Part shown: in pieces, positions 1-64,000 of the stretch
Layout: the number at the start of each line of letters is the position of its first letter
Position numbering within the stretch: position 1 is the first letter of the stretch
Source of the DNA: Candidatus Rifleibacteriota bacterium
Lineage (GTDB): Bacteria > Muiribacteriota > Ozemobacteria > Ozemobacterales > Ozemobacteraceae
Assembly (NCBI GenBank): GCA_012517355.1
Contig: JAAYVD010000101.1
Coordinates: forward strand, 1-64,000
Direction: 5' to 3'
DNA length: 64,000 nucleotides
The notes under the pieces: model-generated
Seen by the model: the letters and a program-made list of their open reading frames with translations, nothing else
Databases searched by the model: none
What the model was told of the DNA's origin: nothing
Made by a program: the position numbers and the translations under genes

Positions 1-1487
1 ACGGCCGGCAGCGGCGGCGGGGTGACGGCGGTGACCTGGGGCAGGGGGGGGGTCACGCCTGGCGGGGTGGGGGGCGGGGGTTGCGGGATCCCGGCGGAGG
101 GGGTGACAAAGGTTCCCACCATTGGGACGGCGGGGGGCAGGGTGGCGGGGAGGGGGCTTCCCCCCGCGAACTGGTAGAGGGAGACCGCCTGGGGGCTGGC
201 CGCGGCCACGAGCGACGGGCCGATGGCCAGGGCGGACACCTGGGGGGTGGCGGCCAGCTTCTCGAACCGGCCGTCCTGGTAGCGGAACAGGCCTTCGTTG
301 GCGGCGATCAGCAGCACGCCCTGGGCGGCCACCAGGTCGCGGACCACCTTCGGTTCGCCGGGGGACAGCGGGGTCCAGATCCAGTTCCGGTCGCTCTGGT
401 AGCCGATGACCAGGCCGTCTGTGGTGCCGAGGTAGATGGTGTTCGGTTCGGCGGCCAGGGCGGTGAGGGTCTTGCCGACGAGGGCCTGCAGGGTGAAGGG
501 GGTGAACGACGACCCGTCGCCGCGCAGCAGCCCGCGTTCGTGCAGGAGCCAGAGTTCGTTGTCCATCCAGGCGAAGCCGGTGAGGGTGAGCCCCTGGGTG
601 CCGAGGATCATCACCGCCAGGGCATCGCGACCCTTGAACAACCCGTGACCCACGGTGCCGAGCAGATGGCCGCCGTCGCGGGTGGGGATGACGCGGTTGA
701 TCAGGTCGATGGGCAGCCCGCTGGCCGGGTAGAGAGGGCTGAGCGTCTGGGCGTCGAGGGCGTAGACCCCGCCGTAACCGGCGATCAGCAGACGGCTCCC
801 CTCCGAGAACAGGTGCCGGACGAAGAACCGGGGGGGCAGGCCGGGCACGCCGGTGGCCAGGCGGGTGTTGGGGTCGACCACCACGAGGCCGCCGTCGCCG
901 CCGACGAAGATCTGGTTGCCGTGCCAGACGGCGCTGGTGACCACGGTGAAGCCGGCCAGGGGGATCTCGGCGAACCGGCTCAGATCACCCTTGACCGAGA
1001 TGGGGGCCTCGCGGGCGGGGATGGCGAGATCGGTGCGCGGCCGCAGCCACAGGATGCCGGCGACGAAGGCGCAGACGATCAGCACCAGCAGCAGTTCGGG
1101 GGTCAACGCCCAGCTGCGCTTGCGCAGGAACTCCTCGCGCGTGGCCAGCCGCGAGATCTCCTCGGAATAGGTCAGCACCTGCTCGCGGTCGCCGGGGGCG
1201 AGGTCGGCCCCCTCGGGACGCCCTTCCCCGGCCCGTTTCAGGAACTCCGCGCGGCGCCGGCGCAGGGTCTTCAGATCGAGGGTCAGCCGCCCGATCTCCC
1301 ACCAGCGGGCCAGTTCGTCGATCGTCCAGAACATGCCGTCGACGATGTGACCGAAGAACCGCGACAGGGTGGAGCGGCGGGACAGGGAGCCCATGTCGAA
1401 GATGGGTTCCCCGCAATGGCGGCAGAATTCGGCGATCGGGAAGTTGGCCTGCTGGCAGCGGGGGCAGAGTTTCGGGGTCTGGTCCAT
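1..1487 (-). CDS. Zinc-ribbon, single-TM protein with probable beta-propeller (3' end off window)
   Basis: Open frame starting at ATG 1487 and running without a stop to the left edge, so the C terminus is missing. The N terminus has two CxxC knuckles (CPRC at residues 8-11, CRHC at about 22-25), a zinc-ribbon pair. A basic, charged cytoplasmic segment follows, then one membrane helix at about residues 130-155. The rest is exported-looking, with glycine/valine-rich strand repeats such as IFVGGDGGLVVVD that resemble beta-propeller blades. The start lies 16 nt after the stop of the ferredoxin/PaaK fusion gene, so it is probably co-transcribed with it. No enzymatic motif is visible. A role in sensing or assembly is possible but unsupported. 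Confidence 0.72.
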   Translation of the reverse strand, partial: MDQTPKLCPRCQQANFPIAEFCRHCGEPIFDMGSLSRRSTLSRFFGHIVDGMFWTIDELARWWEIGRLTLDLKTLRRRRAEFLKRAGEGRPEGADLAPGDREQVLTYSEEISRLATREEFLRKRSWALTPELLLVLIVCAFVAGILWLRPRTDLAIPAREAPISVKGDLSRFAEIPLAGFTVVTSAVWHGNQIFVGGDGGLVVVDPNTRLATGVPGLPPRFFVRHLFSEGSRLLIAGYGGVYALDAQTLSPLYPASGLPIDLINRVIPTRDGGHLLGTVGHGLFKGRDALAVMILGTQGLTLTGFAWMDNELWLLHERGLLRGDGSSFTPFTLQALVGKTLTALAAEPNTIYLGTTDGLVIGYQSDRNWIWTPLSPGEPKVVRDLVAAQGVLLIAANEGLFRYQDGRFEKLAATPQVSALAIGPSLVAAASPQAVSLYQFAGGSPLPATLPPAVPMVGTFVTPSAGIPQPPPPTPPGVTPPLPQVTAVTPPPLPA

Positions 1488-1503
1488 GGAATCGCCAACC
1501 TCC

Positions 1504-3996
1504 TCAGAGGAACTCGGGAATGGTCTGGGTCGATACCGATCGCTTGTCCTCGACCTTCAGGATGGGCTTGGTGACCCGCACCTCGCGGTATTTCGTCAGG
1601 GTTCCGAAGGGAACGGTCTCCACCTCGACCTTCTGGTGGAACTTTTCGGCGAGGGTTTCCCGGATGCGGGGGACCGGGTCGTGGGTGCCGTATTCCTCGA
1701 TCACGACTTTCATTCCGGTGTCCTCGAGGATCACCCGGTAATCGCCGAACAGGCCGTGGGCGAAGATGGCCTCCTCGAAATGGCGCACCCCCAGCCGCTT
1801 GCCGCCCAGCTGGACGGTCAGTTCCCAGCGGCCGTGGGGCTGGATGCTGCGCTTGAACCCGTGGCTGCACTGGCTGGGGAAGATGGTCACGAAATCGTCG
1901 AGCAGGTAGCGGACGAAGGGGGCGCTCTTCTTGAGCAGGTTGGTGAAGGCGAAGCGGCCCTCGCCGTAGGTGCCGATCAGCTTGAGGTCCGGGTCGAACA
2001 CCTCGGTGTGATACAGGGGCAGGATGTGCAGTTCGCCGCAGGGGCAGGGGATGCTGAAGAAGCCCTCGACGCAGGCGTAGATGTCGATGTGGATAAGGCC
2101 GAACTCGCGCCGGATGGCCGCGCTGCGGGAGGCGGCGCACAGCTCGGCGGTCGACAGCACGACCTTCAGTTCCTCGAGGACCCGGGGATACTCCTGGGGG
2201 TGGTCCTCCTTGATGATGCGCATCCAGCAGAGGAGGTCGATGGGGGTGCCGGTGATGACCGAGGGGCGCAGCCGGGTGATGGCGCGGGCGGTGCGGGGCG
2301 GGGTGGCGATGGTGGAGCGGCTGCCGACGTTGGCGACGACCCCGCCGTGGGCCCCCAGGAAGTCGCCGAAGGTGGGGCCGGCGATGGTGAAGCCGAAGGT
2401 CAGGCCGTTGACCACCGCGCGGTTGGCAGCCAGGACCTGGTCGAGGGCGCCCACGTAGGGGGTGAGCTTCGAGAACAGGCGCCCCGCCTGGAATTCGAGC
2501 GGGGTGTAGAACACCGGGGTGGGAAACCCCGTGGAGCCGGTGGTCTCCCCGTACAGGGTCACCGAGCCGCGGAGTTCGTCGCTGAGGACGTCATACGGGT
2601 CGCCCGTGCCCAGGTCGCGCTTGCGGGCCAGAGGGAGGGCGGTGAACTCCTGGGGAAGACTGCCGTACAGCCGCTTGTAAAAAACGGTTTGCTGGAAGGC
2701 ATACCGGGCCATGTCGAGCGGACTCTTGGCGGCGATGGCCAGCGAGACCATGTAGAAATCCCGTCGCAGACGGTTGAACAGGCTGCCGTAGTCGAGGGTC
2801 GCGGTGTCGATCATGGAACCCTTGTCCTCCAGAGACTCGGGGGAGGTGAACCCCCAGGTGAATGCCCTGGCCCCGCCCTGGCAGACGGTGACGCATCGCC
2901 CGCAGACCATGCAGGAGCTGTGGTCCAGGAAGCCGGCAAACTCCCGCCGAACCCCCATGGGACAGACCCTCTCGCACCCTCCGCACCGTGAGCATTGGTC
3001 GTCCTGGTGGCGGATCCGGACGAGGCTGACCGCGTGGAACAACCCCCAGAACCCGCCCAACGGGCACAGGACGCGGCAGAAGATCCGCCCCGCGAACAGC
3101 AACATAGCAACCAGTACCAGCAAAGTCAAGCCGACCTGGAGCACAACGGGAAAACCCTTCCCCAACGGATCGCCCAACCAGCCGGCGATCGGGAGGAAGG
3201 AGCCGGCTCCGGTGGTCCCGTAATACGGGGCCAGGCCGTAGATCTTCCCCGAGGCGCAGATCGTGCTGCAGAAGAAGTTGCGGTCGCGGATGCCCGCCTG
3301 CACGTAGAGAAGGGGTGCCAGCAGCACCACGACCAGGACCCAGTACCGGACCCAGCCGAGGCTGCGGGGGATGCGCCAACGGTGGAAGCTCAGCCGGTCC
3401 ATCAGGTCGCTGAAGAACCCGAAGGGGCAGAGCCAGCCGCAGATGCTCTTGCCCAGGGTCAGGCCGAAGATCAGCAGCAGTCCCAGCAGGTAGGAGGGGA
3501 ACACCCCCCAGACCAGAAGGTTCTGCAGATACCCGATCGGGCAGGCTCCGGAAGCCATCTCGCAGGCCTGGCAGTTGAGGAAGGGGAAGGTACCCAGGCA
3601 GGAACGGCGCAGCGGGTAGACCTGGCCCGCCCGCAGGACGCCGAGTCGGGCGACGACGAAGGTCGTCCATTGCACCAGCACCCGCGACAGGCCCGCCCGC
3701 CAGAACTCCCAGTTCTTGTACAGACCCCAGAACAGCATCAGCGGGAACAGGACCAGGATGAGGGCGATCAGTGGGTGCCAGTGGATTTCATCGAAGGTGT
3801 AGACCTTGGCCGAGGCGTGGTCGGGAATGCCCGGCGCCAGGCGGTTGACGAAGGCGACCCGGCCGGGGATGTCGAAGTTGCCGTAGGTCATCTGCCCGGC
3901 GACCAGATCGTCCTGGAAACGGAGGGTCCCGGCCAGGACGAGCAGCAGGGCCACCAGCGCCACCCCCGCCCAGACCCTCCCCCCCGCGAACCTCAT
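1504..3996 (-). CDS. NapH-like membrane ferredoxin fused to PaaK-like adenylating (AMP-ligase) domain
   Basis: 830 aa. The N-terminal half is a polytopic NapH/YccM-type protein: TM helix near the start, several more helices, cysteine motifs CGWLCP and CRVLCP at helix ends, then two 4Fe-4S motifs (CSRCGGCERVCP from about residue 334, CMVCGRCVTVC from about 362). From about residue 415 it becomes a phenylacetate-CoA-ligase-like domain. The phosphate-binding loop GETTGSTGFPTP is near 482, then come the region YACVEGFFSIPC and GRFAFTNLLKKSAPFVRY, which correspond to the PaaK adenylation core and C-terminal part. The reading frame is continuous with no sign of frameshift. ATGA overlap with the upstream binding-protein gene implies translational coupling. 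Known: NapH-like proteins carry electrons at the membrane; PaaK family makes acyl-CoA through acyl-AMP. Inferred: a redox-linked acyl activation at the membrane. The substrate is unknown. Confidence 0.85.
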   Translation of the reverse strand: MRFAGGRVWAGVALVALLLVLAGTLRFQDDLVAGQMTYGNFDIPGRVAFVNRLAPGIPDHASAKVYTFDEIHWHPLIALILVLFPLMLFWGLYKNWEFWRAGLSRVLVQWTTFVVARLGVLRAGQVYPLRRSCLGTFPFLNCQACEMASGACPIGYLQNLLVWGVFPSYLLGLLLIFGLTLGKSICGWLCPFGFFSDLMDRLSFHRWRIPRSLGWVRYWVLVVVLLAPLLYVQAGIRDRNFFCSTICASGKIYGLAPYYGTTGAGSFLPIAGWLGDPLGKGFPVVLQVGLTLLVLVAMLLFAGRIFCRVLCPLGGFWGLFHAVSLVRIRHQDDQCSRCGGCERVCPMGVRREFAGFLDHSSCMVCGRCVTVCQGGARAFTWGFTSPESLEDKGSMIDTATLDYGSLFNRLRRDFYMVSLAIAAKSPLDMARYAFQQTVFYKRLYGSLPQEFTALPLARKRDLGTGDPYDVLSDELRGSVTLYGETTGSTGFPTPVFYTPLEFQAGRLFSKLTPYVGALDQVLAANRAVVNGLTFGFTIAGPTFGDFLGAHGGVVANVGSRSTIATPPRTARAITRLRPSVITGTPIDLLCWMRIIKEDHPQEYPRVLEELKVVLSTAELCAASRSAAIRREFGLIHIDIYACVEGFFSIPCPCGELHILPLYHTEVFDPDLKLIGTYGEGRFAFTNLLKKSAPFVRYLLDDFVTIFPSQCSHGFKRSIQPHGRWELTVQLGGKRLGVRHFEEAIFAHGLFGDYRVILEDTGMKVVIEEYGTHDPVPRIRETLAEKFHQKVEVETVPFGTLTKYREVRVTKPILKVEDKRSVSTQTIPEFL

Positions 3997-5327
3997 TCCG
4001 TGCCGCCCACGGATGGGCCAACGCCCGACCCGCGCCAGGATGGCGCTCCTGGGTCGGGCGCGCCGCCCACGGATGGGCCAACGCCCGACCCGCGCCAGGA
4101 CGCCGGGCCGGATGCCCCCGTGTCGGGTTCTCCAGGCCGGACGGGGGTGGGGTGGGCACTCCCTTCGGCGGAGTCGGCGGGCTGCACGGTGATCAGCCGG
4201 CCACCTTGGCAGCGGGCCAGGGCGACCGGTCGGGTGTCGTTGCCGGTCGCGTCGAAGGCGAGACGGCCGGTCACTCCCGCCATGGGCGGCAGGGCGGCCA
4301 GGGCGTCGCGGATGCCGGCCCGGGTCAGGTCGGAGCGGGCCAGGGCGGTGGCCAGCAACCGGACGGTATCGTAGGCGTGGGCCGCGAACGAGTCGGGGTC
4401 GCGGCCGAACCGCTCCCGGAACGCCTGGCGGAACCTCTGGTTTCGGGGGTCGGGGGTGTCGGTGTCGTACGGTTGGGTGATCACCGTTCCTTCCACGGCA
4501 GGGAGGCCCGACGCGAAGAAATCGGGCGTGGCCAGGCCGTCCGCCCCCGCCAGCAGCCCGTCATACCCGCCCTGCCGCAGGAGGGTGGCGGCGGCTTTTC
4601 CTTCCCGGGACAGCATCCACAGGACGATCGCCTCGGGGCGGGTGGCGGCCGCGGCCGTCACGATGGCCGGCCAGGCCAGCTCGTCGGTGGGGAGCAGGTG
4701 CGGGCCGTCGACCGGTATTCCGAGCCCGCGGGCCCGGCGGGCGAAGGTGCGGGCGCCCATCCGCCCGTAGCGGGAACTTCCGGCGATGAGCGACAGCCGC
4801 TTCACCCCCTGGCGCCGGGCGAGGAACCCGGCCAGGGCTTCGGCCTGTCGCTCGTCGTCGGCGAGGGTGCGGAAGGTCCAGGGGCTGCCGGCACGCGTCA
4901 GGGAAGGGTCGGTGGCGACGCAGGTCAGGTGGGGCACGTGGCGTTTCACGGCGATCATGGACAGCACGTGGGTGATGCCCGAATCGACGCTTCCGATCAG
5001 GGCCAGAACCCCGTCTTCGTCGATCAGCCGGACGGCGAGCGGGCCGGCCTCGCCCTGTTCCCCCCGGTCATCGGCCTCGACCAGTTCCAGGGGGTGGCTT
5101 GCCACCCCGCCCGCGGCGTTGATCGCGTCGGCCGCCAGGCGGGCGCCCTGCAGGTGGGAAAGGCCGTAGGGAGCCTTGGGACCGGTGAGGGCCCCGATGA
5201 TGCCCAGGCGCAGAGGCGGGGAAGCCGGACTGGAAGCCGCCGCGGCGATCACCCAGGCGAGGGCGGTGAGGAGGGCGAGGCGGGGGCGGTGGGAGGCCAT
5301 CCGGTTGCGTCTGAACGGAACGGCCAT
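3993..5327 (-). CDS. LivK-like periplasmic substrate-binding protein (type 1 fold)
   Basis: 444 aa. A hydrophobic signal segment near residues 17-33 ends with ASP; an internal ATG at residue 10 is an alternative start. The mature part begins LRLGIIGALTGPKAPYG, the usual start of branched-chain amino acid/amide binding proteins (Peripla_BP_6), and continues with AARLAADAINAAGG and PLAVRLIDEDGVLALIGSVDSG. There are no permease or ATPase genes nearby, so it may be an orphan receptor or serve the fused ferredoxin/ligase next door. The C terminus has a 20-residue tandem repeat rich in Gly, Ser and Pro, created by a 60-nt DNA duplication. It starts 2 nt after murI and overlaps the next gene by 4 nt. 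Ligand unknown. Confidence 0.85.
   Translation of the reverse strand: MAVPFRRNRMASHRPRLALLTALAWVIAAAASSPASPPLRLGIIGALTGPKAPYGLSHLQGARLAADAINAAGGVASHPLELVEADDRGEQGEAGPLAVRLIDEDGVLALIGSVDSGITHVLSMIAVKRHVPHLTCVATDPSLTRAGSPWTFRTLADDERQAEALAGFLARRQGVKRLSLIAGSSRYGRMGARTFARRARGLGIPVDGPHLLPTDELAWPAIVTAAAATRPEAIVLWMLSREGKAAATLLRQGGYDGLLAGADGLATPDFFASGLPAVEGTVITQPYDTDTPDPRNQRFRQAFRERFGRDPDSFAAHAYDTVRLLATALARSDLTRAGIRDALAALPPMAGVTGRLAFDATGNDTRPVALARCQGGRLITVQPADSAEGSAHPTPVRPGEPDTGASGPASWRGSGVGPSVGGAPDPGAPSWRGSGVGPSVGGTE
4002..4100 (-). repeat. In-frame 60-nt tandem duplication in C terminus of binding protein
   Basis: Two 39-nt near-identical blocks (4002-4040 and 4062-4100) sit 60 nt apart. They encode two copies of SWRGSGVGPSVGG at the end of the LivK-like protein. 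The period is a multiple of three, so the frame is kept. Confidence 0.9.
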
Positions 5328-5329
5328 GA

Positions 5330-6169
5330 TCAGAGGGGAGTGGCATCCGGGCCGAGGCCCAGGTCCCGCTTCCAGACGTGTTCCACGAACACCTGCCGCA
5401 TCGGCCGGCCCAGGAAGGGTTCGCCGACGCGCATGAACGCCTCGGGGCTGTCGGAGACGTAGAACTCCTCGGTTCCCGGTCGGTCGGCGGGTCCGGTGAT
5501 CCGGCGGGCCTGCAGCACCTCGGTCACCTCGCGGGCCGTCTCCTCCGCCGAGTCGATGAGGGTCACGCCGGTGCCCAGGAAGGCGGCGATGGCCTCCTTG
5601 AGCAGCGGGTAATGGGTGCAGGCCAGGATCAGGGCATCGAGCCGACGGTCGCGGAGTTCGGCCAGGTACATCTCGAGGGCCAGGGTGGCGATAGGGGTGG
5701 CCACCAGGTTCTCTTCGACGATGGGCACCAGCAGCGGGCAGGCCTTTGCCACCACCTGGCAGTCGGCCCGCAGCCGGAGCAACCGGCTCTGGTAGGCTTC
5801 GGAGCGGATGGTGGCCTGGGTGCCGATGACGCCCACGGCACGGACCTGTTCGTGGGCCAGGGCGGCCCGCACGCCCGGGTCGATGACCCCGATGACGGGC
5901 ACCGACGACTGGCGGCGCAGGAAATCGAGGGCCAGGGCCGACGCCGTGTTGCAGGCGACGACCACCATCTTGACCCGCTGGGACTCGAGGAACCGGGTGA
6001 TCTCCAGGGAAAAACGGCGGATGACCGGCACCGACTTGCTGCCGTAGGGGACCCGCGCGGTATCCCCGAAGTAGATGAGGTCCTCGTGGGGAAGCTGGGT
6101 CCGGAGTTCCTTGACGACCGTCAGGCCCCCCACCCCGGAGTCGAAAACCCCGATGGGGCGGTCATCCAT
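5330..6169 (-). CDS. murI: Glutamate racemase
   Basis: 279 aa, normal length for MurI. It interconverts L- and D-glutamate, supplying D-Glu for peptidoglycan in the cytoplasm. Visible family motifs: IGVFDSGVGGLTV at the N terminus with the catalytic Asp/Ser, VVVACNTASALAL containing the first catalytic Cys, and LILACTHYPLL containing the second. GDTARVPYG is also present. ATG 6169 directly abuts the stop of the BMP lipoprotein gene, so it is within the minus-strand operon. There is nothing odd in the sequence. Confidence 0.97.
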   Translation of the reverse strand: MDDRPIGVFDSGVGGLTVVKELRTQLPHEDLIYFGDTARVPYGSKSVPVIRRFSLEITRFLESQRVKMVVVACNTASALALDFLRRQSSVPVIGVIDPGVRAALAHEQVRAVGVIGTQATIRSEAYQSRLLRLRADCQVVAKACPLLVPIVEENLVATPIATLALEMYLAELRDRRLDALILACTHYPLLKEAIAAFLGTGVTLIDSAEETAREVTEVLQARRITGPADRPGTEEFYVSDSPEAFMRVGEPFLGRPMRQVFVEHVWKRDLGLGPDATPL

Positions 6170-7252
6170 TCAGGGACCTTCGGGGGCGGGCGGCGGCGGG
6201 GCGACGGGGCGTGCCGACAGGGTCCCCGCGATGATCTGTTGGCGGAGGGAGTGGATCTCGGCGATCAGATCCTCGCCGATGACCTGCTGGGAGAACTGGA
6301 AGTCGGTCAGGTCGATCGCGCCGTCCGCCATGCCGTAGGAACGCTTGATGGCGGGAACGCCCTTCCCCTCCTGGAGGGTCTTGACCACGTCCTCCACCAC
6401 CAGGTCGACCCGCTTCAGCATGCTGGTCAGGACATGGCCGGGGGCCATCGAATCCTGGTTCATGTCGACCCCGATGACGAACTTCTTGGTCTGGGCGGCG
6501 GCCGAGATCACCCCCAGGCCGGAAGCGCCGGCGGCCGCATAGATGACATCGCAACCGTCCTTGTACAGGTCGAGGGCCATGGTGTTGGCCGCATCCGGCC
6601 TGTTGAAGCCGGAAAAATCCTCGGCCAGATACCGCTCGACGACCGTGGTTTCACTGGCCGCCCGGAGCGCGCCGTTGCGGTACCCGTCGGAGAAGCGCTG
6701 GATGACCTCGATCTTCACCCCCCCGATGAACCCGATCTTGCGGGTCTTCGACACCCGGGAGGCCAGGAAACCGCAGAGAAAGCTCCCCTCCTCCTCGCGG
6801 AAGGCGATGCCCTTGATGTTGCCCTCGTCGATCGTCGAATCGATGACGAAGAACGGCAGGCTTGGGTTGTCGGTGGCGATCTTCCGGATCGGTTCCAGGA
6901 AGGCGACTCCCACGGCGATGATGGCGTCGAACGACTGGCCCGCGAAGAACCGCAGCGAGGCCTCGGGATCCTTCATCGTGGCCGGCTCGATCAACACCGG
7001 CTCGATGCCGAACTTGCGCTCGGCCTCCTTGAGGCCGGCATTGGCCAGGTCATTGAACCCCTGGTCGTTGAGCCCCTTGGGGGTGATCATCAGCCCGATC
7101 CGCAGCTTCCGGCCGGGGGTCGGGGACGGAGTGCTGCCGGTGCAACCCGCCATCCAGCCGGCCAGGGATCCCAGGAGCAGGACCAGGGAAAGCACGGTCA
7201 GACGTCGTGGTCGGCCGTGTCGTGGGAGCTCGGTCGTCCTCTCGCCGCCCAT
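6170..7252 (-). CDS. BMP-family (PnrA/Med-like) substrate-binding lipoprotein
   Basis: 360 aa. A basic N terminus and hydrophobic stretch end in the lipobox LAGWMAGC (Cys at about residue 37), so a lipid-anchored extracytoplasmic protein is expected. The body matches the Bmp/PnrA family: LRIGLMITPKGLNDQGFND, followed by FDAIIAVGVAFLEPI, RKIGFIGG and DVIYAAAGASGLGV. Family members bind purine nucleosides for ABC import, but no transporter genes are visible here. The start overlaps the upstream radical SAM gene by 55 nt. A GTG at 7195, just after that gene's stop, is an alternative but would remove the basic n-region, so I keep 7252. Confidence 0.88.
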   Translation of the reverse strand: MGGERTTELPRHGRPRRLTVLSLVLLLGSLAGWMAGCTGSTPSPTPGRKLRIGLMITPKGLNDQGFNDLANAGLKEAERKFGIEPVLIEPATMKDPEASLRFFAGQSFDAIIAVGVAFLEPIRKIATDNPSLPFFVIDSTIDEGNIKGIAFREEEGSFLCGFLASRVSKTRKIGFIGGVKIEVIQRFSDGYRNGALRAASETTVVERYLAEDFSGFNRPDAANTMALDLYKDGCDVIYAAAGASGLGVISAAAQTKKFVIGVDMNQDSMAPGHVLTSMLKRVDLVVEDVVKTLQEGKGVPAIKRSYGMADGAIDLTDFQFSQQVIGEDLIAEIHSLRQQIIAGTLSARPVAPPPPAPEGP

Positions 7253-8685
7253 CGGGTGTCCTCCTTCTCATACTCGTCGACCAGGTTCGGGCCGACCGTT
7301 GCCAGCCAAGCCTGCCGGGCCGCCTGGTCCGGGCTGTCGAACCGGAGCTTCACCAGGTTCGCCAGGGGTTTCATGCCCCGGCGGATGGCGGTGAATCGCC
7401 GCTTCAACTCCGTCGCGCCGCAGAACACGCCCTGGCCGGCCGGGGTCCCTTGCTTGGGAACGAACCCGCCGAAGGCGGCGGCCAGGGTGAGCCCCAGGGG
7501 GCGGGCCCGCCCGGCGGTCCGGTGCAGGAACTCCACGGTGGCATCCAGGTCGGCATCGGTCTCGCCGGGGAAGCCCACCAGGAAATACAGCTTCAGGTGC
7601 GTGAATCCGTGCGTCGCGATCCGGGTCATGGTAGCAAAAAAGGCCTCTTCCCGCAACGGTTTGCCCATCCGGCGGCGGAGTTCCTCGCTCCCCGTCTCGG
7701 GGGCCAGCGTCAGCCCACGCACACCGCATCGCCAGAGGAGGGCGAGCAGACGGTCGGACAGCCGTTCCCATTTGACCGAGGAGTTGCGCAGGCGGAGACC
7801 TCGTCCGGCGCAAAGTTCGAGGAGGGCTTCCAGGTCGGGGTGGTCGAACAGGGAAGGGGCGATCAGGCCGAGGCCCTCGAGGCCGGGGTGGCGGTCCAGC
7901 CAGGTGGCGAAGGTGCCCACGGGCACCGCCCGGGGCGGCTGGTAGAGGACCCGGGCCAGGCAGAAGGTGCAGGTGCGCGGGCAGCCCCGCATCACTTCGA
8001 TGAGGGGCGACCCGCCGAAGGCATTGGACGGGGAGACGATGTGCGACCAGGCCGGAGCGGCGGCCACGTCGTGGGGCTGGGGGGCGGGCTGGGGGGCGGC
8101 GTCCAGGGCGGGGGCCCAGACCCCTGGCAGGTCGCGGGCGGCGGCGGGGGAGGGGCCTTCCTGCAGCAGTCGGCCCAGCAGGGCGGGCCAGACCGGTTCC
8201 CCCTCTCCGGGAACGATCAGGTCGGCGAGGGCGGACAGGGCGGCGGGATTGGCCCCGACCCCGGCGCCGCCCGCCACCAACAGGGGGAACCGTCCACGGC
8301 GGCGGTCGGCGGCCCGCAGTGGGATGCCCAACGGGCCCAGGATGCCGGGGAGGCGGTCGAAATCCCCTTCGAAGGAGATCGAGAAGGCCAGGATGTCGAA
8401 GTCCCCGAGTGGCCGGCGGGTTTCGAAGGAGTAGAACGGGGGCGGTAGCGGTTCCCTGCCATCGAGGTCGGGGAAGAACCGCTCGACGCCGATGCCCGGC
8501 ACGGTTCCGGCGAGGCGGTGGATGGTGAGGAAGCCCAGGTTGCTCATGCCGAAGGCATAGGGGCCCGGGAAGGCGAGGGCGACGTTGAGTTTTCCGGCGA
8601 GGGGGACGCGGACCTCGGTCTTTTCGGACTGGAGGAGGCGGGCGGTGGCCCCCTCGTAGGAGAAGCGGTGTTTCAGGCCGGACAT
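7198..8685 (-). CDS. Radical SAM protein of the B12-binding-domain type
   Basis: 495 aa. The N-terminal Rossmann-like part (AFPGPYAFGMSNLGFLTIH, then LVAGGAGVGANPAALSALADLIVPGEGE) matches the leading domain of radical SAM proteins of the TIGR03960 kind. The cluster motif CPRTCTFC (C-x3-C-x2-C) lies about residue 240. Later parts include LTLAPETGSEELRRRMGK and FLVGFPGETDADL, typical of the radical SAM barrel. I see no DxHxxG cobalamin motif, so B12 binding is doubtful. It is first in the minus-strand run that leads to murI. Related proteins act in tRNA or unknown modifications; the substrate here is not known. Confidence 0.85.
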   Translation of the reverse strand: MSGLKHRFSYEGATARLLQSEKTEVRVPLAGKLNVALAFPGPYAFGMSNLGFLTIHRLAGTVPGIGVERFFPDLDGREPLPPPFYSFETRRPLGDFDILAFSISFEGDFDRLPGILGPLGIPLRAADRRRGRFPLLVAGGAGVGANPAALSALADLIVPGEGEPVWPALLGRLLQEGPSPAAARDLPGVWAPALDAAPQPAPQPHDVAAAPAWSHIVSPSNAFGGSPLIEVMRGCPRTCTFCLARVLYQPPRAVPVGTFATWLDRHPGLEGLGLIAPSLFDHPDLEALLELCAGRGLRLRNSSVKWERLSDRLLALLWRCGVRGLTLAPETGSEELRRRMGKPLREEAFFATMTRIATHGFTHLKLYFLVGFPGETDADLDATVEFLHRTAGRARPLGLTLAAAFGGFVPKQGTPAGQGVFCGATELKRRFTAIRRGMKPLANLVKLRFDSPDQAARQAWLATVGPNLVDEYEKEDTRWAARGRPSSHDTADHDV

Positions 8686-9145
8686 GGGTGGTCTCGGAGG
8701 GGGATTGGAAAGACTTTGGGAACGGCAGGGGAAGGGGGGAAAAGTGGGAATGGGCGAGGGGGGACGTTCATCCTGGCGCTGGCTACCACGATTTCAGAAA
8801 CGGAAGAGGAAGGGTTGGGAGGGTGGCCCTCCGAGGGGAAACGATTGGGCTTTTGACGATCATGGAAAGTTGGGGGATGGGTTGAGCGGAGTGCCCGACG
8901 CCTTGCTGAGCATCATCAATCTCAACCGACCCAAGCCTGCATTCCGAGGTGGTCGGAGAAAGAATCCCGTTCGCCCATTCCCCCTCTTCTCCCTTTCTCC
9001 TGGGGCACTCAAGGTGTTGGAAACCATCGCTGTCACGTCATCCTCCTTCGCCTCCGGGAAGGGCGAAGCCACGGGGAAGGGGTTGAAACCTTCCCCGTGG
9101 CTCGGTCGGAAACGGGAGGGCAGTGGAGGGCGCGCGGCCCGCCTC
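8686..9145. other. 460-nt noncoding gap between ftsZ and the radical SAM gene
   Basis: Lower GC and purine/pyrimidine-biased stretches, with no convincing gene on either strand. It holds the hairpin after ftsZ (9067-9102) and a smaller one (cttcgcc at 9048-9054 pairing with ggcgaag at 9062-9068). The promoter for the radical SAM-murI operon should lie here, but I could not identify clear boxes. Confidence 0.6.
9067..9102 (-). terminator. Strong hairpin 44 nt past ftsZ stop
   Basis: A perfect 14-bp inverted repeat (9067-9080 with 9089-9102, 8-nt loop) lies downstream of ftsZ on its strand. No U-tract follows, so it may be a Rho-type or mRNA 3'-end stabilising hairpin rather than a classic intrinsic terminator. 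Confidence 0.65.
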
Positions 9146-10258
9146 TCAGCGGCGCTTGCGCAGGAAGGCGGGGATCTCGCGGTCGTCCATCGGGTTGCCG
9201 CCGCCGGCCATGGCGGCGACCGGCGTCGGGGCTTCCATGGCCCGGCTGACGTGGCGGATCTCCTCGATGATGCGCTTCTTGGGATCCATGGCGTTGCGGG
9301 CTTCCTCGCCGAAGCCGGTGGCGATCACGGTGATCTTGACGGTGTCTTTCAGGGTCTCGTCGATGACGGTGCCCATGATGATATTGGCATCCTCGTCGAC
9401 GACTTCCTGGATGATGGTGGCGGCGCGGTTGACCTCCTGCAGGCCGAGGGTGGCATCGCCGGTGATGTTGAGGAGGACGCCCTTGGCCCCCTGGATGGAG
9501 GATTCGATGAGCGGGCTGCTGATGGCCATCTGGGCGGCATCGACGGCACGGTTCTCGCCCTGGGCGATGCCGATGCCCATCAGGGCCGAGCCGGCGTTGG
9601 TCATGATCGTTTTCACGTCGGCGAAGTCGGTGTTGATCATGCCGGGGATGACGATGATGTCGGAGATGCCCTGGACGCCCTGGCGGAGCACGTCGTCGGC
9701 GTAGCGGAAGGCCTCGATCATCGAGACGTTGGCGCGGTTGTCGATCTCGAGGAGCTTGTCGTTGGGGATGACGATGATGGCGTCGACCCGTTCCTTGAGG
9801 TTCTTGATGCCCATGTCGGCGGCGTTCTGGCGCCGCTTGCCCTCGAACTTGAAGGGCTTGGTCACGACGGCCACGGTCAGGGCGCCGACTTCCTTGGCCA
9901 CCTCGGCGACGACGGGGGCCGCGCCGGTGCCGGTGCCGCCGCCCATGCCAGCGGTGATGAAGACCATGTCGGACCCTTCGAGGGCCTCGGCGATGCGCTC
10001 GCGATCCTCCTCGGCGGCCTTCTTCCCGATCTCGTAGTTCGCCCCGGCGCCCAGCCCCTTGGTGAGCTTGTCACCCAGCTGGATCTTCACCTTGGCGTTG
10101 GACAGCGTGAGAGCCTGGGCATCCGTGTTCGCCGCGATGAACTCCACACCCGCGAGATTCGCGGCAATCATGCGGTTGATCGCGTTGGTACCACCTCCAC
10201 CCACTCCGATGACCTTGATCTCGGCATTTTCTGCCGCGGCCTGATTGAAATCGAACAC
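9146..10258 (-). CDS. ftsZ: Cell division GTPase FtsZ
   Basis: 370 aa. Polymerising tubulin homologue that forms the Z-ring at midcell. The N-terminal GTPase domain has [17 protein letters not shown], the tubulin signature [17 protein letters not shown], and the T7 loop [12 protein letters not shown] with the catalytic Asp. The linker is short. The extreme C terminus [13 protein letters not shown] is the conserved tail that binds FtsA and other partners. It is last in the dcw run, 32 nt after ftsA. A strong stem-loop follows the stop. Confidence 0.98.
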
Positions 10259-10290
10259 GTACTGCCTCCTTTTCGTTACCCGGGTAAAGT

Positions 10291-11550
10291 CTACTCGAAA
10301 AACTTTTTGAACACGGCCCGGATCCGGTCCACAACACCTCCGACCAGCCCTTCGTCAACGGGTTCGTTGCGGAAGTTCTGCGAGCCGTAGCGGATCAGCC
10401 CCAGGGCAGTGGCATACACGGGACTCTGAACGCGTTCCTTCAGCCCTCCCAGGTCCAGTGGGTGACCACGGCGGACGGGAAGACCGAGGATCTCCTCGGC
10501 GAGTTCGGGACAGCCTCCCATCAGGGAGGTGCCCCCGGTCAGGACGACGCCGGCGGGAATCATGTCGAGGGAAACGGTCTTGGTGATCTGGTCTTTGACC
10601 TCGTCGAAAATCTCTTCCATGCGGGGTTCGATGATCTCGGCGAGGAACTTCTGGGGAAAAGTCTTCATCCGGTCGCTGCCGCCGATCGGCACTTCGATGG
10701 TGGTGCGCTCGTCGACAAGGTCGGCGCGGGCCACCCCGAACCGGATCTTGAGGTTTTCGGCCGCCCCGGTCGAGGTCTTCAGGCCGACCGCGATGTCGTT
10801 GGTGACGTTCTGGCCGCCCACGGGTGCGCTGTAGGAATGGATGACATGGCCGTTCTGGAAGATGATCAGGTCGGTGGTGCCACCGCCGATATCGACCAGC
10901 ACGACGCCGAGTTTCTTTTCGTCTTCGCTGAGGACGGCCATGCTCGAGGCATACGGCTGCAGGACCACGTCCTCGACCTTCAGCTTGGCGGTTTCGCAGC
11001 ACTTGATGATGTTCTGGATGGCGGTGACGGCGCCGGTGACGATGTGAACCTGGGCCTCGAGCCGGCTGCCGACCATGCCGATCGGGTTGATGATCTCTTT
11101 TTGCTGGTCGACCACGAACTCGCGCGGCAGGATGTGGATGATCTCCTGGTGGGGCGGGATGGTGATCGCGGTCTTGGCGTTCTCGACCGCCCGGTCGATG
11201 TCCTCGGTGGAGATCTCGTGGTCGTTGCCCTTGATGGCGACGATGCCCTGGCTGTTCAGAGAGCCGATGTGGGAACCCGCCACTCCGACGAAAACCCGCT
11301 CGATGACGACGTCGGCGACCTTCTCGGCTTCTTCGACGGCCTCGATGATCGCCTGGGTGGTCTTCTCGATGTCCACGATGGTGCCCCGCTTCACTCCATC
11401 GCCGGAAAGAGCGTGCCCTACGCCAAGCACGTTGATGACCCGGTTTTCCCGGGGGTCGCCGATGACGGCACACACCTTGGTGGTGCCAATGTCGAGTCCA
11501 ATGATGAGATCATCGGCCAGCAACTGCCTGTTTGCTCCCTTCCAGTGCAC
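10291..11550 (-). CDS. ftsA: Cell division protein FtsA
   Basis: 419 aa. Actin-like ATPase that tethers FtsZ to the membrane. The phosphate-1 motif [16 protein letters not shown] is close to the N terminus, the 1C domain includes [14 protein letters not shown], phosphate-2 is [15 protein letters not shown], and the adenosine motif is [18 protein letters not shown]. The C terminus ([13 protein letters not shown]) is an amphipathic membrane-targeting helix. The frame begins with GTG 11550 inside ftsQ (41-nt overlap). A TTG at 11523, preceded by aagggag, is a plausible alternative start nearer the conserved region. Confidence 0.96.
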
Positions 11551-12415
11551 GAAATGGCTTTCTGGGTTTGACGACGATCTCGTTTGGTGCCCTGAGATCG
11601 ATGTATTCCGGTTCTACATTATTCCTCTTTAGGTTGTCAAGAAGGGCACGTAAATAATCGAACCGGTTCTTCAGGTCGTCTAATCCGCTTGGGAAGAGCT
11701 TTATGCCGGTGCGCAGAAAAATGTAGGGATTGTGCCGACTGGCAAAATTGAGTTCCGAGATCTCGGCCAGGATGGGCGATGATAGGCTGGCGACCCAGGC
11801 CCTGGCCTCCCTGAAGCCATCGTGCTCGGCAAGTGAGTCGCCGGCCTGCTTCCCGTTGAGCGCCAGACCAGTGATGATCGGGATTTCCTTTTCGCCGAAC
11901 CCCTCGGTGGTCAGGATGACGCCGTCCTCCGCGATTTCCATGAACCCCGTGCCCGAACGGACATACATGAACGGGGTGCGTTCCTGGACGGTGATTTTGA
12001 GGGTATACATGCCACGCAGGGAAACCTCAGCCTCCTTGACGAAGGGGTGCTGTAGGAGGCGCTCCCGCAGGGCGCTCCGGTCGAAGGTCAAGATGTTCAG
12101 GCCGGGGGCGATGTGGGCGAACTTGAGGAGGTCATCGCGGACGACGGTGTTCAGTCCGTTCACCTCGATGGACCGGATCTCGAAGTAGCGCGTTCCGAAA
12201 AAAAGGTGTTTCATCTGGACGATGGCGAGGTAGGAGAGAAGCGCGATCAAGGCGAGGGAGAGAACCACCATCAACGGCTTGGCGAGGCGCCCGAGGCTCT
12301 GGGCCCGCACCCGGAAGCGACGGTTGCGGATCCGTTCCTCGGTGGAGTCCGAGAAGCCCTCTTTGAGGGGAAGGGGGTAGGGGCGACGTCCGCGGGTCGC
12401 TTCTTCCAAGGCCAT
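11510..12415 (-). CDS. ftsQ: Cell division protein FtsQ/DivIB
   Basis: 301 aa. Bitopic divisome protein linking early and late division proteins. There is a cytoplasmic basic N terminus of about 48 residues, one TM helix (LMVVLSLALIALLSYLAIV), then a POTRA domain (FEIRSIEVNGLNTVVRDDLL, later HPFVKEAEVSLRG and ITVQERTPFMYV), and the beta domain containing DGVILTTEG. ATG 12415 is preceded by gggagagga. A well-formed promoter lies just upstream, so ftsQAZ can be transcribed separately from murD-ftsW-murG. Confidence 0.93.
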   Translation of the reverse strand: MALEEATRGRRPYPLPLKEGFSDSTEERIRNRRFRVRAQSLGRLAKPLMVVLSLALIALLSYLAIVQMKHLFFGTRYFEIRSIEVNGLNTVVRDDLLKFAHIAPGLNILTFDRSALRERLLQHPFVKEAEVSLRGMYTLKITVQERTPFMYVRSGTGFMEIAEDGVILTTEGFGEKEIPIITGLALNGKQAGDSLAEHDGFREARAWVASLSSPILAEISELNFASRHNPYIFLRTGIKLFPSGLDDLKNRFDYLRALLDNLKRNNVEPEYIDLRAPNEIVVKPRKPFRALEGSKQAVAGR

Positions 12416-12450
12416 TCCTCTCCCTGTTGCACCGAAATAAATGGTGCCCT

Positions 12451-12479
12451 ACTATATCACCTGTCTGTTGTCGGCGCAA
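12451..12479 (-). promoter_or_regulatory. Sigma70-type promoter for ftsQ-ftsA-ftsZ
   Basis: On the minus strand TTGCGC (12479-12474), a 17-nt spacer and TATAGT (12456-12451). The expected start is about 12444, some 29 nt before the ftsQ ATG. It sits in the only real gap of the dcw run (12416-12636). Confidence 0.75.
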
Positions 12480-12636
12480 GGACCGGAAAAGCCTTGTTGG
12501 AGCGCCTTTCATTGGGACAAGGCGATCGTGCGGCCACAGCCAAAAACGTGGGGCACCAAAAATCCTCGCAGCTTGAAGGGGGATCCCGGGGTGCAACGAA
12601 TTCGGCGGCAGCCGGTGCAGTGATGGGAGGCGGTAG

Positions 12637-13722
12637 TCAGGCCAGGAGTGGTTGCAGGCTCAACCAGATCGCCGTCTCGACATCGGCGGGGCGGGACTGA
12701 CGCATGGCCGTCCCCATGGCGTCGAGTCGGTCGGCGGCCAGGATGCCATCGATGGCGGCGGCCAGGGAGTCGGGGGTCAGGTCGCGGTCAAGGAGGAGGT
12801 GGGCGGCGCCACGGTCGGCGAGGGTGCGGGCGTTCTTTTCCTGGTGATTGTCGGTGGCGTGCGGGAAGGGGACCAGGATGGCCGGCTTTCCGCAGACGGC
12901 GATCTCGGCCAGGATGGTGGCCCCCGCCCGCGATACCAGCAGGTCGGCGAGGTCGAACGCCTCCCGCATCTCGTGCAGATAGGGCAGGACCGTGTGTCGG
13001 GGGTTGTCGCCGACGCGTTCCCTGACCGCATCGAAATCCCGTTCACCGGCGATATGGAGGATGCGGGCCTGGGGATGAGCCTCCATCCAACGCCCGGAAA
13101 GGCCCACCACCGCCTCGTTCAGGCTGCGGGCGCCGCGCGAGCCTCCCACCACCAGGATCCAGAATTCCCCGGGCCCGCGCGAAAAGCGGGAGGATCCGCC
13201 GGGGGGCGCCAAAAAGGCACGCCGGACGGGGTTTCCGGTCACCACCACGCGGGGGGGCTCCGCCGGCCAGGCGGCATCGTAGGTCAACAGGACGCGGGCC
13301 GCCGCACCCGCGAACAGGCGGTTGGTCACCCCCATGGCGGCGTTCTGCTCGTGGATGGCGAACGGGATGCCCAGCAGGCGGGCAGCCAGAAGGGCGGGGA
13401 AGGCCACGAAGCCGCCGGTGGCGACGACCAGGTCGGGCCGGAATTCCCGCGTGTGGGAAAGGGCGTCCCAGGCTCCCTGGGCGTTGCGCAGGGGGAAGGT
13501 GAACCAGCGCGCCGACAGGGTGCGGGGCATGCCCTGGGCGCGCACCGGCAGGAAGGGGAGGTCGGGGACCCGTCCGACGATGGTGGCTTCCATGCCGTCG
13601 GCCTGTCCCATGTAGGCGGTGGTGACCTGGCCGGGCAGGTGCTCGAGGAGGAGCTCCCGGATGGCCAGGGCGGGATAGATGTGGCCTCCGGTTCCCCCGC
13701 CGGCCAGCAGGACCTTCTTCAC
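12637..13722 (-). CDS. murG: UDP-GlcNAc:lipid I N-acetylglucosaminyltransferase MurG
   Basis: 361 aa. Adds GlcNAc to lipid I to make lipid II on the inner face of the membrane. The N terminus KKVLLAGGGTGGHIYPALAI is the GGTGGH donor/acceptor loop; HEQNAAMGVTNRL and the UDP-sugar site (LLVSRAGATILAEIAVCGKPAILVP, VPFPHATDNHQEKNA) are intact. It starts with GTG at 13722, which overlaps the ftsW stop (GTGA), giving coupled translation. murC and murB, which commonly follow murG, do not; a 221-nt noncoding gap leads to ftsQ. Confidence 0.97.
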   Translation of the reverse strand: MKKVLLAGGGTGGHIYPALAIRELLLEHLPGQVTTAYMGQADGMEATIVGRVPDLPFLPVRAQGMPRTLSARWFTFPLRNAQGAWDALSHTREFRPDLVVATGGFVAFPALLAARLLGIPFAIHEQNAAMGVTNRLFAGAAARVLLTYDAAWPAEPPRVVVTGNPVRRAFLAPPGGSSRFSRGPGEFWILVVGGSRGARSLNEAVVGLSGRWMEAHPQARILHIAGERDFDAVRERVGDNPRHTVLPYLHEMREAFDLADLLVSRAGATILAEIAVCGKPAILVPFPHATDNHQEKNARTLADRGAAHLLLDRDLTPDSLAAAIDGILAADRLDAMGTAMRQSRPADVETAIWLSLQPLLA

Positions 13723-14900
13723 GGGCGCTGCCGGGCGAGAAGCCGGCGGCCGAAGGCCGCGAACCGGCTGGAGAAGGGTTGCCGACGGCTGTCGACGAAG
13801 GCGTGCTGGCTGCCGCCGAACCGCGAGATGCTCAGGAGGATGCCCACGGCCGCCGCCAGGAACAGGAGGCTCGAGCCGCCGTAGCTGACGAAGGGGAGGG
13901 TGACGCCGGTTGTCGGGATCACGGACAGGACGACCCCCAGGTTGATGAGCGCCTGGCAGGCGATGATGGTGGTGATGCCGGCCGCCAGCAGGAAGCCGAA
14001 CATGTCGGGGGCCCGGTTGGCGATGTAGAACCCTCGCCAGATCAGGAGCAGGAACAGGCCGATGACCAGCAGGCCGCCGATCAGGCCCATTTCTTCGCAG
14101 ATGATGGCGAAGATGAAGTCGGTGTGCCGCTCCGGCAGGATGTGGAACTTCTGGCGGCTCTGCCCGAGGCCAAGGCCCCAGATGCCGCCCGAGCCGATGG
14201 CGATCATCGACTGGATGATGTGGTAGCCAGAGGTCTGGGCCGCGCCCCAGGGGTCCCAGAAAGCGAGGAACCGGCGCATCCGGTAGGATTCCTGGAAGAT
14301 CAGGGCGACCACCAGGGTGACCCCGGCGATGCCCATGCCGCCGAGGTGGACGAGGGACCCGTTGCCCAGAAAGAGCAGGACGAAATACACGGAGGAGATG
14401 ATCGCCGCCGTGGAGAGGTTGGGTTCCTTCAGGATGAGCACGAAGAAAACGCCCATCACGAGCAGATCGGGCAGGACGCCGTGGACCAGGTCGGTGATCT
14501 TCTCCTGGCGGGTCGAAATGGAATGCGCCAGGAAGATGACGAAACAGATCTTGGCCAATTCAGAGGGTTGGAACCCGATGCCGGCAAATCTGATCCAACG
14601 GCGGGCTCCGCCGATCTCGCGTGCCACTCCGGGGACCAGGACCAGGACGAGAAGCCCGACGGCCAGCCCGAGCAGGGGCCAGGCCAGGGGCTCGAGGCGG
14701 CGGTAGTCGATCTGGGCGAAGCCCAGCAAGGCGAGCAGGCCCAGGCAGACCCAGACCAATTGCCGTTTGAAGTAGAACGAGCTGTCGGACATTTCGGCCA
14801 TGGAGGTGATCGAGCTGGCCGAGTAGACCATGATCAGGCCGATGCCCATCAAGGCGATCACCAGCAGGAACAGGAAATGGTCGAAGTGTTGCGGCTTCAT
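13719..14900 (-). CDS. ftsW: Lipid II polymerase FtsW (SEDS family)
   Basis: 393 aa, polytopic, about ten membrane helices. SEDS peptidoglycan glycosyltransferase of the divisome. Visible signatures: IGLIMVYSASSI in the first helix, RWIRFAGIGFQPSELAKI, GLGLGQSRQKFHILPERHTDFIFAIICEE (split here as GLGLGQSRQKF and PERHTDFIFA), and VIPTTGVTLPFVSYGGSSL near the end. The ATG overlaps the murD stop (ATGA), and the TGA overlaps the murG GTG. Confidence 0.97.
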   Translation of the reverse strand: MKPQHFDHFLFLLVIALMGIGLIMVYSASSITSMAEMSDSSFYFKRQLVWVCLGLLALLGFAQIDYRRLEPLAWPLLGLAVGLLVLVLVPGVAREIGGARRWIRFAGIGFQPSELAKICFVIFLAHSISTRQEKITDLVHGVLPDLLVMGVFFVLILKEPNLSTAAIISSVYFVLLFLGNGSLVHLGGMGIAGVTLVVALIFQESYRMRRFLAFWDPWGAAQTSGYHIIQSMIAIGSGGIWGLGLGQSRQKFHILPERHTDFIFAIICEEMGLIGGLLVIGLFLLLIWRGFYIANRAPDMFGFLLAAGITTIIACQALINLGVVLSVIPTTGVTLPFVSYGGSSLLFLAAAVGILLSISRFGGSQHAFVDSRRQPFSSRFAAFGRRLLARQRP

Positions 14901-16273
14901 TTGCCGGCTCCGGCTTTGGGGGCGAGGTGGGCGACCAGGTCGCGGAACGCCGCCCCCCGCACCTCGAAGTTGGGGAACAGGTCATAGCTGCTGCAGGCTG
15001 GCGACAGCAGCACGGTGTCGCCCGGCGAGGCCCACGCGAAGGCGATGCCGACCGCCTCGGGGAAGGAGGCGGCGATGCGCAGGGGGGCCAGGCCCTCGAG
15101 GGCAGCGCGGAAGCGGTCTTTCGCCTCGCCATACAGGACCACGCCTTTGGCGCGGGCGCGGATGGTGTTCACCCAGTCGGCCAGATCGGTGCCCTTGTCG
15201 CGGCCGCCGGCAATCAGGATCATCGGCGGTTCACAGGCGTTCATGGCCGTGATCGATGCGGCGCAGTTGGTGCCTTTCGAATCGTTGATGAAGGTGACCC
15301 CGTCCAGGGCACGAACCCACTCCAGGCGATGCTCCACGCCACGGAAACCGCTGACCACCGGTTCGAGGGCGGTCGGGGGAACCCCCGCCAGGAGGGCGGC
15401 GGTGGCGGCGGCCATGACGTTTTCGCGGTTGTGGCGGCCGATCAGGCCGACGGAAGACACGGGAAACAGGCGCTCGCTCCGGCCATCGGTGGCATGCCAG
15501 ATGAAGAAGTCATCCCGGATGGTGACGCCGGGGGCACGGCCTCCGAGATCCCAGCCGAACCAGGCGAGGCGACCGCGGGCCCGGGCGCCCACTTCCTGCA
15601 TGACGGGCTGACCGGCGTTGAGGATCAGCCACTGGTCAGGGCCCATGTTCATGGCGATCCGTTCCTTGGCCTGGCAATAGGAAGCGTAGTCGGGATACCG
15701 GTCGAGGTGGTTCTCGAAGAAATTGGTGATGATCGCGATGTCGGGGGTGAACGAGCTGATGGTCTCGAGCTGGAAGCTGCTGACTTCGAGCACCTGCAGG
15801 TCGCCGTCGCGGGTGGCGGCGGCGAATTCCATCATCGGAATGCCGATGTTGCCGCCAAGGAATACCCTGGGGAAGGCCGCCTCGCAGAGTTTCGCCAGCA
15901 GGGTCGTGGTGGTGGTCTTGCCGTTGCTGCCGGTGACCACCAGGCGCTTGCCGCGGGACAGGCGGTAGGCGATCTCGATCTCCGAATGGATCGGGATGCC
16001 TTTTTCCTGAGCTTTCTGGAGGATGGGAATGGTGGCCGGCACGCCGGGACTGAGGACGATGAAGTCGGCGGCCAGCACCCGGTCGGTGTGCCCTCCGCCT
16101 TCGAAGGCCAGGTCGGGCGGCAACCCCGCCTCGAGGAGGGTCCGGGCCAGGCGATCGGCCGGTTGCAGATCCGAGATGAAAACCCGGGCTCCGAGGCCGA
16201 CCAGGGCCTTCGCTGCTGCCAGGCCGCTCTTGGCGGCGCCGAGAATGGTGACCGGACGTCCCTGCACGTTCAT
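14897..16273 (-). CDS. murD: UDP-MurNAc-L-alanine:D-glutamate ligase MurD
   Basis: 458 aa from ATG 16273. Adds D-Glu (supplied by MurI) to UDP-MurNAc-L-Ala. Motifs: VTILGAAKSGLAAAKAL at the N terminus (UDP binding), the ATP loop VVTGSNGKTTTTTLLA, FFENHLDRY, VEHRLEWVRALDGVTFINDSKGTN in parts, and the C-terminal LLSPACSSYDLFPNFE. The frame is open further upstream to an ATG at 16339, but that lies in the -35 box, so 16273 is the better start. It is first gene of the dcw run. Confidence 0.96.
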   Translation of the reverse strand: MNVQGRPVTILGAAKSGLAAAKALVGLGARVFISDLQPADRLARTLLEAGLPPDLAFEGGGHTDRVLAADFIVLSPGVPATIPILQKAQEKGIPIHSEIEIAYRLSRGKRLVVTGSNGKTTTTTLLAKLCEAAFPRVFLGGNIGIPMMEFAAATRDGDLQVLEVSSFQLETISSFTPDIAIITNFFENHLDRYPDYASYCQAKERIAMNMGPDQWLILNAGQPVMQEVGARARGRLAWFGWDLGGRAPGVTIRDDFFIWHATDGRSERLFPVSSVGLIGRHNRENVMAAATAALLAGVPPTALEPVVSGFRGVEHRLEWVRALDGVTFINDSKGTNCAASITAMNACEPPMILIAGGRDKGTDLADWVNTIRARAKGVVLYGEAKDRFRAALEGLAPLRIAASFPEAVGIAFAWASPGDTVLLSPACSSYDLFPNFEVRGAAFRDLVAHLAPKAGAGK

Positions 16274-16310
16274 GGACCACTGCCTCGCCTGCTGGAATGT
16301 AGGGGGCACC

Positions 16311-16339
16311 ATAATAGCATACCCCGTTCCGTGCAACAA
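16311..16339 (-). promoter_or_regulatory. Extended -10 promoter for murD-ftsW-murG
   Basis: Minus strand TTGTTG (16339-16334), 17-nt spacer, TATTAT (16316-16311) preceded by TG in the extended -10 position. The expected transcript starts about 30 nt before the murD ATG at 16273. Confidence 0.75.
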
Positions 16340-16373
16340 ATCCGCTGCGTCGTCCAGGTTCGGATGAAGAGGG

Positions 16374-16440
16374 ACCGGAGGAATCGGAGGAAATCGGAGG
16401 AACCGGCGGATCGGAGGAATCCGCGGATTCGGAGGAATTA
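16374..16440. repeat. cggaggaa imperfect tandem repeats in divergent promoter region
   Basis: Five copies of cggaggaa, separated by 1 to 10 nt, lie between the murD promoter and the promoter of the PqqD-like gene. Each copy resembles a Shine-Dalgarno core, but none precedes an open frame. It could be an operator array for a shared regulator, or slippage-derived sequence. Confidence 0.7.
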
Positions 16441-16443
16441 TGG

Positions 16444-16473
16444 TTGCCTCGGGACCCCCTTCTTTACTATCCT
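16444..16473 (+). promoter_or_regulatory. Sigma70-type promoter for the PqqD/ATP-grasp/decarboxylase genes
   Basis: TTGCCT (16444-16449), 18-nt spacer, TATCCT (16468-16473). Transcription would begin near 16481, 29 nt before ATG 16510, which has the strong site aggagga upstream. Confidence 0.6.
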
Positions 16474-16509
16474 GATCGAAGAAGGGTTCATCTTTCCAGG
16501 AGGATCCGG

Positions 16510-16755
16510 ATGAGGAAGATCGCCAAGCGGTTCATGGTCAAAGATTCCGGCCTGATCATCGACCTGGTGACCGGCAGGAACTTCACGGTGAACGCCACCG
16601 GCCTGTTGATCTTCCGGGATTTCCTGGAGGGTGGCGAACCGCCGGAGATCCAGGACCACCTCTGTCGTGAGTTCAAGGTGTCCCGGGACGTCGCCCGGCG
16701 CGATCTCGACGAGTTCCTTCTGGATCTGCGGGTGCTGGGCATCGATGAAGATTGA
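16510..16755 (+). CDS. PqqD-family small protein
   Basis: 81 aa. Start ATG 16510 follows caggagga at good spacing; the frame is open further upstream, but that part overlaps the promoter. The sequence fits the PqqD winged-helix fold: IIDLVTGRNFTVNATGLLIF matches the 'strand-loop-strand, N-x-T/S-A' core of PqqD, and GGEPPEIQDHLCREFKVSRD and LDEFLLDLRVLGI match the helical second half. PqqD proteins act as peptide chaperones (RiPP recognition elements), most often for radical SAM enzymes. Here the partner, overlapping by 11 nt, is an ATP-grasp ligase. No precursor peptide was recognised. Confidence 0.8.
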   Translation: MRKIAKRFMVKDSGLIIDLVTGRNFTVNATGLLIFRDFLEGGEPPEIQDHLCREFKVSRDVARRDLDEFLLDLRVLGIDED

Positions 16756-17872
16756 CATCGCGGTTACGGGGCTGATCGCCTCGGAAAGCCCCGGCCCCGG
16801 CGCCGGCATCATCCGGGCCATCCGCGAACACCCCGGTTTCGAGGGCCGCATCATCGGCCTGGCCTACGACGCCAAGGAATCGGCCATCTACCTGCCCGGA
16901 TTGTGCGACCGGGTCTACCTGATCCCGTATCCCTCGGCGGGTCACGAAAGCCTGTTCGAACGCCTCCGGCAGATCGTGGAAACGTGTCCGATCGATCTGA
17001 TGATCCCTTCCCTGGATTCCGAGCTCGACAGTTTCATCCGGCTCGGTCCCCGCCTGGAAAAGCTGGGAGTGCGGATGTTCCTGCCCGGCCTGGAGATGCT
17101 CGAGGCCCGCTCGAAGAAACATCTGGCCGAGGTTTGCGCCGATGCCCGCATCGGGTATCCGCGCACCGTCGAGGTGAACAGTTTCGACAAGCTGCAGGCG
17201 GGGGCGGCGAGCCTCGGGTTTCCCGTGTATGTCAAGGGCATTTTCTACGAGGCTGAGCTGGCCCGAACCCCGGCCGAGCTGGAGAAGTCGGCCGAAGGCA
17301 TTTTCTCACGGTGGGGGTTTCCCATCTTGCTGCAGGAAGTGGTGGCGGGGGAAGAATTCGACATCGCCCTGGTCGGTGACGGGGAAGGCGGCATCCTCGG
17401 CCTGACAGCCATGCGGAAGATGCAGCTGTCGAGCAAGAACAAGGCGTGGGGCGGCATGACCGTCGAGTCGGCCGGCCTGCTGAAGGTCGTCCGCAAGATC
17501 GTGCAGACCCTGGCCTGGCGGGGGCCGATGGAAGCCGAGATCATGCGACGGGCCAGCGACGGGAAGTTCTTCCTGATCGAGCTGAACCCGCGCTTCCCCG
17601 CCTGGATCTATTTCAGTCACGGGGCTGGCTGCAACCTGCCCGGCCTGATGCTCGACCATCTCTACGGATCCGGGGAATCGGCCGTCGGGGGGGGCAACCG
17701 CGCCGGGGCGGCCCGACGGGTCGCGGGCGGGCGAAGGAAATCGGCCCCCCGGGCCCGTCCCACGAGGGTGGCCGAACCCGGGCGGATGTTCCTGCGGGTG
17801 GCCACCGACGTCATCTGCCCGCTCGAGGAATACGAGAGCCTCCTGACGAGGGGCGAGCTGATCCGGCGTTGA
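16745..17872 (+). CDS. ATP-grasp ligase (carbamoyl-phosphate synthase-like)
   Basis: 375 aa from ATG 16745, inside the end of the PqqD-like gene. The N-terminal pre-ATP-grasp Rossmann region is IDIAVTGLIASESPGPGAG. The ATP-grasp core includes FPVYVKGIFYEAE (nucleotide-binding Lys), ILLQEVVAGEEFDIALVGD, and the Mg-binding motif FFLIELNPRFPAWIYFS with Glu and Asn kept. The C terminus has a low-complexity Gly/Ala/Arg stretch (about 318-345) and a short closing domain. ATP-grasp enzymes join a carboxylate to an amine through an acyl phosphate. Together with the PqqD-like partner and the PLP decarboxylase, a peptide- or amino-acid-derived product is inferred. The substrate is unknown. Confidence 0.85.
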   Translation: MKIDIAVTGLIASESPGPGAGIIRAIREHPGFEGRIIGLAYDAKESAIYLPGLCDRVYLIPYPSAGHESLFERLRQIVETCPIDLMIPSLDSELDSFIRLGPRLEKLGVRMFLPGLEMLEARSKKHLAEVCADARIGYPRTVEVNSFDKLQAGAASLGFPVYVKGIFYEAELARTPAELEKSAEGIFSRWGFPILLQEVVAGEEFDIALVGDGEGGILGLTAMRKMQLSSKNKAWGGMTVESAGLLKVVRKIVQTLAWRGPMEAEIMRRASDGKFFLIELNPRFPAWIYFSHGAGCNLPGLMLDHLYGSGESAVGGGNRAGAARRVAGGRRKSAPRARPTRVAEPGRMFLRVATDVICPLEEYESLLTRGELIRR

Positions 17873-17888
17873 CCGGAAGGGGGGAACC

Positions 17889-19256
17889 ATGGCCAGGGAA
17901 TACGTGAAGCCGCGCATCCTGCAACAGAAGGAAGGCATGATGAACAAGTTCGGGGCGGTCGCGTCCCGGTTCATGGATGCCATCGAAGGGGTGAAGGTCG
18001 GCCGCCTGGTCGATGAGTACGGGTCGCCCCTGTTCGTGCTCTCCGAACGGGCCATCCGGCAACAATACCGGCATGCGGTGCGGGAATTCTCGCTGCTCTA
18101 CCCGCGGGTCCAGTTCTCGTGGTCGTACAAGACCAACTACCTCGACGCCGTCTGCGCCCTCTACCACCAGGAGGGATCCTGGGCCGAGGTGGTGTCCGAG
18201 TTCGAATACGAGAAGGCCGTCAAGCTCGGGGTGCCGGGCGAGAAGATCATCTTCAACGGCCCGTACAAGCCCTACGAAGCCCTGAAGACGGCGGCCCGGC
18301 GGAAATCGAAGATCCACATCGATCACATGGAGGAGATCGCCGCCCTCGAGCGGATCGCCCGCGAACTGAAGCAACCGGTCGAGGTGGCCATCCGGATGAA
18401 CATGGACACGGGCATCTACCCGATGTGGAGCCGGTTCGGGTTCAACCTCGAGAACCAGGAGGCGTTCGCGGCGGTGTCCAGGATCCAGACGACGGGGAAG
18501 CTCGTGCTGAAGGGGCTGCACTGCCACATCGGCACCTTCATCATGGAGCCCAACGCCTACAAGGTGGCCGTCCAGAAGATGGTCGCTTTCACCAGGAAGA
18601 TCCGCGACGAGTTCGGGGTCGGGATCGAGTATCTCGACCTGGGCGGCGGTTTTCCGTCGACCAACACCCTGCACGGCCAATACCTGCCGGGCAGCCAGGC
18701 CAACCTGGGCATCGGGAAGTATGCCGAAGCCATCTGCGGGGAACTGAACCGGTGCGGCAGCCTGTTCGACAAGCCGCCGCTGCTGCTGCTGGAATCGGGG
18801 CGGGCGCTGATCGACGAGGCGGGCTTCCTGATCGCCAGCGTGGTGGCCCGCAAGCGCCTGAGCGACGGCACCGCCGCCCTGGTGCTCGATGCCGGCATCA
18901 ACACGCTGGTGACCGCCGCCTGGTACAAGCACGAGTTCATCCCCGCCCAGGCCTACAGCGAGATCCTCGAGAATACCATCCTGTACGGGCCCCTGTGCAT
19001 GAACATCGACGTGGTGCGGCCGCTCATCTCCTTTCCCGCCCTGTCAGCGGGAGAGCGGGTTGTCATCCACCCCGTCGGCGCCTACAACATGACCCAGTGG
19101 ATGCAGTTCATCCGCTACCGGCCGGCCATCGTCCTCATCGATACCAAGGGCAGTCCGCACGTGGTGCGGAAAGCCGAAGACCTCGCCTACCTGACCGAAC
19201 TGGAGGAGATTCCCGCCCATATCCGGGAAAAGAAATTCCGCGGCCGGCTGGCCTGA
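17889..19256 (+). CDS. Fold-III PLP decarboxylase (LysA/diaminopimelate decarboxylase-like)
   Basis: 455 aa, 16 nt after the ATP-grasp gene, with aaggggggaacc before ATG 17889. Alanine-racemase-type barrel: the PLP lysine is in FSWSYKTNYLDAV; GLHCHIGTF, YLDLGGGFPS and LLESGRALIDEAGF are the phosphate and substrate loops. The C-terminal beta domain has GPLCMNIDVV at the place of the usual C-E-S-x-D motif, keeping Cys and Asp but not Glu-Ser, and GAYNMTQWMQFIRYRP near the end. Family members decarboxylate meso-DAP, ornithine/arginine or carboxy-polyamines. The altered loop and the neighbours suggest a pathway-specific substrate rather than lysine synthesis, but a LysA role cannot be excluded. 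Confidence 0.85.
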   Translation: MAREYVKPRILQQKEGMMNKFGAVASRFMDAIEGVKVGRLVDEYGSPLFVLSERAIRQQYRHAVREFSLLYPRVQFSWSYKTNYLDAVCALYHQEGSWAEVVSEFEYEKAVKLGVPGEKIIFNGPYKPYEALKTAARRKSKIHIDHMEEIAALERIARELKQPVEVAIRMNMDTGIYPMWSRFGFNLENQEAFAAVSRIQTTGKLVLKGLHCHIGTFIMEPNAYKVAVQKMVAFTRKIRDEFGVGIEYLDLGGGFPSTNTLHGQYLPGSQANLGIGKYAEAICGELNRCGSLFDKPPLLLLESGRALIDEAGFLIASVVARKRLSDGTAALVLDAGINTLVTAAWYKHEFIPAQAYSEILENTILYGPLCMNIDVVRPLISFPALSAGERVVIHPVGAYNMTQWMQFIRYRPAIVLIDTKGSPHVVRKAEDLAYLTELEEIPAHIREKKFRGRLA

Positions 19257-19361
19257 GGCCCACGTGAAACAGGGGGATGCAGGCCGGGTGCCGACTTCGC
19301 GTTGCCCCGGAGGCCATTCCGGGAGGCTGACCCGGCCTGCCGGGCCGCGGCCGGCCCGGGC

Positions 19362-21572
19362 ATGACGGGCATGGAACCGCGCCCCTGGTGGCGGCTACCC
19401 CCGTTCTGGGAAGGGGTCCTGCGCTGGTACGGAACCATCCTGTTTTCGCCGCGGCCGCTGCCGGGGGCCCTGGTCGCCCTGGCCACGCTGGGAAACCCAG
19501 ACTGGGGCGTCTGCGGGCTGCTCTGCGCCCTGCTGACCTGGGGTTTCGGCCGCTTCCTGGAGTTCCCGGCGGTGGAACTGGACAGCGGCATCTACGGGTG
19601 CAACGGCATCCTGTTCGGGCTGTTCGTCGGCAGCCATTTCAGTTCCCCGCCTCTCCTGGCCCTGGCCTGCCTGGGCGGGTCGTTCCTGGTCTGCCTGCTG
19701 ACGCGGGGCTTCACCAACTCGGTGGGGGCCCTGCTGAAGCTGCCGGCCTGTTCCTACCCGTTCGTCGTCGCCACGATCGTCTTTTCCGCCTTCGCCCGCT
19801 CGCAAGAGGCGGCCTGGGGGGTCGAACTGATCAAGCCCTTCTCCTACCAGACCAGCTTTCTGGCGGCCTACCTGGCCCGCCCGTTCCACCTCACCGCGGG
19901 GGAACAGGCGGTTCGCGAGCTGTTCTGGTTCGGCTCGTCGCTGGGGGCCATCTTCTTCCAGAAGGCGGGCTGGTCGTGCCTGCTGGTCGGGATCGCCCTC
20001 TTCACCAGTTCGCGCGCGCTGCTGGCGCTGGCCGTGACAGGCTTCGCGGCCATGCGGGCGGTCTGCCTCCTGCTGCCCTTCGCGGTTCCCGGCCAGGAGG
20101 TGGCCCTGGGGTTCAACGCGGTGCTGATCGCCATCGGGGTGGGGGGGGCGTTCCTGGTGCCGGGCCGCCGGACCCTGGGGCTGATGGTCCTGTGCCAGGC
20201 GGTGGCGGTGCCGGTCGGGCTGGGGCTGGCCGCCCTGGGAAGCCGAACCGGCGCGGAGTTCACGGCCCTTCCCTTCAACCTTCTGGTGTCGGGCGCCCTG
20301 CTGATGCTGCAGGGAAGGTCGTTCGACGCCAAGCCCCACCTTCCCGCCCTTGCCTTCACCACGCCGGAGGAGGCGTTTGCCCACTACCGCCGCTACCAGG
20401 ACCGCATGTTCCTGCGGGCCGTGGCCCTGCCGGTGTTCGGGTCCTGGCAGATCGTCCAGGGGTTCGACGGCCCCGAGACCCACCAGGAGCAGTGGCGGTT
20501 CGGTCTCGATCTCGCCGCGGTCGACGAGGCGGGCCGGCGGTTCCGCACCACCGGGGTCACCCTCGATGACTACTACGCCTTCGGGGCGGTGATCCGCTCC
20601 CCCGCCGACGGCACGGTGGCCGAGGTCTGGGACCAGGTTCCCGACAACCCGGTCGGGGAGATGAACCTGAAATCCCCCTGGGGGAACTATGTGCTCATCT
20701 ACAGCGCCGGCATCTACCTCGGGCTCTACCACCTGAAACAGGGGTCGGTCGTGGTGGTGCCCGGCCAGTCCGTCAACTTCGGCACCCCGGTGGGCCGGGG
20801 CGGGAACTCGGGGCGGTCGGCGCTTCCCCACCTGCATTTCCAGATCCAGGCAATGGGGTGGGCGGGGGCGGCCAACCTGCCGTTCCTGCTGACCGACACG
20901 GTGCTCCACGGGCCTGACGGCGAGGTGTTCCGGCCCTTCAGCCGGCCCGAGTCGGGGGCGGTGGTGTCCGAAATCGAGGCGGGTGACGAGCTGCGGCCCC
21001 TCTTCCTGCCGGCCAACGGCGAAACCTGGCGGCTCCGGGTGACCGAGGGGCAGGAGGTCCGCACCGTCGACTGGGCCTTCCACTACACCCTTCACGGAAA
21101 CGTGGTGATGGTCGAGAATAGGGAGGATGAGGCGGAATATCGCTTGAGCACGCGTTCGCTGGAAATGGTCCGGTTCCCGCGCCGGACGGGTTCCCCGCTG
21201 CACCTGTTCGCGCTGGCCGTGGCCGACCTCCCCTTCCATTTCCGGGAAGGTCTGTCCTGGACGACGACCCTGTACGGACGGTCGGCCTCGACGCTTTTCC
21301 GCTGGAAGCGGCGGCTCCTGGCGGTCCTGTTCGGGGACATCTTTTCTCTCGACTACCGGAAGGAGTGTCTCGAGCACCGGGAGGATGCTGCCGGCGGGGA
21401 GACCGTCTACCGCATCGTGGCAGGGTTCCCACACCGCCACACCCGGGGGTGGTGGAAGGACGCCTCTCTCTCGCTGGAGCTTCCCCTGCGCGGATTCCGG
21501 CGGCTCGAATGGCGCCGGGGGGGCCAGACCCTCCTCGTTGCCGAACGGATCGCCGTGGAGGGCCAGGGATGA
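19362..21572 (+). CDS. Urea transporter fused to M23 (LytM-like) peptidase domain
   Basis: 736 aa from ATG 19362 (ATG 19371 also possible). The first ~315 residues are hydrophobic and match the bacterial urea transporter family: SGIYGCNGILFGLFVG, LPACSYPFVVATIV, a repeat half with VALGFNAVLIAIGVGG, and FTALPFNLLVSG. An M23 domain follows: WRFGLDLAA (about 377-385), YHLKQGSV, and LPHLHFQIQ with the HxH pair at 490/492. The first zinc ligand, normally His four residues before the Asp, is Arg379, so metal binding or catalysis may be lost. The C-terminal ~200 residues are unassigned. The stop overlaps the next gene (ATGA). A similar UT-M23 architecture may exist elsewhere, but I cannot check. Confidence 0.85.
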   Translation: MTGMEPRPWWRLPPFWEGVLRWYGTILFSPRPLPGALVALATLGNPDWGVCGLLCALLTWGFGRFLEFPAVELDSGIYGCNGILFGLFVGSHFSSPPLLALACLGGSFLVCLLTRGFTNSVGALLKLPACSYPFVVATIVFSAFARSQEAAWGVELIKPFSYQTSFLAAYLARPFHLTAGEQAVRELFWFGSSLGAIFFQKAGWSCLLVGIALFTSSRALLALAVTGFAAMRAVCLLLPFAVPGQEVALGFNAVLIAIGVGGAFLVPGRRTLGLMVLCQAVAVPVGLGLAALGSRTGAEFTALPFNLLVSGALLMLQGRSFDAKPHLPALAFTTPEEAFAHYRRYQDRMFLRAVALPVFGSWQIVQGFDGPETHQEQWRFGLDLAAVDEAGRRFRTTGVTLDDYYAFGAVIRSPADGTVAEVWDQVPDNPVGEMNLKSPWGNYVLIYSAGIYLGLYHLKQGSVVVVPGQSVNFGTPVGRGGNSGRSALPHLHFQIQAMGWAGAANLPFLLTDTVLHGPDGEVFRPFSRPESGAVVSEIEAGDELRPLFLPANGETWRLRVTEGQEVRTVDWAFHYTLHGNVVMVENREDEAEYRLSTRSLEMVRFPRRTGSPLHLFALAVADLPFHFREGLSWTTTLYGRSASTLFRWKRRLLAVLFGDIFSLDYRKECLEHREDAAGGETVYRIVAGFPHRHTRGWWKDASLSLELPLRGFRRLEWRRGGQTLLVAERIAVEGQG

Positions 21573-23965
21573 GCTGCCTCCGGGGTGGTCCGCGGGTGGT
21601 GGCCGCCGTGGTCCTGGCGGTCTGCCTGTGGCTGCCGGCCATGGTTGTCGCCTGGGGCGGGACCGAGCGACAGTGGATCGCCCGTCTGGAGGCCAACCCC
21701 GCCGACCGCCCCGCCCTGGAAGGTCTGGCCCGTCTGTACGGTCTTCCCGTGGCGGCGGTTCCGGCGCGGGTCAAAGCCGACCGGCTGGCCGGGTCCCCTC
21801 GCGGGAAGACGGGTTCCGAGAACGTCGTGCTGACGGCGGCGGGGCTGTACGAATCGATCGGGCAGTATGCCGAGGCGCGTGAGGTCCTGGGCGGTCTGCT
21901 GGCCCGGCAGGATTCCTGGCGCGCCACCCTGCAGATGGGCTGGGAATACTACCTCGAGAACCGGTTGTCCGAAGCGCTCCGGTGGTATGACCAGGCGGTG
22001 GCGAAAGGCCCCGAACAGCTCGACGGCTACCACGGCCTGATGCTGACGCTGATGGCCATGGGGCGCCGGTCCGAGGCGGTGGCCATGGGCGGCGAGATCC
22101 TGCGGCGCGATCCGCAGAACCTGTATGCGAGACTCCGCCTGGGCCAGCTGGCCTACGAGGCGAAGGACTATCCCCTGGCCATCCGTCACTATGGCCAGGT
22201 GGCCGGCCAGGTCGACGGCCGGCTCGGTCTCGGGCTCGCCCTGCACAAGATGCGGCGGTTCGCCGAGGCCCGTCCCCACCTGCTGGCGGCGTATGCGGTC
22301 TACCCTGCCAACCCCGACCTGCTCGCCGCCCTGCGCGACCTCAATGAAGAGGAGATCGGGCAACTGGAGCGTGACCTGTCGACCCCTTCGGGAAGGACCC
22401 CTTCGGGGGATGCCGCCCGCCAACGCCTGGCCACCCTCTACGAACTGAACGGGCACCACCAGCGGGCGGCCGACTGGGTGCGGGCGCTGCTTCCCCCCAA
22501 GCCGACCTTCGACCAGCTGCTGCGGGTGGCTGACCTGTACGGGAAGGCCGGCCAGCCGGCCGAGGCGGGCCGGTTCTACGAACTGGCCGCGGCCCGCTCG
22601 CCCGCTCCCCGCGTGACCTGGCTGGCGGCCGTCGATTCCTACCTGGCCTCGAAGCACCTGGGGCGGGCGGAACTGCTGTTGTCGTGGCTGGTCCGCCAGG
22701 CTCCGGGTGCCGATCTCGACCAGCGATACGCCGCCCTGCTCGCCGCTCGGGGGGATGCCGACACCTCCAGGCTGGTCAACCGGTCGCTGAGCCGGCAGCT
22801 CGAGAGCCGGGCGGAGGTCGATCCGCGTCCCGTGGACTCCTTGTTGCAGGCCGTCGATGCCAGCCTGAACGCCCGGGAGTTCGAGGAGGCCCGGCGGCAG
22901 CTCGCCAGGCTGGGGCCGGTCGGGACGTCGGCCGCCATCGACGCGCGGTATGGCCGGTTGTTCTACGAGACCGGCGCCTATGACCAGGCGGTGAAGGTCT
23001 TCGAGAGGTATGAGGCCGACCCGGACATGCAGGTCAGCTGCGGGTGGGCGTGGGCCAAGGGCCGCCATCGGGAGGAGGCGAGGCGGGCCTTCCGGGCCGC
23101 TTTGCGCAAGGTGCCGAACCATGCGGGTGCGCTGGCCGGCCTCTACGAGGTGGAAAACGTCTGGCCGTGGGACGCTTTCCTCATCCTGACGAGCCTTGAT
23201 TACCACGGCTACCAGGACAACCGCCTGCTGACGACCGAGATTCTCAAGTATACCCGTGACCGGTGGGCGACCACCGTCTCGCACACCCGGACCGACGTTC
23301 CGAACCTCACGCCCGGGGCGGCCGATTTCAACGAGGACCTGGCCGGGGTGAAATTCCAATACCGGTTCCGGCCGAAGGTGTCGGGGCAGCTGCACCTGCT
23401 GCACTTCGAGAACGACGACCCGACCACCGACTCCTCCAACGTCGTCGGGGCGCGCTTCTGGTATTTCCCGACCGCCTCCTGGACGGTGGATGCCGAGTTC
23501 GACCGGTCCCGCTACACCAACGCCTGGGCCAACCAGATCAGCCTGCACGCCGGCTACCGGTTCAACCATCGATGGCACGGCGATCTCACTGCGCTCTTCT
23601 CCTCGGCCGCCGGCCCGTGGCGGTGGAAGGGGGCGCGCACCACCGGGGCGGCGGCCAAGGCCGCGGTCGGCTATTCCCCGCACCAGCGCTGGTATATCGG
23701 CGCCTCCGCCTGGGGCGGCAACCGCCTGCTGGCCGTCGATTCCGACGGGATGTATGCCTACAACGTCGTCGACCTCTACCAGGGGTCCTGGTCGCTGTTG
23801 ACCACCTACCGGTTCGAAACCTGGCTGAAGGGCTACCTGAACTTCGGGCAGACCGCCTTCCGGAGCAACAAGCAGGCGGCCGCCAACGCCGCGGCGGGGG
23901 CGGCCCTGTTCGATCCCGGGCAGCAGGTCGACGGGCTGAGCGGCGGCCTCGACTTCTCGTTCTGA
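21569..23965 (+). CDS. TPR-rich outer-membrane beta-barrel protein
   Basis: 798 aa from ATG 21569, coupled to the preceding gene. Signal peptide VVAAVVLAVCLWLPAMVVA. The periplasmic part (about 30-540) is a series of TPR-like helical pairs, for example LSEALRWYDQAVAKGPEQLD and SEAVAMGGEILRRDPQN. The last ~250 residues show alternating amphipathic strands with aromatic girdles (LHAGYRFNHRWHGDL, RWYIGASAWGGNRLL) and end in SGGLDFSF, the C-terminal Phe expected for an outer-membrane barrel. The layout recalls BcsC/PelB/YaiO-type proteins that export polysaccharide. No polysaccharide synthase is visible nearby, so the function is left open. Confidence 0.85.
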   Translation: MSCLRGGPRVVAAVVLAVCLWLPAMVVAWGGTERQWIARLEANPADRPALEGLARLYGLPVAAVPARVKADRLAGSPRGKTGSENVVLTAAGLYESIGQYAEAREVLGGLLARQDSWRATLQMGWEYYLENRLSEALRWYDQAVAKGPEQLDGYHGLMLTLMAMGRRSEAVAMGGEILRRDPQNLYARLRLGQLAYEAKDYPLAIRHYGQVAGQVDGRLGLGLALHKMRRFAEARPHLLAAYAVYPANPDLLAALRDLNEEEIGQLERDLSTPSGRTPSGDAARQRLATLYELNGHHQRAADWVRALLPPKPTFDQLLRVADLYGKAGQPAEAGRFYELAAARSPAPRVTWLAAVDSYLASKHLGRAELLLSWLVRQAPGADLDQRYAALLAARGDADTSRLVNRSLSRQLESRAEVDPRPVDSLLQAVDASLNAREFEEARRQLARLGPVGTSAAIDARYGRLFYETGAYDQAVKVFERYEADPDMQVSCGWAWAKGRHREEARRAFRAALRKVPNHAGALAGLYEVENVWPWDAFLILTSLDYHGYQDNRLLTTEILKYTRDRWATTVSHTRTDVPNLTPGAADFNEDLAGVKFQYRFRPKVSGQLHLLHFENDDPTTDSSNVVGARFWYFPTASWTVDAEFDRSRYTNAWANQISLHAGYRFNHRWHGDLTALFSSAAGPWRWKGARTTGAAAKAAVGYSPHQRWYIGASAWGGNRLLAVDSDGMYAYNVVDLYQGSWSLLTTYRFETWLKGYLNFGQTAFRSNKQAAANAAAGAALFDPGQQVDGLSGGLDFSF

Positions 23966-24331
23966 CGCGTTAGAGGGATGGAACGGCGCACTGGTGGCCC
24001 CCGACCGGCCCGATGTCGGGCGTATCCCCACCCTGTCATGGTTGTCCGGAGCCCTTGGGGAAAACGGTTCAGGCCTCGGTTTGGGGGCCTGTTTCCGGAA
24101 AATCGTCCGGACATTTTCCTGCCCGTCCCTTTGGAACCTGCCTGCAGGCCGTCGGCAGACCGGGGGTCGGGCGGGCCATTGGCGGTGCGCGAAACGGGCG
24201 TTTCGCGCCGCCATCCGTGGCGGCAAAGGGGTGTGTCCGACCTCGTGTCGGTCGGGTCATTGGCGGCTGGGGCTGGGATGCCGATTTCTTCCGAAGGCCT
24301 GGACGCCGGCGCGAACCCCCCGTTGCGTTTG
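23966..24331. other. 366-nt intergenic region with multi-hairpin repeat
   Basis: The frame of the next gene is open through most of this interval, but it carries the intergenic repeat (24187-24256) and degenerate flanking pieces (cccgaccggcccgatgtcgg near 24000, and cgggccattggcgg/cgggtcattggcgg on both sides of the core). It is therefore better read as noncoding. Confidence 0.6.
24187..24256 (+). repeat. Intergenic multi-hairpin repeat, copy 1
   Basis: Starts gcgcgaaacgggcgtttcgc (self-complementary), continues with the gccgcca/tggcggc stem, and ends with ccgac/gtcgg. The first 40 nt are identical to 52221-52260. Confidence 0.9.
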
Positions 24332-25615
24332 ATGCAAGGAGGCCGACCGGCCTGGGCCCTCCGGTTCCTGCTGTGCCTGCTGGCCGTGCTCGGAGCCCTG
24401 GCGCCCTCCCGGGGAATGACCAGCCGGGCCTGCCGCGACGCCCTCGCGGCCGAGCCCGGCAGCCTGCGGTGGCAGATCGCCCTGGCCGAAGCCCTGCGGG
24501 CGGAAGGGCAATCCGCGGCGGCGCTGCTGGCGCTGACCGAGGCCAGGACCGTCGCCCCGCGATGCGCGGCCGTCCGGTTCCTGGAAGGGGAGATCCTCCT
24601 CGACCAGGGCCGGTACGAGGCGGCGCGGCAGGCGTTCGAGGCCGGCGGCGAACTCGCTCCCGACGCTCCCGACGCCTGGTACGGGTTGATCCGGCTGCAC
24701 CGGGCCCTGCGGAACTGGGAAGCGGTGCTCGCCCTGTGCCGGGACCTGCGGCAGCGCGATCCCGACCACCCCTTCGCCGTCCTGAACGAGGCCTGGGCCC
24801 ATTTCAACCTCCGTCAGTATGAGGAGGCCGACCGGCTGTACAGCCACCCGCGTCACGGCCGGACCCGCCTGATGCGCCTGGGGAAAGCCTGGACCCGGCT
24901 CCGGCTGGGGAATGTCGAGGAGGCCGGCACCCTCTTCCGGGCCCTGCTGCAAGAGGATCCGGCCGATGCCGATGCCGCCTGGGGGCTGCGGGAGGCGGAA
25001 GGGGTTGTCCTGTACAAGGGCCTGGCCGGATGGGGACTGTCGGTGAACGACACCCCCGCCGAGGTTGCCGCCCTGCTCGACCGGGCGGCCCGGTTCGCGG
25101 CCCTGGGCCGGCAGGCCGAAGCCATCGACCTGTGGTTCTACGCCCTGAAGGGGGATCCGGGCAACGCCACCGCCTGCCTGGGGCTGGCGGCGGCCTACGC
25201 CGCCCAGGGGGATCCCGCCCGTGCCAACTACTACTACTCGGTGATCCTGAACCGCGGGTGGGACCCCGATGCCGCCCGTGGCCGCATCCGGGCCCTGGGC
25301 GCCCTGGGTGCCTGGAGCGAAGCGGCCAGCTTTTCCGCCGACCTGCTGCAGCGGGTGGGCACCGATTCCCTCGCCCTCGGGACGATGGCCTGGTTCCGGT
25401 ACTCGGTGGGCGACTTCGAGGAAGCCTACCGGTTGTATGAACGGGCCGGACCGCAGGATCCCACGATGACCCTCGGGCGGGCCTGGTGCCGGTTCATGCA
25501 GAAGGATTATCCCGCCAGCCGAACCCTCTTCCGCGAGGTGCTGGCGAGTCAGCCGGCGAACCCGGGAGCCATCGAGGGGCTGGCCCTGATTGAAAATCTG
25601 GCCCCCGGCCGGTAG
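24332..25615 (+). CDS. Exported TPR protein
   Basis: 427 aa if started at ATG 24332, after the repeat element (aaggagg follows the ATG, no clear site before it). Start chosen because it opens on a signal peptide: WALRFLLCLLAVLGALAPSRG. The remainder is all TPR-like helical pairs: RAEGQSAAALLALTEARTVA, EGEILLDQGRYEAARQAFEA, WAHFNLRQYEEADRLYSH, and similar units to the C terminus. No catalytic motif. It lies in the same direction as the TPR/beta-barrel gene, so it may be a periplasmic partner of it. Function not assigned. Confidence 0.78.
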   Translation: MQGGRPAWALRFLLCLLAVLGALAPSRGMTSRACRDALAAEPGSLRWQIALAEALRAEGQSAAALLALTEARTVAPRCAAVRFLEGEILLDQGRYEAARQAFEAGGELAPDAPDAWYGLIRLHRALRNWEAVLALCRDLRQRDPDHPFAVLNEAWAHFNLRQYEEADRLYSHPRHGRTRLMRLGKAWTRLRLGNVEEAGTLFRALLQEDPADADAAWGLREAEGVVLYKGLAGWGLSVNDTPAEVAALLDRAARFAALGRQAEAIDLWFYALKGDPGNATACLGLAAAYAAQGDPARANYYYSVILNRGWDPDAARGRIRALGALGAWSEAASFSADLLQRVGTDSLALGTMAWFRYSVGDFEEAYRLYERAGPQDPTMTLGRAWCRFMQKDYPASRTLFREVLASQPANPGAIEGLALIENLAPGR

Positions 25616-25655
25616 ACTCCCCCTGACATCCGTTTCCGGAAAAAGGAGGAGTCCG

Positions 25656-26210
25656 ATGTTCAGACGACTGTCCGTCCTGTGCGTCATCCTGCTGGTGATC
25701 GGGGCCGTCACGGCGGCCGCCCAGGTTCCCGTCGCGCCCCGGGTTCCGGCGATCAGGGCCATGGTCAAGGCTCCCGGCCTGTCGACCTACCTCGCGCTCG
25801 AGTGCACCGGGCCCTATACCCAGTTCCCGGCGATGGAAAAGCGGTTTCTGAGCGAATTCAAAGCGTCGCGCCAGCCGGCGACGGGCCCGGAGATCGCCGT
25901 CTACTGGAACAGCCCGCTGTATGTGCCTCCCGAACAGCTGAAATGGGACATCGGCTATCCGGTGACCGCCAACACCAAGAATGCGGGAACCCTCGTGGTC
26001 AAGAAATTCCCGTATCAGAAGGTGGCGGCGGTGGTGCATGTCGGGCCCTACCTGACCACCTACCACACCATCAACGCCCTCTACGACTGGATCGCGGCCA
26101 GCGGCCTGAAGACCGTCGGGGGGCCCTGCGTCGAGCGCTACCTGGACCCCGACCCGGACCGGGTGCCCGATGCCCAGAAGCGGACGGAGATCCTGATTCC
26201 CGTCCAGTGA
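25656..26210 (+). CDS. Secreted GyrI-like ligand-binding domain protein
   Basis: 184 aa. ATG 25656 has aaaaggagga at ideal spacing. Signal peptide FRRLSVLCVILLVIGAVTAAAQ. The mature part resembles the GyrI-like/AraC effector-binding (SOUL-related) fold: EIAVYWNSPLYVPPEQLKWD, IGYPVTANTKNAGTLVVKKF, KVAAVVHVGPYLTTYHTINAL, and a closing CVERYLDPDPDRVP...EILIPV, with the acidic and aromatic residues typical of the binding groove. Usually cytoplasmic and fused to regulators; an exported single-domain form suggests ligand sequestration or sensing in the periplasm. The ligand is unknown. Confidence 0.8.
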   Translation: MFRRLSVLCVILLVIGAVTAAAQVPVAPRVPAIRAMVKAPGLSTYLALECTGPYTQFPAMEKRFLSEFKASRQPATGPEIAVYWNSPLYVPPEQLKWDIGYPVTANTKNAGTLVVKKFPYQKVAAVVHVGPYLTTYHTINALYDWIAASGLKTVGGPCVERYLDPDPDRVPDAQKRTEILIPVQ

Positions 26211-26211
26211 C

Positions 26212-26300
26212 CGGGTTTCCCGGATCCATCCCTGCCGGCGATCATCGGGCAGGCTGAGCCTGTGTCTTCCGGCAGGTCCGTTGCCGGGAAGGGAAACCCG
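26212..26300. terminator. Inverted repeat between convergent genes
   Basis: cgggtttccc (26212-26221) pairs with gggaaacccg (26291-26300), enclosing smaller stems; ccgggtttcccgg at 26211-26223 can also form a tight hairpin. It lies directly after the GyrI-like stop, between convergent genes. The rest of the gap to 26418 shows nothing further. Confidence 0.5.
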
Positions 26301-26418
26301 ATCGGAGGCGCGCTCATGCCACGCCCGCCCGGAGAACCGGGATGCGCCGAGGTGGCAGCGCACCTGGGGGGGAAGCCCGTCCGGGCGGTCCTGCCGGCGG
26401 GGTCTTCCGGTCCCGGGT

Positions 26419-27495
26419 TCAGAGCACCAGACGGTCGAGGGTCCGGCGGTCGAGGCGGGAGACGACGTCGGTGACGAGCGCGACGGTCTGCTCGAAATCG
26501 GTGAGGGAGAGCAGGCCGCGATGGCTGTGGGCGTAGCGGACGGGGACGCCGACCACGACTGACGGCACGCCCTGCGCGTGCTGGTGGATGGCCGCGGCGT
26601 CGGTGCCGCCCGTCTCGCGGACGGCCACCTGGAAAGGGATGCGGAGGGCGGCGGCCCGTTCCTTGAAGAACTGCACCAGGCCTGATTTCGGGATCATGGT
26701 GGGATCACAGGCCCGGATCTGGGGCCCCTTGCGGAGGGCGCCCTGGACGAGCTCGGCGCACCCCGGGAAGTCGTCGGCCGGCGGGGCCTCGAGGATGACG
26801 GCGACGTCGGGGCGGGCCAGGGTGACCGCGGTCCGGGCGCCGCGGATGCCGACTTCCTCCTGGACGGTGGCGGTGGCGACGACGGTGTTGGGGTGGCGGC
26901 CGAGGCGCCGCATCACCTCGATCATCATGGCGAGGCCGGCCCGGTCGTCGAACGCCTTGGAGCAGACGATGTCGGGGTTGGCCATCTCGACCCAGTCGCC
27001 GGCGGGCAGGATGGGGTCGCCGACGTCGATGCCGAGTTCCTGCACCTCTTTGGCGCTGGCGGCGCCGATGTCGATGGCCATGTTCTTGACGGCCATCAGC
27101 TTTTCGCGTTCGGCGGGGCCGAGGTGATGGGGTGGGACGGCGGCGATGATGCCGGGCACCTCGCCCTTCCGGCCGATCACGGTGACGCGCTGGGCGGGGA
27201 GGGTATGGGCCCACCAGCCGCCGAGGGTGGTGAACCGGATCAGGCCGTTGTCGAGAATGCCCCTGACCAGGAAGCCGACCTCGTCCATGTGGGCGGCCAG
27301 CATGACGCGGGGGTCGGCCGCGGTTCCCTTGTTCTCGACCAGGACGCTGCCGAGGCGGTCGTGGCTGACCTGGCCTTTTCCCGCCAGGAGGCGGCGGACG
27401 GCGGCGGCCACCGGTTGTTCGAAGCCGGCGGCGCCGTTGAGGAGGGTGAGATGCTTGAGGAGGGAGCGGGCGTCAGCGCTTTTTCCGCGCGGCAT
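26419..27495 (-). CDS. M42-family metallo-aminopeptidase
   Basis: 358 aa from ATG 27495. Cobalt/zinc glutamyl aminopeptidase/deblocking aminopeptidase type (FrvX/YsdC), cytoplasmic, forming dodecameric cages in known members. Metal and catalytic motifs visible: VMLAAHMDEVGFLVRG (His and catalytic Asp), SKAFDDRAGLAMM (bridging Asp), ATVQEEVGIRGA (catalytic Glu-Glu), AVILEAPP (acidic ligand), and VRYAHSHRGLLS (final His). The frame is open further upstream into larC, but the homology begins at SLLKHLTLLNGAAGFE. It overlaps the larC stop by 23 nt, so it is probably in the larBC transcript. Confidence 0.93.
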   Translation of the reverse strand: MPRGKSADARSLLKHLTLLNGAAGFEQPVAAAVRRLLAGKGQVSHDRLGSVLVENKGTAADPRVMLAAHMDEVGFLVRGILDNGLIRFTTLGGWWAHTLPAQRVTVIGRKGEVPGIIAAVPPHHLGPAEREKLMAVKNMAIDIGAASAKEVQELGIDVGDPILPAGDWVEMANPDIVCSKAFDDRAGLAMMIEVMRRLGRHPNTVVATATVQEEVGIRGARTAVTLARPDVAVILEAPPADDFPGCAELVQGALRKGPQIRACDPTMIPKSGLVQFFKERAAALRIPFQVAVRETGGTDAAAIHQHAQGVPSVVVGVPVRYAHSHRGLLSLTDFEQTVALVTDVVSRLDRRTLDRLVL

Positions 27496-29179
27496 GGCGT
27501 TCTTCCTTCCTTTCCCGGGGCGAAGGTCGGGGGGCGTGTTTTCGTGCGGCCGGCGACCCGGCGGCCGGCGACCCGGCGGCCGGCGAACCGGCGGCCGGCG
27601 ACCCGGCGGCCGGCTGTCCCGCCATGGGCGGGATGGGGGCAGCCAGTCGTTCATCGACCAGGCGGAGGGGAAGGCCGACGGCGGCGGCGGCCTGGCGGCG
27701 GGCTTCGAACTCGATGGAGGTGCGGGCGGACCCGTCGGGCGCGGTGACCGCCTTGCCGGCGAGAGGGCCGAAGGGGGTGTCGACGGTGACGGGCGCCCGT
27801 TCGAGGACGGCGCGGGTCATGGGGTGGCGGCGGATGCCGAGGGTGGGGAGTTCGGCGAACAGGAGGTCTTCGAGGGCATCCGCCTGGGCGGGGAGGGCCA
27901 TGACGGCCAGCCGGTGGCCGGGGCGGCCCTTTTTCATCTGGGTCGGGGTCAGGGTGACGTCGAGGGCTCCGGCGGCCATCAGGCGGTCGAGGACGTGGCC
28001 GAGCAGTTCGCCGGTGACGTTGTCGAGGTTGGTCTCGAGGACGGTCACGGCGTCGAGCCGGCGGCCGGGACGGGCGGCGTCGCCCAGGAAGGCGCGCAGC
28101 AGGTTGGGAATGGGCAGTTCCAGGCGGCCGCCGCCGTGGCCGACGCGTTGCCAGGTGAACCCGGGCGGGAAGCCCGGAACGGCGCCGAGGCCCTTGAGGA
28201 GGGCGGCGCCGGTCGGGGTGGTGAGTTCGCCGGCGATGGCGGGGTCGGACCAGGCGGGGAAGCCGGCCAGCAGGAGGGCGGTGGCGGGGGCGGGCACGGG
28301 CAGCCGGCCGTGCTGGCAGGTGACGAAGCCGCTGCCGAGGTGGACGGGGGAGGCGAAGATCGAGGTGACGCCGAGGTCGTCGAGGCAGACGGCGGCGGCC
28401 ACGAAGTCGGCGATGCTGTCGCGGGCGCCCACCTCGTGGAAATGGATGCGGTCGGTGGTGGTGCCGTGGATGCGGGCTTCGGCCGCGGCGAGGACCTGGA
28501 AGCAGTCGAGGGCGGCCTGGCGGGCCCGGGGGCGGAGATCGGCGGCGGCGAGCAGTTCGCGGATCTGGGGGAGGCCGCGGCCGTGGGCCCCGTGGTGGTG
28601 GTCGTGATGGGCGGCGCGACGGGGGTGGGGGGCGGCCCGGTCGGCGGCTTTGGCCGCGGGTCGGTCGGCGGCCCGGCCAAGGTGGGCGTGGAGGGCGGCC
28701 TTCCGTGGGGATCGGGAGCGTCCGTCGGGGGTGGGTTGATGAGGGTGGTGGTCGAGGCCGCGGCCATGGTCATGGTGATGATCATGGCCGTGGTCGTGAT
28801 CATGGTCGTGGTCGTGATCATGGTCGTGATTGTGATCGTGGTGGTGCTCATAGTCGTGATCGTGATCATGGTCGTGGTGGTGATCATGGCCATGGTCGTG
28901 AACGTGTCTGTGGCTGTGGCCATGGCCTTGCTCCGGATCATGTCCGGAGCCGGGGGCGCTTCCGTGGTGGTCGTGCTCGTCGTCGACGGTGTTGAAATAG
29001 GTGGCGCGGAAGCCCGCCTTCACCCGTTCCTCGATGATCAGGCCGAGCGGGCCCTCGGGAAAGGGGATGGAGGCGAGAGCGGCGCGGAGGCGGCCGGGAT
29101 CGGCCCCCAGGTCGAGCAGGGAACCGACGGCCATGTTCCCGGCGATGCCGGCGAAGCAATCCCAGTAAAGGGTGGTCAT
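27473..29179 (-). CDS. larC: Nickel insertion enzyme LarC with long His/Asp-rich insert
   Basis: 568 aa. LarC uses CTP to insert nickel into the pyridinium bis-thiocarboxylate mononucleotide, the last step of the nickel-pincer cofactor. N terminus [23 protein letters not shown] is diagnostic. A low-complexity insert of about 75 residues (from about 68 to 145) is mostly His-Asp repeats and should bind many metal ions. After it come [45 protein letters not shown] and [14 protein letters not shown]. In some bacteria LarC is made from two frames by frameshifting; here it is a single frame. The C-terminal tail carries PAAGS repeats. GGAGG precedes ATG 29179. Confidence 0.95.
27550..27614 (-). repeat. 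15-nt tandem repeats encoding PAAGS units
   Basis: At least four tandem copies of ccggcgacccggcgg (one with a single change) at the 3' end of larC, giving repeated PAAGS in the protein tail. Confidence 0.9.
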
Positions 29180-29230
29180 GGGACGGACCTCCGGTGAGGG
29201 TGTCTGCAGGGAGGGCTTCCGGGCGATGGT

Positions 29231-29297
29231 CGAACCGGGAATTTCGCGCCGTCAACCATGGCGACGAGGGAGTCAGGCCGACATCGTGCCGGGCGGG
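29231..29297 (+). repeat. Intergenic multi-hairpin repeat, diverged copy between larB and larC
   Basis: It keeps the order of the family: gaaccgggaatttcgcgccg, a gcca/tggc stem, then gccgacatcgtgccgggcgg. It fills most of the 133-nt larB-larC gap, so it is transcribed within the operon as the reverse complement. Confidence 0.65.
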
Positions 29298-29312
29298 TCG
29301 GGAATGGGGTGG

Positions 29313-30149
29313 TCATGGGTTCCTTCCTTGCAGGATGCGGACGGCGGCGACGGCCGCGCCGAATCCGTTGTCGATGTTGACGACGGTGATGCCGGCGGAG
29401 CAGGCGTTGAGCATGCCCAGCAGGGCGGCGAGGCCCTGGAAACTTGCCCCGTAGCCGACCGAGGTGGGAACGGCGATGAGGGGGGCGGCGACGAGTCCGC
29501 CCACGACGCTCGGGAGGGCGCCTTCCATGCCGGCAACGGCGATGACGACGTCGGCCCGGCGGATGGCCTCGAGGCGGCCGAACAGGCGGTGGATTCCCGC
29601 CACCCCGATATCGAAGAACCGGTCGACGGGGAAGCCGGCGAACTCGAGGGTGAGGGCGGCCTCTTCGGCCACGGGAAGGTCGGAGGTGCCGGCGGCGAGG
29701 ACGGCGGCCCGCGGGCCGGCGGCGTCCGGGCCTCCGACGGCGGGGCTTTGGGCGCCCGGGGTTCCGGCGTGCCGGCGGCTGGCCGGGGACGGCGGTGTGG
29801 GGGTGGTCACCCGCCAGGCGAGGCCTGCCCCCTCGTGGACCTCGAGCCGGGGAACGGCCTGTCGCAGGGCCCGCAGGGTGGCGGGGGGGCATCGGGTGGC
29901 GAGGGCCTTGCCGGTGGCGTCGAGCAGGGCGCGGAAGATGCGGACGACCTGGGCGGGGGTCTTTCCCGCCCCGTAGATGGCCTCGGGAAATCCCGCCCGA
30001 CGTTCACGGCCGGGATCGAGGATGGCGCCGGGGGTGGGCAGTTCGCCGGCCTCGGCGGCTTGCAGGGCTTTTCGGAAGCGGGCCGGAGAAACGCGGCCGG
30101 CCTGGAAATCCTGGAACAGGGACAGCAGGGGAGAGGATGGTTTCTTCAT
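29313..30149 (-). CDS. larB: Pyridinium-3,5-biscarboxylate mononucleotide synthase LarB
   Basis: 278 aa. LarB carboxylates and hydrolyses nicotinate adenine dinucleotide to begin nickel-pincer cofactor synthesis. The C-terminal half is the PurE-like core: [74 protein letters not shown] and [16 protein letters not shown], all strongly conserved in LarB. The N-terminal half includes [18 protein letters not shown]. It is first gene of larB-larC-M42. larE and larA (a lactate racemase) are not in the window, so the cofactor user is unknown. Confidence 0.95.
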
Positions 30150-30178
30150 GGCGGGAAGGGCCTCCAGAGCCCGCCTGC

Positions 30179-30208
30179 TTTATACCCCGAAACCCGTCGC
30201 CGGGGCAA
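30179..30208 (-). promoter_or_regulatory. Sigma70-type promoter for larB
   Basis: Minus strand TTGCCC (30208-30203), 18-nt spacer, TATAAA (30184-30179). The expected start is about 20 nt before the larB ATG at 30149. Confidence 0.55.
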
Positions 30209-30223
30209 CCGCCCCGCCCTCCC

Positions 30224-30540
30224 CCGGCCATTCCCACGCAGCGATCCGAAGCCTTTCTGATGAACCGGGATTTCCGCAGGCATAGGCTCCAGCAACCCGT
30301 CAGACAGAAGGTGCCCGGAAAACCACGGCAGAGACCACGGTGAGGATTGCTGCCCCTCCTCCGGCATTCCACTCAGCGATCCGTGGCTTTCCTGATGGAT
30401 GGCGATTCCGGCAGACCCGGTCCCCATCAGGGTGGCAGACCGAAACGGACCGGAAAGCCGTCCCCGATGGCATGGTGAGAGGCCACCATGGCTGCCCCTC
30501 CCGCGGGCCTTCCCGGAGGAGGGCTTCATCCGGACGAGGC
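30224..30540. repeat. Imperfect direct repeats of about 133 nt, roughly 2.4 units
   Basis: Related blocks recur: attcccacgcagcgatccg near 30233 and attccactcagcgatccg near 30367; cagacagaaggtgcccgg near 30301 and cagaccgaaacggaccgg near 30437; gctgcccctcctccgg near 30349 and gctgcccctcccgcgg near 30491. It occupies the gap between larB and the promoter at 30643, with no credible gene. It is distinct from the gaaacgggcgtttc repeat. Confidence 0.7.
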
Positions 30541-30642
30541 GGGTGACGGTCGGCGGGTTCCGGGAATTGTGCTGAAAAAATCTTTCTCAGAGCGACTCAT
30601 CGAGAAATTTCGAAGAAAAATTGTGCAACGCAAAATTTTCTG

Positions 30643-30671
30643 TTGACTTCTGCCGATGTCTCGGGTATCCT
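30643..30671 (+). promoter_or_regulatory. Strong sigma70 promoter upstream of small helical protein genes
   Basis: TTGACT (30643-30648), exactly 17 nt, TATCCT (30666-30671), in an AT-rich patch unlike its surroundings (30570-30650). This is the best -35/-10 match seen on the plus strand. It is about 310 nt before the first of the paired helical protein genes, leaving a long leader. Confidence 0.7.
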
Positions 30672-30710
30672 TGGAATGTCCGAACGAAACACGAAGAAAG
30701 GAACCCGAGC

Positions 30711-30908
30711 GTGATCGACCCCCGCTGGATCTCCGGTCTGCGCTGCATGAACCAGGTCCGCGTCTCCGAAACCCAGAAAACCCTGGGGAACCCTGGCAAG
30801 AACGGAGAAACGACGGTCTCTGCCGTCGACGCCGGAAATTCCGCAGTGCAAAACGAAACCGGCGCGGGCCGCCCGACGGGGGCCGTCCTGTTCACCAAGG
30901 GAGCGTGA
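30711..30908 (+). CDS. Possible 65-residue peptide in the leader of the helical-protein genes
   Basis: GTG 30711 follows aaaggaa by 7 nt and opens a 65-codon frame. The product has no membrane segment and no recognised domain: IDPRWISGLRCMNQ then a Gly/Thr/Ala-rich tail. It could equally be untranslated leader. Listed because it has promoter and ribosome-binding signals; no family support. Confidence 0.3.
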   Translation: MIDPRWISGLRCMNQVRVSETQKTLGNPGKNGETTVSAVDAGNSAVQNETGAGRPTGAVLFTKGA

Positions 30909-30990
30909 CCGGCGTTCCCCGATCCCCTGGCAGAAGCCGGCCGTCGGCCGGTCCACATTCGAACCATCACAGACAAAAGGAGAACCCCCG

Positions 30991-31281
30991 ATGAACCCCA
31001 CCCAGATGTTCGACCGCGAAGAGATGATGCGCCTGACCCGCGAAGGCATGGAAAACTCCCTCCGCTTCTTCCTGACCATCAACGAGAACATTCTCAAGAT
31101 GGGCGAGTGGCAGATGGAGAACCTGACCGAGCACAACAAGCGCGCCGTCGAGACCATCAACAAGGCCTACGAAGAGCACCAGAAGGTCAGCCGGGTCATC
31201 ATGGGCCGGATCGAGACCGTGTGCCGCGAAGTCATCAAGCACGCCACGCCGCAGGAGAAGGCGGCGGGTTCCGAGAAGTAA
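30991..31281 (+). CDS. Small helical (phasin-like) protein, paralogue 1
   Basis: 96 aa. ATG 30991 after aaaggagaaccccc. Entirely helical, charged, with heptad character: FDREEMMRLTREGMENSLRF, then NENILKMGEWQMENL and KRAVETINKAYEEHQKVSRV. No signal peptide, membrane helix or Cys cluster. Its size, tryptophan-containing amphipathic helix and tail resemble phasins, which coat polyhydroxyalkanoate granules, but no granule genes are nearby. The next gene is a clear tandem paralogue, so duplication is evident. The strong upstream promoter suggests high expression. Confidence 0.8.
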   Translation: MNPTQMFDREEMMRLTREGMENSLRFFLTINENILKMGEWQMENLTEHNKRAVETINKAYEEHQKVSRVIMGRIETVCREVIKHATPQEKAAGSEK

Positions 31282-31309
31282 GAACACCAGCACGAGAAGG
31301 AGAACCCTC

Positions 31310-31606
31310 ATGACCACCACCCAGAAGAACACCCCGATCGACCGCGAAGAGATGATGCGCCTCACCCGCGAGGGCATGGAACAGACCCTGCGCTTCTACC
31401 TGACCATGAACGAGAACCTGCTCAAGATGGCCGACTGGCAGCGGGAAACCGTCACCCAGGCCAACCAGCAGGGCGTCGAGATGCTCAACAAGGCCTACGA
31501 CGAGTACCAGAAGAACAGCCGGGTCGTGCTGTCCCGCCTGGAATCCATGATCCGCCAGGCCACCGAGACCGCCACCACCCCCAAGGCCAAGGAGCACGGC
31601 AAGTAA
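31310..31606 (+). CDS. Small helical (phasin-like) protein, paralogue 2
   Basis: 98 aa, 28 nt after paralogue 1, with gagaaggagaaccctc before the ATG. It shares long blocks with its neighbour: DREEMMRLTREGME, LRFYLTMNENLLKMADWQ, LNKAYDEYQKNSRVVLSRLE. The variable tails (ATTPKAKEHGK here) are Lys-rich. The two probably form homo- or hetero-oligomeric coiled coils. No enzymatic motif; function inferred only as a structural or granule-associated protein. Confidence 0.8.
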   Translation: MTTTQKNTPIDREEMMRLTREGMEQTLRFYLTMNENLLKMADWQRETVTQANQQGVEMLNKAYDEYQKNSRVVLSRLESMIRQATETATTPKAKEHGK

Positions 31607-31640
31607 CGCCGCGGTTCCCGCCCTCCCCGCGCCCGAGAGG

Positions 31641-31661
31641 CGGCCCGCCACCTCCGGGCCG
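31641..31661. terminator. GC-rich hairpin between convergent genes
   Basis: cggcccg (31641-31647) pairs with cgggccg (31655-31661) over a 7-nt loop, 35 nt past the second helical-protein gene. No T-run. Confidence 0.45.
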
Positions 31662-31710
31662 GGAGAGGGGCCGGGAAACCCTTTCCCCGTCCAGGTGCGC
31701 GGCGGGGGCG

Positions 31711-31744
31711 CCCCCCGAACCCCCGAACCCCCGAACCCCCGAAG
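31711..31744. repeat. cccccgaa 8-nt tandem repeat, four copies
   Basis: Four consecutive cccccgaa units just after the flippase stop codon, outside any gene. Confidence 0.85.
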
Positions 31745-31748
31745 CCGG

Positions 31749-32807
31749 TCAACCCACCGGTGCCGGGGGTTCCTGTCGTTCCAGGGTCTCGTCGGGCCGG
31801 CGGCCGTTCAGCCAGACGGCGGTCCCCAGGGCCACGGCGAACCAGAGGGTGACGGCGCGGATCAGCAGGGTGGCCGACACCGCCTGCTCCCGGGCGATGC
31901 CGACGTAGAGGAACAGGCCGCCCAGGGCGCCCTCGGTGACCCCGAGGCCGCCGGGCAGGAAGGACAGGGCGCCGAGAACCGAGCTGACGGCGTGGGAGAA
32001 GACCGCGATCCCCAGCAGCTCGGGCCGGTCGACGCCGAGGGCGCGGAAGATGAAAAACAGGGCCACCCCTTCCCCCGCCCACGAGACGGCGCTCAACGGC
32101 ACGGTCAGGGCCAGCGAGGGAAGGGACAACAGGTGCCGCGAACTCTCCTGGAGCGTCTGGAATGACCTCCGAAGGGGGGCCAGCCGCGGGAACCGGCCGA
32201 CCACCGACCGGTCGAGGAACCCCCAAAAGGCCGGCCGAGAGACGAGCAGCACCAGCACGACCAGGCCGCCGCCCAGCACGACCAGTCCGCCGGTGCCGAC
32301 GGCGAAACGGCTGCTGCCCGCCAGTCCGAGGATGACCAGCCCCAGCAGGTCGGTGAGCCGCTCGGCCAGCACGATCGGGGCGGAGCGGGCCACCGGGATG
32401 CCGTAGCGGTTCCTGAGCAGCACGGATTTCATCAGTTCCCCGAGCTTGCCCGGGCTGAGCACCATGGTGAAGGCCGAGAAGAAGATCCACAGGCTGTCAC
32501 GGAGGCCGATGACGAGGCCCAGCCGGCGGAGGAAGAATTCCCATTTCAGGAACCGCAGGAGGTAGTTGAAGCCGACCGCGGCGAGGATGGCCCCCGCCCA
32601 GGCCGGGGAGATGGCCCCCAGCAGGCCGCCCACCCGTCGCACGTCGGTCACCAGGGCGGTGACGGTGATGGCCACGATCAGGGCGACGAACGCCCAGAGA
32701 CCCAGGCGGGCCCAGGGAGACAACGATGCGGCCGGGCCGGGGGCGGTGGCGACGGGGGGGACGGCCCGGGTGTCCGCGGTGCCGGGAACCGGGGATTGAT
32801 CAGGCAT
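31749..32807 (-). CDS. LPG-synthase-type integral membrane protein (UPF0104/AglD family)
   Basis: 352 aa from ATG 32807 (open further upstream but without similarity). About eight membrane helices. Family marks: VLSPGKLGELMKSVLLRNRYG after the second or third helix, APIVLAERLTDLLGLVILG, and FLPGGLGVTEGALGGLFLYVG near the end, typical of the PF03706 domain seen in MprF flippases and AglD-like proteins. There is no C-terminal LPG aminoacyl-transfer domain, so a lipid flippase or glycolipid-related role is likelier. It stands alone on the minus strand. Confidence 0.85.
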   Translation of the reverse strand: MPDQSPVPGTADTRAVPPVATAPGPAASLSPWARLGLWAFVALIVAITVTALVTDVRRVGGLLGAISPAWAGAILAAVGFNYLLRFLKWEFFLRRLGLVIGLRDSLWIFFSAFTMVLSPGKLGELMKSVLLRNRYGIPVARSAPIVLAERLTDLLGLVILGLAGSSRFAVGTGGLVVLGGGLVVLVLLVSRPAFWGFLDRSVVGRFPRLAPLRRSFQTLQESSRHLLSLPSLALTVPLSAVSWAGEGVALFFIFRALGVDRPELLGIAVFSHAVSSVLGALSFLPGGLGVTEGALGGLFLYVGIAREQAVSATLLIRAVTLWFAVALGTAVWLNGRRPDETLERQEPPAPVG

Positions 32808-32929
32808 CCTGGGTGGCCAGCCTTCCCGCACGGGGTGACCATCTGCCGGGCGGGGCAGACGCTGCGAACCGGACATTGGCCACGATGGTGCTCCACCCCC
32901 CACCTGGAATCAGAGGTGGGTATGCTACC

Positions 32930-35770
32930 ATGGGGGCCATGCCGCCAGCCATCACCTCAACCCCGACCGCCCCCGGAACACGGGGTGGCGGCTGGCTGTG
33001 GTTGGCCCTGTTCTTCCTGATCGGGGTGCTGTTGCCCGCCTGGCTGATCGATCAGCTCATCGACCAGTTCGAGGCCGAGCAGCACCGGATCCTGGAACTG
33101 GGCGACAAGACCCGCGCCCGCACCCTGATGGGCCGGCTCGACCGGCATCTCGACCGGGCCTCGCTCATCAGCGAAGGGCTGGAGACCTTCCGGCGCCGGC
33201 TCCTGCGGAAACTGGCCGGCCGCCCCCTGACCTCCGAACGGGTCGGGCTCCTGACCCGGGATTTTTTCCGGACCTTCCCCGCCTCCACCAGGGTCTACTG
33301 GTTCGATCACGACGGGAAGGTGATCCAGCCCGCCGGCCTGCCGCCGGTGCCCGAGCGGACGGCCTGGCAGGCCCTGTTCCGGAGCCTGACCGATCCCGAC
33401 CGCCTGACCTCCATGGAGGACCGGTTGGCGCAAAACATGGTCCGGGCCACCATGGGGGAGATGGTGGATCTGCCCTATCTGCGGGAAGCCTTGCACCGGC
33501 CGACCCCCCTGCTGTTCAAAGGCGAGGAATCGATGATGGCCGGCTTCCGGTTCGCGGTCGGAAGCCAGGGGAAGGGGCGGCGGGCGGGGCTGCTGGTGGT
33601 GCTGCCGGTCGGTCGGGCCAGCTTCGGGTGGGAGCTGAAACGGGCGGTGAAGCGGCTGACCACCACCGACGAACGGGTGGGTGGCTATTGGCAGTCGCTC
33701 CAGAGCGGGTATGGCGACGGGGTGGCCGAGGCGGCCGGTCTCCTCAACCCCAGCCTCATGCACGGCCTGTTCCAGCAGCTCGAGAACGGGCAGGGGTTCT
33801 GCTACCACGGGGGGTTCACCTTCCTGGCCCGCTTCTGGTCGCAGGATCCCGACATGGTCCTGGTGGCGGCCGTGCGCCAGACCTCCGGCACCAGCCGCGT
33901 GGCCGAGCGCATCCTGGTCCTGGTGCGGTGGGCAAACCGGGGCGGGGTGGTGGTGGTGGCCGGCCTGCTGGCCGCCATGGGCCTCGGGTTCCTTGCCCCC
34001 GAGGTGCGCCTGGCCACGCGGTTCCGGCTGGGAACCGCCATCCTGACGGGGTTTCCCCTCCTGGTCCTGACCATCTGGGGCCTCGACTTCCTGATGAAGT
34101 CCTCCCAGCACCACGAGCGCGAGACGGAACAACGCCTCGAGGGGCTGCTGCTGTCGGCGGAACAGGCGGTCGCCTCGGGCATTCCCCAGGCAGAGGAACG
34201 TCTGCGGAAGATGGAACGCCGCAGGGAATGGGCCGACGTGCAGAACCCGGCGGACCTGATCGCCCGGTTCCGGCGGTTCGAGGCCATGGGGTTGTTGGAG
34301 CAGACCATTGCCCGGAACGGGAAGCCGATCCTCTACTCCGCCCAGCAGACCCGCATCGGGGGGATGTCGGGCGACGTGGCGGTCAAATACCTGCTCGGGA
34401 AGGTATTGGAGGCCGCGAAGTTCGAAATCCCCGATCTGGAGAAGATCTCCTCCCCGGCCCTGGATGCCCTGATCCAGGGCCAGGACGTCCTCGACCTCCT
34501 GCCCAACGGGCGGCTGCGGGTCAACCAGTTCGGGGGCGAAGCCCGGTTCATGTATTCCCTGCTGAGCCGGACGGCCACGGGTGCCCCGGACACCCTGCTG
34601 ATGCTCAGTTTCAACTTCCAGCGGTTCTGCGCCTACTTCTTCCGGGCCTGGGTGAAGCGGTTGCCGCGGGGAACGGGGTTCTTCCTGCGGTCGTCCAGCC
34701 TGGCGGGCATCCGGCGCGAGCCCCGCCACCGGCGGTTGCGGGAACTGCTCGACCTCGTCGAGAACAATCCCGAGCCGGTGACCATGAGCCTCACCGGGAG
34801 GGGCCGGACCTATCTGGCGCGGGGCCGGCCGCTGGCCGGGCTCGGCACCGTGGGGGTGGCGGTGTTGCCCTTCGACGAATTCGGCGGGGCGTATGCCCAT
34901 TCTCTGAGGCTGCTGGCCCTTTTCGGGGGGATGGCCCTGCTGCTGGCCCTGTTCCTGGCGGAACTCCTGGAGTTTCTGCTGTTGGCCCCGGTGCTCGGCC
35001 TCAGCCGGGCGATGGGGGAGCTCGAGCGGGGCAACTACGACGTGGTGGCACGTGGGGTGGCCCCGGACGAGCTGGGAACCCTGGCCGAGGGGTTCAACCG
35101 GCTGGTCGAGGGGTTGCGGCAGAAGTCCCGGATGCTGCCGTTCTTGAATCGCGACCTGGTGGCGCAGGCCCACGCCGCGCCGGCCCGGCGCACCGAACGC
35201 CGCCAGGTGGCGGTGACCTTCTCGGGCCTGCGGGCCTTCTGCCAGCTGGAGGAGCGGGTGAGCCCCGAGGAGGCGATGAGCCTGCGCAACGAGTTCCTGT
35301 CGCGCTGCGAAGTCTCCGCCCGCGCCTGGGGCGGGTCGATCGACAAGTTCCTGGGCGACGCCGCGATGGCGGTGTTCTCAGAAGTTCCGGGGAAGGCCCC
35401 GCCGGAGGAGCGGGCGGTGCGGGCCGCCCTGGCGCTCGACAGCCAGATGCGCAGCTGGACCGCCCGCCGGGAGGCGGAGGGACGGCCGGCGGTGCGGCAC
35501 GGCACCGGGATCGCCTTCGGCCCGGTCATCGCCGGGCACATCGGTTCCCTGCGCAAGCGACTCGATGCGACGGTGATCGGTGACACCGTCAACCTGGCGG
35601 CCCGCCTGGAAAAGGAGGCCGGCCGGCCGGGGCAGGCCTCCATCCTGGCGGCGGCCACCGTGTTCCACCGGCCCCTGGCCAGGGTCCGCCTGGTGCCGAC
35701 GGCCATCACCAGCGTCCGGGGCCGGGCCGGAGCCGTGACCGTGTTCGGGGTGGAGGCGGCCGATGTTTGA
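32930..35770 (+). CDS. Membrane class III nucleotide cyclase, C2-like half of pair 1
   Basis: 946 aa from ATG 32930 (ATG 32939 also possible). Layout: TM 22-41, extracytoplasmic sensor, paired TMs about 336-388, second sensor, TM about 657-690, HAMP (PVLGLSRAMGELERGNYD, DELGTLAEGFNRL), cyclase domain about 757-935. In the cyclase the first metal Asp is replaced by Gly766 (TFSGLRAF), the second is kept (Asp810, KFLGDAAMAVF). Lys806 (base recognition), Thr881, Asn888 and Arg892 (VIGDTVNLAARLE) are intact. It therefore cannot form a complete homodimeric site but can offer the C2 half. It overlaps its partner by 8 nt (ATGTTTGA). Class IIIb-type residues suggest ATP as substrate. Confidence 0.9.
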   Translation: MGAMPPAITSTPTAPGTRGGGWLWLALFFLIGVLLPAWLIDQLIDQFEAEQHRILELGDKTRARTLMGRLDRHLDRASLISEGLETFRRRLLRKLAGRPLTSERVGLLTRDFFRTFPASTRVYWFDHDGKVIQPAGLPPVPERTAWQALFRSLTDPDRLTSMEDRLAQNMVRATMGEMVDLPYLREALHRPTPLLFKGEESMMAGFRFAVGSQGKGRRAGLLVVLPVGRASFGWELKRAVKRLTTTDERVGGYWQSLQSGYGDGVAEAAGLLNPSLMHGLFQQLENGQGFCYHGGFTFLARFWSQDPDMVLVAAVRQTSGTSRVAERILVLVRWANRGGVVVVAGLLAAMGLGFLAPEVRLATRFRLGTAILTGFPLLVLTIWGLDFLMKSSQHHERETEQRLEGLLLSAEQAVASGIPQAEERLRKMERRREWADVQNPADLIARFRRFEAMGLLEQTIARNGKPILYSAQQTRIGGMSGDVAVKYLLGKVLEAAKFEIPDLEKISSPALDALIQGQDVLDLLPNGRLRVNQFGGEARFMYSLLSRTATGAPDTLLMLSFNFQRFCAYFFRAWVKRLPRGTGFFLRSSSLAGIRREPRHRRLRELLDLVENNPEPVTMSLTGRGRTYLARGRPLAGLGTVGVAVLPFDEFGGAYAHSLRLLALFGGMALLLALFLAELLEFLLLAPVLGLSRAMGELERGNYDVVARGVAPDELGTLAEGFNRLVEGLRQKSRMLPFLNRDLVAQAHAAPARRTERRQVAVTFSGLRAFCQLEERVSPEEAMSLRNEFLSRCEVSARAWGGSIDKFLGDAAMAVFSEVPGKAPPEERAVRAALALDSQMRSWTARREAEGRPAVRHGTGIAFGPVIAGHIGSLRKRLDATVIGDTVNLAARLEKEAGRPGQASILAAATVFHRPLARVRLVPTAITSVRGRAGAVTVFGVEAADV

Positions 35771-38750
35771 ACGACCATCCGGCCCCGCGGCGCCCCTGGG
35801 CCTGCTCCTGGTGGTGGTGGTGGGCGCGGCCCTGGCGTGGCAGGCCGTCCTGCTCGACCGGCTCGAGGGGGACCAGGCGGCGGCGATCCGGACCGGCCGG
35901 CAGGACGAGCTGCGCAACCTGCTGCCCCTGCTGCGCCGGCGGGCCGACCCGACCGGGCTGGCCGAGGAGTTCCTCCACTCCTGCCTCGGCTATCTGAAGC
36001 CCGGCACGCCGGCAGCCTTCCGGCGGTTCGAACGGATGGTGCGGGGGACGTACGGTCAGGACCTCCTGCTCGGCCTCTGGGACGGCCCGGGTGAAGGACG
36101 GATGGTGGCGAACCTCGGGTTCACCAGTCACGAAACCTGGGTCCTGATCCGGGCGCTCAACCACCAGTATTTCAAGGAAAACAACTACTGGAGGTATTCC
36201 GAGGAGGCAACTGCCCACCTGGCCAGCCTGACGGCCGGCATCTCGGTTCTGCGCCCGGTCCATAACCTCGCCACGCTGCTGGAGGTGAGGTTCCGGGGCC
36301 GGCCGGGCCTGCTGCTGCTCGCCCTGGTCACCGACCCGGCGCGGCGGATGAACCAGTCCCTGGCGAATGCCCTGACCAACGGGCAGGCTGCCCCGCCCGC
36401 CCCCCTGCCGGTCGTCAAGGCGCGCGTGGCGATGTTCCTGCCCCGGGAGCAGTATCAAAGCCGGCGGAACATGGTCCGCGCCTGGCGGTCCCACGCGCTG
36501 GCCCGCACCCTGCCGCTGGCTGCCGGGCCGGTCGGACGACTGGAAGAATGGCTGCCCCTGGCGCCGGGCCTGCGTTCCCGCCTGAAGCGGCACCTGGCCG
36601 TCCGGTTGCAGGGGGCGGAGGTCCTGGGGGAAACCGGAGTGGTGTTCCTCCAACCGGACGGACTCCCCGGATGGGTCATGGTGCATCGCCGCGAATTCCC
36701 GCCCGTTCTGCGCCTGGCGCGGTCGCCCGGCGCGGCCGGGCTGTGGGTCCTGGTGGCTGCAGGACTGCTGGCCCTGGTCGGGGTGCGCTGTTTCCGTCCC
36801 GACTGGTGGGCCTTCGGCATCACCTGGAAGTTTCTGTTCCTGGTGCTGGTCATCGGCCTGGTGCCCGGGCTCGGCCTGGCCTGGGTGTCGTGGGCCCGGT
36901 CCGGTCTGGAGGCGGACTTCCGGGAGACGGGCCAGTTCCGGGCCTGCGAAGGGCAACTGGAAAGCCTCGAACAGTCGGTGTTCCAGAAGGTCCAGGAAAG
37001 CCTGGCCGTCGCCAAGCAGTTCGTGCGGCGGAAGATCTGGCTGGGCCCGCTGCCTCCGAGAGCGGCCATCGCTTCGATGGTCTGGGAGGCCAACAGCCGG
37101 AACGGCACCGTCCTCCAGGGTTCGGGAACCTTCGAGATCGCGACGCTCTACATCATGGGAAAGGAGTTGGCCGCCCCCCTGATGTTCAATGGCGCTCCGC
37201 CGCAGGAGGTGGCGAACCTCCTGCGGCAGGCCCACCTGCCGCCGCGCCCGGGGTTCATGAGGAGGCCGCCGGTCCGGCCGCCCAAGGCATCCGCCGCCGA
37301 ACGGACCGCCCCGTTCATCAACGGGCTGATCCGGTTCCTGGCCCGCAGTTACCAGATGGAGGCGGCTTCCACGGCCGGCCCGACCGGGGTGGCCAAGGAG
37401 GACCTGCAGGGCGGGGTCGTGTTCGACCTGTTGTCCGTCCTGGCCGGCAAGTCGCAGTTGTTGCGCATCGGCATCCAGCCTGACCGGATCCTGCCGTTCC
37501 GGCTGCTGTACGAGGTGACCTGGGCCCTGATGCACATCGTGCGCGACCAGCAGCGCCGCGCCATCCGGTTGTTCCTGGTCATCCTGGGACGGGAGCAGAT
37601 CCAGACCCGGACTTTCCTGCAACTGGTCTACGAACGGGGCCTCCACCGCAAGGATTTTCCCGAGTGCCTGTTGATGAGCGTCCTGATGCAACGGGCGGCC
37701 CTGGTCATTCCCGAGTGGTGGGACGTGTTCCCCGGGGGGATCGCCCTGCTCCGGCAGGCGATGAACGAGCAGGGGGTGCAACGGATGGTGCTTCCCCGCC
37801 CCGAAGGCGGACGGGTGCTGGCCATGGCCCGGCCCCTGCGCGGGATGGACCACGTGGCGGTGAGCCTGCGCCGCCAACCGGAGGACGACCCCCCCGACCC
37901 GGCCGCCTTCGCGTCCCGGTTGGCGCGGGCCTACCCCTTCCTGGTGGCGGTGCTGGCCGTGCTGTTCTTCCAACGGTTCTTCCTGCGGCCGGTGCGTGAA
38001 CTGCAACGCGGGGTGGAGACCATCACCGGCGGTGACTTCGAGGTGCGCCTGCCGGTGGTCACCGACGACGAGATCGGCCAGCTCTGCCAGAGTTTCAACC
38101 GCATGGCGGAAGGGGTCAAGGAAAAGGAATTCCTGCGCCGCTTCCTGTCGGACCTGGCCATGGAGGCGGTCGATGACGGCCAGGCGACGCGTGCCACCCG
38201 CCTGTCGGGGACGGTGCTGATGTCCGACATCCGCAAGTTCACCACGATCTCGGAGGAGCACGGGCCGGAAGAGGTCGTCGAGATGCTGAACGCCTACCTC
38301 ACCCTGATGGAGGAGGTGATCGAGCGCAACGGCGGCACCATCGAGAAGTTCATCGGCGACGCGATCATGGCGGTCTTCCTGCCTCTGCACGGGCGCGACT
38401 CGCCGGAGCGGCGGGCGGCCCGGACGGGTCTCGAGATGATGCGGGCCCTCGGCCGGTTCAACCGCGACCGGCACAAGCGCGGCAAGTTCACCATCGCCAT
38501 CGGGGTCGGCATCGCCACCGGCGAACTGCTGATGGGCATGCTGGGCCGGCACGACGGGCGCCGCGATTTCACCGTGACCGGCCCCACCGTCAACCGTGCC
38601 GCCGCGATGGAGAAGGTCACCAAGCAGACCCACCACACCAAGCTGGTCGTCTGCCCCGTCACTGCCGCCAACCTCGGCGTCGGGTGGGCCGTCGTGCCGC
38701 TCGCCGGCCCTGCCGAATCGCCCACCGCTTTCGAGATCGGCCTCGGCTGA
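35763..38750 (+). CDS. Membrane class III nucleotide cyclase, C1-like half of pair 1
   Basis: 995 aa. Same plan as its partner: TM 10-30, sensor, TMs about 326-346 and 352-376, second sensor, TM about 724-742, HAMP (RPVRELQRGVETITGGDF, DDEIGQLCQSFNRMAEG), cyclase about 810-990. Both metal Asp are present: Asp822 in MSDIRKFT and Asp866 in KFIGDAIMAVF. In the transition-state motif (VTGPTVNRAAAMEK) Asn944 is kept but the Arg position is Ala948. It is thus C1-like: a donor of the metal site. Overlap with the upstream gene implies coupled, near-equal synthesis, as needed for a heterodimer. Signals sensed are unknown. Confidence 0.9.
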   Translation: MFERPSGPAAPLGLLLVVVVGAALAWQAVLLDRLEGDQAAAIRTGRQDELRNLLPLLRRRADPTGLAEEFLHSCLGYLKPGTPAAFRRFERMVRGTYGQDLLLGLWDGPGEGRMVANLGFTSHETWVLIRALNHQYFKENNYWRYSEEATAHLASLTAGISVLRPVHNLATLLEVRFRGRPGLLLLALVTDPARRMNQSLANALTNGQAAPPAPLPVVKARVAMFLPREQYQSRRNMVRAWRSHALARTLPLAAGPVGRLEEWLPLAPGLRSRLKRHLAVRLQGAEVLGETGVVFLQPDGLPGWVMVHRREFPPVLRLARSPGAAGLWVLVAAGLLALVGVRCFRPDWWAFGITWKFLFLVLVIGLVPGLGLAWVSWARSGLEADFRETGQFRACEGQLESLEQSVFQKVQESLAVAKQFVRRKIWLGPLPPRAAIASMVWEANSRNGTVLQGSGTFEIATLYIMGKELAAPLMFNGAPPQEVANLLRQAHLPPRPGFMRRPPVRPPKASAAERTAPFINGLIRFLARSYQMEAASTAGPTGVAKEDLQGGVVFDLLSVLAGKSQLLRIGIQPDRILPFRLLYEVTWALMHIVRDQQRRAIRLFLVILGREQIQTRTFLQLVYERGLHRKDFPECLLMSVLMQRAALVIPEWWDVFPGGIALLRQAMNEQGVQRMVLPRPEGGRVLAMARPLRGMDHVAVSLRRQPEDDPPDPAAFASRLARAYPFLVAVLAVLFFQRFFLRPVRELQRGVETITGGDFEVRLPVVTDDEIGQLCQSFNRMAEGVKEKEFLRRFLSDLAMEAVDDGQATRATRLSGTVLMSDIRKFTTISEEHGPEEVVEMLNAYLTLMEEVIERNGGTIEKFIGDAIMAVFLPLHGRDSPERRAARTGLEMMRALGRFNRDRHKRGKFTIAIGVGIATGELLMGMLGRHDGRRDFTVTGPTVNRAAAMEKVTKQTHHTKLVVCPVTAANLGVGWAVVPLAGPAESPTAFEIGLG

Positions 38751-38952
38751 AACCCGGGAACCCCGCCTCCCGGTCCCCGTCCGCTCAGGAAAAGATTCCC
38801 CTCGGGCACGTGATTCTTCTTTCCGGCCCCGAAAGAGGGAACGGGAGGTCGGCCGAGGCCCCTGGAGATGGGCTTCAGGAGCGGGTGGGGAAAAACGGCC
38901 AGTGGCGCCGGTCGCCGTTTTGCCGTAGAATGAAGGCACGCGGAGGTGGAGC

Positions 38953-40023
38953 ATGAGCGAGCAGGAGCGGAAGATCAGGATGGCGACGGCGGAGTCGCCG
39001 CGGGAACAGGGGCATACCATCGTGGGGGGCCGGCCGGCGGGCGTGCGCACGACCGGGTCGGCCATCCCGCGCGGAATGGAGGCGATGATGATGAAGGCGG
39101 CGGTCGATGCCGCCTTCCTCGGGCAGTTGCTCGAGCGGCGGTCGGCGCTGGCCGACGAGCTGGGCATCGCCCTCGACCCGGCCGAGCGGTTCATGCTCGA
39201 CCGGGTGCCGGCCGGGCAGCTGCGGGAAATGGCCCGCCGCACGCCGGTGACCGAGGCGCAGCGGGGGGTGCTGCACGGAGGCCCGGCGGCCGCGGCCCTG
39301 CTGGCATTGGTCACCCAGCTGACCTTCGCGCCCGTGGCGGGGCGGGCCGAGACCCCCGCCGACGGCACGACCCTGGCTCAGGGCCAGCCCAACGACGGGG
39401 TGTCGGCCCCGGTCCACGACACCTGGGCGGGTGGTGCGCGGCCCGATGAACCGCTGATCATGCCCCCCGGCGGGGCGCGCCCCGATCTTCCGGAACGTCC
39501 GGTCAGCCGGGGCATCCAGCCCGACATCCCCGATGACGACCGGATGACCAAGGGCATCCGGCCCCACCTTCCCCCCCACCTGGAGCCGCCCCGGCCCGAC
39601 GCCCAGCCGGTGGCCACCTCGCCGTTGACGATGGCGACGATGCGGGACCTGGTGGTGCGAACCAACTCCGCCGGCCTGTCGTTCGAGCAGGCGATCGCCG
39701 CCCTGCAGGACGAAACGGGCATCGGCATCTCCGTGCCGGCCGCGCCGGGGCTCGACTTCCGCAAGGTGATGAACCGCTCGGTGAGCGGAATGCCGCTCGG
39801 CAAGGCGATCCGGGCCTTGTGCGGGGAGGTGGCCGGCGAGGGGGCCCATTTCCAGATCGACATGGGTGACAGTTCGCTGGTGATCAGGTTCAAAGCCCTG
39901 GACGGCGGGTCGTCGGTCCCGTCGCCGGCGCCGGCGCCGCAGATCAGCCCGGACGGGGGCTCCGGGGGATACGACGCCACGCGGGGGATCCGCCCCGACG
40001 TGCCGCGGCCCCGCGGAGACTGA
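38953..40023 (+). CDS. Exported STN-domain protein with leader-like N terminus
   Basis: 356 aa. ggaggtgg precedes ATG 38953. Parts: (1) cytoplasmic N terminus to about residue 115 with AAFLGQLLERRSALADELG and DPAERFMLDRVPAGQLREM, similar in style to Nif11/nitrile-hydratase-type leader segments; (2) hydrophobic helix AAAALLALVTQLTF (about 117-135) ending near AGRA; (3) Pro-rich linker with four variants of G-I/A-R/Q-P-D/H-x-P; (4) a secretin/TonB N-terminal-like (STN) domain from about 220: LSFEQAIAALQDETGIGISV and MPLGKAIRALCGEV; (5) a tail with another GIRPDVP. A radical SAM gene begins 3 nt after the stop. The precise role is unknown; the leader resemblance is inference. Confidence 0.75.
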   Translation: MSEQERKIRMATAESPREQGHTIVGGRPAGVRTTGSAIPRGMEAMMMKAAVDAAFLGQLLERRSALADELGIALDPAERFMLDRVPAGQLREMARRTPVTEAQRGVLHGGPAAAALLALVTQLTFAPVAGRAETPADGTTLAQGQPNDGVSAPVHDTWAGGARPDEPLIMPPGGARPDLPERPVSRGIQPDIPDDDRMTKGIRPHLPPHLEPPRPDAQPVATSPLTMATMRDLVVRTNSAGLSFEQAIAALQDETGIGISVPAAPGLDFRKVMNRSVSGMPLGKAIRALCGEVAGEGAHFQIDMGDSSLVIRFKALDGGSSVPSPAPAPQISPDGGSGGYDATRGIRPDVPRPRGD

Positions 40024-40026
40024 GCG

Positions 40027-41523
40027 ATGGCCCCCGCCGACCTGACTCTTCTCAACCTGAACCTGCTCTACGTCAGGTATCTTGAAGGGGTCGACCGCGA
40101 ACTGCACGTCCCCCTCGGCTGCCTGTACCTGACCCGCGCCCTCGAGGATGCCGGGTTCTCCGTCGATTTCCGCGATTACCAGCTGAACGCCTTCGCCGAA
40201 CCCTTTGCCGTCGAACGCATCGTCGAATACCTGGCCGACCCGGCGCCGGTGATCGGGTTTTCGGTGATGGCCAACCTGCTGCCCTTCGCGCTGCTGGCGA
40301 TGAAGGGGGTGAAGGAGCGGTATCCCGACCGTTTCCTGGTGCTGGGCGGGGTCGGTTCGAAGGCGGTCGAGGAGCAGATCATGACCCGCTTTCCGTGGGT
40401 CGACGCGATCGCGGTGGGCGAAGGGGAACGGACCGGCCCAGAGATGATGCGGGCCCTGAAGGAAGGGGGCGACCTGGGGGCGGTGCGCGGCCTGGTGGTG
40501 CGCGGGCCGGGCGGCGCGGTCAGGCGCACCCCGCCCCGGGAGCGCATCCGCGACCTCGACGCGATCCCCTTCCCCGCCTTCGACAAGGTGGACCTGTCGC
40601 GCTACCAGGGCTACGGACTGATGTCGACGCGCGGCTGCCCCTACCCGTGCACGTTCTGCTCGGTGGCCCCGGTCTGGGACCACGACTCGACCTTCCGGTC
40701 GGTCGACAACATCGTGGCCGAAATGCGGCACCTGCACCAGCGGGCGGGGGTGAAGATGTTCCTGTTCCAGGACGAGTTCTTCGTCTGCAACAAGACGAAG
40801 GTGCTGGCCTTCTGCCGGAAGCTGCGCGAGACCGGCCTGCCGGTCATGTGGAAGGCGTTCGGCCGGGTCGACCTGACGGACCGCGAGATGATGGACGCGA
40901 TGGCCGGCGCCGGCTGCGTCGAACTGCGGTTCGGCATCGAGAGCGGTTCCGACCGGCTGCTGCAGCTGGTCAAGAAGGGGTTCACCGCCGAGCAGGCGAT
41001 CGCCCGGGTCAGCGAGGCGGTGACGGTCTTTCCGCGGGTCGATGCGTTCTACATGTGGGGGTTCCCGTTCGAGACGATGGACGACTTCCACCAGACGGTC
41101 TTCCAGATGGTGATGCTGCGCACCATGGGGGCGCGCATCCTGCCGTCGATGCTGTGCCTGCTGCCGCAGACCGAGCTGTTCCGCGAGAACCGCGACCGCT
41201 ACCCCCTCGATTTCAGCCCGACCCTGTTTCCGGAATACATGATCACCGGCCACGAGATCAGCCACCTGTCGCACTTCCAGGTGGCCCCCGCGCACCGGCC
41301 GATCTACGAGTTCATCCAGGCCAACCCCGACATCTTCCCCGGGTTCTTCCACATGGACCTGGCCAACAACATCCTGCCCAAGCTGAAGATCCTCAAGAAA
41401 TTCGGCTTCTATCCCGAAGACAGGGAGGACACGTCCGGCACCGAATCGTGCGGGGCCCATTCGCCGCGCACGACGGCGGGGCCGGGCCTCGCCACGCGGG
41501 TGGCGGACGAGGCGGCCGGGTAG
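40027..41523 (+). CDS. B12-binding-type radical SAM protein
   Basis: 498 aa, 3 nt after the STN gene. N-terminal Rossmann-like domain (LHVPLGCLYLTRALEDAGFSVDFRDY, with FLVLGGVGSKAVEEQIM), lacking the DxHxxG that holds cobalamin. Then the radical SAM core: STRGCPYPCTFCSVAP (C-x3-C-x2-C), FLFQDEFFVCN, GCVELRFGIESGSDRLLQLVKKG, FYMWGFPFETMDDF. The C-terminal ~130 residues are helical with a disordered tail. Similar enzymes perform methylation or other radical modifications of lipids, peptides and natural products. Pairing with the leader-like gene suggests a protein or peptide substrate, but this is unproven. Confidence 0.88.
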   Translation: MAPADLTLLNLNLLYVRYLEGVDRELHVPLGCLYLTRALEDAGFSVDFRDYQLNAFAEPFAVERIVEYLADPAPVIGFSVMANLLPFALLAMKGVKERYPDRFLVLGGVGSKAVEEQIMTRFPWVDAIAVGEGERTGPEMMRALKEGGDLGAVRGLVVRGPGGAVRRTPPRERIRDLDAIPFPAFDKVDLSRYQGYGLMSTRGCPYPCTFCSVAPVWDHDSTFRSVDNIVAEMRHLHQRAGVKMFLFQDEFFVCNKTKVLAFCRKLRETGLPVMWKAFGRVDLTDREMMDAMAGAGCVELRFGIESGSDRLLQLVKKGFTAEQAIARVSEAVTVFPRVDAFYMWGFPFETMDDFHQTVFQMVMLRTMGARILPSMLCLLPQTELFRENRDRYPLDFSPTLFPEYMITGHEISHLSHFQVAPAHRPIYEFIQANPDIFPGFFHMDLANNILPKLKILKKFGFYPEDREDTSGTESCGAHSPRTTAGPGLATRVADEAAG

Positions 41524-41532
41524 GGGAACGCC

Positions 41533-41606
41533 CCGCCCGACCGACACGATGTCGGAAGGGCTTCCCCTTTGCCGCCACGGAGGACGGCGCGAAACGGCCG
41601 TTACGC
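41533..41606 (-). repeat. Intergenic multi-hairpin repeat, minus-strand copy
   Basis: Read on the minus strand: gcgtaacggccgtttcgcgc, ccgtggcggcaaaggggaag, cttccgacatcgtgtcggtc. It matches the copies at 24187 and 52221 and lies between the radical SAM and DMT transporter genes. Confidence 0.85.
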
Positions 41607-41641
41607 TTCACCGCAAAGGGGTCGTCCGGGAAGGATGCGGA

Positions 41642-42634
41642 ATGATGGCTCCGGGCCTCGACGGGCCGGCGGCCGGGGAGGCCCGGCCGGCCGGGGCGTT
41701 GGCGTCCGCGCCGGCGGGCATCTGGCCCCGGGTGCGGCTGCCGTTCCTGCTCGCGTTCACCGTACTGGCCTTCAGCGCCATCGAGGTGGTGGCCAACCCG
41801 ATCCGGCACCGGCTCGAGCCGGCCGTCATGACCTTCTGGCGGTTCCTGCTCGGTGTGGCCTGCCTGGTACCGGCCTGGCTGGCGGCGCCGCGCCGCGACC
41901 CGCCCCGGCTGCCGGTCGCCGACCTGGGGCGGCTGTGGGGGCTGGGGTGCCTCAACATCATCCTGGCCATGGGGGCGCACGCGGTCTGCATCAAGTTCGC
42001 CAAGGCCTCGACGGCGGCCATCCTGATCGCGGCCAACCCGCTGGCGACCAACCTGTTCGCCTGGCTGCTGCTCGGGGAGACCCTGGGCTGGCGCCGGGTG
42101 GGGACGCTGGGGGTCGGCTTCGCCGGCGTGATCCTGGTGGCGCTCAAGCCCGTGCCGGGCGAGGATACCGCTTTCGGCATCGGCATGGGCCTGCTGGGCA
42201 TGGCCGGGTTCGCGCTCTACACGGTGCTGTCGAAGGGCATCGTGCAGCGGCTGGGCAGTCTGCGGGTGACGGTGGTCAGCTTCGCGCTCGGCGTGGCCAC
42301 CTACCTGCCGGTCCTGGCCTGGCTGGGGCTGCCCATCCGGCCCGATCCCGACCTCTGGCCCCGACTGCTGGTGCTGGGCGTGGTGGTGTCGGGGCTGGGC
42401 TACATCACGTTTTTCAAGGCCCTGGCGGCCCTGCCCGCCGGGCGGGCCTGCCTGCTGTTCTTCGCCAAGCCGCCGGTCTCGATCGGCCTGGCCTGGCTGC
42501 TGCTGGGGGAACGGCCGACCGCTCTGGCCATGGCCGGAACGCTCCTGGTGATGCTCGGCATCGGCCTCGACCAGAAACCGGCCCCGGCTCCCCCTGGATG
42601 GAAGAAGGAAGAGACCACAGATGGGCACACATGA
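41642..42634 (+). CDS. EamA/DMT-family transporter
   Basis: 330 aa from ATG 41642 (41645 equally possible). Ten predicted membrane helices in two EamA repeats. Repeat 1: FLLAFTVLAFSAIEVVANPI, EPAVMTFWRFLLGVACLVPA, IKFAKASTAAILIAANPLAT. Repeat 2: GMGLLGMAGFALYTVLSKGI, VVVSGLGYITFFKALAALPA, FFAKPPVSIGLAWLLLGERP. The family exports metabolites and amino acids by secondary transport. The substrate cannot be told from sequence. The start lies after the repeat element. C-terminal residues are charged and cytoplasmic. Confidence 0.88.
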   Translation: MMAPGLDGPAAGEARPAGALASAPAGIWPRVRLPFLLAFTVLAFSAIEVVANPIRHRLEPAVMTFWRFLLGVACLVPAWLAAPRRDPPRLPVADLGRLWGLGCLNIILAMGAHAVCIKFAKASTAAILIAANPLATNLFAWLLLGETLGWRRVGTLGVGFAGVILVALKPVPGEDTAFGIGMGLLGMAGFALYTVLSKGIVQRLGSLRVTVVSFALGVATYLPVLAWLGLPIRPDPDLWPRLLVLGVVVSGLGYITFFKALAALPAGRACLLFFAKPPVSIGLAWLLLGERPTALAMAGTLLVMLGIGLDQKPAPAPPGWKKEETTDGHT

Positions 42635-42802
42635 ACACAGTCACCCGAGGTCTGGTTGGGAGCCACGTCCGACGAAACCCGGCAGGGTTGCTGGGAGCCT
42701 TGCCCCGGGGTTGAACAAGGCCCGATCCCGGTCCGTGGTCGAGCCTGGAGAATTCCAAGAGATTCCTGGCCGCTTCGTGCGGTCCTCGAAATGAGGGAGG
42801 GA

Positions 42803-43564
42803 ATGAACATGCGCAGGTTCCTGCTGGGAGTGGTGGTGGTGGGAGTGCTGGTCGGGGTGACCGGCGATCGGCTCCCCGTCTCGGCCCGCGAGGGAACCGT
42901 GGCCGGGGTCGCCACGACCCGTTCCACCCAACGAACCTCGACTCCGGCGGTGGTCCGCCCCGGAAACGGGGCCGGCGCCTCCGCGGCGAGGTTCCCAAGG
43001 CCGGTTTCCGAGCGTGACCTGCCGCCGGTGGCGACGGTTCCCCTCGCCAGCGAGGCGCAGTTCGACCTGGAACTGGTCAACATGTATGCCGAGTTCGACC
43101 CGGCCAACTACGAGGCTTCGATCATTGCCGACGCCTGGCTGCTCGCCGAGGCATCCACCCCGGTGGTGCTGCAGTGCGCCGGCAACTTCAAGAGCCTGCA
43201 GATCACCGGCGACCAGCCGAACCTGGCCTTCCGGCACGTGCCGCCCTACTTCTGGTTCTACAACATCCAGGCCGGCCAGCGCCGGATCACCTTCACCTAC
43301 CGCGTGCGTCACGACGGGTATTCGACGCCGGGGGCGATCATCGCCACCAACCGGTTGGCCCTCGACCGCTCGTCCTTCTGGTATCCGCGCAACATCGCTT
43401 CCGATGCGCACCAGGTGCAGCTCAACCTGGTGACCGACCCGGCCTATGCCGTCTACTCAAACGCCTCGGTGACCCGCGACGTCCCGAACAATCTCAAACG
43501 ACTCCGCACCCTGGTGATCGCCCAGCCGACCCAGACCGGCCTCGAACTGCGCAGCACCCCCTGA
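42803..43564 (+). CDS. Secreted beta-sandwich protein, resembling the N-terminal domain of M1 peptidases
   Basis: 253 aa. ATG 42803 preceded by gagggagg; hydrophobic signal FLLGVVVVGVLVGVTGDRLPVSA. After a Ser/Pro-rich linker comes a beta-rich region: EAQFDLELVNMYAEFDPANY, NFKSLQITGDQPNLAFRH, FWFYNIQAGQRRITFTYRVR, SFWYPRN. Order and spacing recall the N-terminal domain of M1 aminopeptidases, but there is no HExxH catalytic domain; the gene ends soon after. It could be a truncated or a free-standing sandwich domain. The family call is tentative; export is well supported. Confidence 0.65.
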   Translation: MNMRRFLLGVVVVGVLVGVTGDRLPVSAREGTVAGVATTRSTQRTSTPAVVRPGNGAGASAARFPRPVSERDLPPVATVPLASEAQFDLELVNMYAEFDPANYEASIIADAWLLAEASTPVVLQCAGNFKSLQITGDQPNLAFRHVPPYFWFYNIQAGQRRITFTYRVRHDGYSTPGAIIATNRLALDRSSFWYPRNIASDAHQVQLNLVTDPAYAVYSNASVTRDVPNNLKRLRTLVIAQPTQTGLELRSTP

Positions 43565-43672
43565 CGGTTCCCACCAGCCGTCCTCAGGTGCGGAAAGAAT
43601 TTGGTCATGTGTCCCCGAAATTTCCCGAAGTTTCGTGCTACCATCTGACAAAATCGCAAAGGACGTTGCGTG

Positions 43673-44470
43673 ATGGATGGAACCCTGCCCCGGCGACCCT
43701 GTTTCATCTCGGCCACCGCCCAGGATCTCGACTGGGTCTCCCAGGTGGTGGAAAAGCACGGTGTCGGTGTCGAGATCACCGATTTCTCGCAGCCCACCGA
43801 GCCGGGTGGCTCGCGCGAGCGGATCTTCGAGCTGTGGCACCTGTGGCGGGAGGCGGCCACCGAGAAGGTGCTGATGGCCATGCACGCCCCCTTCCTCGAC
43901 CTGGTCCCGGGCAGTGTGGAGTCCGAGATGGTCGAGCTCTGCCGCAAGCAGCACGAGGAGGCCCTGACCCTGGCCGGGAGCCTCGGAGTGCAGCGCATCA
44001 TCTTCCACAGCGGGTACAACCCGCTGATCCGGGGGCCCGCGTATTACGAACCCTGGCTCAACCGCACGGTGCGGTATTTCACCGACCTGGTCGACCAGCA
44101 TCCCGGGTTCGTCTTCCTGATCGAGAACATGTGGGAGCCGAACGCCGACCCCCTGATCCACGTGATCGACCGGATCAACTCGCCGAACCTGCGGATCTGC
44201 TTCGACGTGGGCCACGCCCGGGTCTGGGGCAAGGATCCCCCGGAGGAATGGGTGGGGAAGCTTGGAGTGCGGCTCGGCCATGTCCACCTGAACGACAACG
44301 ACGGCACCTGGGACCAGGAACGGCCGCTGGGTGCGGGGGTGATCCCGCACGAGAAGATCATCGGCCAGTTGAACACCCTCGGCTTTTTCGGGCCGATCGG
44401 CATCGAGATGCGAGGGGAGGCGGCCGTCCAGAGCAGCCTCGAGTTCCTGACCAGGCGCGGCCTGCTGTAG
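43673..44470 (+). CDS. AP-endonuclease-2/sugar isomerase-type TIM-barrel protein
   Basis: 265 aa from ATG 43673 (GTG 43670 also possible). Xylose isomerase-like barrel: VLMAMHAPFLDLVPGS, AGSLGVQRIIFHSGYNPL, VFLIENMWEPNADPLIHV (metal Glu), LRICFDVGHARVWG (Asp/His), LGHVHLNDNDGTWDQERPLG (His, Asp) and PIGIEMRGE (Glu). These match the metal-ligand pattern of the AP_endonuc_2 family. Members are sugar epimerases/isomerases or DNA-repair nucleases; the lack of extended DNA-binding loops points to an epimerase-like role. TGCTACCAT at 43636-43644 is a possible extended -10 upstream. Confidence 0.85.
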   Translation: MDGTLPRRPCFISATAQDLDWVSQVVEKHGVGVEITDFSQPTEPGGSRERIFELWHLWREAATEKVLMAMHAPFLDLVPGSVESEMVELCRKQHEEALTLAGSLGVQRIIFHSGYNPLIRGPAYYEPWLNRTVRYFTDLVDQHPGFVFLIENMWEPNADPLIHVIDRINSPNLRICFDVGHARVWGKDPPEEWVGKLGVRLGHVHLNDNDGTWDQERPLGAGVIPHEKIIGQLNTLGFFGPIGIEMRGEAAVQSSLEFLTRRGLL

Positions 44471-44588
44471 TTCCTTGTCACAGAGAGATGTTCTGGCCTG
44501 TCGGTGGTATGACCGCTTCACACCGGCAGCCGGAACCGTTGTCATTGCCGCTGGTGAGCGCTGAAAGACGCTGATTCCCACCCGCCCT

Positions 44589-44618
44589 CATCCGCGTCCA
44601 TCCGCGTCCATCCGCGTT
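44589..44618. repeat. catccgcgtc tandem repeat
   Basis: Three adjacent 10-nt units, the last with one change, followed by a partial fourth (catcgg). Confidence 0.85.
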
Positions 44619-44840
44619 CATCGGCGGCTACCCGTTTCTCGCCCGGTCTCTCCAAAGTCCAGGTTGACAGAGGCGGGATCCGTTGTCCGCGGGGACTTTT
44701 GGGCATCGGGGATGCATAGGGTGGCCGTGGGGCACCGCGGAGATACGCCGCCCATCGTCCCTCCAACGCCGGGTTCCTGACCACCAGAGGCGACGAAACC
44801 CCTGTTCCGGGGAAGGGGGCAGGCTCGGCGGCGACGGTCG

Positions 44841-44849
44841 TGCTATCAT
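44841..44849 (+). promoter_or_regulatory. Extended -10 element before the YitT gene
   Basis: TGCTATCAT, with no good -35 match. About 95 nt upstream of the ATG. Closely similar strings precede the TIM-barrel gene and cyclase pair 1, and TGCTATTAT precedes murD. Confidence 0.45.
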
Positions 44850-44944
44850 CCTGACGAACCTGTCGGGAGGTTCTTCCCGACCGGCCACCGGGCGGTTTCC
44901 GTCCGACCCGCCGGGGGGCCGACCACTACAGGAGAGTCCGACCC

Positions 44945-45898
44945 ATGTCCAGCAAGAACCGTCCTCCTTTCACTGCCCAGACCGTGACCTGGTTGGTGGC
45001 CGGCATGGCGCTGGCCACCTTCTCGCAGGCGTGCTTTCTCATCCCCAACAAGATCGTGCCGAGCGGCCTGGTCGGCCTGGGGACCGTCCTCTTCCATGCG
45101 ACCGGCTTCCCCATCGGGGTGTTCACGATCGCCTGCAACATCTTCCTGATCTTCCTGCAGGCGCGGCTGATCGGGCTGGATTCGAGCGGCAAGACGGTGT
45201 TGACGATCCTGGTGCAGGGCGCCTTCCTCGACCTCTGCACTTCCGTGTACAAGGTCCCCCGCCTGGCCGAGGACCCGATGCTGGCGGCCATCTACGGTGG
45301 TGTCCTGACCGGGGTTGGTATCGCCCTCATCTTCAAGGCGGGGGCCACGATGGGCGGCACCGACATCCTGGCGCAGATCCTGCAAAAGTTCCGGCACGTC
45401 CCGGTCGGCACCACCTTCCTGTGGAGCGACGTGTTCGTGCTGCTGGTGGCGGCGGCGGTCTACGGGCCCAACCTGGCGCTGTACGCGATGATCAAGGCGT
45501 TCATCGTCAGCCAGACGGTCGACAACTTCATGGAGGGCTCGTCGGTCTACCGGCAGGTTCTGATCATCTCGAGCGAGTCGGAAACGATCGCCTGGGGGAT
45601 CATCGAGGAGATGCATCGCGGGGTCACCTACCTGACCGGCCGGGGCGCCTATTCCAACAAGGGCATCGACGTGCTGCTGGTGGCGGTGCGCCGCCGCGAG
45701 GTGCCGAGTCTCGAAGAACTCGTCTACAAGATCGATCCCCGGGCCTTTTTGATCGTCACCGACGCCCGCCGGGTCCTCGGAAAAGGCTTCGAGGACCTGG
45801 AACAGATCGTCGAGCAGGTCGGCGGGGACACTGGTCCCGAAGGGGGTCCCGGTTCCCCAGGCACGTCAGCGACGACCGCCCCGTCGCCGACGGTGTAG
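44945..45898 (+). CDS. YitT-family membrane protein (DUF161 + DUF2179)
   Basis: 317 aa, caggagag before ATG 44945. Five or six membrane helices: WLVAGMALATFSQACFLIPN, IGVFTIACNIFLIFLQARLI, AIYGGVLTGVGIALIFKAGA with GATMGGTDILAQIL, the hallmark of the family. The C-terminal cytoplasmic DUF2179 domain (about 200-290) contains GRGAYSNKGIDVLLVAVRRRE and DPRAFLIVTDARRVLGKGF. The function of YitT proteins is not settled; transport is presumed. Its stop lies 16 nt before the next cyclase gene, so co-transcription with pair 2 is likely. Confidence 0.92.
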   Translation: MSSKNRPPFTAQTVTWLVAGMALATFSQACFLIPNKIVPSGLVGLGTVLFHATGFPIGVFTIACNIFLIFLQARLIGLDSSGKTVLTILVQGAFLDLCTSVYKVPRLAEDPMLAAIYGGVLTGVGIALIFKAGATMGGTDILAQILQKFRHVPVGTTFLWSDVFVLLVAAAVYGPNLALYAMIKAFIVSQTVDNFMEGSSVYRQVLIISSESETIAWGIIEEMHRGVTYLTGRGAYSNKGIDVLLVAVRRREVPSLEELVYKIDPRAFLIVTDARRVLGKGFEDLEQIVEQVGGDTGPEGGPGSPGTSATTAPSPTV

Positions 45899-45914
45899 CC
45901 CGGAACCGGCGCCC

Positions 45915-48863
45915 GTGACTTGGGAGGAGGTGGGAGGGAAATCCGCCGTTCTGGCCCTACCCTCGGCGGCCCGGCGTTCGTTCCTCCTGCTGCTGGGAGT
46001 CGTGCTGCTCACCGTTGTTCCGGTCGTGCTGCTGTTCTGGCAGAGCGCCCGGCGCACCGAATGGCGGATCGACCGGATGCGCCAACATTGGCAGCGCCGC
46101 GCCCTCGCCGCCATCGACGACTTCCGCCTGGGCTACACCTTCGAGGCCCAGGTCGATGAGCAGTTCGATGCCGTGTTGCGGGGGGTGGGCACAGTGGTCC
46201 GGCGCGCGGAGACCGCCCCGGACCGGTGGGGCCGGGCGCTGGCGCGGGCGTTCACCCGCAGCGTCCCGCCCTCGCACCGGCCGGCGGGCACCCGCCTGTT
46301 CGGTTTCGAGTTGGCCGCCGACGGCACCTGTCGGCCCCTGCGGGGTCTGGGACTGGCCACAGCCGGGGGGCGGGTGCTGGGCGACCTGGTGGGGGGGGCC
46401 TGCCACCCCGAACGCCTGGGAGGCGATGCCCGCAAGCGCCTGGACAACCGGTGCCTGGGCCTGTTCGGGACGTTCGTCACCTTCGACCTTTTTTCCACCC
46501 TGGGTCGGGGCCGCCTGCTGCCCGTGCGGTTCGACGGCCGCAACTCCTGGATCTACTGGGACTTCGTGTCCCGCCCCGATGGCACCGGCCTGGCTTTCTT
46601 CGCCGCCTGGCCCCGCTCCGCGGCCCGCACGGCCGCCCCCCTGGCCCATGCCCTGGACCGGGCACGGGGGGAGCGTCGCGAGTTCCTGCCGCTGCTGGTG
46701 CCGATCGAGAACGCCAGCACCACCCACCGCGTCCACGCCCTGCCCGGCACCCTTCCCCGGCCTCTCCTCCGGCGGTTGGGGCAATCCCTGATCGCCCCCC
46801 CGGACCGGGAGCGCCGGATTCCCCCCGCCATGGCCAACGCTTCCTTTCCCGGGTTCTGGATCGTCCGCGACGCCGTCCACCGAAACCTTCCCTATGAACT
46901 GTGGCTGCTGACCAGGCTGCCTCCAGGCCTGGGCCGGGTTCCCCTGCCCCCCGAAGGGTTCCTGCTGGCCGTGCTGGTCGGGGGGATGTGGGTGACCTGG
47001 TTCTTCCGCACCGTGCTCCTCGGGCTTCCCGGTGGGGTCTCGCTGCGGACGTGGTTCCTCGGTTTCTTCCTGCTCGCGGGGGCGTTGCCGTTGACGGTGC
47101 TGCACCTTCTTGGGTCCTTTCTGATCGACAACGGGGCGCAGCGCCGCATGGAGGACGCCGTCGGCCGGACGTTGCGGTCCCTCGAGGAGGTCGATGCCGG
47201 CAGCGGCATCCTGCTGACCCAGTTCAGCCAGGTCTGCCGGGAGCGGATGGAATCGGCGGCCTGGCGGGCCGAGATGCGGTCGCACCCCTGCGACCAGGCG
47301 ACGCCGGGGTTGCAGGCCATGTTCGAAGGGTTTGCCGACCGGGGCTTCCCCCTGCGATTCTGCCTGGCCTTCCGGTACGGTCGCGATATCTCGAAGCTGG
47401 TCGCCCCCGGGCTTCCGCCCACGACCACGCGGGGGTTCCTCGACTTCTTCCTGCCCCTCATGGAAGGGATCGCGATCCGGGAGAGCCGGGCGAAGGAGGC
47501 GGCCGTCCAGGCCAGCCTCTCCGATGCGGAGAAGTATCTCCTGCGGGCGATCGACTACTCGCTGAACCCCTCCATCTACCCCGACTTCTACCATCTGCGC
47601 GACCGGGCCCAGGTGTTCACCGAGGGGCTCGACAACACCCTCTGGTACTACGATTTCGTCTCGGCCAGCCAGACCCTCGACATGGGCATCATGTTCCGGG
47701 CCGAGGCCCGGCCGGCCTTCCAGGCCTACCTTTCCCACACCCTGAAGCAATTGTGGGAGCGGAACCGGGACTGGCACCTGCTGGCCGGCAGCCGGCGGCC
47801 CGGGGGGCTGGGGGTGGAGATCCGCCTGCGCGGACAGGCCGACGGGTTCACCGGCGTGGGGCGGTTGTGGCGGAGCATGCAGGGGGCGGTGCGCGGCTTC
47901 GAACCCCGCATCCAGGTCGGGGCCACCGAGGCGCGTCTGGCCTATCCCTGCCGGCACCTGCCGGGGTTCGTGGTGGGGGTGGTGGTCCCCTTCCAGGGGA
48001 TCCAGGCCGACGCCGTCCAGGCCCGCCTGGTGTTGCAGTGGGCGATGGGACTGATCCTGGTGGCCATGGTGCTGCTGGCGGCCGGCGTGGGCCGCCACCT
48101 GCTCGACCCGTTGCGCCGGCTCGAGGAGAGCCTGAACCGGGTGGCGGGAGGTGATCTGTCGACCCGGGTCGGGCTGTCCCGCGACGACGAGCTCGGGGCG
48201 GTGACGGCGGCCTTCGACCAGATGATCGAGGGCTGGCGGGCCCGTCGCGACCTTGGGCGGTTCGTGTCGGGGACGTTGGACCTGGCCGAGGAGGGGGCGG
48301 GGGAAGGGGCGGCCCGCGCCGTGGAGGGCGCCATGCTGGTGTCCGACATCCGGAGTTTCACCACCCTCACCGAGGAGCATCTTCCCGAGGCGGTGGTGGG
48401 CATGCTCAACCGCCACCTCGACGCCATGGCGACCGCCATCAGCGAGGCGGGGGGCCGGGTCGACCGGTTCGTGGGCGACGCGGTCATCGCCGCCTTCTTC
48501 GGGCCGACCCCCGCCGACGCGGCGCGGCAGGCGGTGCGGGGTGCGGCCCTGATGCGGCGGGCGCACCAGGAGCTCCAGGCCCGGCGTGCGGCGGCGGGCG
48601 AGTTCGGCTACGAGATCGGGATCGGGATCGACCTGGGCCCGATCGTGCTGGGGACCTTCGGCTCGGACCGGCGCCGGGAGCGGGCGGCCATCGGCCCGAC
48701 GATGAAGGGGGCCGAACACCTGGAGGCGATATCGAAGGAAGGGCGTTCCACCCGGATCGTGGTGGCCCCGGCGGTGCGCCAGGCCTGCCCCGGGGTCTCC
48801 TTCCGACCCCTGGACGGGGAAGCGGGGTGGGAACTGACCGACCTGGCGGAGGTGATCGGATGA
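45915..48863 (+). CDS. Membrane class III nucleotide cyclase, C1-like half of pair 2
   Basis: 982 aa from GTG 45915. TM about 21-42, sensor, TMs about 349-371 and 381-401, second sensor, TM about 705-728, HAMP (DPLRRLEESLNRVAGGDL, DDELGAVTAAFDQMIEG), cyclase about 800-975. Metal aspartates are intact: Asp811 (VSDIRSFT) and Asp855 (FVGDAVIAAF). The catalytic Asn and Arg are both lost: Lys931 and His935 in PTMKGAEHLE. The base-recognition Lys is Arg851. In mammalian C1 the same Asn and Arg positions are altered, the latter also to His. So it supplies only the metal half. ATGA overlap with the next gene couples translation. Confidence 0.9.
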   Translation: MTWEEVGGKSAVLALPSAARRSFLLLLGVVLLTVVPVVLLFWQSARRTEWRIDRMRQHWQRRALAAIDDFRLGYTFEAQVDEQFDAVLRGVGTVVRRAETAPDRWGRALARAFTRSVPPSHRPAGTRLFGFELAADGTCRPLRGLGLATAGGRVLGDLVGGACHPERLGGDARKRLDNRCLGLFGTFVTFDLFSTLGRGRLLPVRFDGRNSWIYWDFVSRPDGTGLAFFAAWPRSAARTAAPLAHALDRARGERREFLPLLVPIENASTTHRVHALPGTLPRPLLRRLGQSLIAPPDRERRIPPAMANASFPGFWIVRDAVHRNLPYELWLLTRLPPGLGRVPLPPEGFLLAVLVGGMWVTWFFRTVLLGLPGGVSLRTWFLGFFLLAGALPLTVLHLLGSFLIDNGAQRRMEDAVGRTLRSLEEVDAGSGILLTQFSQVCRERMESAAWRAEMRSHPCDQATPGLQAMFEGFADRGFPLRFCLAFRYGRDISKLVAPGLPPTTTRGFLDFFLPLMEGIAIRESRAKEAAVQASLSDAEKYLLRAIDYSLNPSIYPDFYHLRDRAQVFTEGLDNTLWYYDFVSASQTLDMGIMFRAEARPAFQAYLSHTLKQLWERNRDWHLLAGSRRPGGLGVEIRLRGQADGFTGVGRLWRSMQGAVRGFEPRIQVGATEARLAYPCRHLPGFVVGVVVPFQGIQADAVQARLVLQWAMGLILVAMVLLAAGVGRHLLDPLRRLEESLNRVAGGDLSTRVGLSRDDELGAVTAAFDQMIEGWRARRDLGRFVSGTLDLAEEGAGEGAARAVEGAMLVSDIRSFTTLTEEHLPEAVVGMLNRHLDAMATAISEAGGRVDRFVGDAVIAAFFGPTPADAARQAVRGAALMRRAHQELQARRAAAGEFGYEIGIGIDLGPIVLGTFGSDRRRERAAIGPTMKGAEHLEAISKEGRSTRIVVAPAVRQACPGVSFRPLDGEAGWELTDLAEVIG

Positions 48864-51800
48864 ACCTCCCGACAGGGGCCCCGGTGACCGGCGGGGTGGC
48901 GGGCGGCACCACCACGACGGGGGCCCCGGTGACCGGCGGGGTGGCGGGCGGCACCACCGCGACAGGGGCCATGGAGCCTGGCGGGGTTGGTGCCAGTTCC
49001 CCGGCCTCGCGGGGGGACCCGTCCCCGAGGGCCTCGTCTCCCATGGGAACCCGTCTCTTCCTGGCTTTCTTCTGGGTGATCTCGCTGGCGTTGCCGTCGC
49101 TGGTCGCCTTCTACGAGGGCCACGCGGCGCGAGGTCTGGAGCAGGAGGCGGCGGACGAAGCGCTGGCCGAGAGCGGCCAGCGGTGGTTGGAAACCCTGCA
49201 GCGGACCGCTCTGAGCGAGGTCAAGATCCGGCGTGCGCTCCTCGATTTCCTGGAAAAGAGCGAGGAATACACCAGGAACCTCCTCCAGGAGCGGACCCCT
49301 CCCGATGCCAGAACCTGGGAAAAGGCCATGCAGGGCTACTACCGCAACCACCTGGCGAACTGGATGCCTCCCCACGACCTGGTCTGGGTTGGTTCCGACA
49401 GCCTTCCGGTGCCGGCCCGGTTCACCGTCGACGGTGGACTGGGCCTCACCTCGAGCAAGGAGTTCGCCTCGTCCCGGTGGGTCGATGCGGTCACGGGCAG
49501 GAAGGCCGAGGGGAACCTGGGCCGGACGCTCACCCGCATCCTGCGCACCCCGCTGATCTTCCCCCAACGTGGCCAGATCCACGGGTTTCTTCACGTGTTC
49601 CGGGCCGAGGAGGGGATTCGGGGGTGGTTCTGTGCCACCAGCCGGGGCGGGGCCCTGGCCCTGGTGGTCGATCTCGACCGGCTCGATCCCCACCTGGGGA
49701 TGCGGCTGTTGACCGAGGCTCCGCCGGAGGAGGGTTGGGAGGTCGGGTTCTTCCCCCGCGGTCCGGGCAAACCCCTGGTGACCCCTGGTCTCCGGCGGCA
49801 ACCAAGCCTGGTCGGGGAGTTGGCGTCGGCGATCCCCGACGTCGGGGCCCTGCCCGAACTGCTGGTGGTGGATGGCCGGCGGGTCTTCGTCGGCGACGTG
49901 GCCGGCAACATGGCCTGGCGGGCGATGGTCCTGTTCCCCCCGAACCTGGCGGGCCGGATGACGGGGGGCGAGATGGCGGCCTGGGCGGCCGGCCTTTCCC
50001 TTGTTCTGGTCCTGGCCGGGTGGGGGGCCTGGCGGTTCCTGGCGGGGGGGGGGCTCCGGCTGAGCGTCGGCCTGGTCATGCTCTGGGCCTGCCTGTGGCT
50101 GGTCCTGCTGCCGCTGTCGGGCATCCGGACCGTGGCCCGGCAGGCCACCGCGGAGTTCGGCCGGACGCTGAACCAGGAGCGGGCGCAAGAGGTGCACGAG
50201 GAGATGCTCCGGCTGGACTCCGGCGTCCGGTTCATGGAGGCCGCCCTGGTCAACCACCTGAAGACCCAGGCCCGCCGGCCCGACCTCGCCGCGCGGTTGC
50301 GGAAAGGGGTTTCCCCCAAGGTTCTGCAGACGACCCTGAAGGAACTTTCCTGGATCGCCCGGCCCCCGCCGCCGTTTCCCTCGACGGGAGCGCTCGACTT
50401 CATGGTGGCCAGCGACCGGGCGGGGTTCCAGGCTGCCCTCAGCTTCAAGCGGGGCCTGGCGGAACAGCAGGCCAGCGGCAGTACCGAGCTGGCGGCGGCC
50501 TTCGGGCCATTCCTCCGCAAGATCCTGGTGCGGGCCGCCGACGAGCCCGATGCCCCCGTGGGTGGGACCGGCGGGCGGGTGGGCGGGGACCCGTCCTGGA
50601 AGAAGGCGTTAGAGGAAGAGACGTTCGCCTCGATCATGGCCAGCCTGCTGGGCGGGCAGGCGGTGCTGCAGATCCTGAACAATCCCGGGAAGGTCGGGGA
50701 GGTGAAGACCAGCCACCTGCGGGTCGATTTTCTGCCGACCCTCCTCGGCCCCCCGTCGCGTCGCCCGGAAAGCCTGATCTTCTGGGCCTACGGGGACTGG
50801 GTAGGTTTCAACTATCTCGACTGGAAACTGGCTCCCGAAAGTGATGGTCGGGCCAATGTCGAGAACGCCCCGATCAGCGGGTTGCCCTGGAACCGGCGGG
50901 CCCTGGACCCGGCTTCCGCTTCCGTTCGGGTGACCGACGGCTGGATGGTGGGGGTGATGGGGGAATACACCACGACCCGCACGGTGTCCCCTGGGTTCGA
51001 GCCGCCCGCCTCGATGCTGAGCGCGTTCGAGCAGCTGCGCCGGGCCGAGCTGGGTCGCCGGTTCCGCGACACCTCCCTGCCGGGCCAGCCCCTGATGCAG
51101 TTCATGCCCGGGTTCCTGCTGCCCCGGTTCATGCTGGCCCGCCTGCGGACGACGGACGACCTGGCCCGTCGCGAAGCCGCCCTGGGCGGGCAGGTGGCGG
51201 TGGTCTCGGGGGCCTTCCTGGTCCTCGCCTTCGCGCTGGCCTGGGCGGCGCGACGGCGATTTCTCGAGCCGCTGCAGGTGATCCAGGCGGGGGTTGGCGA
51301 GATCGGTCGTGGCAACTTCTCCGCCCGCCTCGACCTGCCCACCGGCGACGAGTTCGAGGCGGTGGCGCGCGCCTTCAACGCCATGGGAATGGCCCTCGCC
51401 GAGGGCCGCATTTTGGGGCGCTACGTGTCGGAGACGGTCCGGCGGGCGGTCCAGGACCGGTCGTTCCAGGAAATGGCCCGGCGTGGCGAGCGGCGCGAGG
51501 TGACGGTGCTGTTTTCGGGCCTGCTGCCCGGCGCGGGCCGGGCCGCCGAGGAGGATCCCATCGGGATTTGCGCCGAGCTGGGCCGGCATCTCGATGCGTG
51601 CAGCGAGGCGGTGGCAGCCGAGGGCGGGGAGATCGACAAGGTCATCGGGGAAAAGATCCTGATGGTGTTCGATCACGGCCGGTTGGGCGATGGTGACCAG
51701 GCCACGGCGGCAGCCCTGGCGGTGGTGGCACGGGTGCGGGCCACGCTGGCCGTCTCCGGTCTGACGGCCGCGATGGGGCTCGATGCCGGCGGGGCGGTCG

Positions 51801-52030
51801 CCGGCATCCTCGGCTCCTCGCAGGTGCGGGAGGATTACACGGTGATCGGCGACACCGTCAACCTGGCGGCCCGCCTGGCCGCGCTGGCTCCCGATGCCGG
51901 AGGGTCACGGGTGGTCCTGTCGGGGGCGATCCTCGACCTGGCCGGCGGCCGGGTGCGGGCGGCTCGCCTGCCGGTGAACCGGGTCAAGGGGAAGAAGCGC
52001 GAGGTGGAAGCCTTCCTGCTGGTCGACTGA
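48860..52030 (+). CDS. Membrane class III nucleotide cyclase, C2-like half of pair 2
   Basis: 1056 aa from ATG 48860. The N-terminal cytoplasmic tail has a 15-residue tandem repeat (TGAPVTGGVAGGTTT). TM about 62-85, sensor, TMs about 375-397 and 400-423, second sensor, TM about 775-800, HAMP (EPLQVIQAGVGEIGRGNF, GDEFEAVARAFNAMG), cyclase about 880-1050. Both metal aspartates are lost: Gly887 (LFSGLLPG) and Glu931 (VIGEKILMVF). Lys927, Thr994, Asn1001 and Arg1005 (VIGDTVNLAARL) are intact. It complements its partner exactly. Loss of the metal half with retention of the Asn/Arg half is what mammalian C2 shows. Probable product cAMP from Lys/Thr signature; untested. Confidence 0.9.
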   Translation: MNLPTGAPVTGGVAGGTTTTGAPVTGGVAGGTTATGAMEPGGVGASSPASRGDPSPRASSPMGTRLFLAFFWVISLALPSLVAFYEGHAARGLEQEAADEALAESGQRWLETLQRTALSEVKIRRALLDFLEKSEEYTRNLLQERTPPDARTWEKAMQGYYRNHLANWMPPHDLVWVGSDSLPVPARFTVDGGLGLTSSKEFASSRWVDAVTGRKAEGNLGRTLTRILRTPLIFPQRGQIHGFLHVFRAEEGIRGWFCATSRGGALALVVDLDRLDPHLGMRLLTEAPPEEGWEVGFFPRGPGKPLVTPGLRRQPSLVGELASAIPDVGALPELLVVDGRRVFVGDVAGNMAWRAMVLFPPNLAGRMTGGEMAAWAAGLSLVLVLAGWGAWRFLAGGGLRLSVGLVMLWACLWLVLLPLSGIRTVARQATAEFGRTLNQERAQEVHEEMLRLDSGVRFMEAALVNHLKTQARRPDLAARLRKGVSPKVLQTTLKELSWIARPPPPFPSTGALDFMVASDRAGFQAALSFKRGLAEQQASGSTELAAAFGPFLRKILVRAADEPDAPVGGTGGRVGGDPSWKKALEEETFASIMASLLGGQAVLQILNNPGKVGEVKTSHLRVDFLPTLLGPPSRRPESLIFWAYGDWVGFNYLDWKLAPESDGRANVENAPISGLPWNRRALDPASASVRVTDGWMVGVMGEYTTTRTVSPGFEPPASMLSAFEQLRRAELGRRFRDTSLPGQPLMQFMPGFLLPRFMLARLRTTDDLARREAALGGQVAVVSGAFLVLAFALAWAARRRFLEPLQVIQAGVGEIGRGNFSARLDLPTGDEFEAVARAFNAMGMALAEGRILGRYVSETVRRAVQDRSFQEMARRGERREVTVLFSGLLPGAGRAAEEDPIGICAELGRHLDACSEAVAAEGGEIDKVIGEKILMVFDHGRLGDGDQATAAALAVVARVRATLAVSGLTAAMGLDAGGAVAGILGSSQVREDYTVIGDTVNLAARLAALAPDAGGSRVVLSGAILDLAGGRVRAARLPVNRVKGKKREVEAFLLVD
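48874..48963 (+). repeat. In-frame 45-nt tandem duplication in cyclase N-terminal tail
   Basis: Two 45-nt units (48874-48918, 48919-48963) with only a few differences, and the start of a third. They add 15 residues per copy to the cytoplasmic tail. Confidence 0.92.
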
Positions 52031-52052
52031 GAAGGCGGCCCTCTGGCCAGCG

Positions 52053-52368
52053 GCGCGAAACGGCTGTTTTGCGCCGCCCTGCGTAATGGCACGGGGGAAG
52101 CTCTTCCGACATCGGGTCCGGTCGGCCCCCTGGCGAGGTGGCATCTCGCGTTGTGGCCCCCCTTCTTTCATGGCTGCAAGGGGGCTCTTCCGGCCTCGTT
52201 CCGGTCGGCCCCCTTGCGATGCGCGAAACGGGCGTTTCGCGCCGCCATCCGTGGCGGCAAGGGGGCACTTCCGACGTCGTGTCGGTCGGCGCTCTTTCGA
52301 GGCTGGATCCTCCCTTGCCGCGCGGCTTTCCATGGTGGCCATGCGGCTCTTGCGGCATCGTGCGGGTC
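52053..52368 (+). repeat. Tandem array of about four multi-hairpin repeat units
   Basis: Units at 52053-52127, 52138-52209 (degenerate), 52221-52290 (near-consensus) and 52291-52368 (degenerate), mean period about 80 nt. The shared order is gaaac-gtttc hairpin, gccgcc-ggcggc hairpin, G-run, cttccgac-gtcgg hairpin. It occupies most of the 440-nt gap after cyclase pair 2 (52031-52470); the remainder holds no gene. Confidence 0.8.
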
Positions 52369-52470
52369 CAGTCCAGGGTCGGGGGCCCGTCTGTTTCCAT
52401 GGACACTGGGCGGAAGATCAGTGATTCCCCCTACAGACGCGGCAGGATCGATGGGTTACCATGAGGGTGG

Positions 52471-53037
52471 ATGGAAGCCCGGCGGCGGATGACCCCGGCA
52501 GACGACCCTCCTTGGAAAACAAAACGGGCGGGCGGAAGAGAGAAACGACGGATGCTCGAGCGCTACGAGAGACGCCGGAAGCTGGGGACGGTGCACGACC
52601 GGCGGTCCCCCGGCTCCCCGCCATCCACACCTTCCCATCCTCAAGGGGTTCGGCACGACCCTGGGCCCCCGCACCATGCGGTGGAGCAACGCTTCCTCCA
52701 GTGGCGGCACCGCAGCCTCGCCCGGCTCCGGGAGTCACGGGACCTCTTCCGCAAGATCCTGCTCCTGCTGCGGGCACATGAGACCCACCTGGTGCTGGCG
52801 CTGCTGGGAATCCTGTCTTTCGCCTTTCTCCTGGCTTCCGTGCGGGTGGGCACCCTCGGGGCCTATACGGTCATCGAAGGGATCTTCACCCGTGCCGGAA
52901 GCGCCATCGGGATATTCGACCGCCTGTCCTCGGGGGGCGACCCTCCTCCGGATCAGGGGGTGACGAACCCCTCTTCGCCGTCGCCCGGGATCGGATCAGG
53001 CCCCGGCGCCGCCCCGACCATTTCCCCCGGGCCCTGA
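52471..53037 (+). CDS. Small single-TM protein of unknown function
   Basis: 188 aa if ATG 52471 is used (gagggtgg before it); ATG 52489 or 52552 are possible. The N-terminal ~90 residues are very basic and Pro-rich, then LRESRDLFRKILLLLRAHET, a membrane helix LVLALLGILSFAFLLASV (about 107-125), and a Gly/Ser/Pro-rich extracytoplasmic tail. No family recognised. The hydrophobic helix makes it more credible than a composition artefact, but codon support is limited by high GC. Confidence 0.5.
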   Translation: MEARRRMTPADDPPWKTKRAGGREKRRMLERYERRRKLGTVHDRRSPGSPPSTPSHPQGVRHDPGPPHHAVEQRFLQWRHRSLARLRESRDLFRKILLLLRAHETHLVLALLGILSFAFLLASVRVGTLGAYTVIEGIFTRAGSAIGIFDRLSSGGDPPPDQGVTNPSSPSPGIGSGPGAAPTISPGP

Positions 53038-53048
53038 CCCGGCCGGGC

Positions 53049-54107
53049 TCAGGACTCCTTCGGGAGGGCGGCCAGTTCCTTCTCGCAGGCTTCGATCTTC
53101 GCCTGGATCTCGGGGACACGGGCCAGCTGATAGGCCGCCTGGAAGGCCGACAGGGCGTGGCGGAACTCCTTCTGGCCGAAGAACGATTCCCCCATGGACC
53201 ACGCGACCAGGACCCAGTCCTTGTCCGGCCAGAGCGGGAAGCCCATGGCTTCGAGCTTTTTCCGGCAAAGGTCCTGGTCGAAGCTCTCCAGGGCCCTCCC
53301 GGTCTTCTTGACGATGAAGGCCAGTTCGCCCATGGCCAGGGGGGTGTTTTCCCACTGCAGGCTGAGGGAATGGGCCGCGTAGGCCTCGTCCCATCGTTCC
53401 TGCTCGACCAGGTAGTAGCCGAGGTTGCGGAGGAAATGGGACAGGTCGGCGGGGGTGTGGCAGGCGCCGTGGCAGGCCAGGGTCGCTTCGAGGAAGCGCT
53501 TCATGTCCTGGCACCGCTTGTGGATCTCGGCCCGTTCGAACAGGAGCCGCGACTCGTAGGGGTTGCGGCGCAGGCCGGTGTCGATCACCGCCAGGGCCTC
53601 GTCGAAGCGCTTGAGCTCGACGAGGGTGTAGGCGTGATAGTAATGGAAGTCGTTGAAGGGGAAGGGGGGCCAGCGGACATTGGTCTTCGGCTGGTTCTTG
53701 TGGCAATAGAAGGCGAACTCCAACGGGCTGCGGAACGCCAGGTAGGTGGTTTCCTGGTCGTCGGCGTACATCTCGTTGCAGAACGTCAGTTCCTGGCACA
53801 GGTCCAGGGCCTTGTCGAACTCCTTCTCCTGGATGCGGGCGATGATCTCGGAGATCATCGTCTTCCAGTGCCGCTGGTCGTTGGCGAACAGCTGTTCGAA
53901 CTCCTTCCGCCGATCGGGGGGAAGGACGTCAAACAGCATCCGGCCGAGGGCGCGCAGGATCTCCTTGGCCTGCGGGTGCTGCCCATGGTCTTCCATGGCC
54001 TTCTTCAGGATGCCGACGTCGGTGTCGGGATTTCCGGTCATGCGGTGGGAAACATCGGCGATGATCTCGGAAAACGGCCGGGAACTGGTGGGCTCGCTGC
54101 CTGCCAT
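53049..54107 (-). CDS. TPR-like helical repeat protein
   Basis: 352 aa from ATG 54107, with gaggaggaatcc upstream (further open frame upstream dismissed). Cytoplasmic, no signal. Helical pairs: IQEKEFDKALDLCQELTF, YYHAYTLVELKRFDEALAVI, ERWDEAYAAHSLSLQWENT, QKEFRHALSAFQAAYQLAR. A notable aromatic stretch (TNVRWPPFPFNDFHYYHAY) and several Cys. The N terminus PFSEIIADVSHRM and LGRMLFDVLPPDRRKEFEQL are distinct. Divergent from the prkA operon. Probably a scaffold or adaptor; partner unknown. Confidence 0.85.
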   Translation of the reverse strand: MAGSEPTSSRPFSEIIADVSHRMTGNPDTDVGILKKAMEDHGQHPQAKEILRALGRMLFDVLPPDRRKEFEQLFANDQRHWKTMISEIIARIQEKEFDKALDLCQELTFCNEMYADDQETTYLAFRSPLEFAFYCHKNQPKTNVRWPPFPFNDFHYYHAYTLVELKRFDEALAVIDTGLRRNPYESRLLFERAEIHKRCQDMKRFLEATLACHGACHTPADLSHFLRNLGYYLVEQERWDEAYAAHSLSLQWENTPLAMGELAFIVKKTGRALESFDQDLCRKKLEAMGFPLWPDKDWVLVAWSMGESFFGQKEFRHALSAFQAAYQLARVPEIQAKIEACEKELAALPKES

Positions 54108-54399
54108 GGATTCCTCCTCGTGAACATCTTGCGGACGGTCGGCCCGCCCGGTGGGAACCTGGCGGTCGGTGCCGCCACCGGTGCGGGAAGCGGGTATGGG
54201 TGACATCCGGTCGTTGGGGACGGACGATCGGCCCACGGGCCCTGGGTCATGTTACCCCGGGGCAGGGAAGGCCACAACCCTGCCTCCGGAAAAATCCGGC
54301 CGTCCCTTCCATCCACCCGACCTGGATCCTCCACCCGCTTCTCGCGCCGGTTGACCGCCGGCTCTTCCCCAGTTCCCATGCCGATTTCCCTGAGGTCTC

Positions 54400-54428
54400 T
54401 TGTGCACGGGGGCCGGGTGCGATACACT
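54400..54428 (+). promoter_or_regulatory. Sigma70-type promoter for the prkA operon
   Basis: TTGTGC (54400-54405), 17-nt spacer, TACACT (54423-54428). Transcription would begin near 54435, about 200 nt before prkA and just before a small frame. The flanking part of the gap with the divergent TPR gene (54108-54399) shows no gene. Confidence 0.6.
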
Positions 54429-54440
54429 GATTTTCACGAC

Positions 54441-54638
54441 ATGTCCAAGATACCGACAGAACGGTTCGAGGAACAGGAGGGAATCCCCGGCCAGGCCAGC
54501 CGCCCGGCAGGGGAACCACCAGTCGACCCCGCCCCCTGGCACCTGCTGCCGCCCGTGTTGGCGGCCGCCGCCGGCACCCCGTTCGCGGGTCTGGCCGGCA
54601 ACCAAATCCGTGAGGCACTCGCGAGGAAACGAAGATGA
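54441..54638 (+). CDS. Possible 65-residue leader peptide overlapping prkA start
   Basis: ATG 54441 lies about 6 nt after the predicted transcript start, so it would be nearly leaderless; the TGA overlaps the prkA ATG (ATGA). The product opens SKIPTERFEEQEG, then Pro/Ala-rich sequence and a basic end. No domain recognised. Coupling geometry is its only support. Confidence 0.35.
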   Translation: MSKIPTERFEEQEGIPGQASRPAGEPPVDPAPWHLLPPVLAAAAGTPFAGLAGNQIREALARKRR

Positions 54639-56683
54639 GCTTGACGCTGAAGAACTACCTGAAGGAACTGAAGGAAGGGAAGCACCTGTTTGAAAACGTC
54701 TTCCAGACCGTGTCACGCATGATCCTGGAGGATCCGGCGAAGGTCGAGAAGGTGCTGGTCAACGGCAAGACCGTCTACGACTTCAAGGTCTTTCGCGACT
54801 GCCGGCGGCCGGTCATCGGCATGTACGAGTTGATCAACAGCTTCGTTTCCTACGTGAAGGACGCGGCCGAAGGGGGTTCTTCGCGCGAGATGGCGTTCGT
54901 GCTGGTCGGCGAGCCGGGCAACGGCAAGACCTTCTTCGTCGACAAGGTGATGGAATTGTATCGGAACTTCCTGTCACAGGATCGCAATCGCAAATTCACC
55001 TTCCGGTTCAAGGGGCTCGACGCGATCAAGGAGAAATACGGCAAGCTGGCCACCATCGAGTCGCAGACCTACGAGGATCCGGTCATCCTGGCCATGAATC
55101 TGTACCCGACGGTCGAGGAGAACCGCAAGTTCCTCGCCGGGCACGGGTTCACCGACAAGCAGCTCAACGCCTTCTGGGCCAACTACCGCCCGCTGGGGGC
55201 CTGCAGCGAATACATCAAGAGCGACATCCTTGAATTCACGAAGCAGGACTACGACAAGCTGGTGAAGGACTTCATCGAGATCGTGCCCGTCCCCCTGAGC
55301 GGGGAACTCGGCACCATCACCGGCAAATACCAGGCGAAGGACAAGATCACCAGCTCCGGCGCCGACCTCGTCGGCGAGGAGTCGGTGCAGCGCCTGCTGT
55401 ATCTTTCCGACAGCAACAACCCCTACCGCTACGACTTGCGCCGTGGCGTGCTGGCCCGCGTGGCGGGCGGCGGCATCCACTTCAGCGACGAGTTGTTCAA
55501 GAACAAGACCGACCTGGTGCAGATCTACCTGGGGGTCATCCAGAACCGCGAGATCGAGCTGAACGCGTTCAAGTGGCCCATGGACACGCTGATCATCGCC
55601 ACCAGCAACATCGTCGAATACCAGAAGTTCATCGACAACAAGGAGCAGGCCCCGATCTACGACCGCTGCAAGATCTTCTACGTTCCCCACAACACCAACT
55701 ACAAGCTGCAGGAGCACCTGACCCGCCTCTCGATCGGGTCGAGCACCAAGACCACCCTGCAGGGCCGCAGCCTGCACGAGGACCCCAACCTCAACTACGC
55801 CCTGTCGACCGCGGTCGTGCTGACCCGCCTGCCCGCCGACGAACGGCTCAACCCCCGCGAGATGCTGCAGCTCAGCGCCGGCGAGGTGGCCGGCGAGAAG
55901 AGCATCAAGACCCTGGCCGAGATCATCGAGGAGCTGAGCAAGCGGCCGAAGATCAACGAGCGGTTCGGCCACTCCGGCATCGGCCAGCGCGGCCTGGGCC
56001 GGGCCATCCAGTTCCTGCTCAGCCTGAACGAGACGCACGAGGAGGAATGCATGTTCGGGGGCAGCGCCTTCGACAGCATCCGCCGCGAGATCTACGACAG
56101 CACGACCGACAAGAAGGAACAGGAGTGGTGCCTGAAGGTCCTCGAGATGGCCGAAGGGCTGTACAAGGAGAAGGTCAAGACCGAGATCTTCAACGCCTAC
56201 ATGAACGATCCCGAGGCGATCCGGAAGGAAGTGATGAACTACGTCAACATGGTCGTGGTCAGCAGCGACGACAGCGGCCCCGACAAGGTGGTGCGCATCC
56301 GGGAGGGCGGGCTCGAGAAGCCGCTGAAGATCGACGAGACCTTCATCAACGGGGTCGAGCAGCGGCTCGGCCTGACCACCAAGGAGATGAAGGATCAGCA
56401 CCGCGCGCAGATCCGGGCCATCTACGCCCGCCGGGTCACCCAGGACCCCAACTACTGCTTCATGGACAACGAGAAGCTGAAGAAGGCGGTCACCGAGTTC
56501 CGTCTCAACACCGACATCTCCGGCGCCGGCTCGCTGGCAGGGGCGCTGGCCAACCCGACCAACGAGGAGAACAAGAAGCTGTTCGACCGCCTGTTCACGG
56601 TGATGATCGACAAGCTGCACTACTGCAAGACCTGCGCCCGCAAGACCCTGGAGTTCTACTGCAAGCCTGACAGCAACAAGTAG
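54635..56683 (+). CDS. prkA: Serine protein kinase PrkA (YeaG family)
   Basis: 682 aa, usual length for the family. N-terminal AAA+ domain: Walker A GEPGNGKTFF at about 92-101, then FRFKGLDAIKEKYG, Walker-B/sensor region GGGIHFSDELFKNKTDLVQ, and DTLIIATSNIVEYQKF. The C-terminal PrkA kinase-like domain includes FGHSGIGQRGLGRAIQFL and a late Cys pair (LHYCKTCARKTLEFYC). In E. coli YeaG acts with YeaH and YcgB in stress adaptation; in Bacillus PrkA affects sporulation, with evidence for both kinase and Lon-like protease activity. The same set follows here in order. ATG 54635 is preceded by gaggaaacgaag. Confidence 0.95.
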   Translation: MSLTLKNYLKELKEGKHLFENVFQTVSRMILEDPAKVEKVLVNGKTVYDFKVFRDCRRPVIGMYELINSFVSYVKDAAEGGSSREMAFVLVGEPGNGKTFFVDKVMELYRNFLSQDRNRKFTFRFKGLDAIKEKYGKLATIESQTYEDPVILAMNLYPTVEENRKFLAGHGFTDKQLNAFWANYRPLGACSEYIKSDILEFTKQDYDKLVKDFIEIVPVPLSGELGTITGKYQAKDKITSSGADLVGEESVQRLLYLSDSNNPYRYDLRRGVLARVAGGGIHFSDELFKNKTDLVQIYLGVIQNREIELNAFKWPMDTLIIATSNIVEYQKFIDNKEQAPIYDRCKIFYVPHNTNYKLQEHLTRLSIGSSTKTTLQGRSLHEDPNLNYALSTAVVLTRLPADERLNPREMLQLSAGEVAGEKSIKTLAEIIEELSKRPKINERFGHSGIGQRGLGRAIQFLLSLNETHEEECMFGGSAFDSIRREIYDSTTDKKEQEWCLKVLEMAEGLYKEKVKTEIFNAYMNDPEAIRKEVMNYVNMVVVSSDDSGPDKVVRIREGGLEKPLKIDETFINGVEQRLGLTTKEMKDQHRAQIRAIYARRVTQDPNYCFMDNEKLKKAVTEFRLNTDISGAGSLAGALANPTNEENKKLFDRLFTVMIDKLHYCKTCARKTLEFYCKPDSNK

Positions 56684-56692
56684 GCGCCCGCG

Positions 56693-58039
56693 ATGAACGA
56701 GCGCAACCAGCATCCGCTCGACCCCCTCTCGCAGCAGGGTCGGCGGCCGGACCTGACCCCGGAGCAGCGCGCCAGCCTCGAACGGGACCGGCGCGGCACC
56801 GTCGCGCAGATCCTGGCCGCCGAGGAGGGGAAGGGCCTCTACGACCACACCGACGAGTTCTTCTTCCCCAACGCCGGCGTGCCCACCATGAACATCCAGA
56901 CCCTCGACGAACTCCTCGAGCGCGACAAGCAGCGCGCCGCCGACGGCTTCCCGAAGAAGGTCATCCTGGGCAAGATCGCCAGCCAGGGCGGCAAGAAGGC
57001 CGTCATCGTGCCGAGCGTCACCGAGGAGAAGTTCTACCACGACACCCGGCCCAAGATGCCGGGCCAGGGCGGTGACGAGGGCGGCAGCGGCGAGGGCGAG
57101 GAGGGCGAGGTGATCGGCGAGTCGCCGATCAAGGAGGAGCAGCAGGGCGGCGGCCAGGGCGCCGGCGACCAGAGCGGGGGCGAGGGGCATGAGCTCGACG
57201 ACTCGCGCGCGCTGGAGATCGGCAAGGCCCTGACCGAGAAGTTCAACCTTCCCAACATCCAGCAGAAGGGCAAGAAGACGGCGCTGTTTCGCTACACCTA
57301 CGAACTGACCGACATCAACCGCAAGTTCGGCCAGTTCCTCGACAAGAAGCGCAGCCTGAAGAACATCATCAAGACCAACCTGCTGCTGGGCACCTTCACG
57401 CCCGACGACGTGAAGTTCGACAAGATCGTGGTGTCGCCGGTCGACCTGGTCTACCGCATCGTCTCGCCCGAGAAGGAATACGAGTCGCAGGCGATGGTCT
57501 TCTTCCTGCGCGACTACTCGGGGTCGATGTATGGCGACCCGACCGAAGTGGTGCTGTCGCAGCACGTATTGATCTATTCCTGGCTTTTGTACCAGTATCA
57601 GGAACGCGTCGAGAAGCGGTTCATCCTGCACGACACCGACGCCCGCGAGGTCGACAACTTCGTCAGCTACTACCGGCTGAACAACGGGGGCGGCACCAAC
57701 ATCGCCTCGGCCTACAAGCTGGTCAACAAGATCGTCGAGACCGAGGATCTGGCGAAGGACTACAACATCTACATCTTCCAGGGCACCGACGGTGACGACT
57801 GGGACTCCGACGGCAAGGAGTCCCTGCCCGAGATCGAGAAGATGCTGACCTACGTCAACCGCATGGGCATCACGGTGGTCAGCCGCACCCCTGGCCAGAT
57901 GAACACCCAGATCGAGAAGTACCTCGACAAGTCGGGCCTGCTGAAGAAATCCCCCCACCTGCTCAAGATGACCGCCCTGGCCGAGACCGCCCGCAACCAG
58001 GACGAATTGATCAAGAGCATCCGCGACCTGGTCGAGTAA
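56693..58039 (+). CDS. yeaH: YeaH/YhbH family protein (DUF444)
   Basis: 448 aa. N-terminal Pro/charged segment, then GTVAQILAAEEGKGLYDHTD. An acidic Gly-rich low-complexity run (about 122-165) separates this from the C-terminal von Willebrand factor A-like domain, where MVFFLRDYSGSMYGDPTE gives the DxSxS metal site and GTNIASAYKLVNKIVE the downstream Thr. FQGTDGDDWDSDG is a further acidic loop. Known partner of PrkA and SpoVR in widely conserved operons. It starts 10 nt after prkA. Acts in the cytoplasm; the exact biochemical role is not established. Confidence 0.94.
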   Translation: MNERNQHPLDPLSQQGRRPDLTPEQRASLERDRRGTVAQILAAEEGKGLYDHTDEFFFPNAGVPTMNIQTLDELLERDKQRAADGFPKKVILGKIASQGGKKAVIVPSVTEEKFYHDTRPKMPGQGGDEGGSGEGEEGEVIGESPIKEEQQGGGQGAGDQSGGEGHELDDSRALEIGKALTEKFNLPNIQQKGKKTALFRYTYELTDINRKFGQFLDKKRSLKNIIKTNLLLGTFTPDDVKFDKIVVSPVDLVYRIVSPEKEYESQAMVFFLRDYSGSMYGDPTEVVLSQHVLIYSWLLYQYQERVEKRFILHDTDAREVDNFVSYYRLNNGGGTNIASAYKLVNKIVETEDLAKDYNIYIFQGTDGDDWDSDGKESLPEIEKMLTYVNRMGITVVSRTPGQMNTQIEKYLDKSGLLKKSPHLLKMTALAETARNQDELIKSIRDLVE

Positions 58040-58049
58040 CGGAGCCGCC

Positions 58050-59726
58050 ATGGAACTGCTCATCCTGAAAGACAAGCTGATCATGGAGGAGTGCAAGCGC
58101 ATCGCGCGCGACCACGGCCTCCGGTTCAGCGACGAGACCATCGAGTACGTCACGACCAACGAGGACATGATCCGGCTCAGCCCCAAGGGGATGATCCCGA
58201 CCATGTACGACTACTGGGTCCATGACGTCTACGTGCTGCAGGACAAGGGAAAATACGACCTCTACCCGCACAACCCCTACGAGACCGTGATCAACACCCG
58301 TCCGCCGCTGTCGTTCTACAACGACAACAACCCGGACTGGCTGAACATCATGATCTTCTACCACGTCATCGCGCACATCGACTTCTTCCAGAACAACGTG
58401 TTCTTCGCCAAGACCTGGAGCGACGATTTCTGCGGCCGGGCCCTGGCGCATGCCAACGTGATCAAGGAACTGCGCTACGAAAAGGGGCGGTGGGTCGATT
58501 ACGTCATCGAGTTCGCCCGGAACATGGACAACCTGGTCGACTTCGCGGGGGATCTCGCCCGCCCCGGGGAGACGAAGACGGTGAGCGTGGCCGAGGCCAA
58601 GTTCAACTACTTCTTCGACGAGTATCTGCAGGAAGTGGTGAAGGTGAACACCTTCCGGTACGTCGAGGAGCTGAACCGGTATAACGAGCTGGCCGCGAAG
58701 AACGACCCGGCCACCGCGCGCAACCTGTTCCTGGCCTACGTCGACCAGAAGTTCGTCGATTTCGCGCTGAAGTTCGAGAAGCGCATCAAGACGAGGAAGC
58801 GAGTGCCCGGCGACGTCATGGAATACGTGATGGAGCATTCGACGAAGCTGAACAAGGCCGAGAACGACTGGATGAAGCACGTCATCCAGATCGTGCGCGA
58901 GACCTCGCTGTACTTCCAGCCGCAGATCCGCACCAAGATCCTGAACGAGGGATGGGCCAGCTACTGGCACGAGAAGCTGTTTCTGGCCGACCCGCGCCTG
59001 CGCACCCACGAGTTCGACTTCAGCCGGATCAACGCCGGTGTCGTTTCGCTGTCGCGGGTCGGGTTGAACCCCTACGCGGTCGGGCTGCGGATGTTCAAAT
59101 ACCTGGAAGCCAAGGCCGATCGCGGCATGCTGACCTACGATTTCGAGAAGGTCGGTGACTACGAGGCCCGCAAGGCGTACGACCAGAAGACCGGGGCCGG
59201 CCGGCAGTTCATCTTCGATGTCCGCACCTACCATGCCGACGCCACGGCCATCAACCAGTTCATCGACCAGGATTTCGTCAACGAGTTCAACCTGTTCGTG
59301 GTGGGCAAGCGGATCAACAAGAGCCGCACGGCGTGGGAATACTACATCAAGAGCCGGCGGGCCGAGGACTACAAGAAGAAGATGCTCGAATCGCTCTACC
59401 ACCCGCCCCAGATCCGGGTCGACCAGGAGATCACGGCCAACTCCGGGGCCCTGTACCTCGTCCACACCTTCGAGGGCAAGGAGCTGGTGCGTGAATACAT
59501 CCCCAACACCATGTTGGGCATCGAGTTCCTGTGGGGCGGCAAGGTCATCCTCGAGACCCACGAGATCGACGTCAGCTCCTTCGAGGACATGAACCGCGAG
59601 GACCTCGAAAAGTACTTCCAGGAAGCCGAGAAGGTGACCCTGAAGTGGCAGAAGGTCCGCTACACCATGCAGGACAGGCAGCTGTCGCGGGAAGTCATGA
59701 GCACGAGCGTGGAGAAGCCGGCATGA
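58050..59726 (+). CDS. spoVR: SpoVR family protein
   Basis: 558 aa, 11 nt after yeaH. Conserved SpoVR blocks: FYHVIAHIDFFQNNVFFAKT, ALAHANVIKEL, LNEGWASYWHEKLF, VGLRMFKYLEAKADRG and LYLVHTFEGKELVREY. The His-rich HVIAH...H and E-x-W-x-x-Y-W-H motifs suggest a metal or nucleotide site but no reaction is known. Required for spore cortex formation in Bacillus; in non-sporulating bacteria (YcgB) linked to stress and slow growth through the PrkA set. The stop overlaps the second prkA-like gene (ATGA). Confidence 0.95.
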   Translation: MELLILKDKLIMEECKRIARDHGLRFSDETIEYVTTNEDMIRLSPKGMIPTMYDYWVHDVYVLQDKGKYDLYPHNPYETVINTRPPLSFYNDNNPDWLNIMIFYHVIAHIDFFQNNVFFAKTWSDDFCGRALAHANVIKELRYEKGRWVDYVIEFARNMDNLVDFAGDLARPGETKTVSVAEAKFNYFFDEYLQEVVKVNTFRYVEELNRYNELAAKNDPATARNLFLAYVDQKFVDFALKFEKRIKTRKRVPGDVMEYVMEHSTKLNKAENDWMKHVIQIVRETSLYFQPQIRTKILNEGWASYWHEKLFLADPRLRTHEFDFSRINAGVVSLSRVGLNPYAVGLRMFKYLEAKADRGMLTYDFEKVGDYEARKAYDQKTGAGRQFIFDVRTYHADATAINQFIDQDFVNEFNLFVVGKRINKSRTAWEYYIKSRRAEDYKKKMLESLYHPPQIRVDQEITANSGALYLVHTFEGKELVREYIPNTMLGIEFLWGGKVILETHEIDVSSFEDMNREDLEKYFQEAEKVTLKWQKVRYTMQDRQLSREVMSTSVEKPA

Positions 59727-62017
59727 CCACCAACCATCTCATCGATCAGCTGATCCGGAACCTCACCTCCGAGAGCACCCACAAGGCCCTCCGGTTCGAG
59801 GATTTCATTGCCCGCATCAAGCCGGAAGGGGAGCGCATCTTCCGCAACATCTTCCAGCTCTTCCACGACATGATCCATTACCACATCGCCGACGTCACCG
59901 ACGAGTATCCCGGCGACGCCGAGTCGATCGGTTTCCTGCAATACAACCTCGATCCCCTGTTCATCGAGAACACCGAGAAGCCCTTCTTCGCCGACCGCCT
60001 GTTTTCCAATCGGCTGGTCAACCTGGCCAAGTCCTTCCGGATGAGCTCGGCCCCCAACAAGATCTACGTCTTCAAGGGCCCGGCCGGCAGCGGCAAGAGC
60101 ACCTTCCTCAACAACCTGATGGACAAGTTCGAGAAATACGTGCGGCTCGACGACGGGCTGATGTACGAGGTGGTCTGGCGCATCCCCTACGAGGAAGGCG
60201 GCGAGGTCGGGTCGCGGCGGCTCGACGGCATCGACGGCAAGTCGTTCCTCGACGCCCTGGGCCGTGACGGGAAAGACGGCAAGGCCCATGCGCGCCCGGA
60301 AGGGGTCACCTTCTTCGAGGTGCCTTGTCCCAACCACGACAACCCCTTTTTGATGGTGCCGCGCCAGTACCGGGCCGACCTGCTGCGCGAACTGGTCGAT
60401 GACGAGGGCCTGAAGAAGCGGCTGTTCAAGCACAAGCAGTACCAGTGGGTGTTCAAGAACGAGCCCTGCACGATCTGTCATAGCATCTTCGATGCCCTCA
60501 GCGAGCGGTTCACGATCAAGGAGATCTTCGCCATGATCTACGCCCGCCGCTACCTGTTCAACCGCAAACAGGGCATCGGGGTGTCGGTCTTCAACTCCGG
60601 CGACGATGTCGAGAAGCAGACCATCCGCACCAACGAGAAGATCCAGAGTTTCCTGAACGAGTTCTTCCAGGACAGCAACAAGGTCAAATACGTGCATTCG
60701 AGTTATGCCAACACCAACGTCGGGGTGCGTTCCCTGATGGACCTGAAAGCCCGCAACATCCAGCGGTTCCTCGACCTGCACGGCATCATCTCCGACGAGG
60801 TCCACAAGGTACAGGACATCGAGGAGCGGATCCGCTCGCTGTTCATCGTGCTGATGAACCCCGAGGACTTCGACAACATGGGCAAGCACACCGGCCAGGA
60901 TTCCCACGAACTCGACCAGGCGCTGAAGGACCGGCTGCACGAGATCCTGGTTCCCTACGTGCTCGACTACAACACCGAGATCAAGATCTACACGAACACG
61001 TTCGGCGAGCAGATCCGGTTGCGGTTCATGCCCCACGTGCTCGACAACTTCGCCAAGACCATCATCAGCAGCCGGGTCAAGGGGGAGTCGAAGGCGATCG
61101 AGGACTGGATCGAGGATGACCGCGCCTACACGAAATACTGCGATCCCGACTTCTACCTGCTGAAGATGGACCTCTACACCGGCGTCATCCCCGAGTGGCT
61201 GACCAAGGAGGACCGCGCCTCGCTGAAGGCCGAGGTGCGCAAGGCCGTGCTGGCCGAGTCGGAGAAGGACGGCCACGACGGGTTCTCGGGACGCGAGTCG
61301 CTGCACATCTTCAACGACTTCTACACGCGGTTCTCGAAGAAGCGGCCGATCACCATGCGACACCTGTACGAGTTTTTCATGGACGATCACCGCAACTACA
61401 GCACCAAGATCCCGCGCGACTTTCTCAAGCACCTGACCGACCTCTACGACTACGAGGTGCTCAAGGAGGTCAAGGACTCGATGTACTCGTTCAACGAGGA
61501 CGAGATCCGCAAGACGATCCTGAATTACCTGGTGGCCATCACCCACAGCGTGGGCGACACCTTCAAGAACCCCTACCTGAACTACGAGGAGTTCGTGGTG
61601 ACGAGCGACTTTCTCGACATCGTGGAGACCCACCTGATGGGCTACAGCGCCTCGAATTACCAGCGCAGCAAGTTCCGCGAGGAGGCCGTCGCCGAGTATG
61701 CCTCGGTGACCCTGGCGCGGGAGCTGAAGGTCGAGGGGAAGAAGATCACCGAAACCCGGCAGTTCCAGGAGATGTACGCCCAGTTTACCAAGACGGCGCG
61801 CGAGAACGTGCTCGAGCCCTACGTCGGCAACAGCAATTTCCGGTGCGCCATCAAGGAATACGAGACTTCCGATTTCGACAAGTACGACACCAAGATCCGT
61901 GAGCGGGTGAAGGTCCTGTTCGAGACGCTGGCCGGCAAATACGGCTATTCCACGGAGTGCAGCAAGGTCGCCGTCCTGTACGTGCTGGACAACGACCTGC
62001 ACCGGAAGTTCAAATAG
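59723..62017 (+). CDS. Second, divergent PrkA-like AAA+ protein
   Basis: 764 aa from ATG 59723. Walker A KGPAGSGKSTFLNN at about 117-130. Overall order resembles PrkA: LAKSFRMSSAPNKIYVFKG, IFDALSERFTIKEIFAMIYA, GVSVFNSGDDVEKQTIRTNE, VKYVHSSYANTNVGVRSLMD, and the helical C-terminal kinase-like region (IHSRVKG-type segment at VLDNFAKTIISSRVKGESKA). It is longer and has extra features: CPNHDNPFL and EPCTICHS, a possible zinc or redox Cys/His set. Sequence identity to the first PrkA appears low. Being fourth in the operon suggests a partner or regulator of the PrkA/YeaH/SpoVR machine. Confidence 0.88.
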   Translation: MTTNHLIDQLIRNLTSESTHKALRFEDFIARIKPEGERIFRNIFQLFHDMIHYHIADVTDEYPGDAESIGFLQYNLDPLFIENTEKPFFADRLFSNRLVNLAKSFRMSSAPNKIYVFKGPAGSGKSTFLNNLMDKFEKYVRLDDGLMYEVVWRIPYEEGGEVGSRRLDGIDGKSFLDALGRDGKDGKAHARPEGVTFFEVPCPNHDNPFLMVPRQYRADLLRELVDDEGLKKRLFKHKQYQWVFKNEPCTICHSIFDALSERFTIKEIFAMIYARRYLFNRKQGIGVSVFNSGDDVEKQTIRTNEKIQSFLNEFFQDSNKVKYVHSSYANTNVGVRSLMDLKARNIQRFLDLHGIISDEVHKVQDIEERIRSLFIVLMNPEDFDNMGKHTGQDSHELDQALKDRLHEILVPYVLDYNTEIKIYTNTFGEQIRLRFMPHVLDNFAKTIISSRVKGESKAIEDWIEDDRAYTKYCDPDFYLLKMDLYTGVIPEWLTKEDRASLKAEVRKAVLAESEKDGHDGFSGRESLHIFNDFYTRFSKKRPITMRHLYEFFMDDHRNYSTKIPRDFLKHLTDLYDYEVLKEVKDSMYSFNEDEIRKTILNYLVAITHSVGDTFKNPYLNYEEFVVTSDFLDIVETHLMGYSASNYQRSKFREEAVAEYASVTLARELKVEGKKITETRQFQEMYAQFTKTARENVLEPYVGNSNFRCAIKEYETSDFDKYDTKIRERVKVLFETLAGKYGYSTECSKVAVLYVLDNDLHRKFK

Positions 62018-62046
62018 GGAGCGCGCCGGCGGAATGGTCCCCTTGC

Positions 62047-62123
62047 CCGGCAGGACCTGTGGTTTCGCGCCGCCGTCCCTGGCCGAAAAGGGGGATGCCC
62101 TGCCGACCAGGTGTCGGTCGGGC
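62047..62123 (+). repeat. Intergenic multi-hairpin repeat, diverged copy after the prkA operon
   Basis: ggtttcgcgccgccgtccct, ggccgaaaagggggatgccc, tgccgaccaggtgtcggtcg keep the family order. It lies 30 nt after the second prkA-like gene. Confidence 0.75.
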
Positions 62124-62229
62124 CCGTGTCGATTGGTTGCCGTTTCCGGGCGGGTTGGCAGGGCCGGCAGGGATGTAACCTTTGCCTTCCCTCAGGTAAG
62201 ATCAGGGAAACCCACGGCAGGAGGATGAT

Positions 62230-63078
62230 ATGACCAACCGCCGGACGATCGCCCTGGTCTTTCCGTTGTGCCTGTTCCTGTTCGTGACCGCCCCCGCCCT
62301 GCTGGCCGAGTCGGGCATGCAGGACGTCCTCGACGGGCACACCCCCAGCGGGACGACCGCCCCGGCTACCCCGAAGGCCACCGCCGCCCCCGAGAAGCCG
62401 GCCGCCGCTGCCCCTGCCGTGGCGGTCCAGGATCCCTGGGTGAAGATCATGGAACGCCTGGCCAAGATCTTCGAACGGTTGACGGGAATCTACGAGAAGC
62501 TGGTCAACCTGATCAAGACGAAGAAAACCACGGCGGCGAAGCCGTCGGCAACGGACAAGCCCGGGTCCACCCCACCGGCCTCCTCGGGCAAGGACACCGG
62601 TGCCCTGGCCGACTACAAAGGGGGCAAGTTGTCGCCCGCCGAGTTCGGCCGGGTGTTCGGTCCCGCGGCCCGCGAATCGATGAAGTTGACTGGTGTTCCG
62701 GCTTCGGTGACCCTTGCCCAGGCCGCCCTGGAGACCGGGTGGGGAAAATCCAGCATCGGTGACGCCAAGAACCTGTTCGGGATGAAGGGGACTGGGCCCG
62801 CCGGCACCACCCTGGTCTGGACGACCGAATACGTGAACGGGAAGTACATCAGGATCCAGGACAAGTTCCGGAAATACCACTCATGGCGTGAATCCATCGA
62901 CGACCACGCCCGTTTGCTCAGTCAGGGGTCGCGCTACAAGAAATGCATGGCCAACAAGAACAATCCCGACCAGTTCGCCCGGGAACTCCAGAAGGCCGGG
63001 TATGCGACCGATCCCCAGTATGCGTCGAAGCTGATCGGCATCATGAAGGCGAACAACTTCTACCAGTATGACAAGTGA
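62230..63078 (+). CDS. Secreted glucosaminidase (GH73/FlgJ-type)
   Basis: 282 aa. caggagga before ATG 62230. Signal peptide IALVFPLCLFLFVTAPALLA. Ala/Pro/Thr-rich linker with an amphipathic helix (WVKIMERLAKIFERLTGIYE), then the glucosaminidase domain from about 140: ASVTLAQAALETGWGKSSIG contains the catalytic Glu, followed by NLFGMKGTGPAGTT, DKFRKYHSWRESIDDHARLL and PDQFARELQKAGYATDPQYASKL (partial quote of the conserved end). It hydrolyses peptidoglycan glycan strands in the periplasm. No SH3 or LysM module. TAAGAT at 62197-62202 may be its -10. Confidence 0.93.
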   Translation: MTNRRTIALVFPLCLFLFVTAPALLAESGMQDVLDGHTPSGTTAPATPKATAAPEKPAAAAPAVAVQDPWVKIMERLAKIFERLTGIYEKLVNLIKTKKTTAAKPSATDKPGSTPPASSGKDTGALADYKGGKLSPAEFGRVFGPAARESMKLTGVPASVTLAQAALETGWGKSSIGDAKNLFGMKGTGPAGTTLVWTTEYVNGKYIRIQDKFRKYHSWRESIDDHARLLSQGSRYKKCMANKNNPDQFARELQKAGYATDPQYASKLIGIMKANNFYQYDK

Positions 63079-63103
63079 GATCCTGAGAAAGGAGTCCTCT
63101 CCC

Positions 63104-63724
63104 ATGCGCAAAACCTTCCTGGTGATGGTGATGGTCCTCCTGGTGGCCGGCCCGGCCGGCGTGGCGTTCGCCGAAGACAAGGTCCTGGCCACGGTTTCCG
63201 GTGAGATCACCGGGGAAAAGGGGAAGGTCTTCCAGGTCGACAAGGTCCTCAAGGACGACGGTGTCTGGGTGCAAGTGAGTGGCCCCCTTCCCGACAAGAG
63301 CCTGGTCTGGACCAGTGAGAACCTCGGGGTGGAGGAGAAGACCTTCACCCTGGACGGCAAGGCGGAGAGCCTGGCGCTGAAAGACCTGACCGGCGACAGC
63401 GTGCCCGAGGTCGTCACGGCCGCCTTCTATGGCCCCAAGGCGAGCGGCATGTGGGTGTTCACCTGGAGCGGGGCCGACAAGAAATTCGTTCCCATCGTCG
63501 TCACCCATCCCAAGGAGGACCTGACCCGCGACTTCTTCGTGGCCGACATCCAGCAGGAGTCGGGCGGCGAACTGGTGATCGGCCCCGACGGCAAGGTCAC
63601 CTGCCTTGGCCTGATCTACAGCGAGAAGGAAGGCGAGGAGCCACAGCCCGCCCAGTATGTGTACGAACTCAAGGACGGGAAATACGTGTTCGCCGAGAGG
63701 AAACCACTGCCGGCGAAGCCCTGA
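63104..63724 (+). CDS. Small exported protein with integrin-like (FG-GAP-type) motif
   Basis: 206 aa from ATG 63104 (gaaaggag upstream); a frame from 63068 overlapping the previous gene is less likely. Signal peptide KTFLVMVMVLLVAGPAGVAFA. The mature part is beta-rich; LALKDLTGDSVPEVVTAAFY resembles the Asp-rich loop of FG-GAP/VCBS repeats. It shares direction with the glucosaminidase, 25 nt after its stop, so they are probably co-expressed. Function not known. Confidence 0.8.
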   Translation: MRKTFLVMVMVLLVAGPAGVAFAEDKVLATVSGEITGEKGKVFQVDKVLKDDGVWVQVSGPLPDKSLVWTSENLGVEEKTFTLDGKAESLALKDLTGDSVPEVVTAAFYGPKASGMWVFTWSGADKKFVPIVVTHPKEDLTRDFFVADIQQESGGELVIGPDGKVTCLGLIYSEKEGEEPQPAQYVYELKDGKYVFAERKPLPAKP

Positions 63725-63748
63725 ATGGTGATCTGAAGAGGGATTTCA

Positions 63749-63781
63749 GGCGACCGTCTGCCTTCGTGGCCGACGGTCGCC
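63749..63781 (+). terminator. Hairpin after the exported-protein gene
   Basis: ggcgaccgtc (63749-63758) pairs perfectly with gacggtcgcc (63772-63781) over a 13-nt loop, 25 nt after the stop. A short gtcattt follows; a factor-independent terminator is likely but the T-run is weak. Confidence 0.65.
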
Positions 63782-64000
63782 GTCATTTGCGGCGGCTGTT
63801 TGTTGGCGGTGGGGAGAACTGCAGAAATCCTGAAGAGGAGATGTTGGCTCCCAGAGAGGAGGGGAAGGCAGGAAAGGGCAAGGGAATTTTTATTTGGAGA
63901 ACGGAGGAGAGGGCGCAGGGGAATGGGGGAAGGCGGGGAAGGGGAGAGCGTGGCGGCAAAGCGGTCGTAGCACAAACCCTTTTGGGGTTTCGATGTGGAA
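63782..64000. other. Noncoding right edge
   Basis: Purine-rich, lower GC than the surrounding genes, with no supported gene or RNA. Composition resembles the gap downstream of ftsZ (8700-9060), including runs such as ggggaatggggg. Confidence 0.5.

Follow-up and report, generated by a model that had tools for sequence, protein, structure and literature searches.

Tandem membrane cyclases of Candidatus Riflebacteria as probable heterodimers with an animal-like C1:C2 active site

The 64-kb window, i.e., the whole stretch of DNA analyzed here, is located on contig C181 of the 7.1 Mb draft genome of a member of Candidatus Riflebacteria, and contains two overlapping genes (45915-52030; pair 2) whose products very probably form an obligate class III cyclase heterodimer with the working principle of the animal C1:C2 core. 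On balance, we lean slightly toward the wider reading that the animal-type C1/C2 pseudoheterodimeric adenylyl cyclase arose independently in Riflebacteria, at least once in family f1 and once in family f3, and that one genome would combine homodimeric relatives, coupled pairs, and C1-C2 fusions, adding up to about 28 two-sensor cAMP switches. Cyclase activity, the cAMP product, and the sensing function are predicted from residues and architecture.

A review published in 2022 described fused dimeric class III cyclases as unknown in bacteria, placed the duplication and fusion in early eukaryotes, and listed the advantage of a fused dimer as an open question (PMC9552081). A search of mainly open literature returned no earlier report of heterodimers or fusions among bacterial class III cyclases, or of cyclases in Riflebacteria. 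In the Riflebacteria, homodimer, coupled pair, and fusion appear to occur naturally, in dozens of examples that span all stages, so that they can be compared within one lineage and the advantage of the fused dimer becomes directly testable. The pairs are candidate two-input cAMP switches, as well as bacterial models of the C1:C2 core.

Catalytic residues of the two cyclase pairs in the window

The first gene of pair 2 (ORF 1; 45915-48863, forward strand; 982 aa, start codon uncertain) encodes a C1-type membrane cyclase that consists of TM1, periplasmic module 1, TM2-TM3, periplasmic module 2, TM4, a HAMP domain (48087-48230, forward strand; residues 725-772, Pfam E 5e-13), and the catalytic domain (48330-48860, forward strand), with membrane-spanning segments at residues 12-48, 349-372, 379-406, and 700-733; its AlphaFold model has a pLDDT of 84. 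The second gene (ORF 2; 48860-52030, forward strand; 1056 aa from the ATG at 48860) encodes a C2-type membrane cyclase of the same layout, with its HAMP domain at 51251-51397 (forward strand; Pfam E 2.5e-10) and its catalytic domain, which keeps a VKGK tail, at 51470-52027 (forward strand). Both HAMP and Guanylate_cyc (PF00211) exceed the Pfam cut-off in both proteins, the latter with 33.4 and 24.8 bits relative to a curated cut-off of 21.9. The start of ORF 2 lies on the stop of ORF 1 in an ATGA overlap (48860-48863, forward strand), and the strong ribosome site GGAGGTG just before it indicates that the two genes are translationally coupled.

In ORF 1 both metal positions are intact (Asp811, Asp855), Arg851 and Ala924 stand in for the base-selecting Lys and Thr, and Lys931 and His935 for the transition-state Asn and Arg. 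In ORF 2 the metal-binding Asp residues are replaced by Gly887 and Glu931, and Lys927, Thr994, Asn1001, and Arg1005 are intact (numbering from the ATG at 48860). An earlier sequence-only reading of this DNA had reported these residues with the correct numbers throughout; Ala924 in the Thr position was absent from it. That reading had also claimed that the losses on each chain are covered by the other, and this holds: the full catalytic set (Asp, Asp, Lys, Thr/Asp, Asn, Arg) is present only when both chains are combined, and neither chain carries all residues, as a homodimer would. The metal Asp residues are on C1, Lys, Asn, and Arg are on C2, and the halves are encoded by two coupled genes in the window, not by a single polypeptide. 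Misalignment, which would have undone the assignment, is contradicted by two alignments: the residues of pair 2 fall in the same columns as their counterparts in CyaC (MAFFT), and an independent profile-profile alignment of C1-type with C2-type domains gives the same columns (probability 100).

Pair 1 (32726-38750) has the order C2-C1, confirming that the gene orders of the two pairs are opposite. Its C2-type protein (32726-35770, forward strand) has Gly834 and keeps Lys874, Asp878, Thr949, Asn956, and Arg960; its C1-type protein (35763-38750, forward strand), whose gene overlaps that of its partner by 8 bases, keeps Asp822, Lys862, Asp866, Thr937, and Asn944, and has Ala948 for Arg.

In the proposed mechanism, the C1-type chain would supply both metal-binding Asp residues, and the C2-type chain the purine-recognizing Lys/Thr and the transition-state Asn/Arg, so that of the two sites in the dimer one would be productive for ATP and the other dead. 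With two periplasmic modules, four membrane-spanning segments, and a HAMP domain on each chain, a single cAMP output may be gated by two different sensors. The periplasmic modules, which adopt a mixed alpha/beta fold in the AlphaFold model, had no sequence match to Cache or other known sensor domains in Pfam or the PDB, and the 50 Foldseek matches listed for the C1-type model are all cyclases, with none to the fold of the modules.

Recurrence of the pattern in the genome and the family

All PF00211 domains of the window's genome were listed, so that the count is an unbiased sample. The 87 matches, or 88 domains after an added search, occur at 28 tandem loci, of which C20 has one additional C1 domain, and as 31 domains that stand alone. 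None of the 57 tandem or fused domains is canonical and every pair at the 28 loci is complementary, whereas 28 of the 31 stand-alone domains are canonical, which argues that the pattern of pair 2 is not due to chance. The three stand-alone exceptions are C50, C166, and C112, the last being a C2-type domain with no partner identified. Twelve of the 28 loci consist of a single ORF of approximately 1,600-2,700 residues, with C1 first and C2 last; some are cut by contig ends.

Together with relatives from other genomes, which were found with a C2 profile and whose recurrence is thus a biased sample, the family contains 69 complete pairs, all of them complementary. Both metal Asp residues are present in every C1, and Lys, Thr, Asn, and Arg are each kept in every C2; conversely, all 69 C1 domains lack Asn and/or Arg, and all 69 C2 domains lack at least one metal Asp. 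An Asp is found at the aligned first metal position in three C2 domains (in C94 by uncertain alignment), and the second Asp is lost there. The erosion of C1 is uneven, Arg being kept in 13, Asn in 2, and Lys in 23 of the 69, and some C1 domains have almost nothing left but the metal Asp residues. Moreover, KG[K/R/V] occurs close to the C-terminus in 62/69 C2 domains versus 7/69 C1 domains; we take this motif to contain the Lys that binds phosphate in mammalian C2. The retention of the same residues over 69 diverged pairs must reflect selection for a single intact composite site. The best reading of the family is that its members are obligate C1:C2 heterodimers and fused pseudoheterodimers, each with a single predicted ATP site.

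Recurrence in independent genomes, and in named records, rules out an assembly artefact. A general property of bacterial tandem cyclases is likewise rejected: the best 30 loci outside the phylum (from 80 genomes) are all canonical, and a scan of the genome collection found no complementary pair outside Riflebacteria among the matches listed.

Relation to animal cyclases and origin of the split

The mammalian enzymes AC1-AC9 (M1-C1-M2-C2) resemble the fused bacterial forms in having two homologous halves in one chain, each with a membrane part and a catalytic domain, in having the metal Asp residues on C1 and Lys, Asn, and Arg on C2, and in their C1-then-C2 order, found in all fused bacterial forms. 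In AC5 C1, Thr replaces Asn and His replaces Arg, the latter change being the one seen in ORF 1. The sequence-only reading had drawn this parallel, and profile searches bear it out: the bacterial C1 profile matches C1 of AC5, AC8, AC9, soluble adenylyl cyclase (sAC), and VC1 but not IIC2, and the C2 profile matches C2 of AC5, AC8, sAC, and IIC2, with AC9, where its best stretch is C1, as the exception. In soluble guanylyl cyclase the C1 profile prefers the alpha and the C2 profile the beta subunit. The AlphaFold model of a fused relative (L092; pLDDT 79, global pTM 0.61) has human AC5, AC9, and AC8 as best Foldseek matches, with query-normalized TM-scores of 0.30-0.34 compared with about 0.15 for matches to a single catalytic domain, which fits an animal-like mutual arrangement of the two catalytic domains. 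The window's C1-type protein alone gives only single-domain-sized matches (TM-score 0.15-0.19).

Unlike the mammalian enzymes, with six membrane-spanning segments and no HAMP domain per half, a bacterial half has four segments, two large periplasmic modules, and HAMP, and the base-selecting pair is Lys/Thr instead of the Lys/Asp of class IIIa; the window pair therefore falls outside the mammalian transmembrane family. The bacterial forms also differ in nesting among bacterial cyclases, in their many split genes, and in their number of about 28 per genome. CyaC, CyaB, and Rv1625c share the catalytic fold, and CyaB and Rv1625c the membrane anchoring, but these are homodimers with all residues on one chain and two sites (PMC9552081), whereas the Riflebacteria pairs divide the residues between C1 and C2. 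Soluble adenylyl cyclase (ADCY10), a pseudoheterodimer in one chain, and soluble guanylyl cyclase, an obligate alpha/beta heterodimer of two chains, resemble the pairs in having one productive site, but are soluble, eukaryotic, and equipped with other regulatory domains.

In trees from alignments stripped of the catalytic columns, C1 halves cluster with C1 and C2 halves with C2 (the latter with one long-branched canonical sequence), and both groups adjoin canonical Riflebacteria cyclases. Since the bacterial domains nest among bacterial canonical cyclases, their likeness to animal C1 and C2 is read as convergence in the kept residues and not as common descent of the split. The sensor modules are homologous across C1, C2, fused, split, and canonical C48 family members. 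On the basis of this homology and of the adjoining canonical cyclases, we propose that the ancestor was a homodimeric cyclase like the canonical solo C48 enzyme, which would have undergone tandem duplication, after which the copies may have lost complementary halves of the active site and many pairs may later have fused as C1-C2.

The sequence-only reading had suggested from the opposite gene orders that the arrangement arose or was rearranged twice. The change of order stands (two further loci, C160 and C85, are also C2-first), but two origins do not follow from it. Independent splits of pairs 1 and 2 within the family are nonetheless a real, if minor, possibility: a separate pair-1-type clade is compatible with approximately unbiased (AU) tests (p 0.80 and 0.36), the pair-1-type sensor modules are distant from those of the rest of the family, and family f3, described below, is a further point in its favor. 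Against this, two larger quick trees put the pair-1 domains with the other C1 domains and with or beside the other C2 domains, and a clade of all C2 domains is likewise not rejected (p 0.86). As the larger trees place these domains in shared C1 and C2 groups, one split followed by a gene-order inversion would be the simplest account of pairs 1 and 2.

Family f3 of Riflebacteria contains 14 complementary pairs, all in C2-C1 order, in which C2 has both Asp residues lost or replaced and C1 has mostly Asp-Arg-Asp. Its best (ML) tree joins C1 with C2 (one-origin p-AU 0.17), and none of its sensors has a match in f1; these observations are tentative evidence for a second, independent origin, and better evidence than the gene orders of pairs 1 and 2. 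In family f5 a canonical domain lies beside one that lacks only the second Asp, possibly an intermediate stage.

Partner choice, product, and activity

The selection on heterodimers that was suggested from the window gains support from fused single-chain versions and from the co-evolution of partners. Fused single chains make up 32 of the 69 pairs, all in C1-C2 order, and single-polypeptide C1-C2 loci number 12 in the window's genome and 21 elsewhere; we regard the fusion of homologous pairs as strong evidence for contact between the split chains. Among the 37 split pairs, further cases of the coupling seen in pair 2 are frequent: 27 overlap by exactly 4 bases (ATGA/GTGA), and 34 lie within 30 bases. 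Distances among C1 domains correlate with those among their C2 partners (mirror-tree r = 0.80; maximum 0.23 over 2000 permutations), also within the window's genome only (r 0.68 versus at most 0.37 in permutations).

With 28 pairs of one fold in one membrane, and same-type domains 33-52% identical to the corresponding pair 2 domain, any C1-type chain might instead assemble with any C2-type chain in a combinatorial network, and the retention of residues would be expected under fixed and mixed pairing alike; the mirror-tree correlation, the ATGA coupling, and the fusions point to fixed partners, however, and we consider such mixing unlikely. A product other than cAMP, e.g., cGMP or another cyclic nucleotide, would be compatible with the fact that specificity is read from two residues only, but it is improbable, as this base-selecting pair is Lys/Thr in all 69 C2 domains. 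ATP-specific class IIIb enzymes from bacteria have Lys/Thr, and guanylyl cyclases have Glu/Cys at these positions. Finally, the most stripped C1 domains could suggest that the degenerate domains are dead pseudocyclases acting as receptors or scaffolds, with cAMP made by the canonical solo cyclases only, yet such domains should lose residues at random, and the strict retention of Asp/Asp in C1 and Lys/Thr/Asn/Arg in C2 across 69 diverged pairs makes this highly improbable. The 24 cNMP-binding domain matches in the window's genome are compatible with extensive cyclic-nucleotide signaling.

Two further Riflebacteria cyclase families

The Riflebacteria cyclase family f3 (L252, L261-L271) comprises 14 heteropairs of C1-type domains, mostly with the residues Asp-Arg-Asp, and C2-type domains, in which both metal Asp are lost or replaced, arranged in the order C2-C1 and carrying unrelated sensor modules; at L252 a tandem array C2-C1-C2-C1-C2-C1 is encountered. 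These heteropairs possibly represent an independent second origin. In family f5 (Riflebacteria; L251, L254), a canonical cyclase neighbors one in which only the second metal Asp is lost (replaced by Gly), and this arrangement may be a half-way stage.

Unusual arrangements of C1- and C2-type genes

In the draft genome of the window (G000), three adjoining cyclases in the order C1-C1-C2 (L032; C20:8646-18525) place one C2-type chain beside two C1-type chains. For a C2-type domain with the residues Gly, Lys, Asp, Thr, Asn and Arg (L061, L259; C112:23829-26255), no further cyclase domain was found in the 12.5 kb around it. In another genome, three fused C1-C2 cyclases lie head to tail (L080; G003:C152:15000-34500), and these are apparently recent duplicates; their catalytic residues are almost identical among all three.

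Cyclic-nucleotide gene load and other genes in the window

Genome-wide, G000 (7.1 Mb) encodes approximately 88 class III cyclase domains and has 24 cNMP-binding domain matches; a published figure is up to 30 isozymes per strain. Within the window, two periplasmic modules of approximately 300 residues each (46056-48002) display weak mutual similarity (85% probability), and relatives were found in neither Pfam nor PDB. A B12-binding radical SAM protein is encoded between cyclase pairs 1 and 2 (40027-41523), and consecutive genes for PrkA kinase, DUF444 and SpoVR (54635-59726) constitute a known cluster of three genes.
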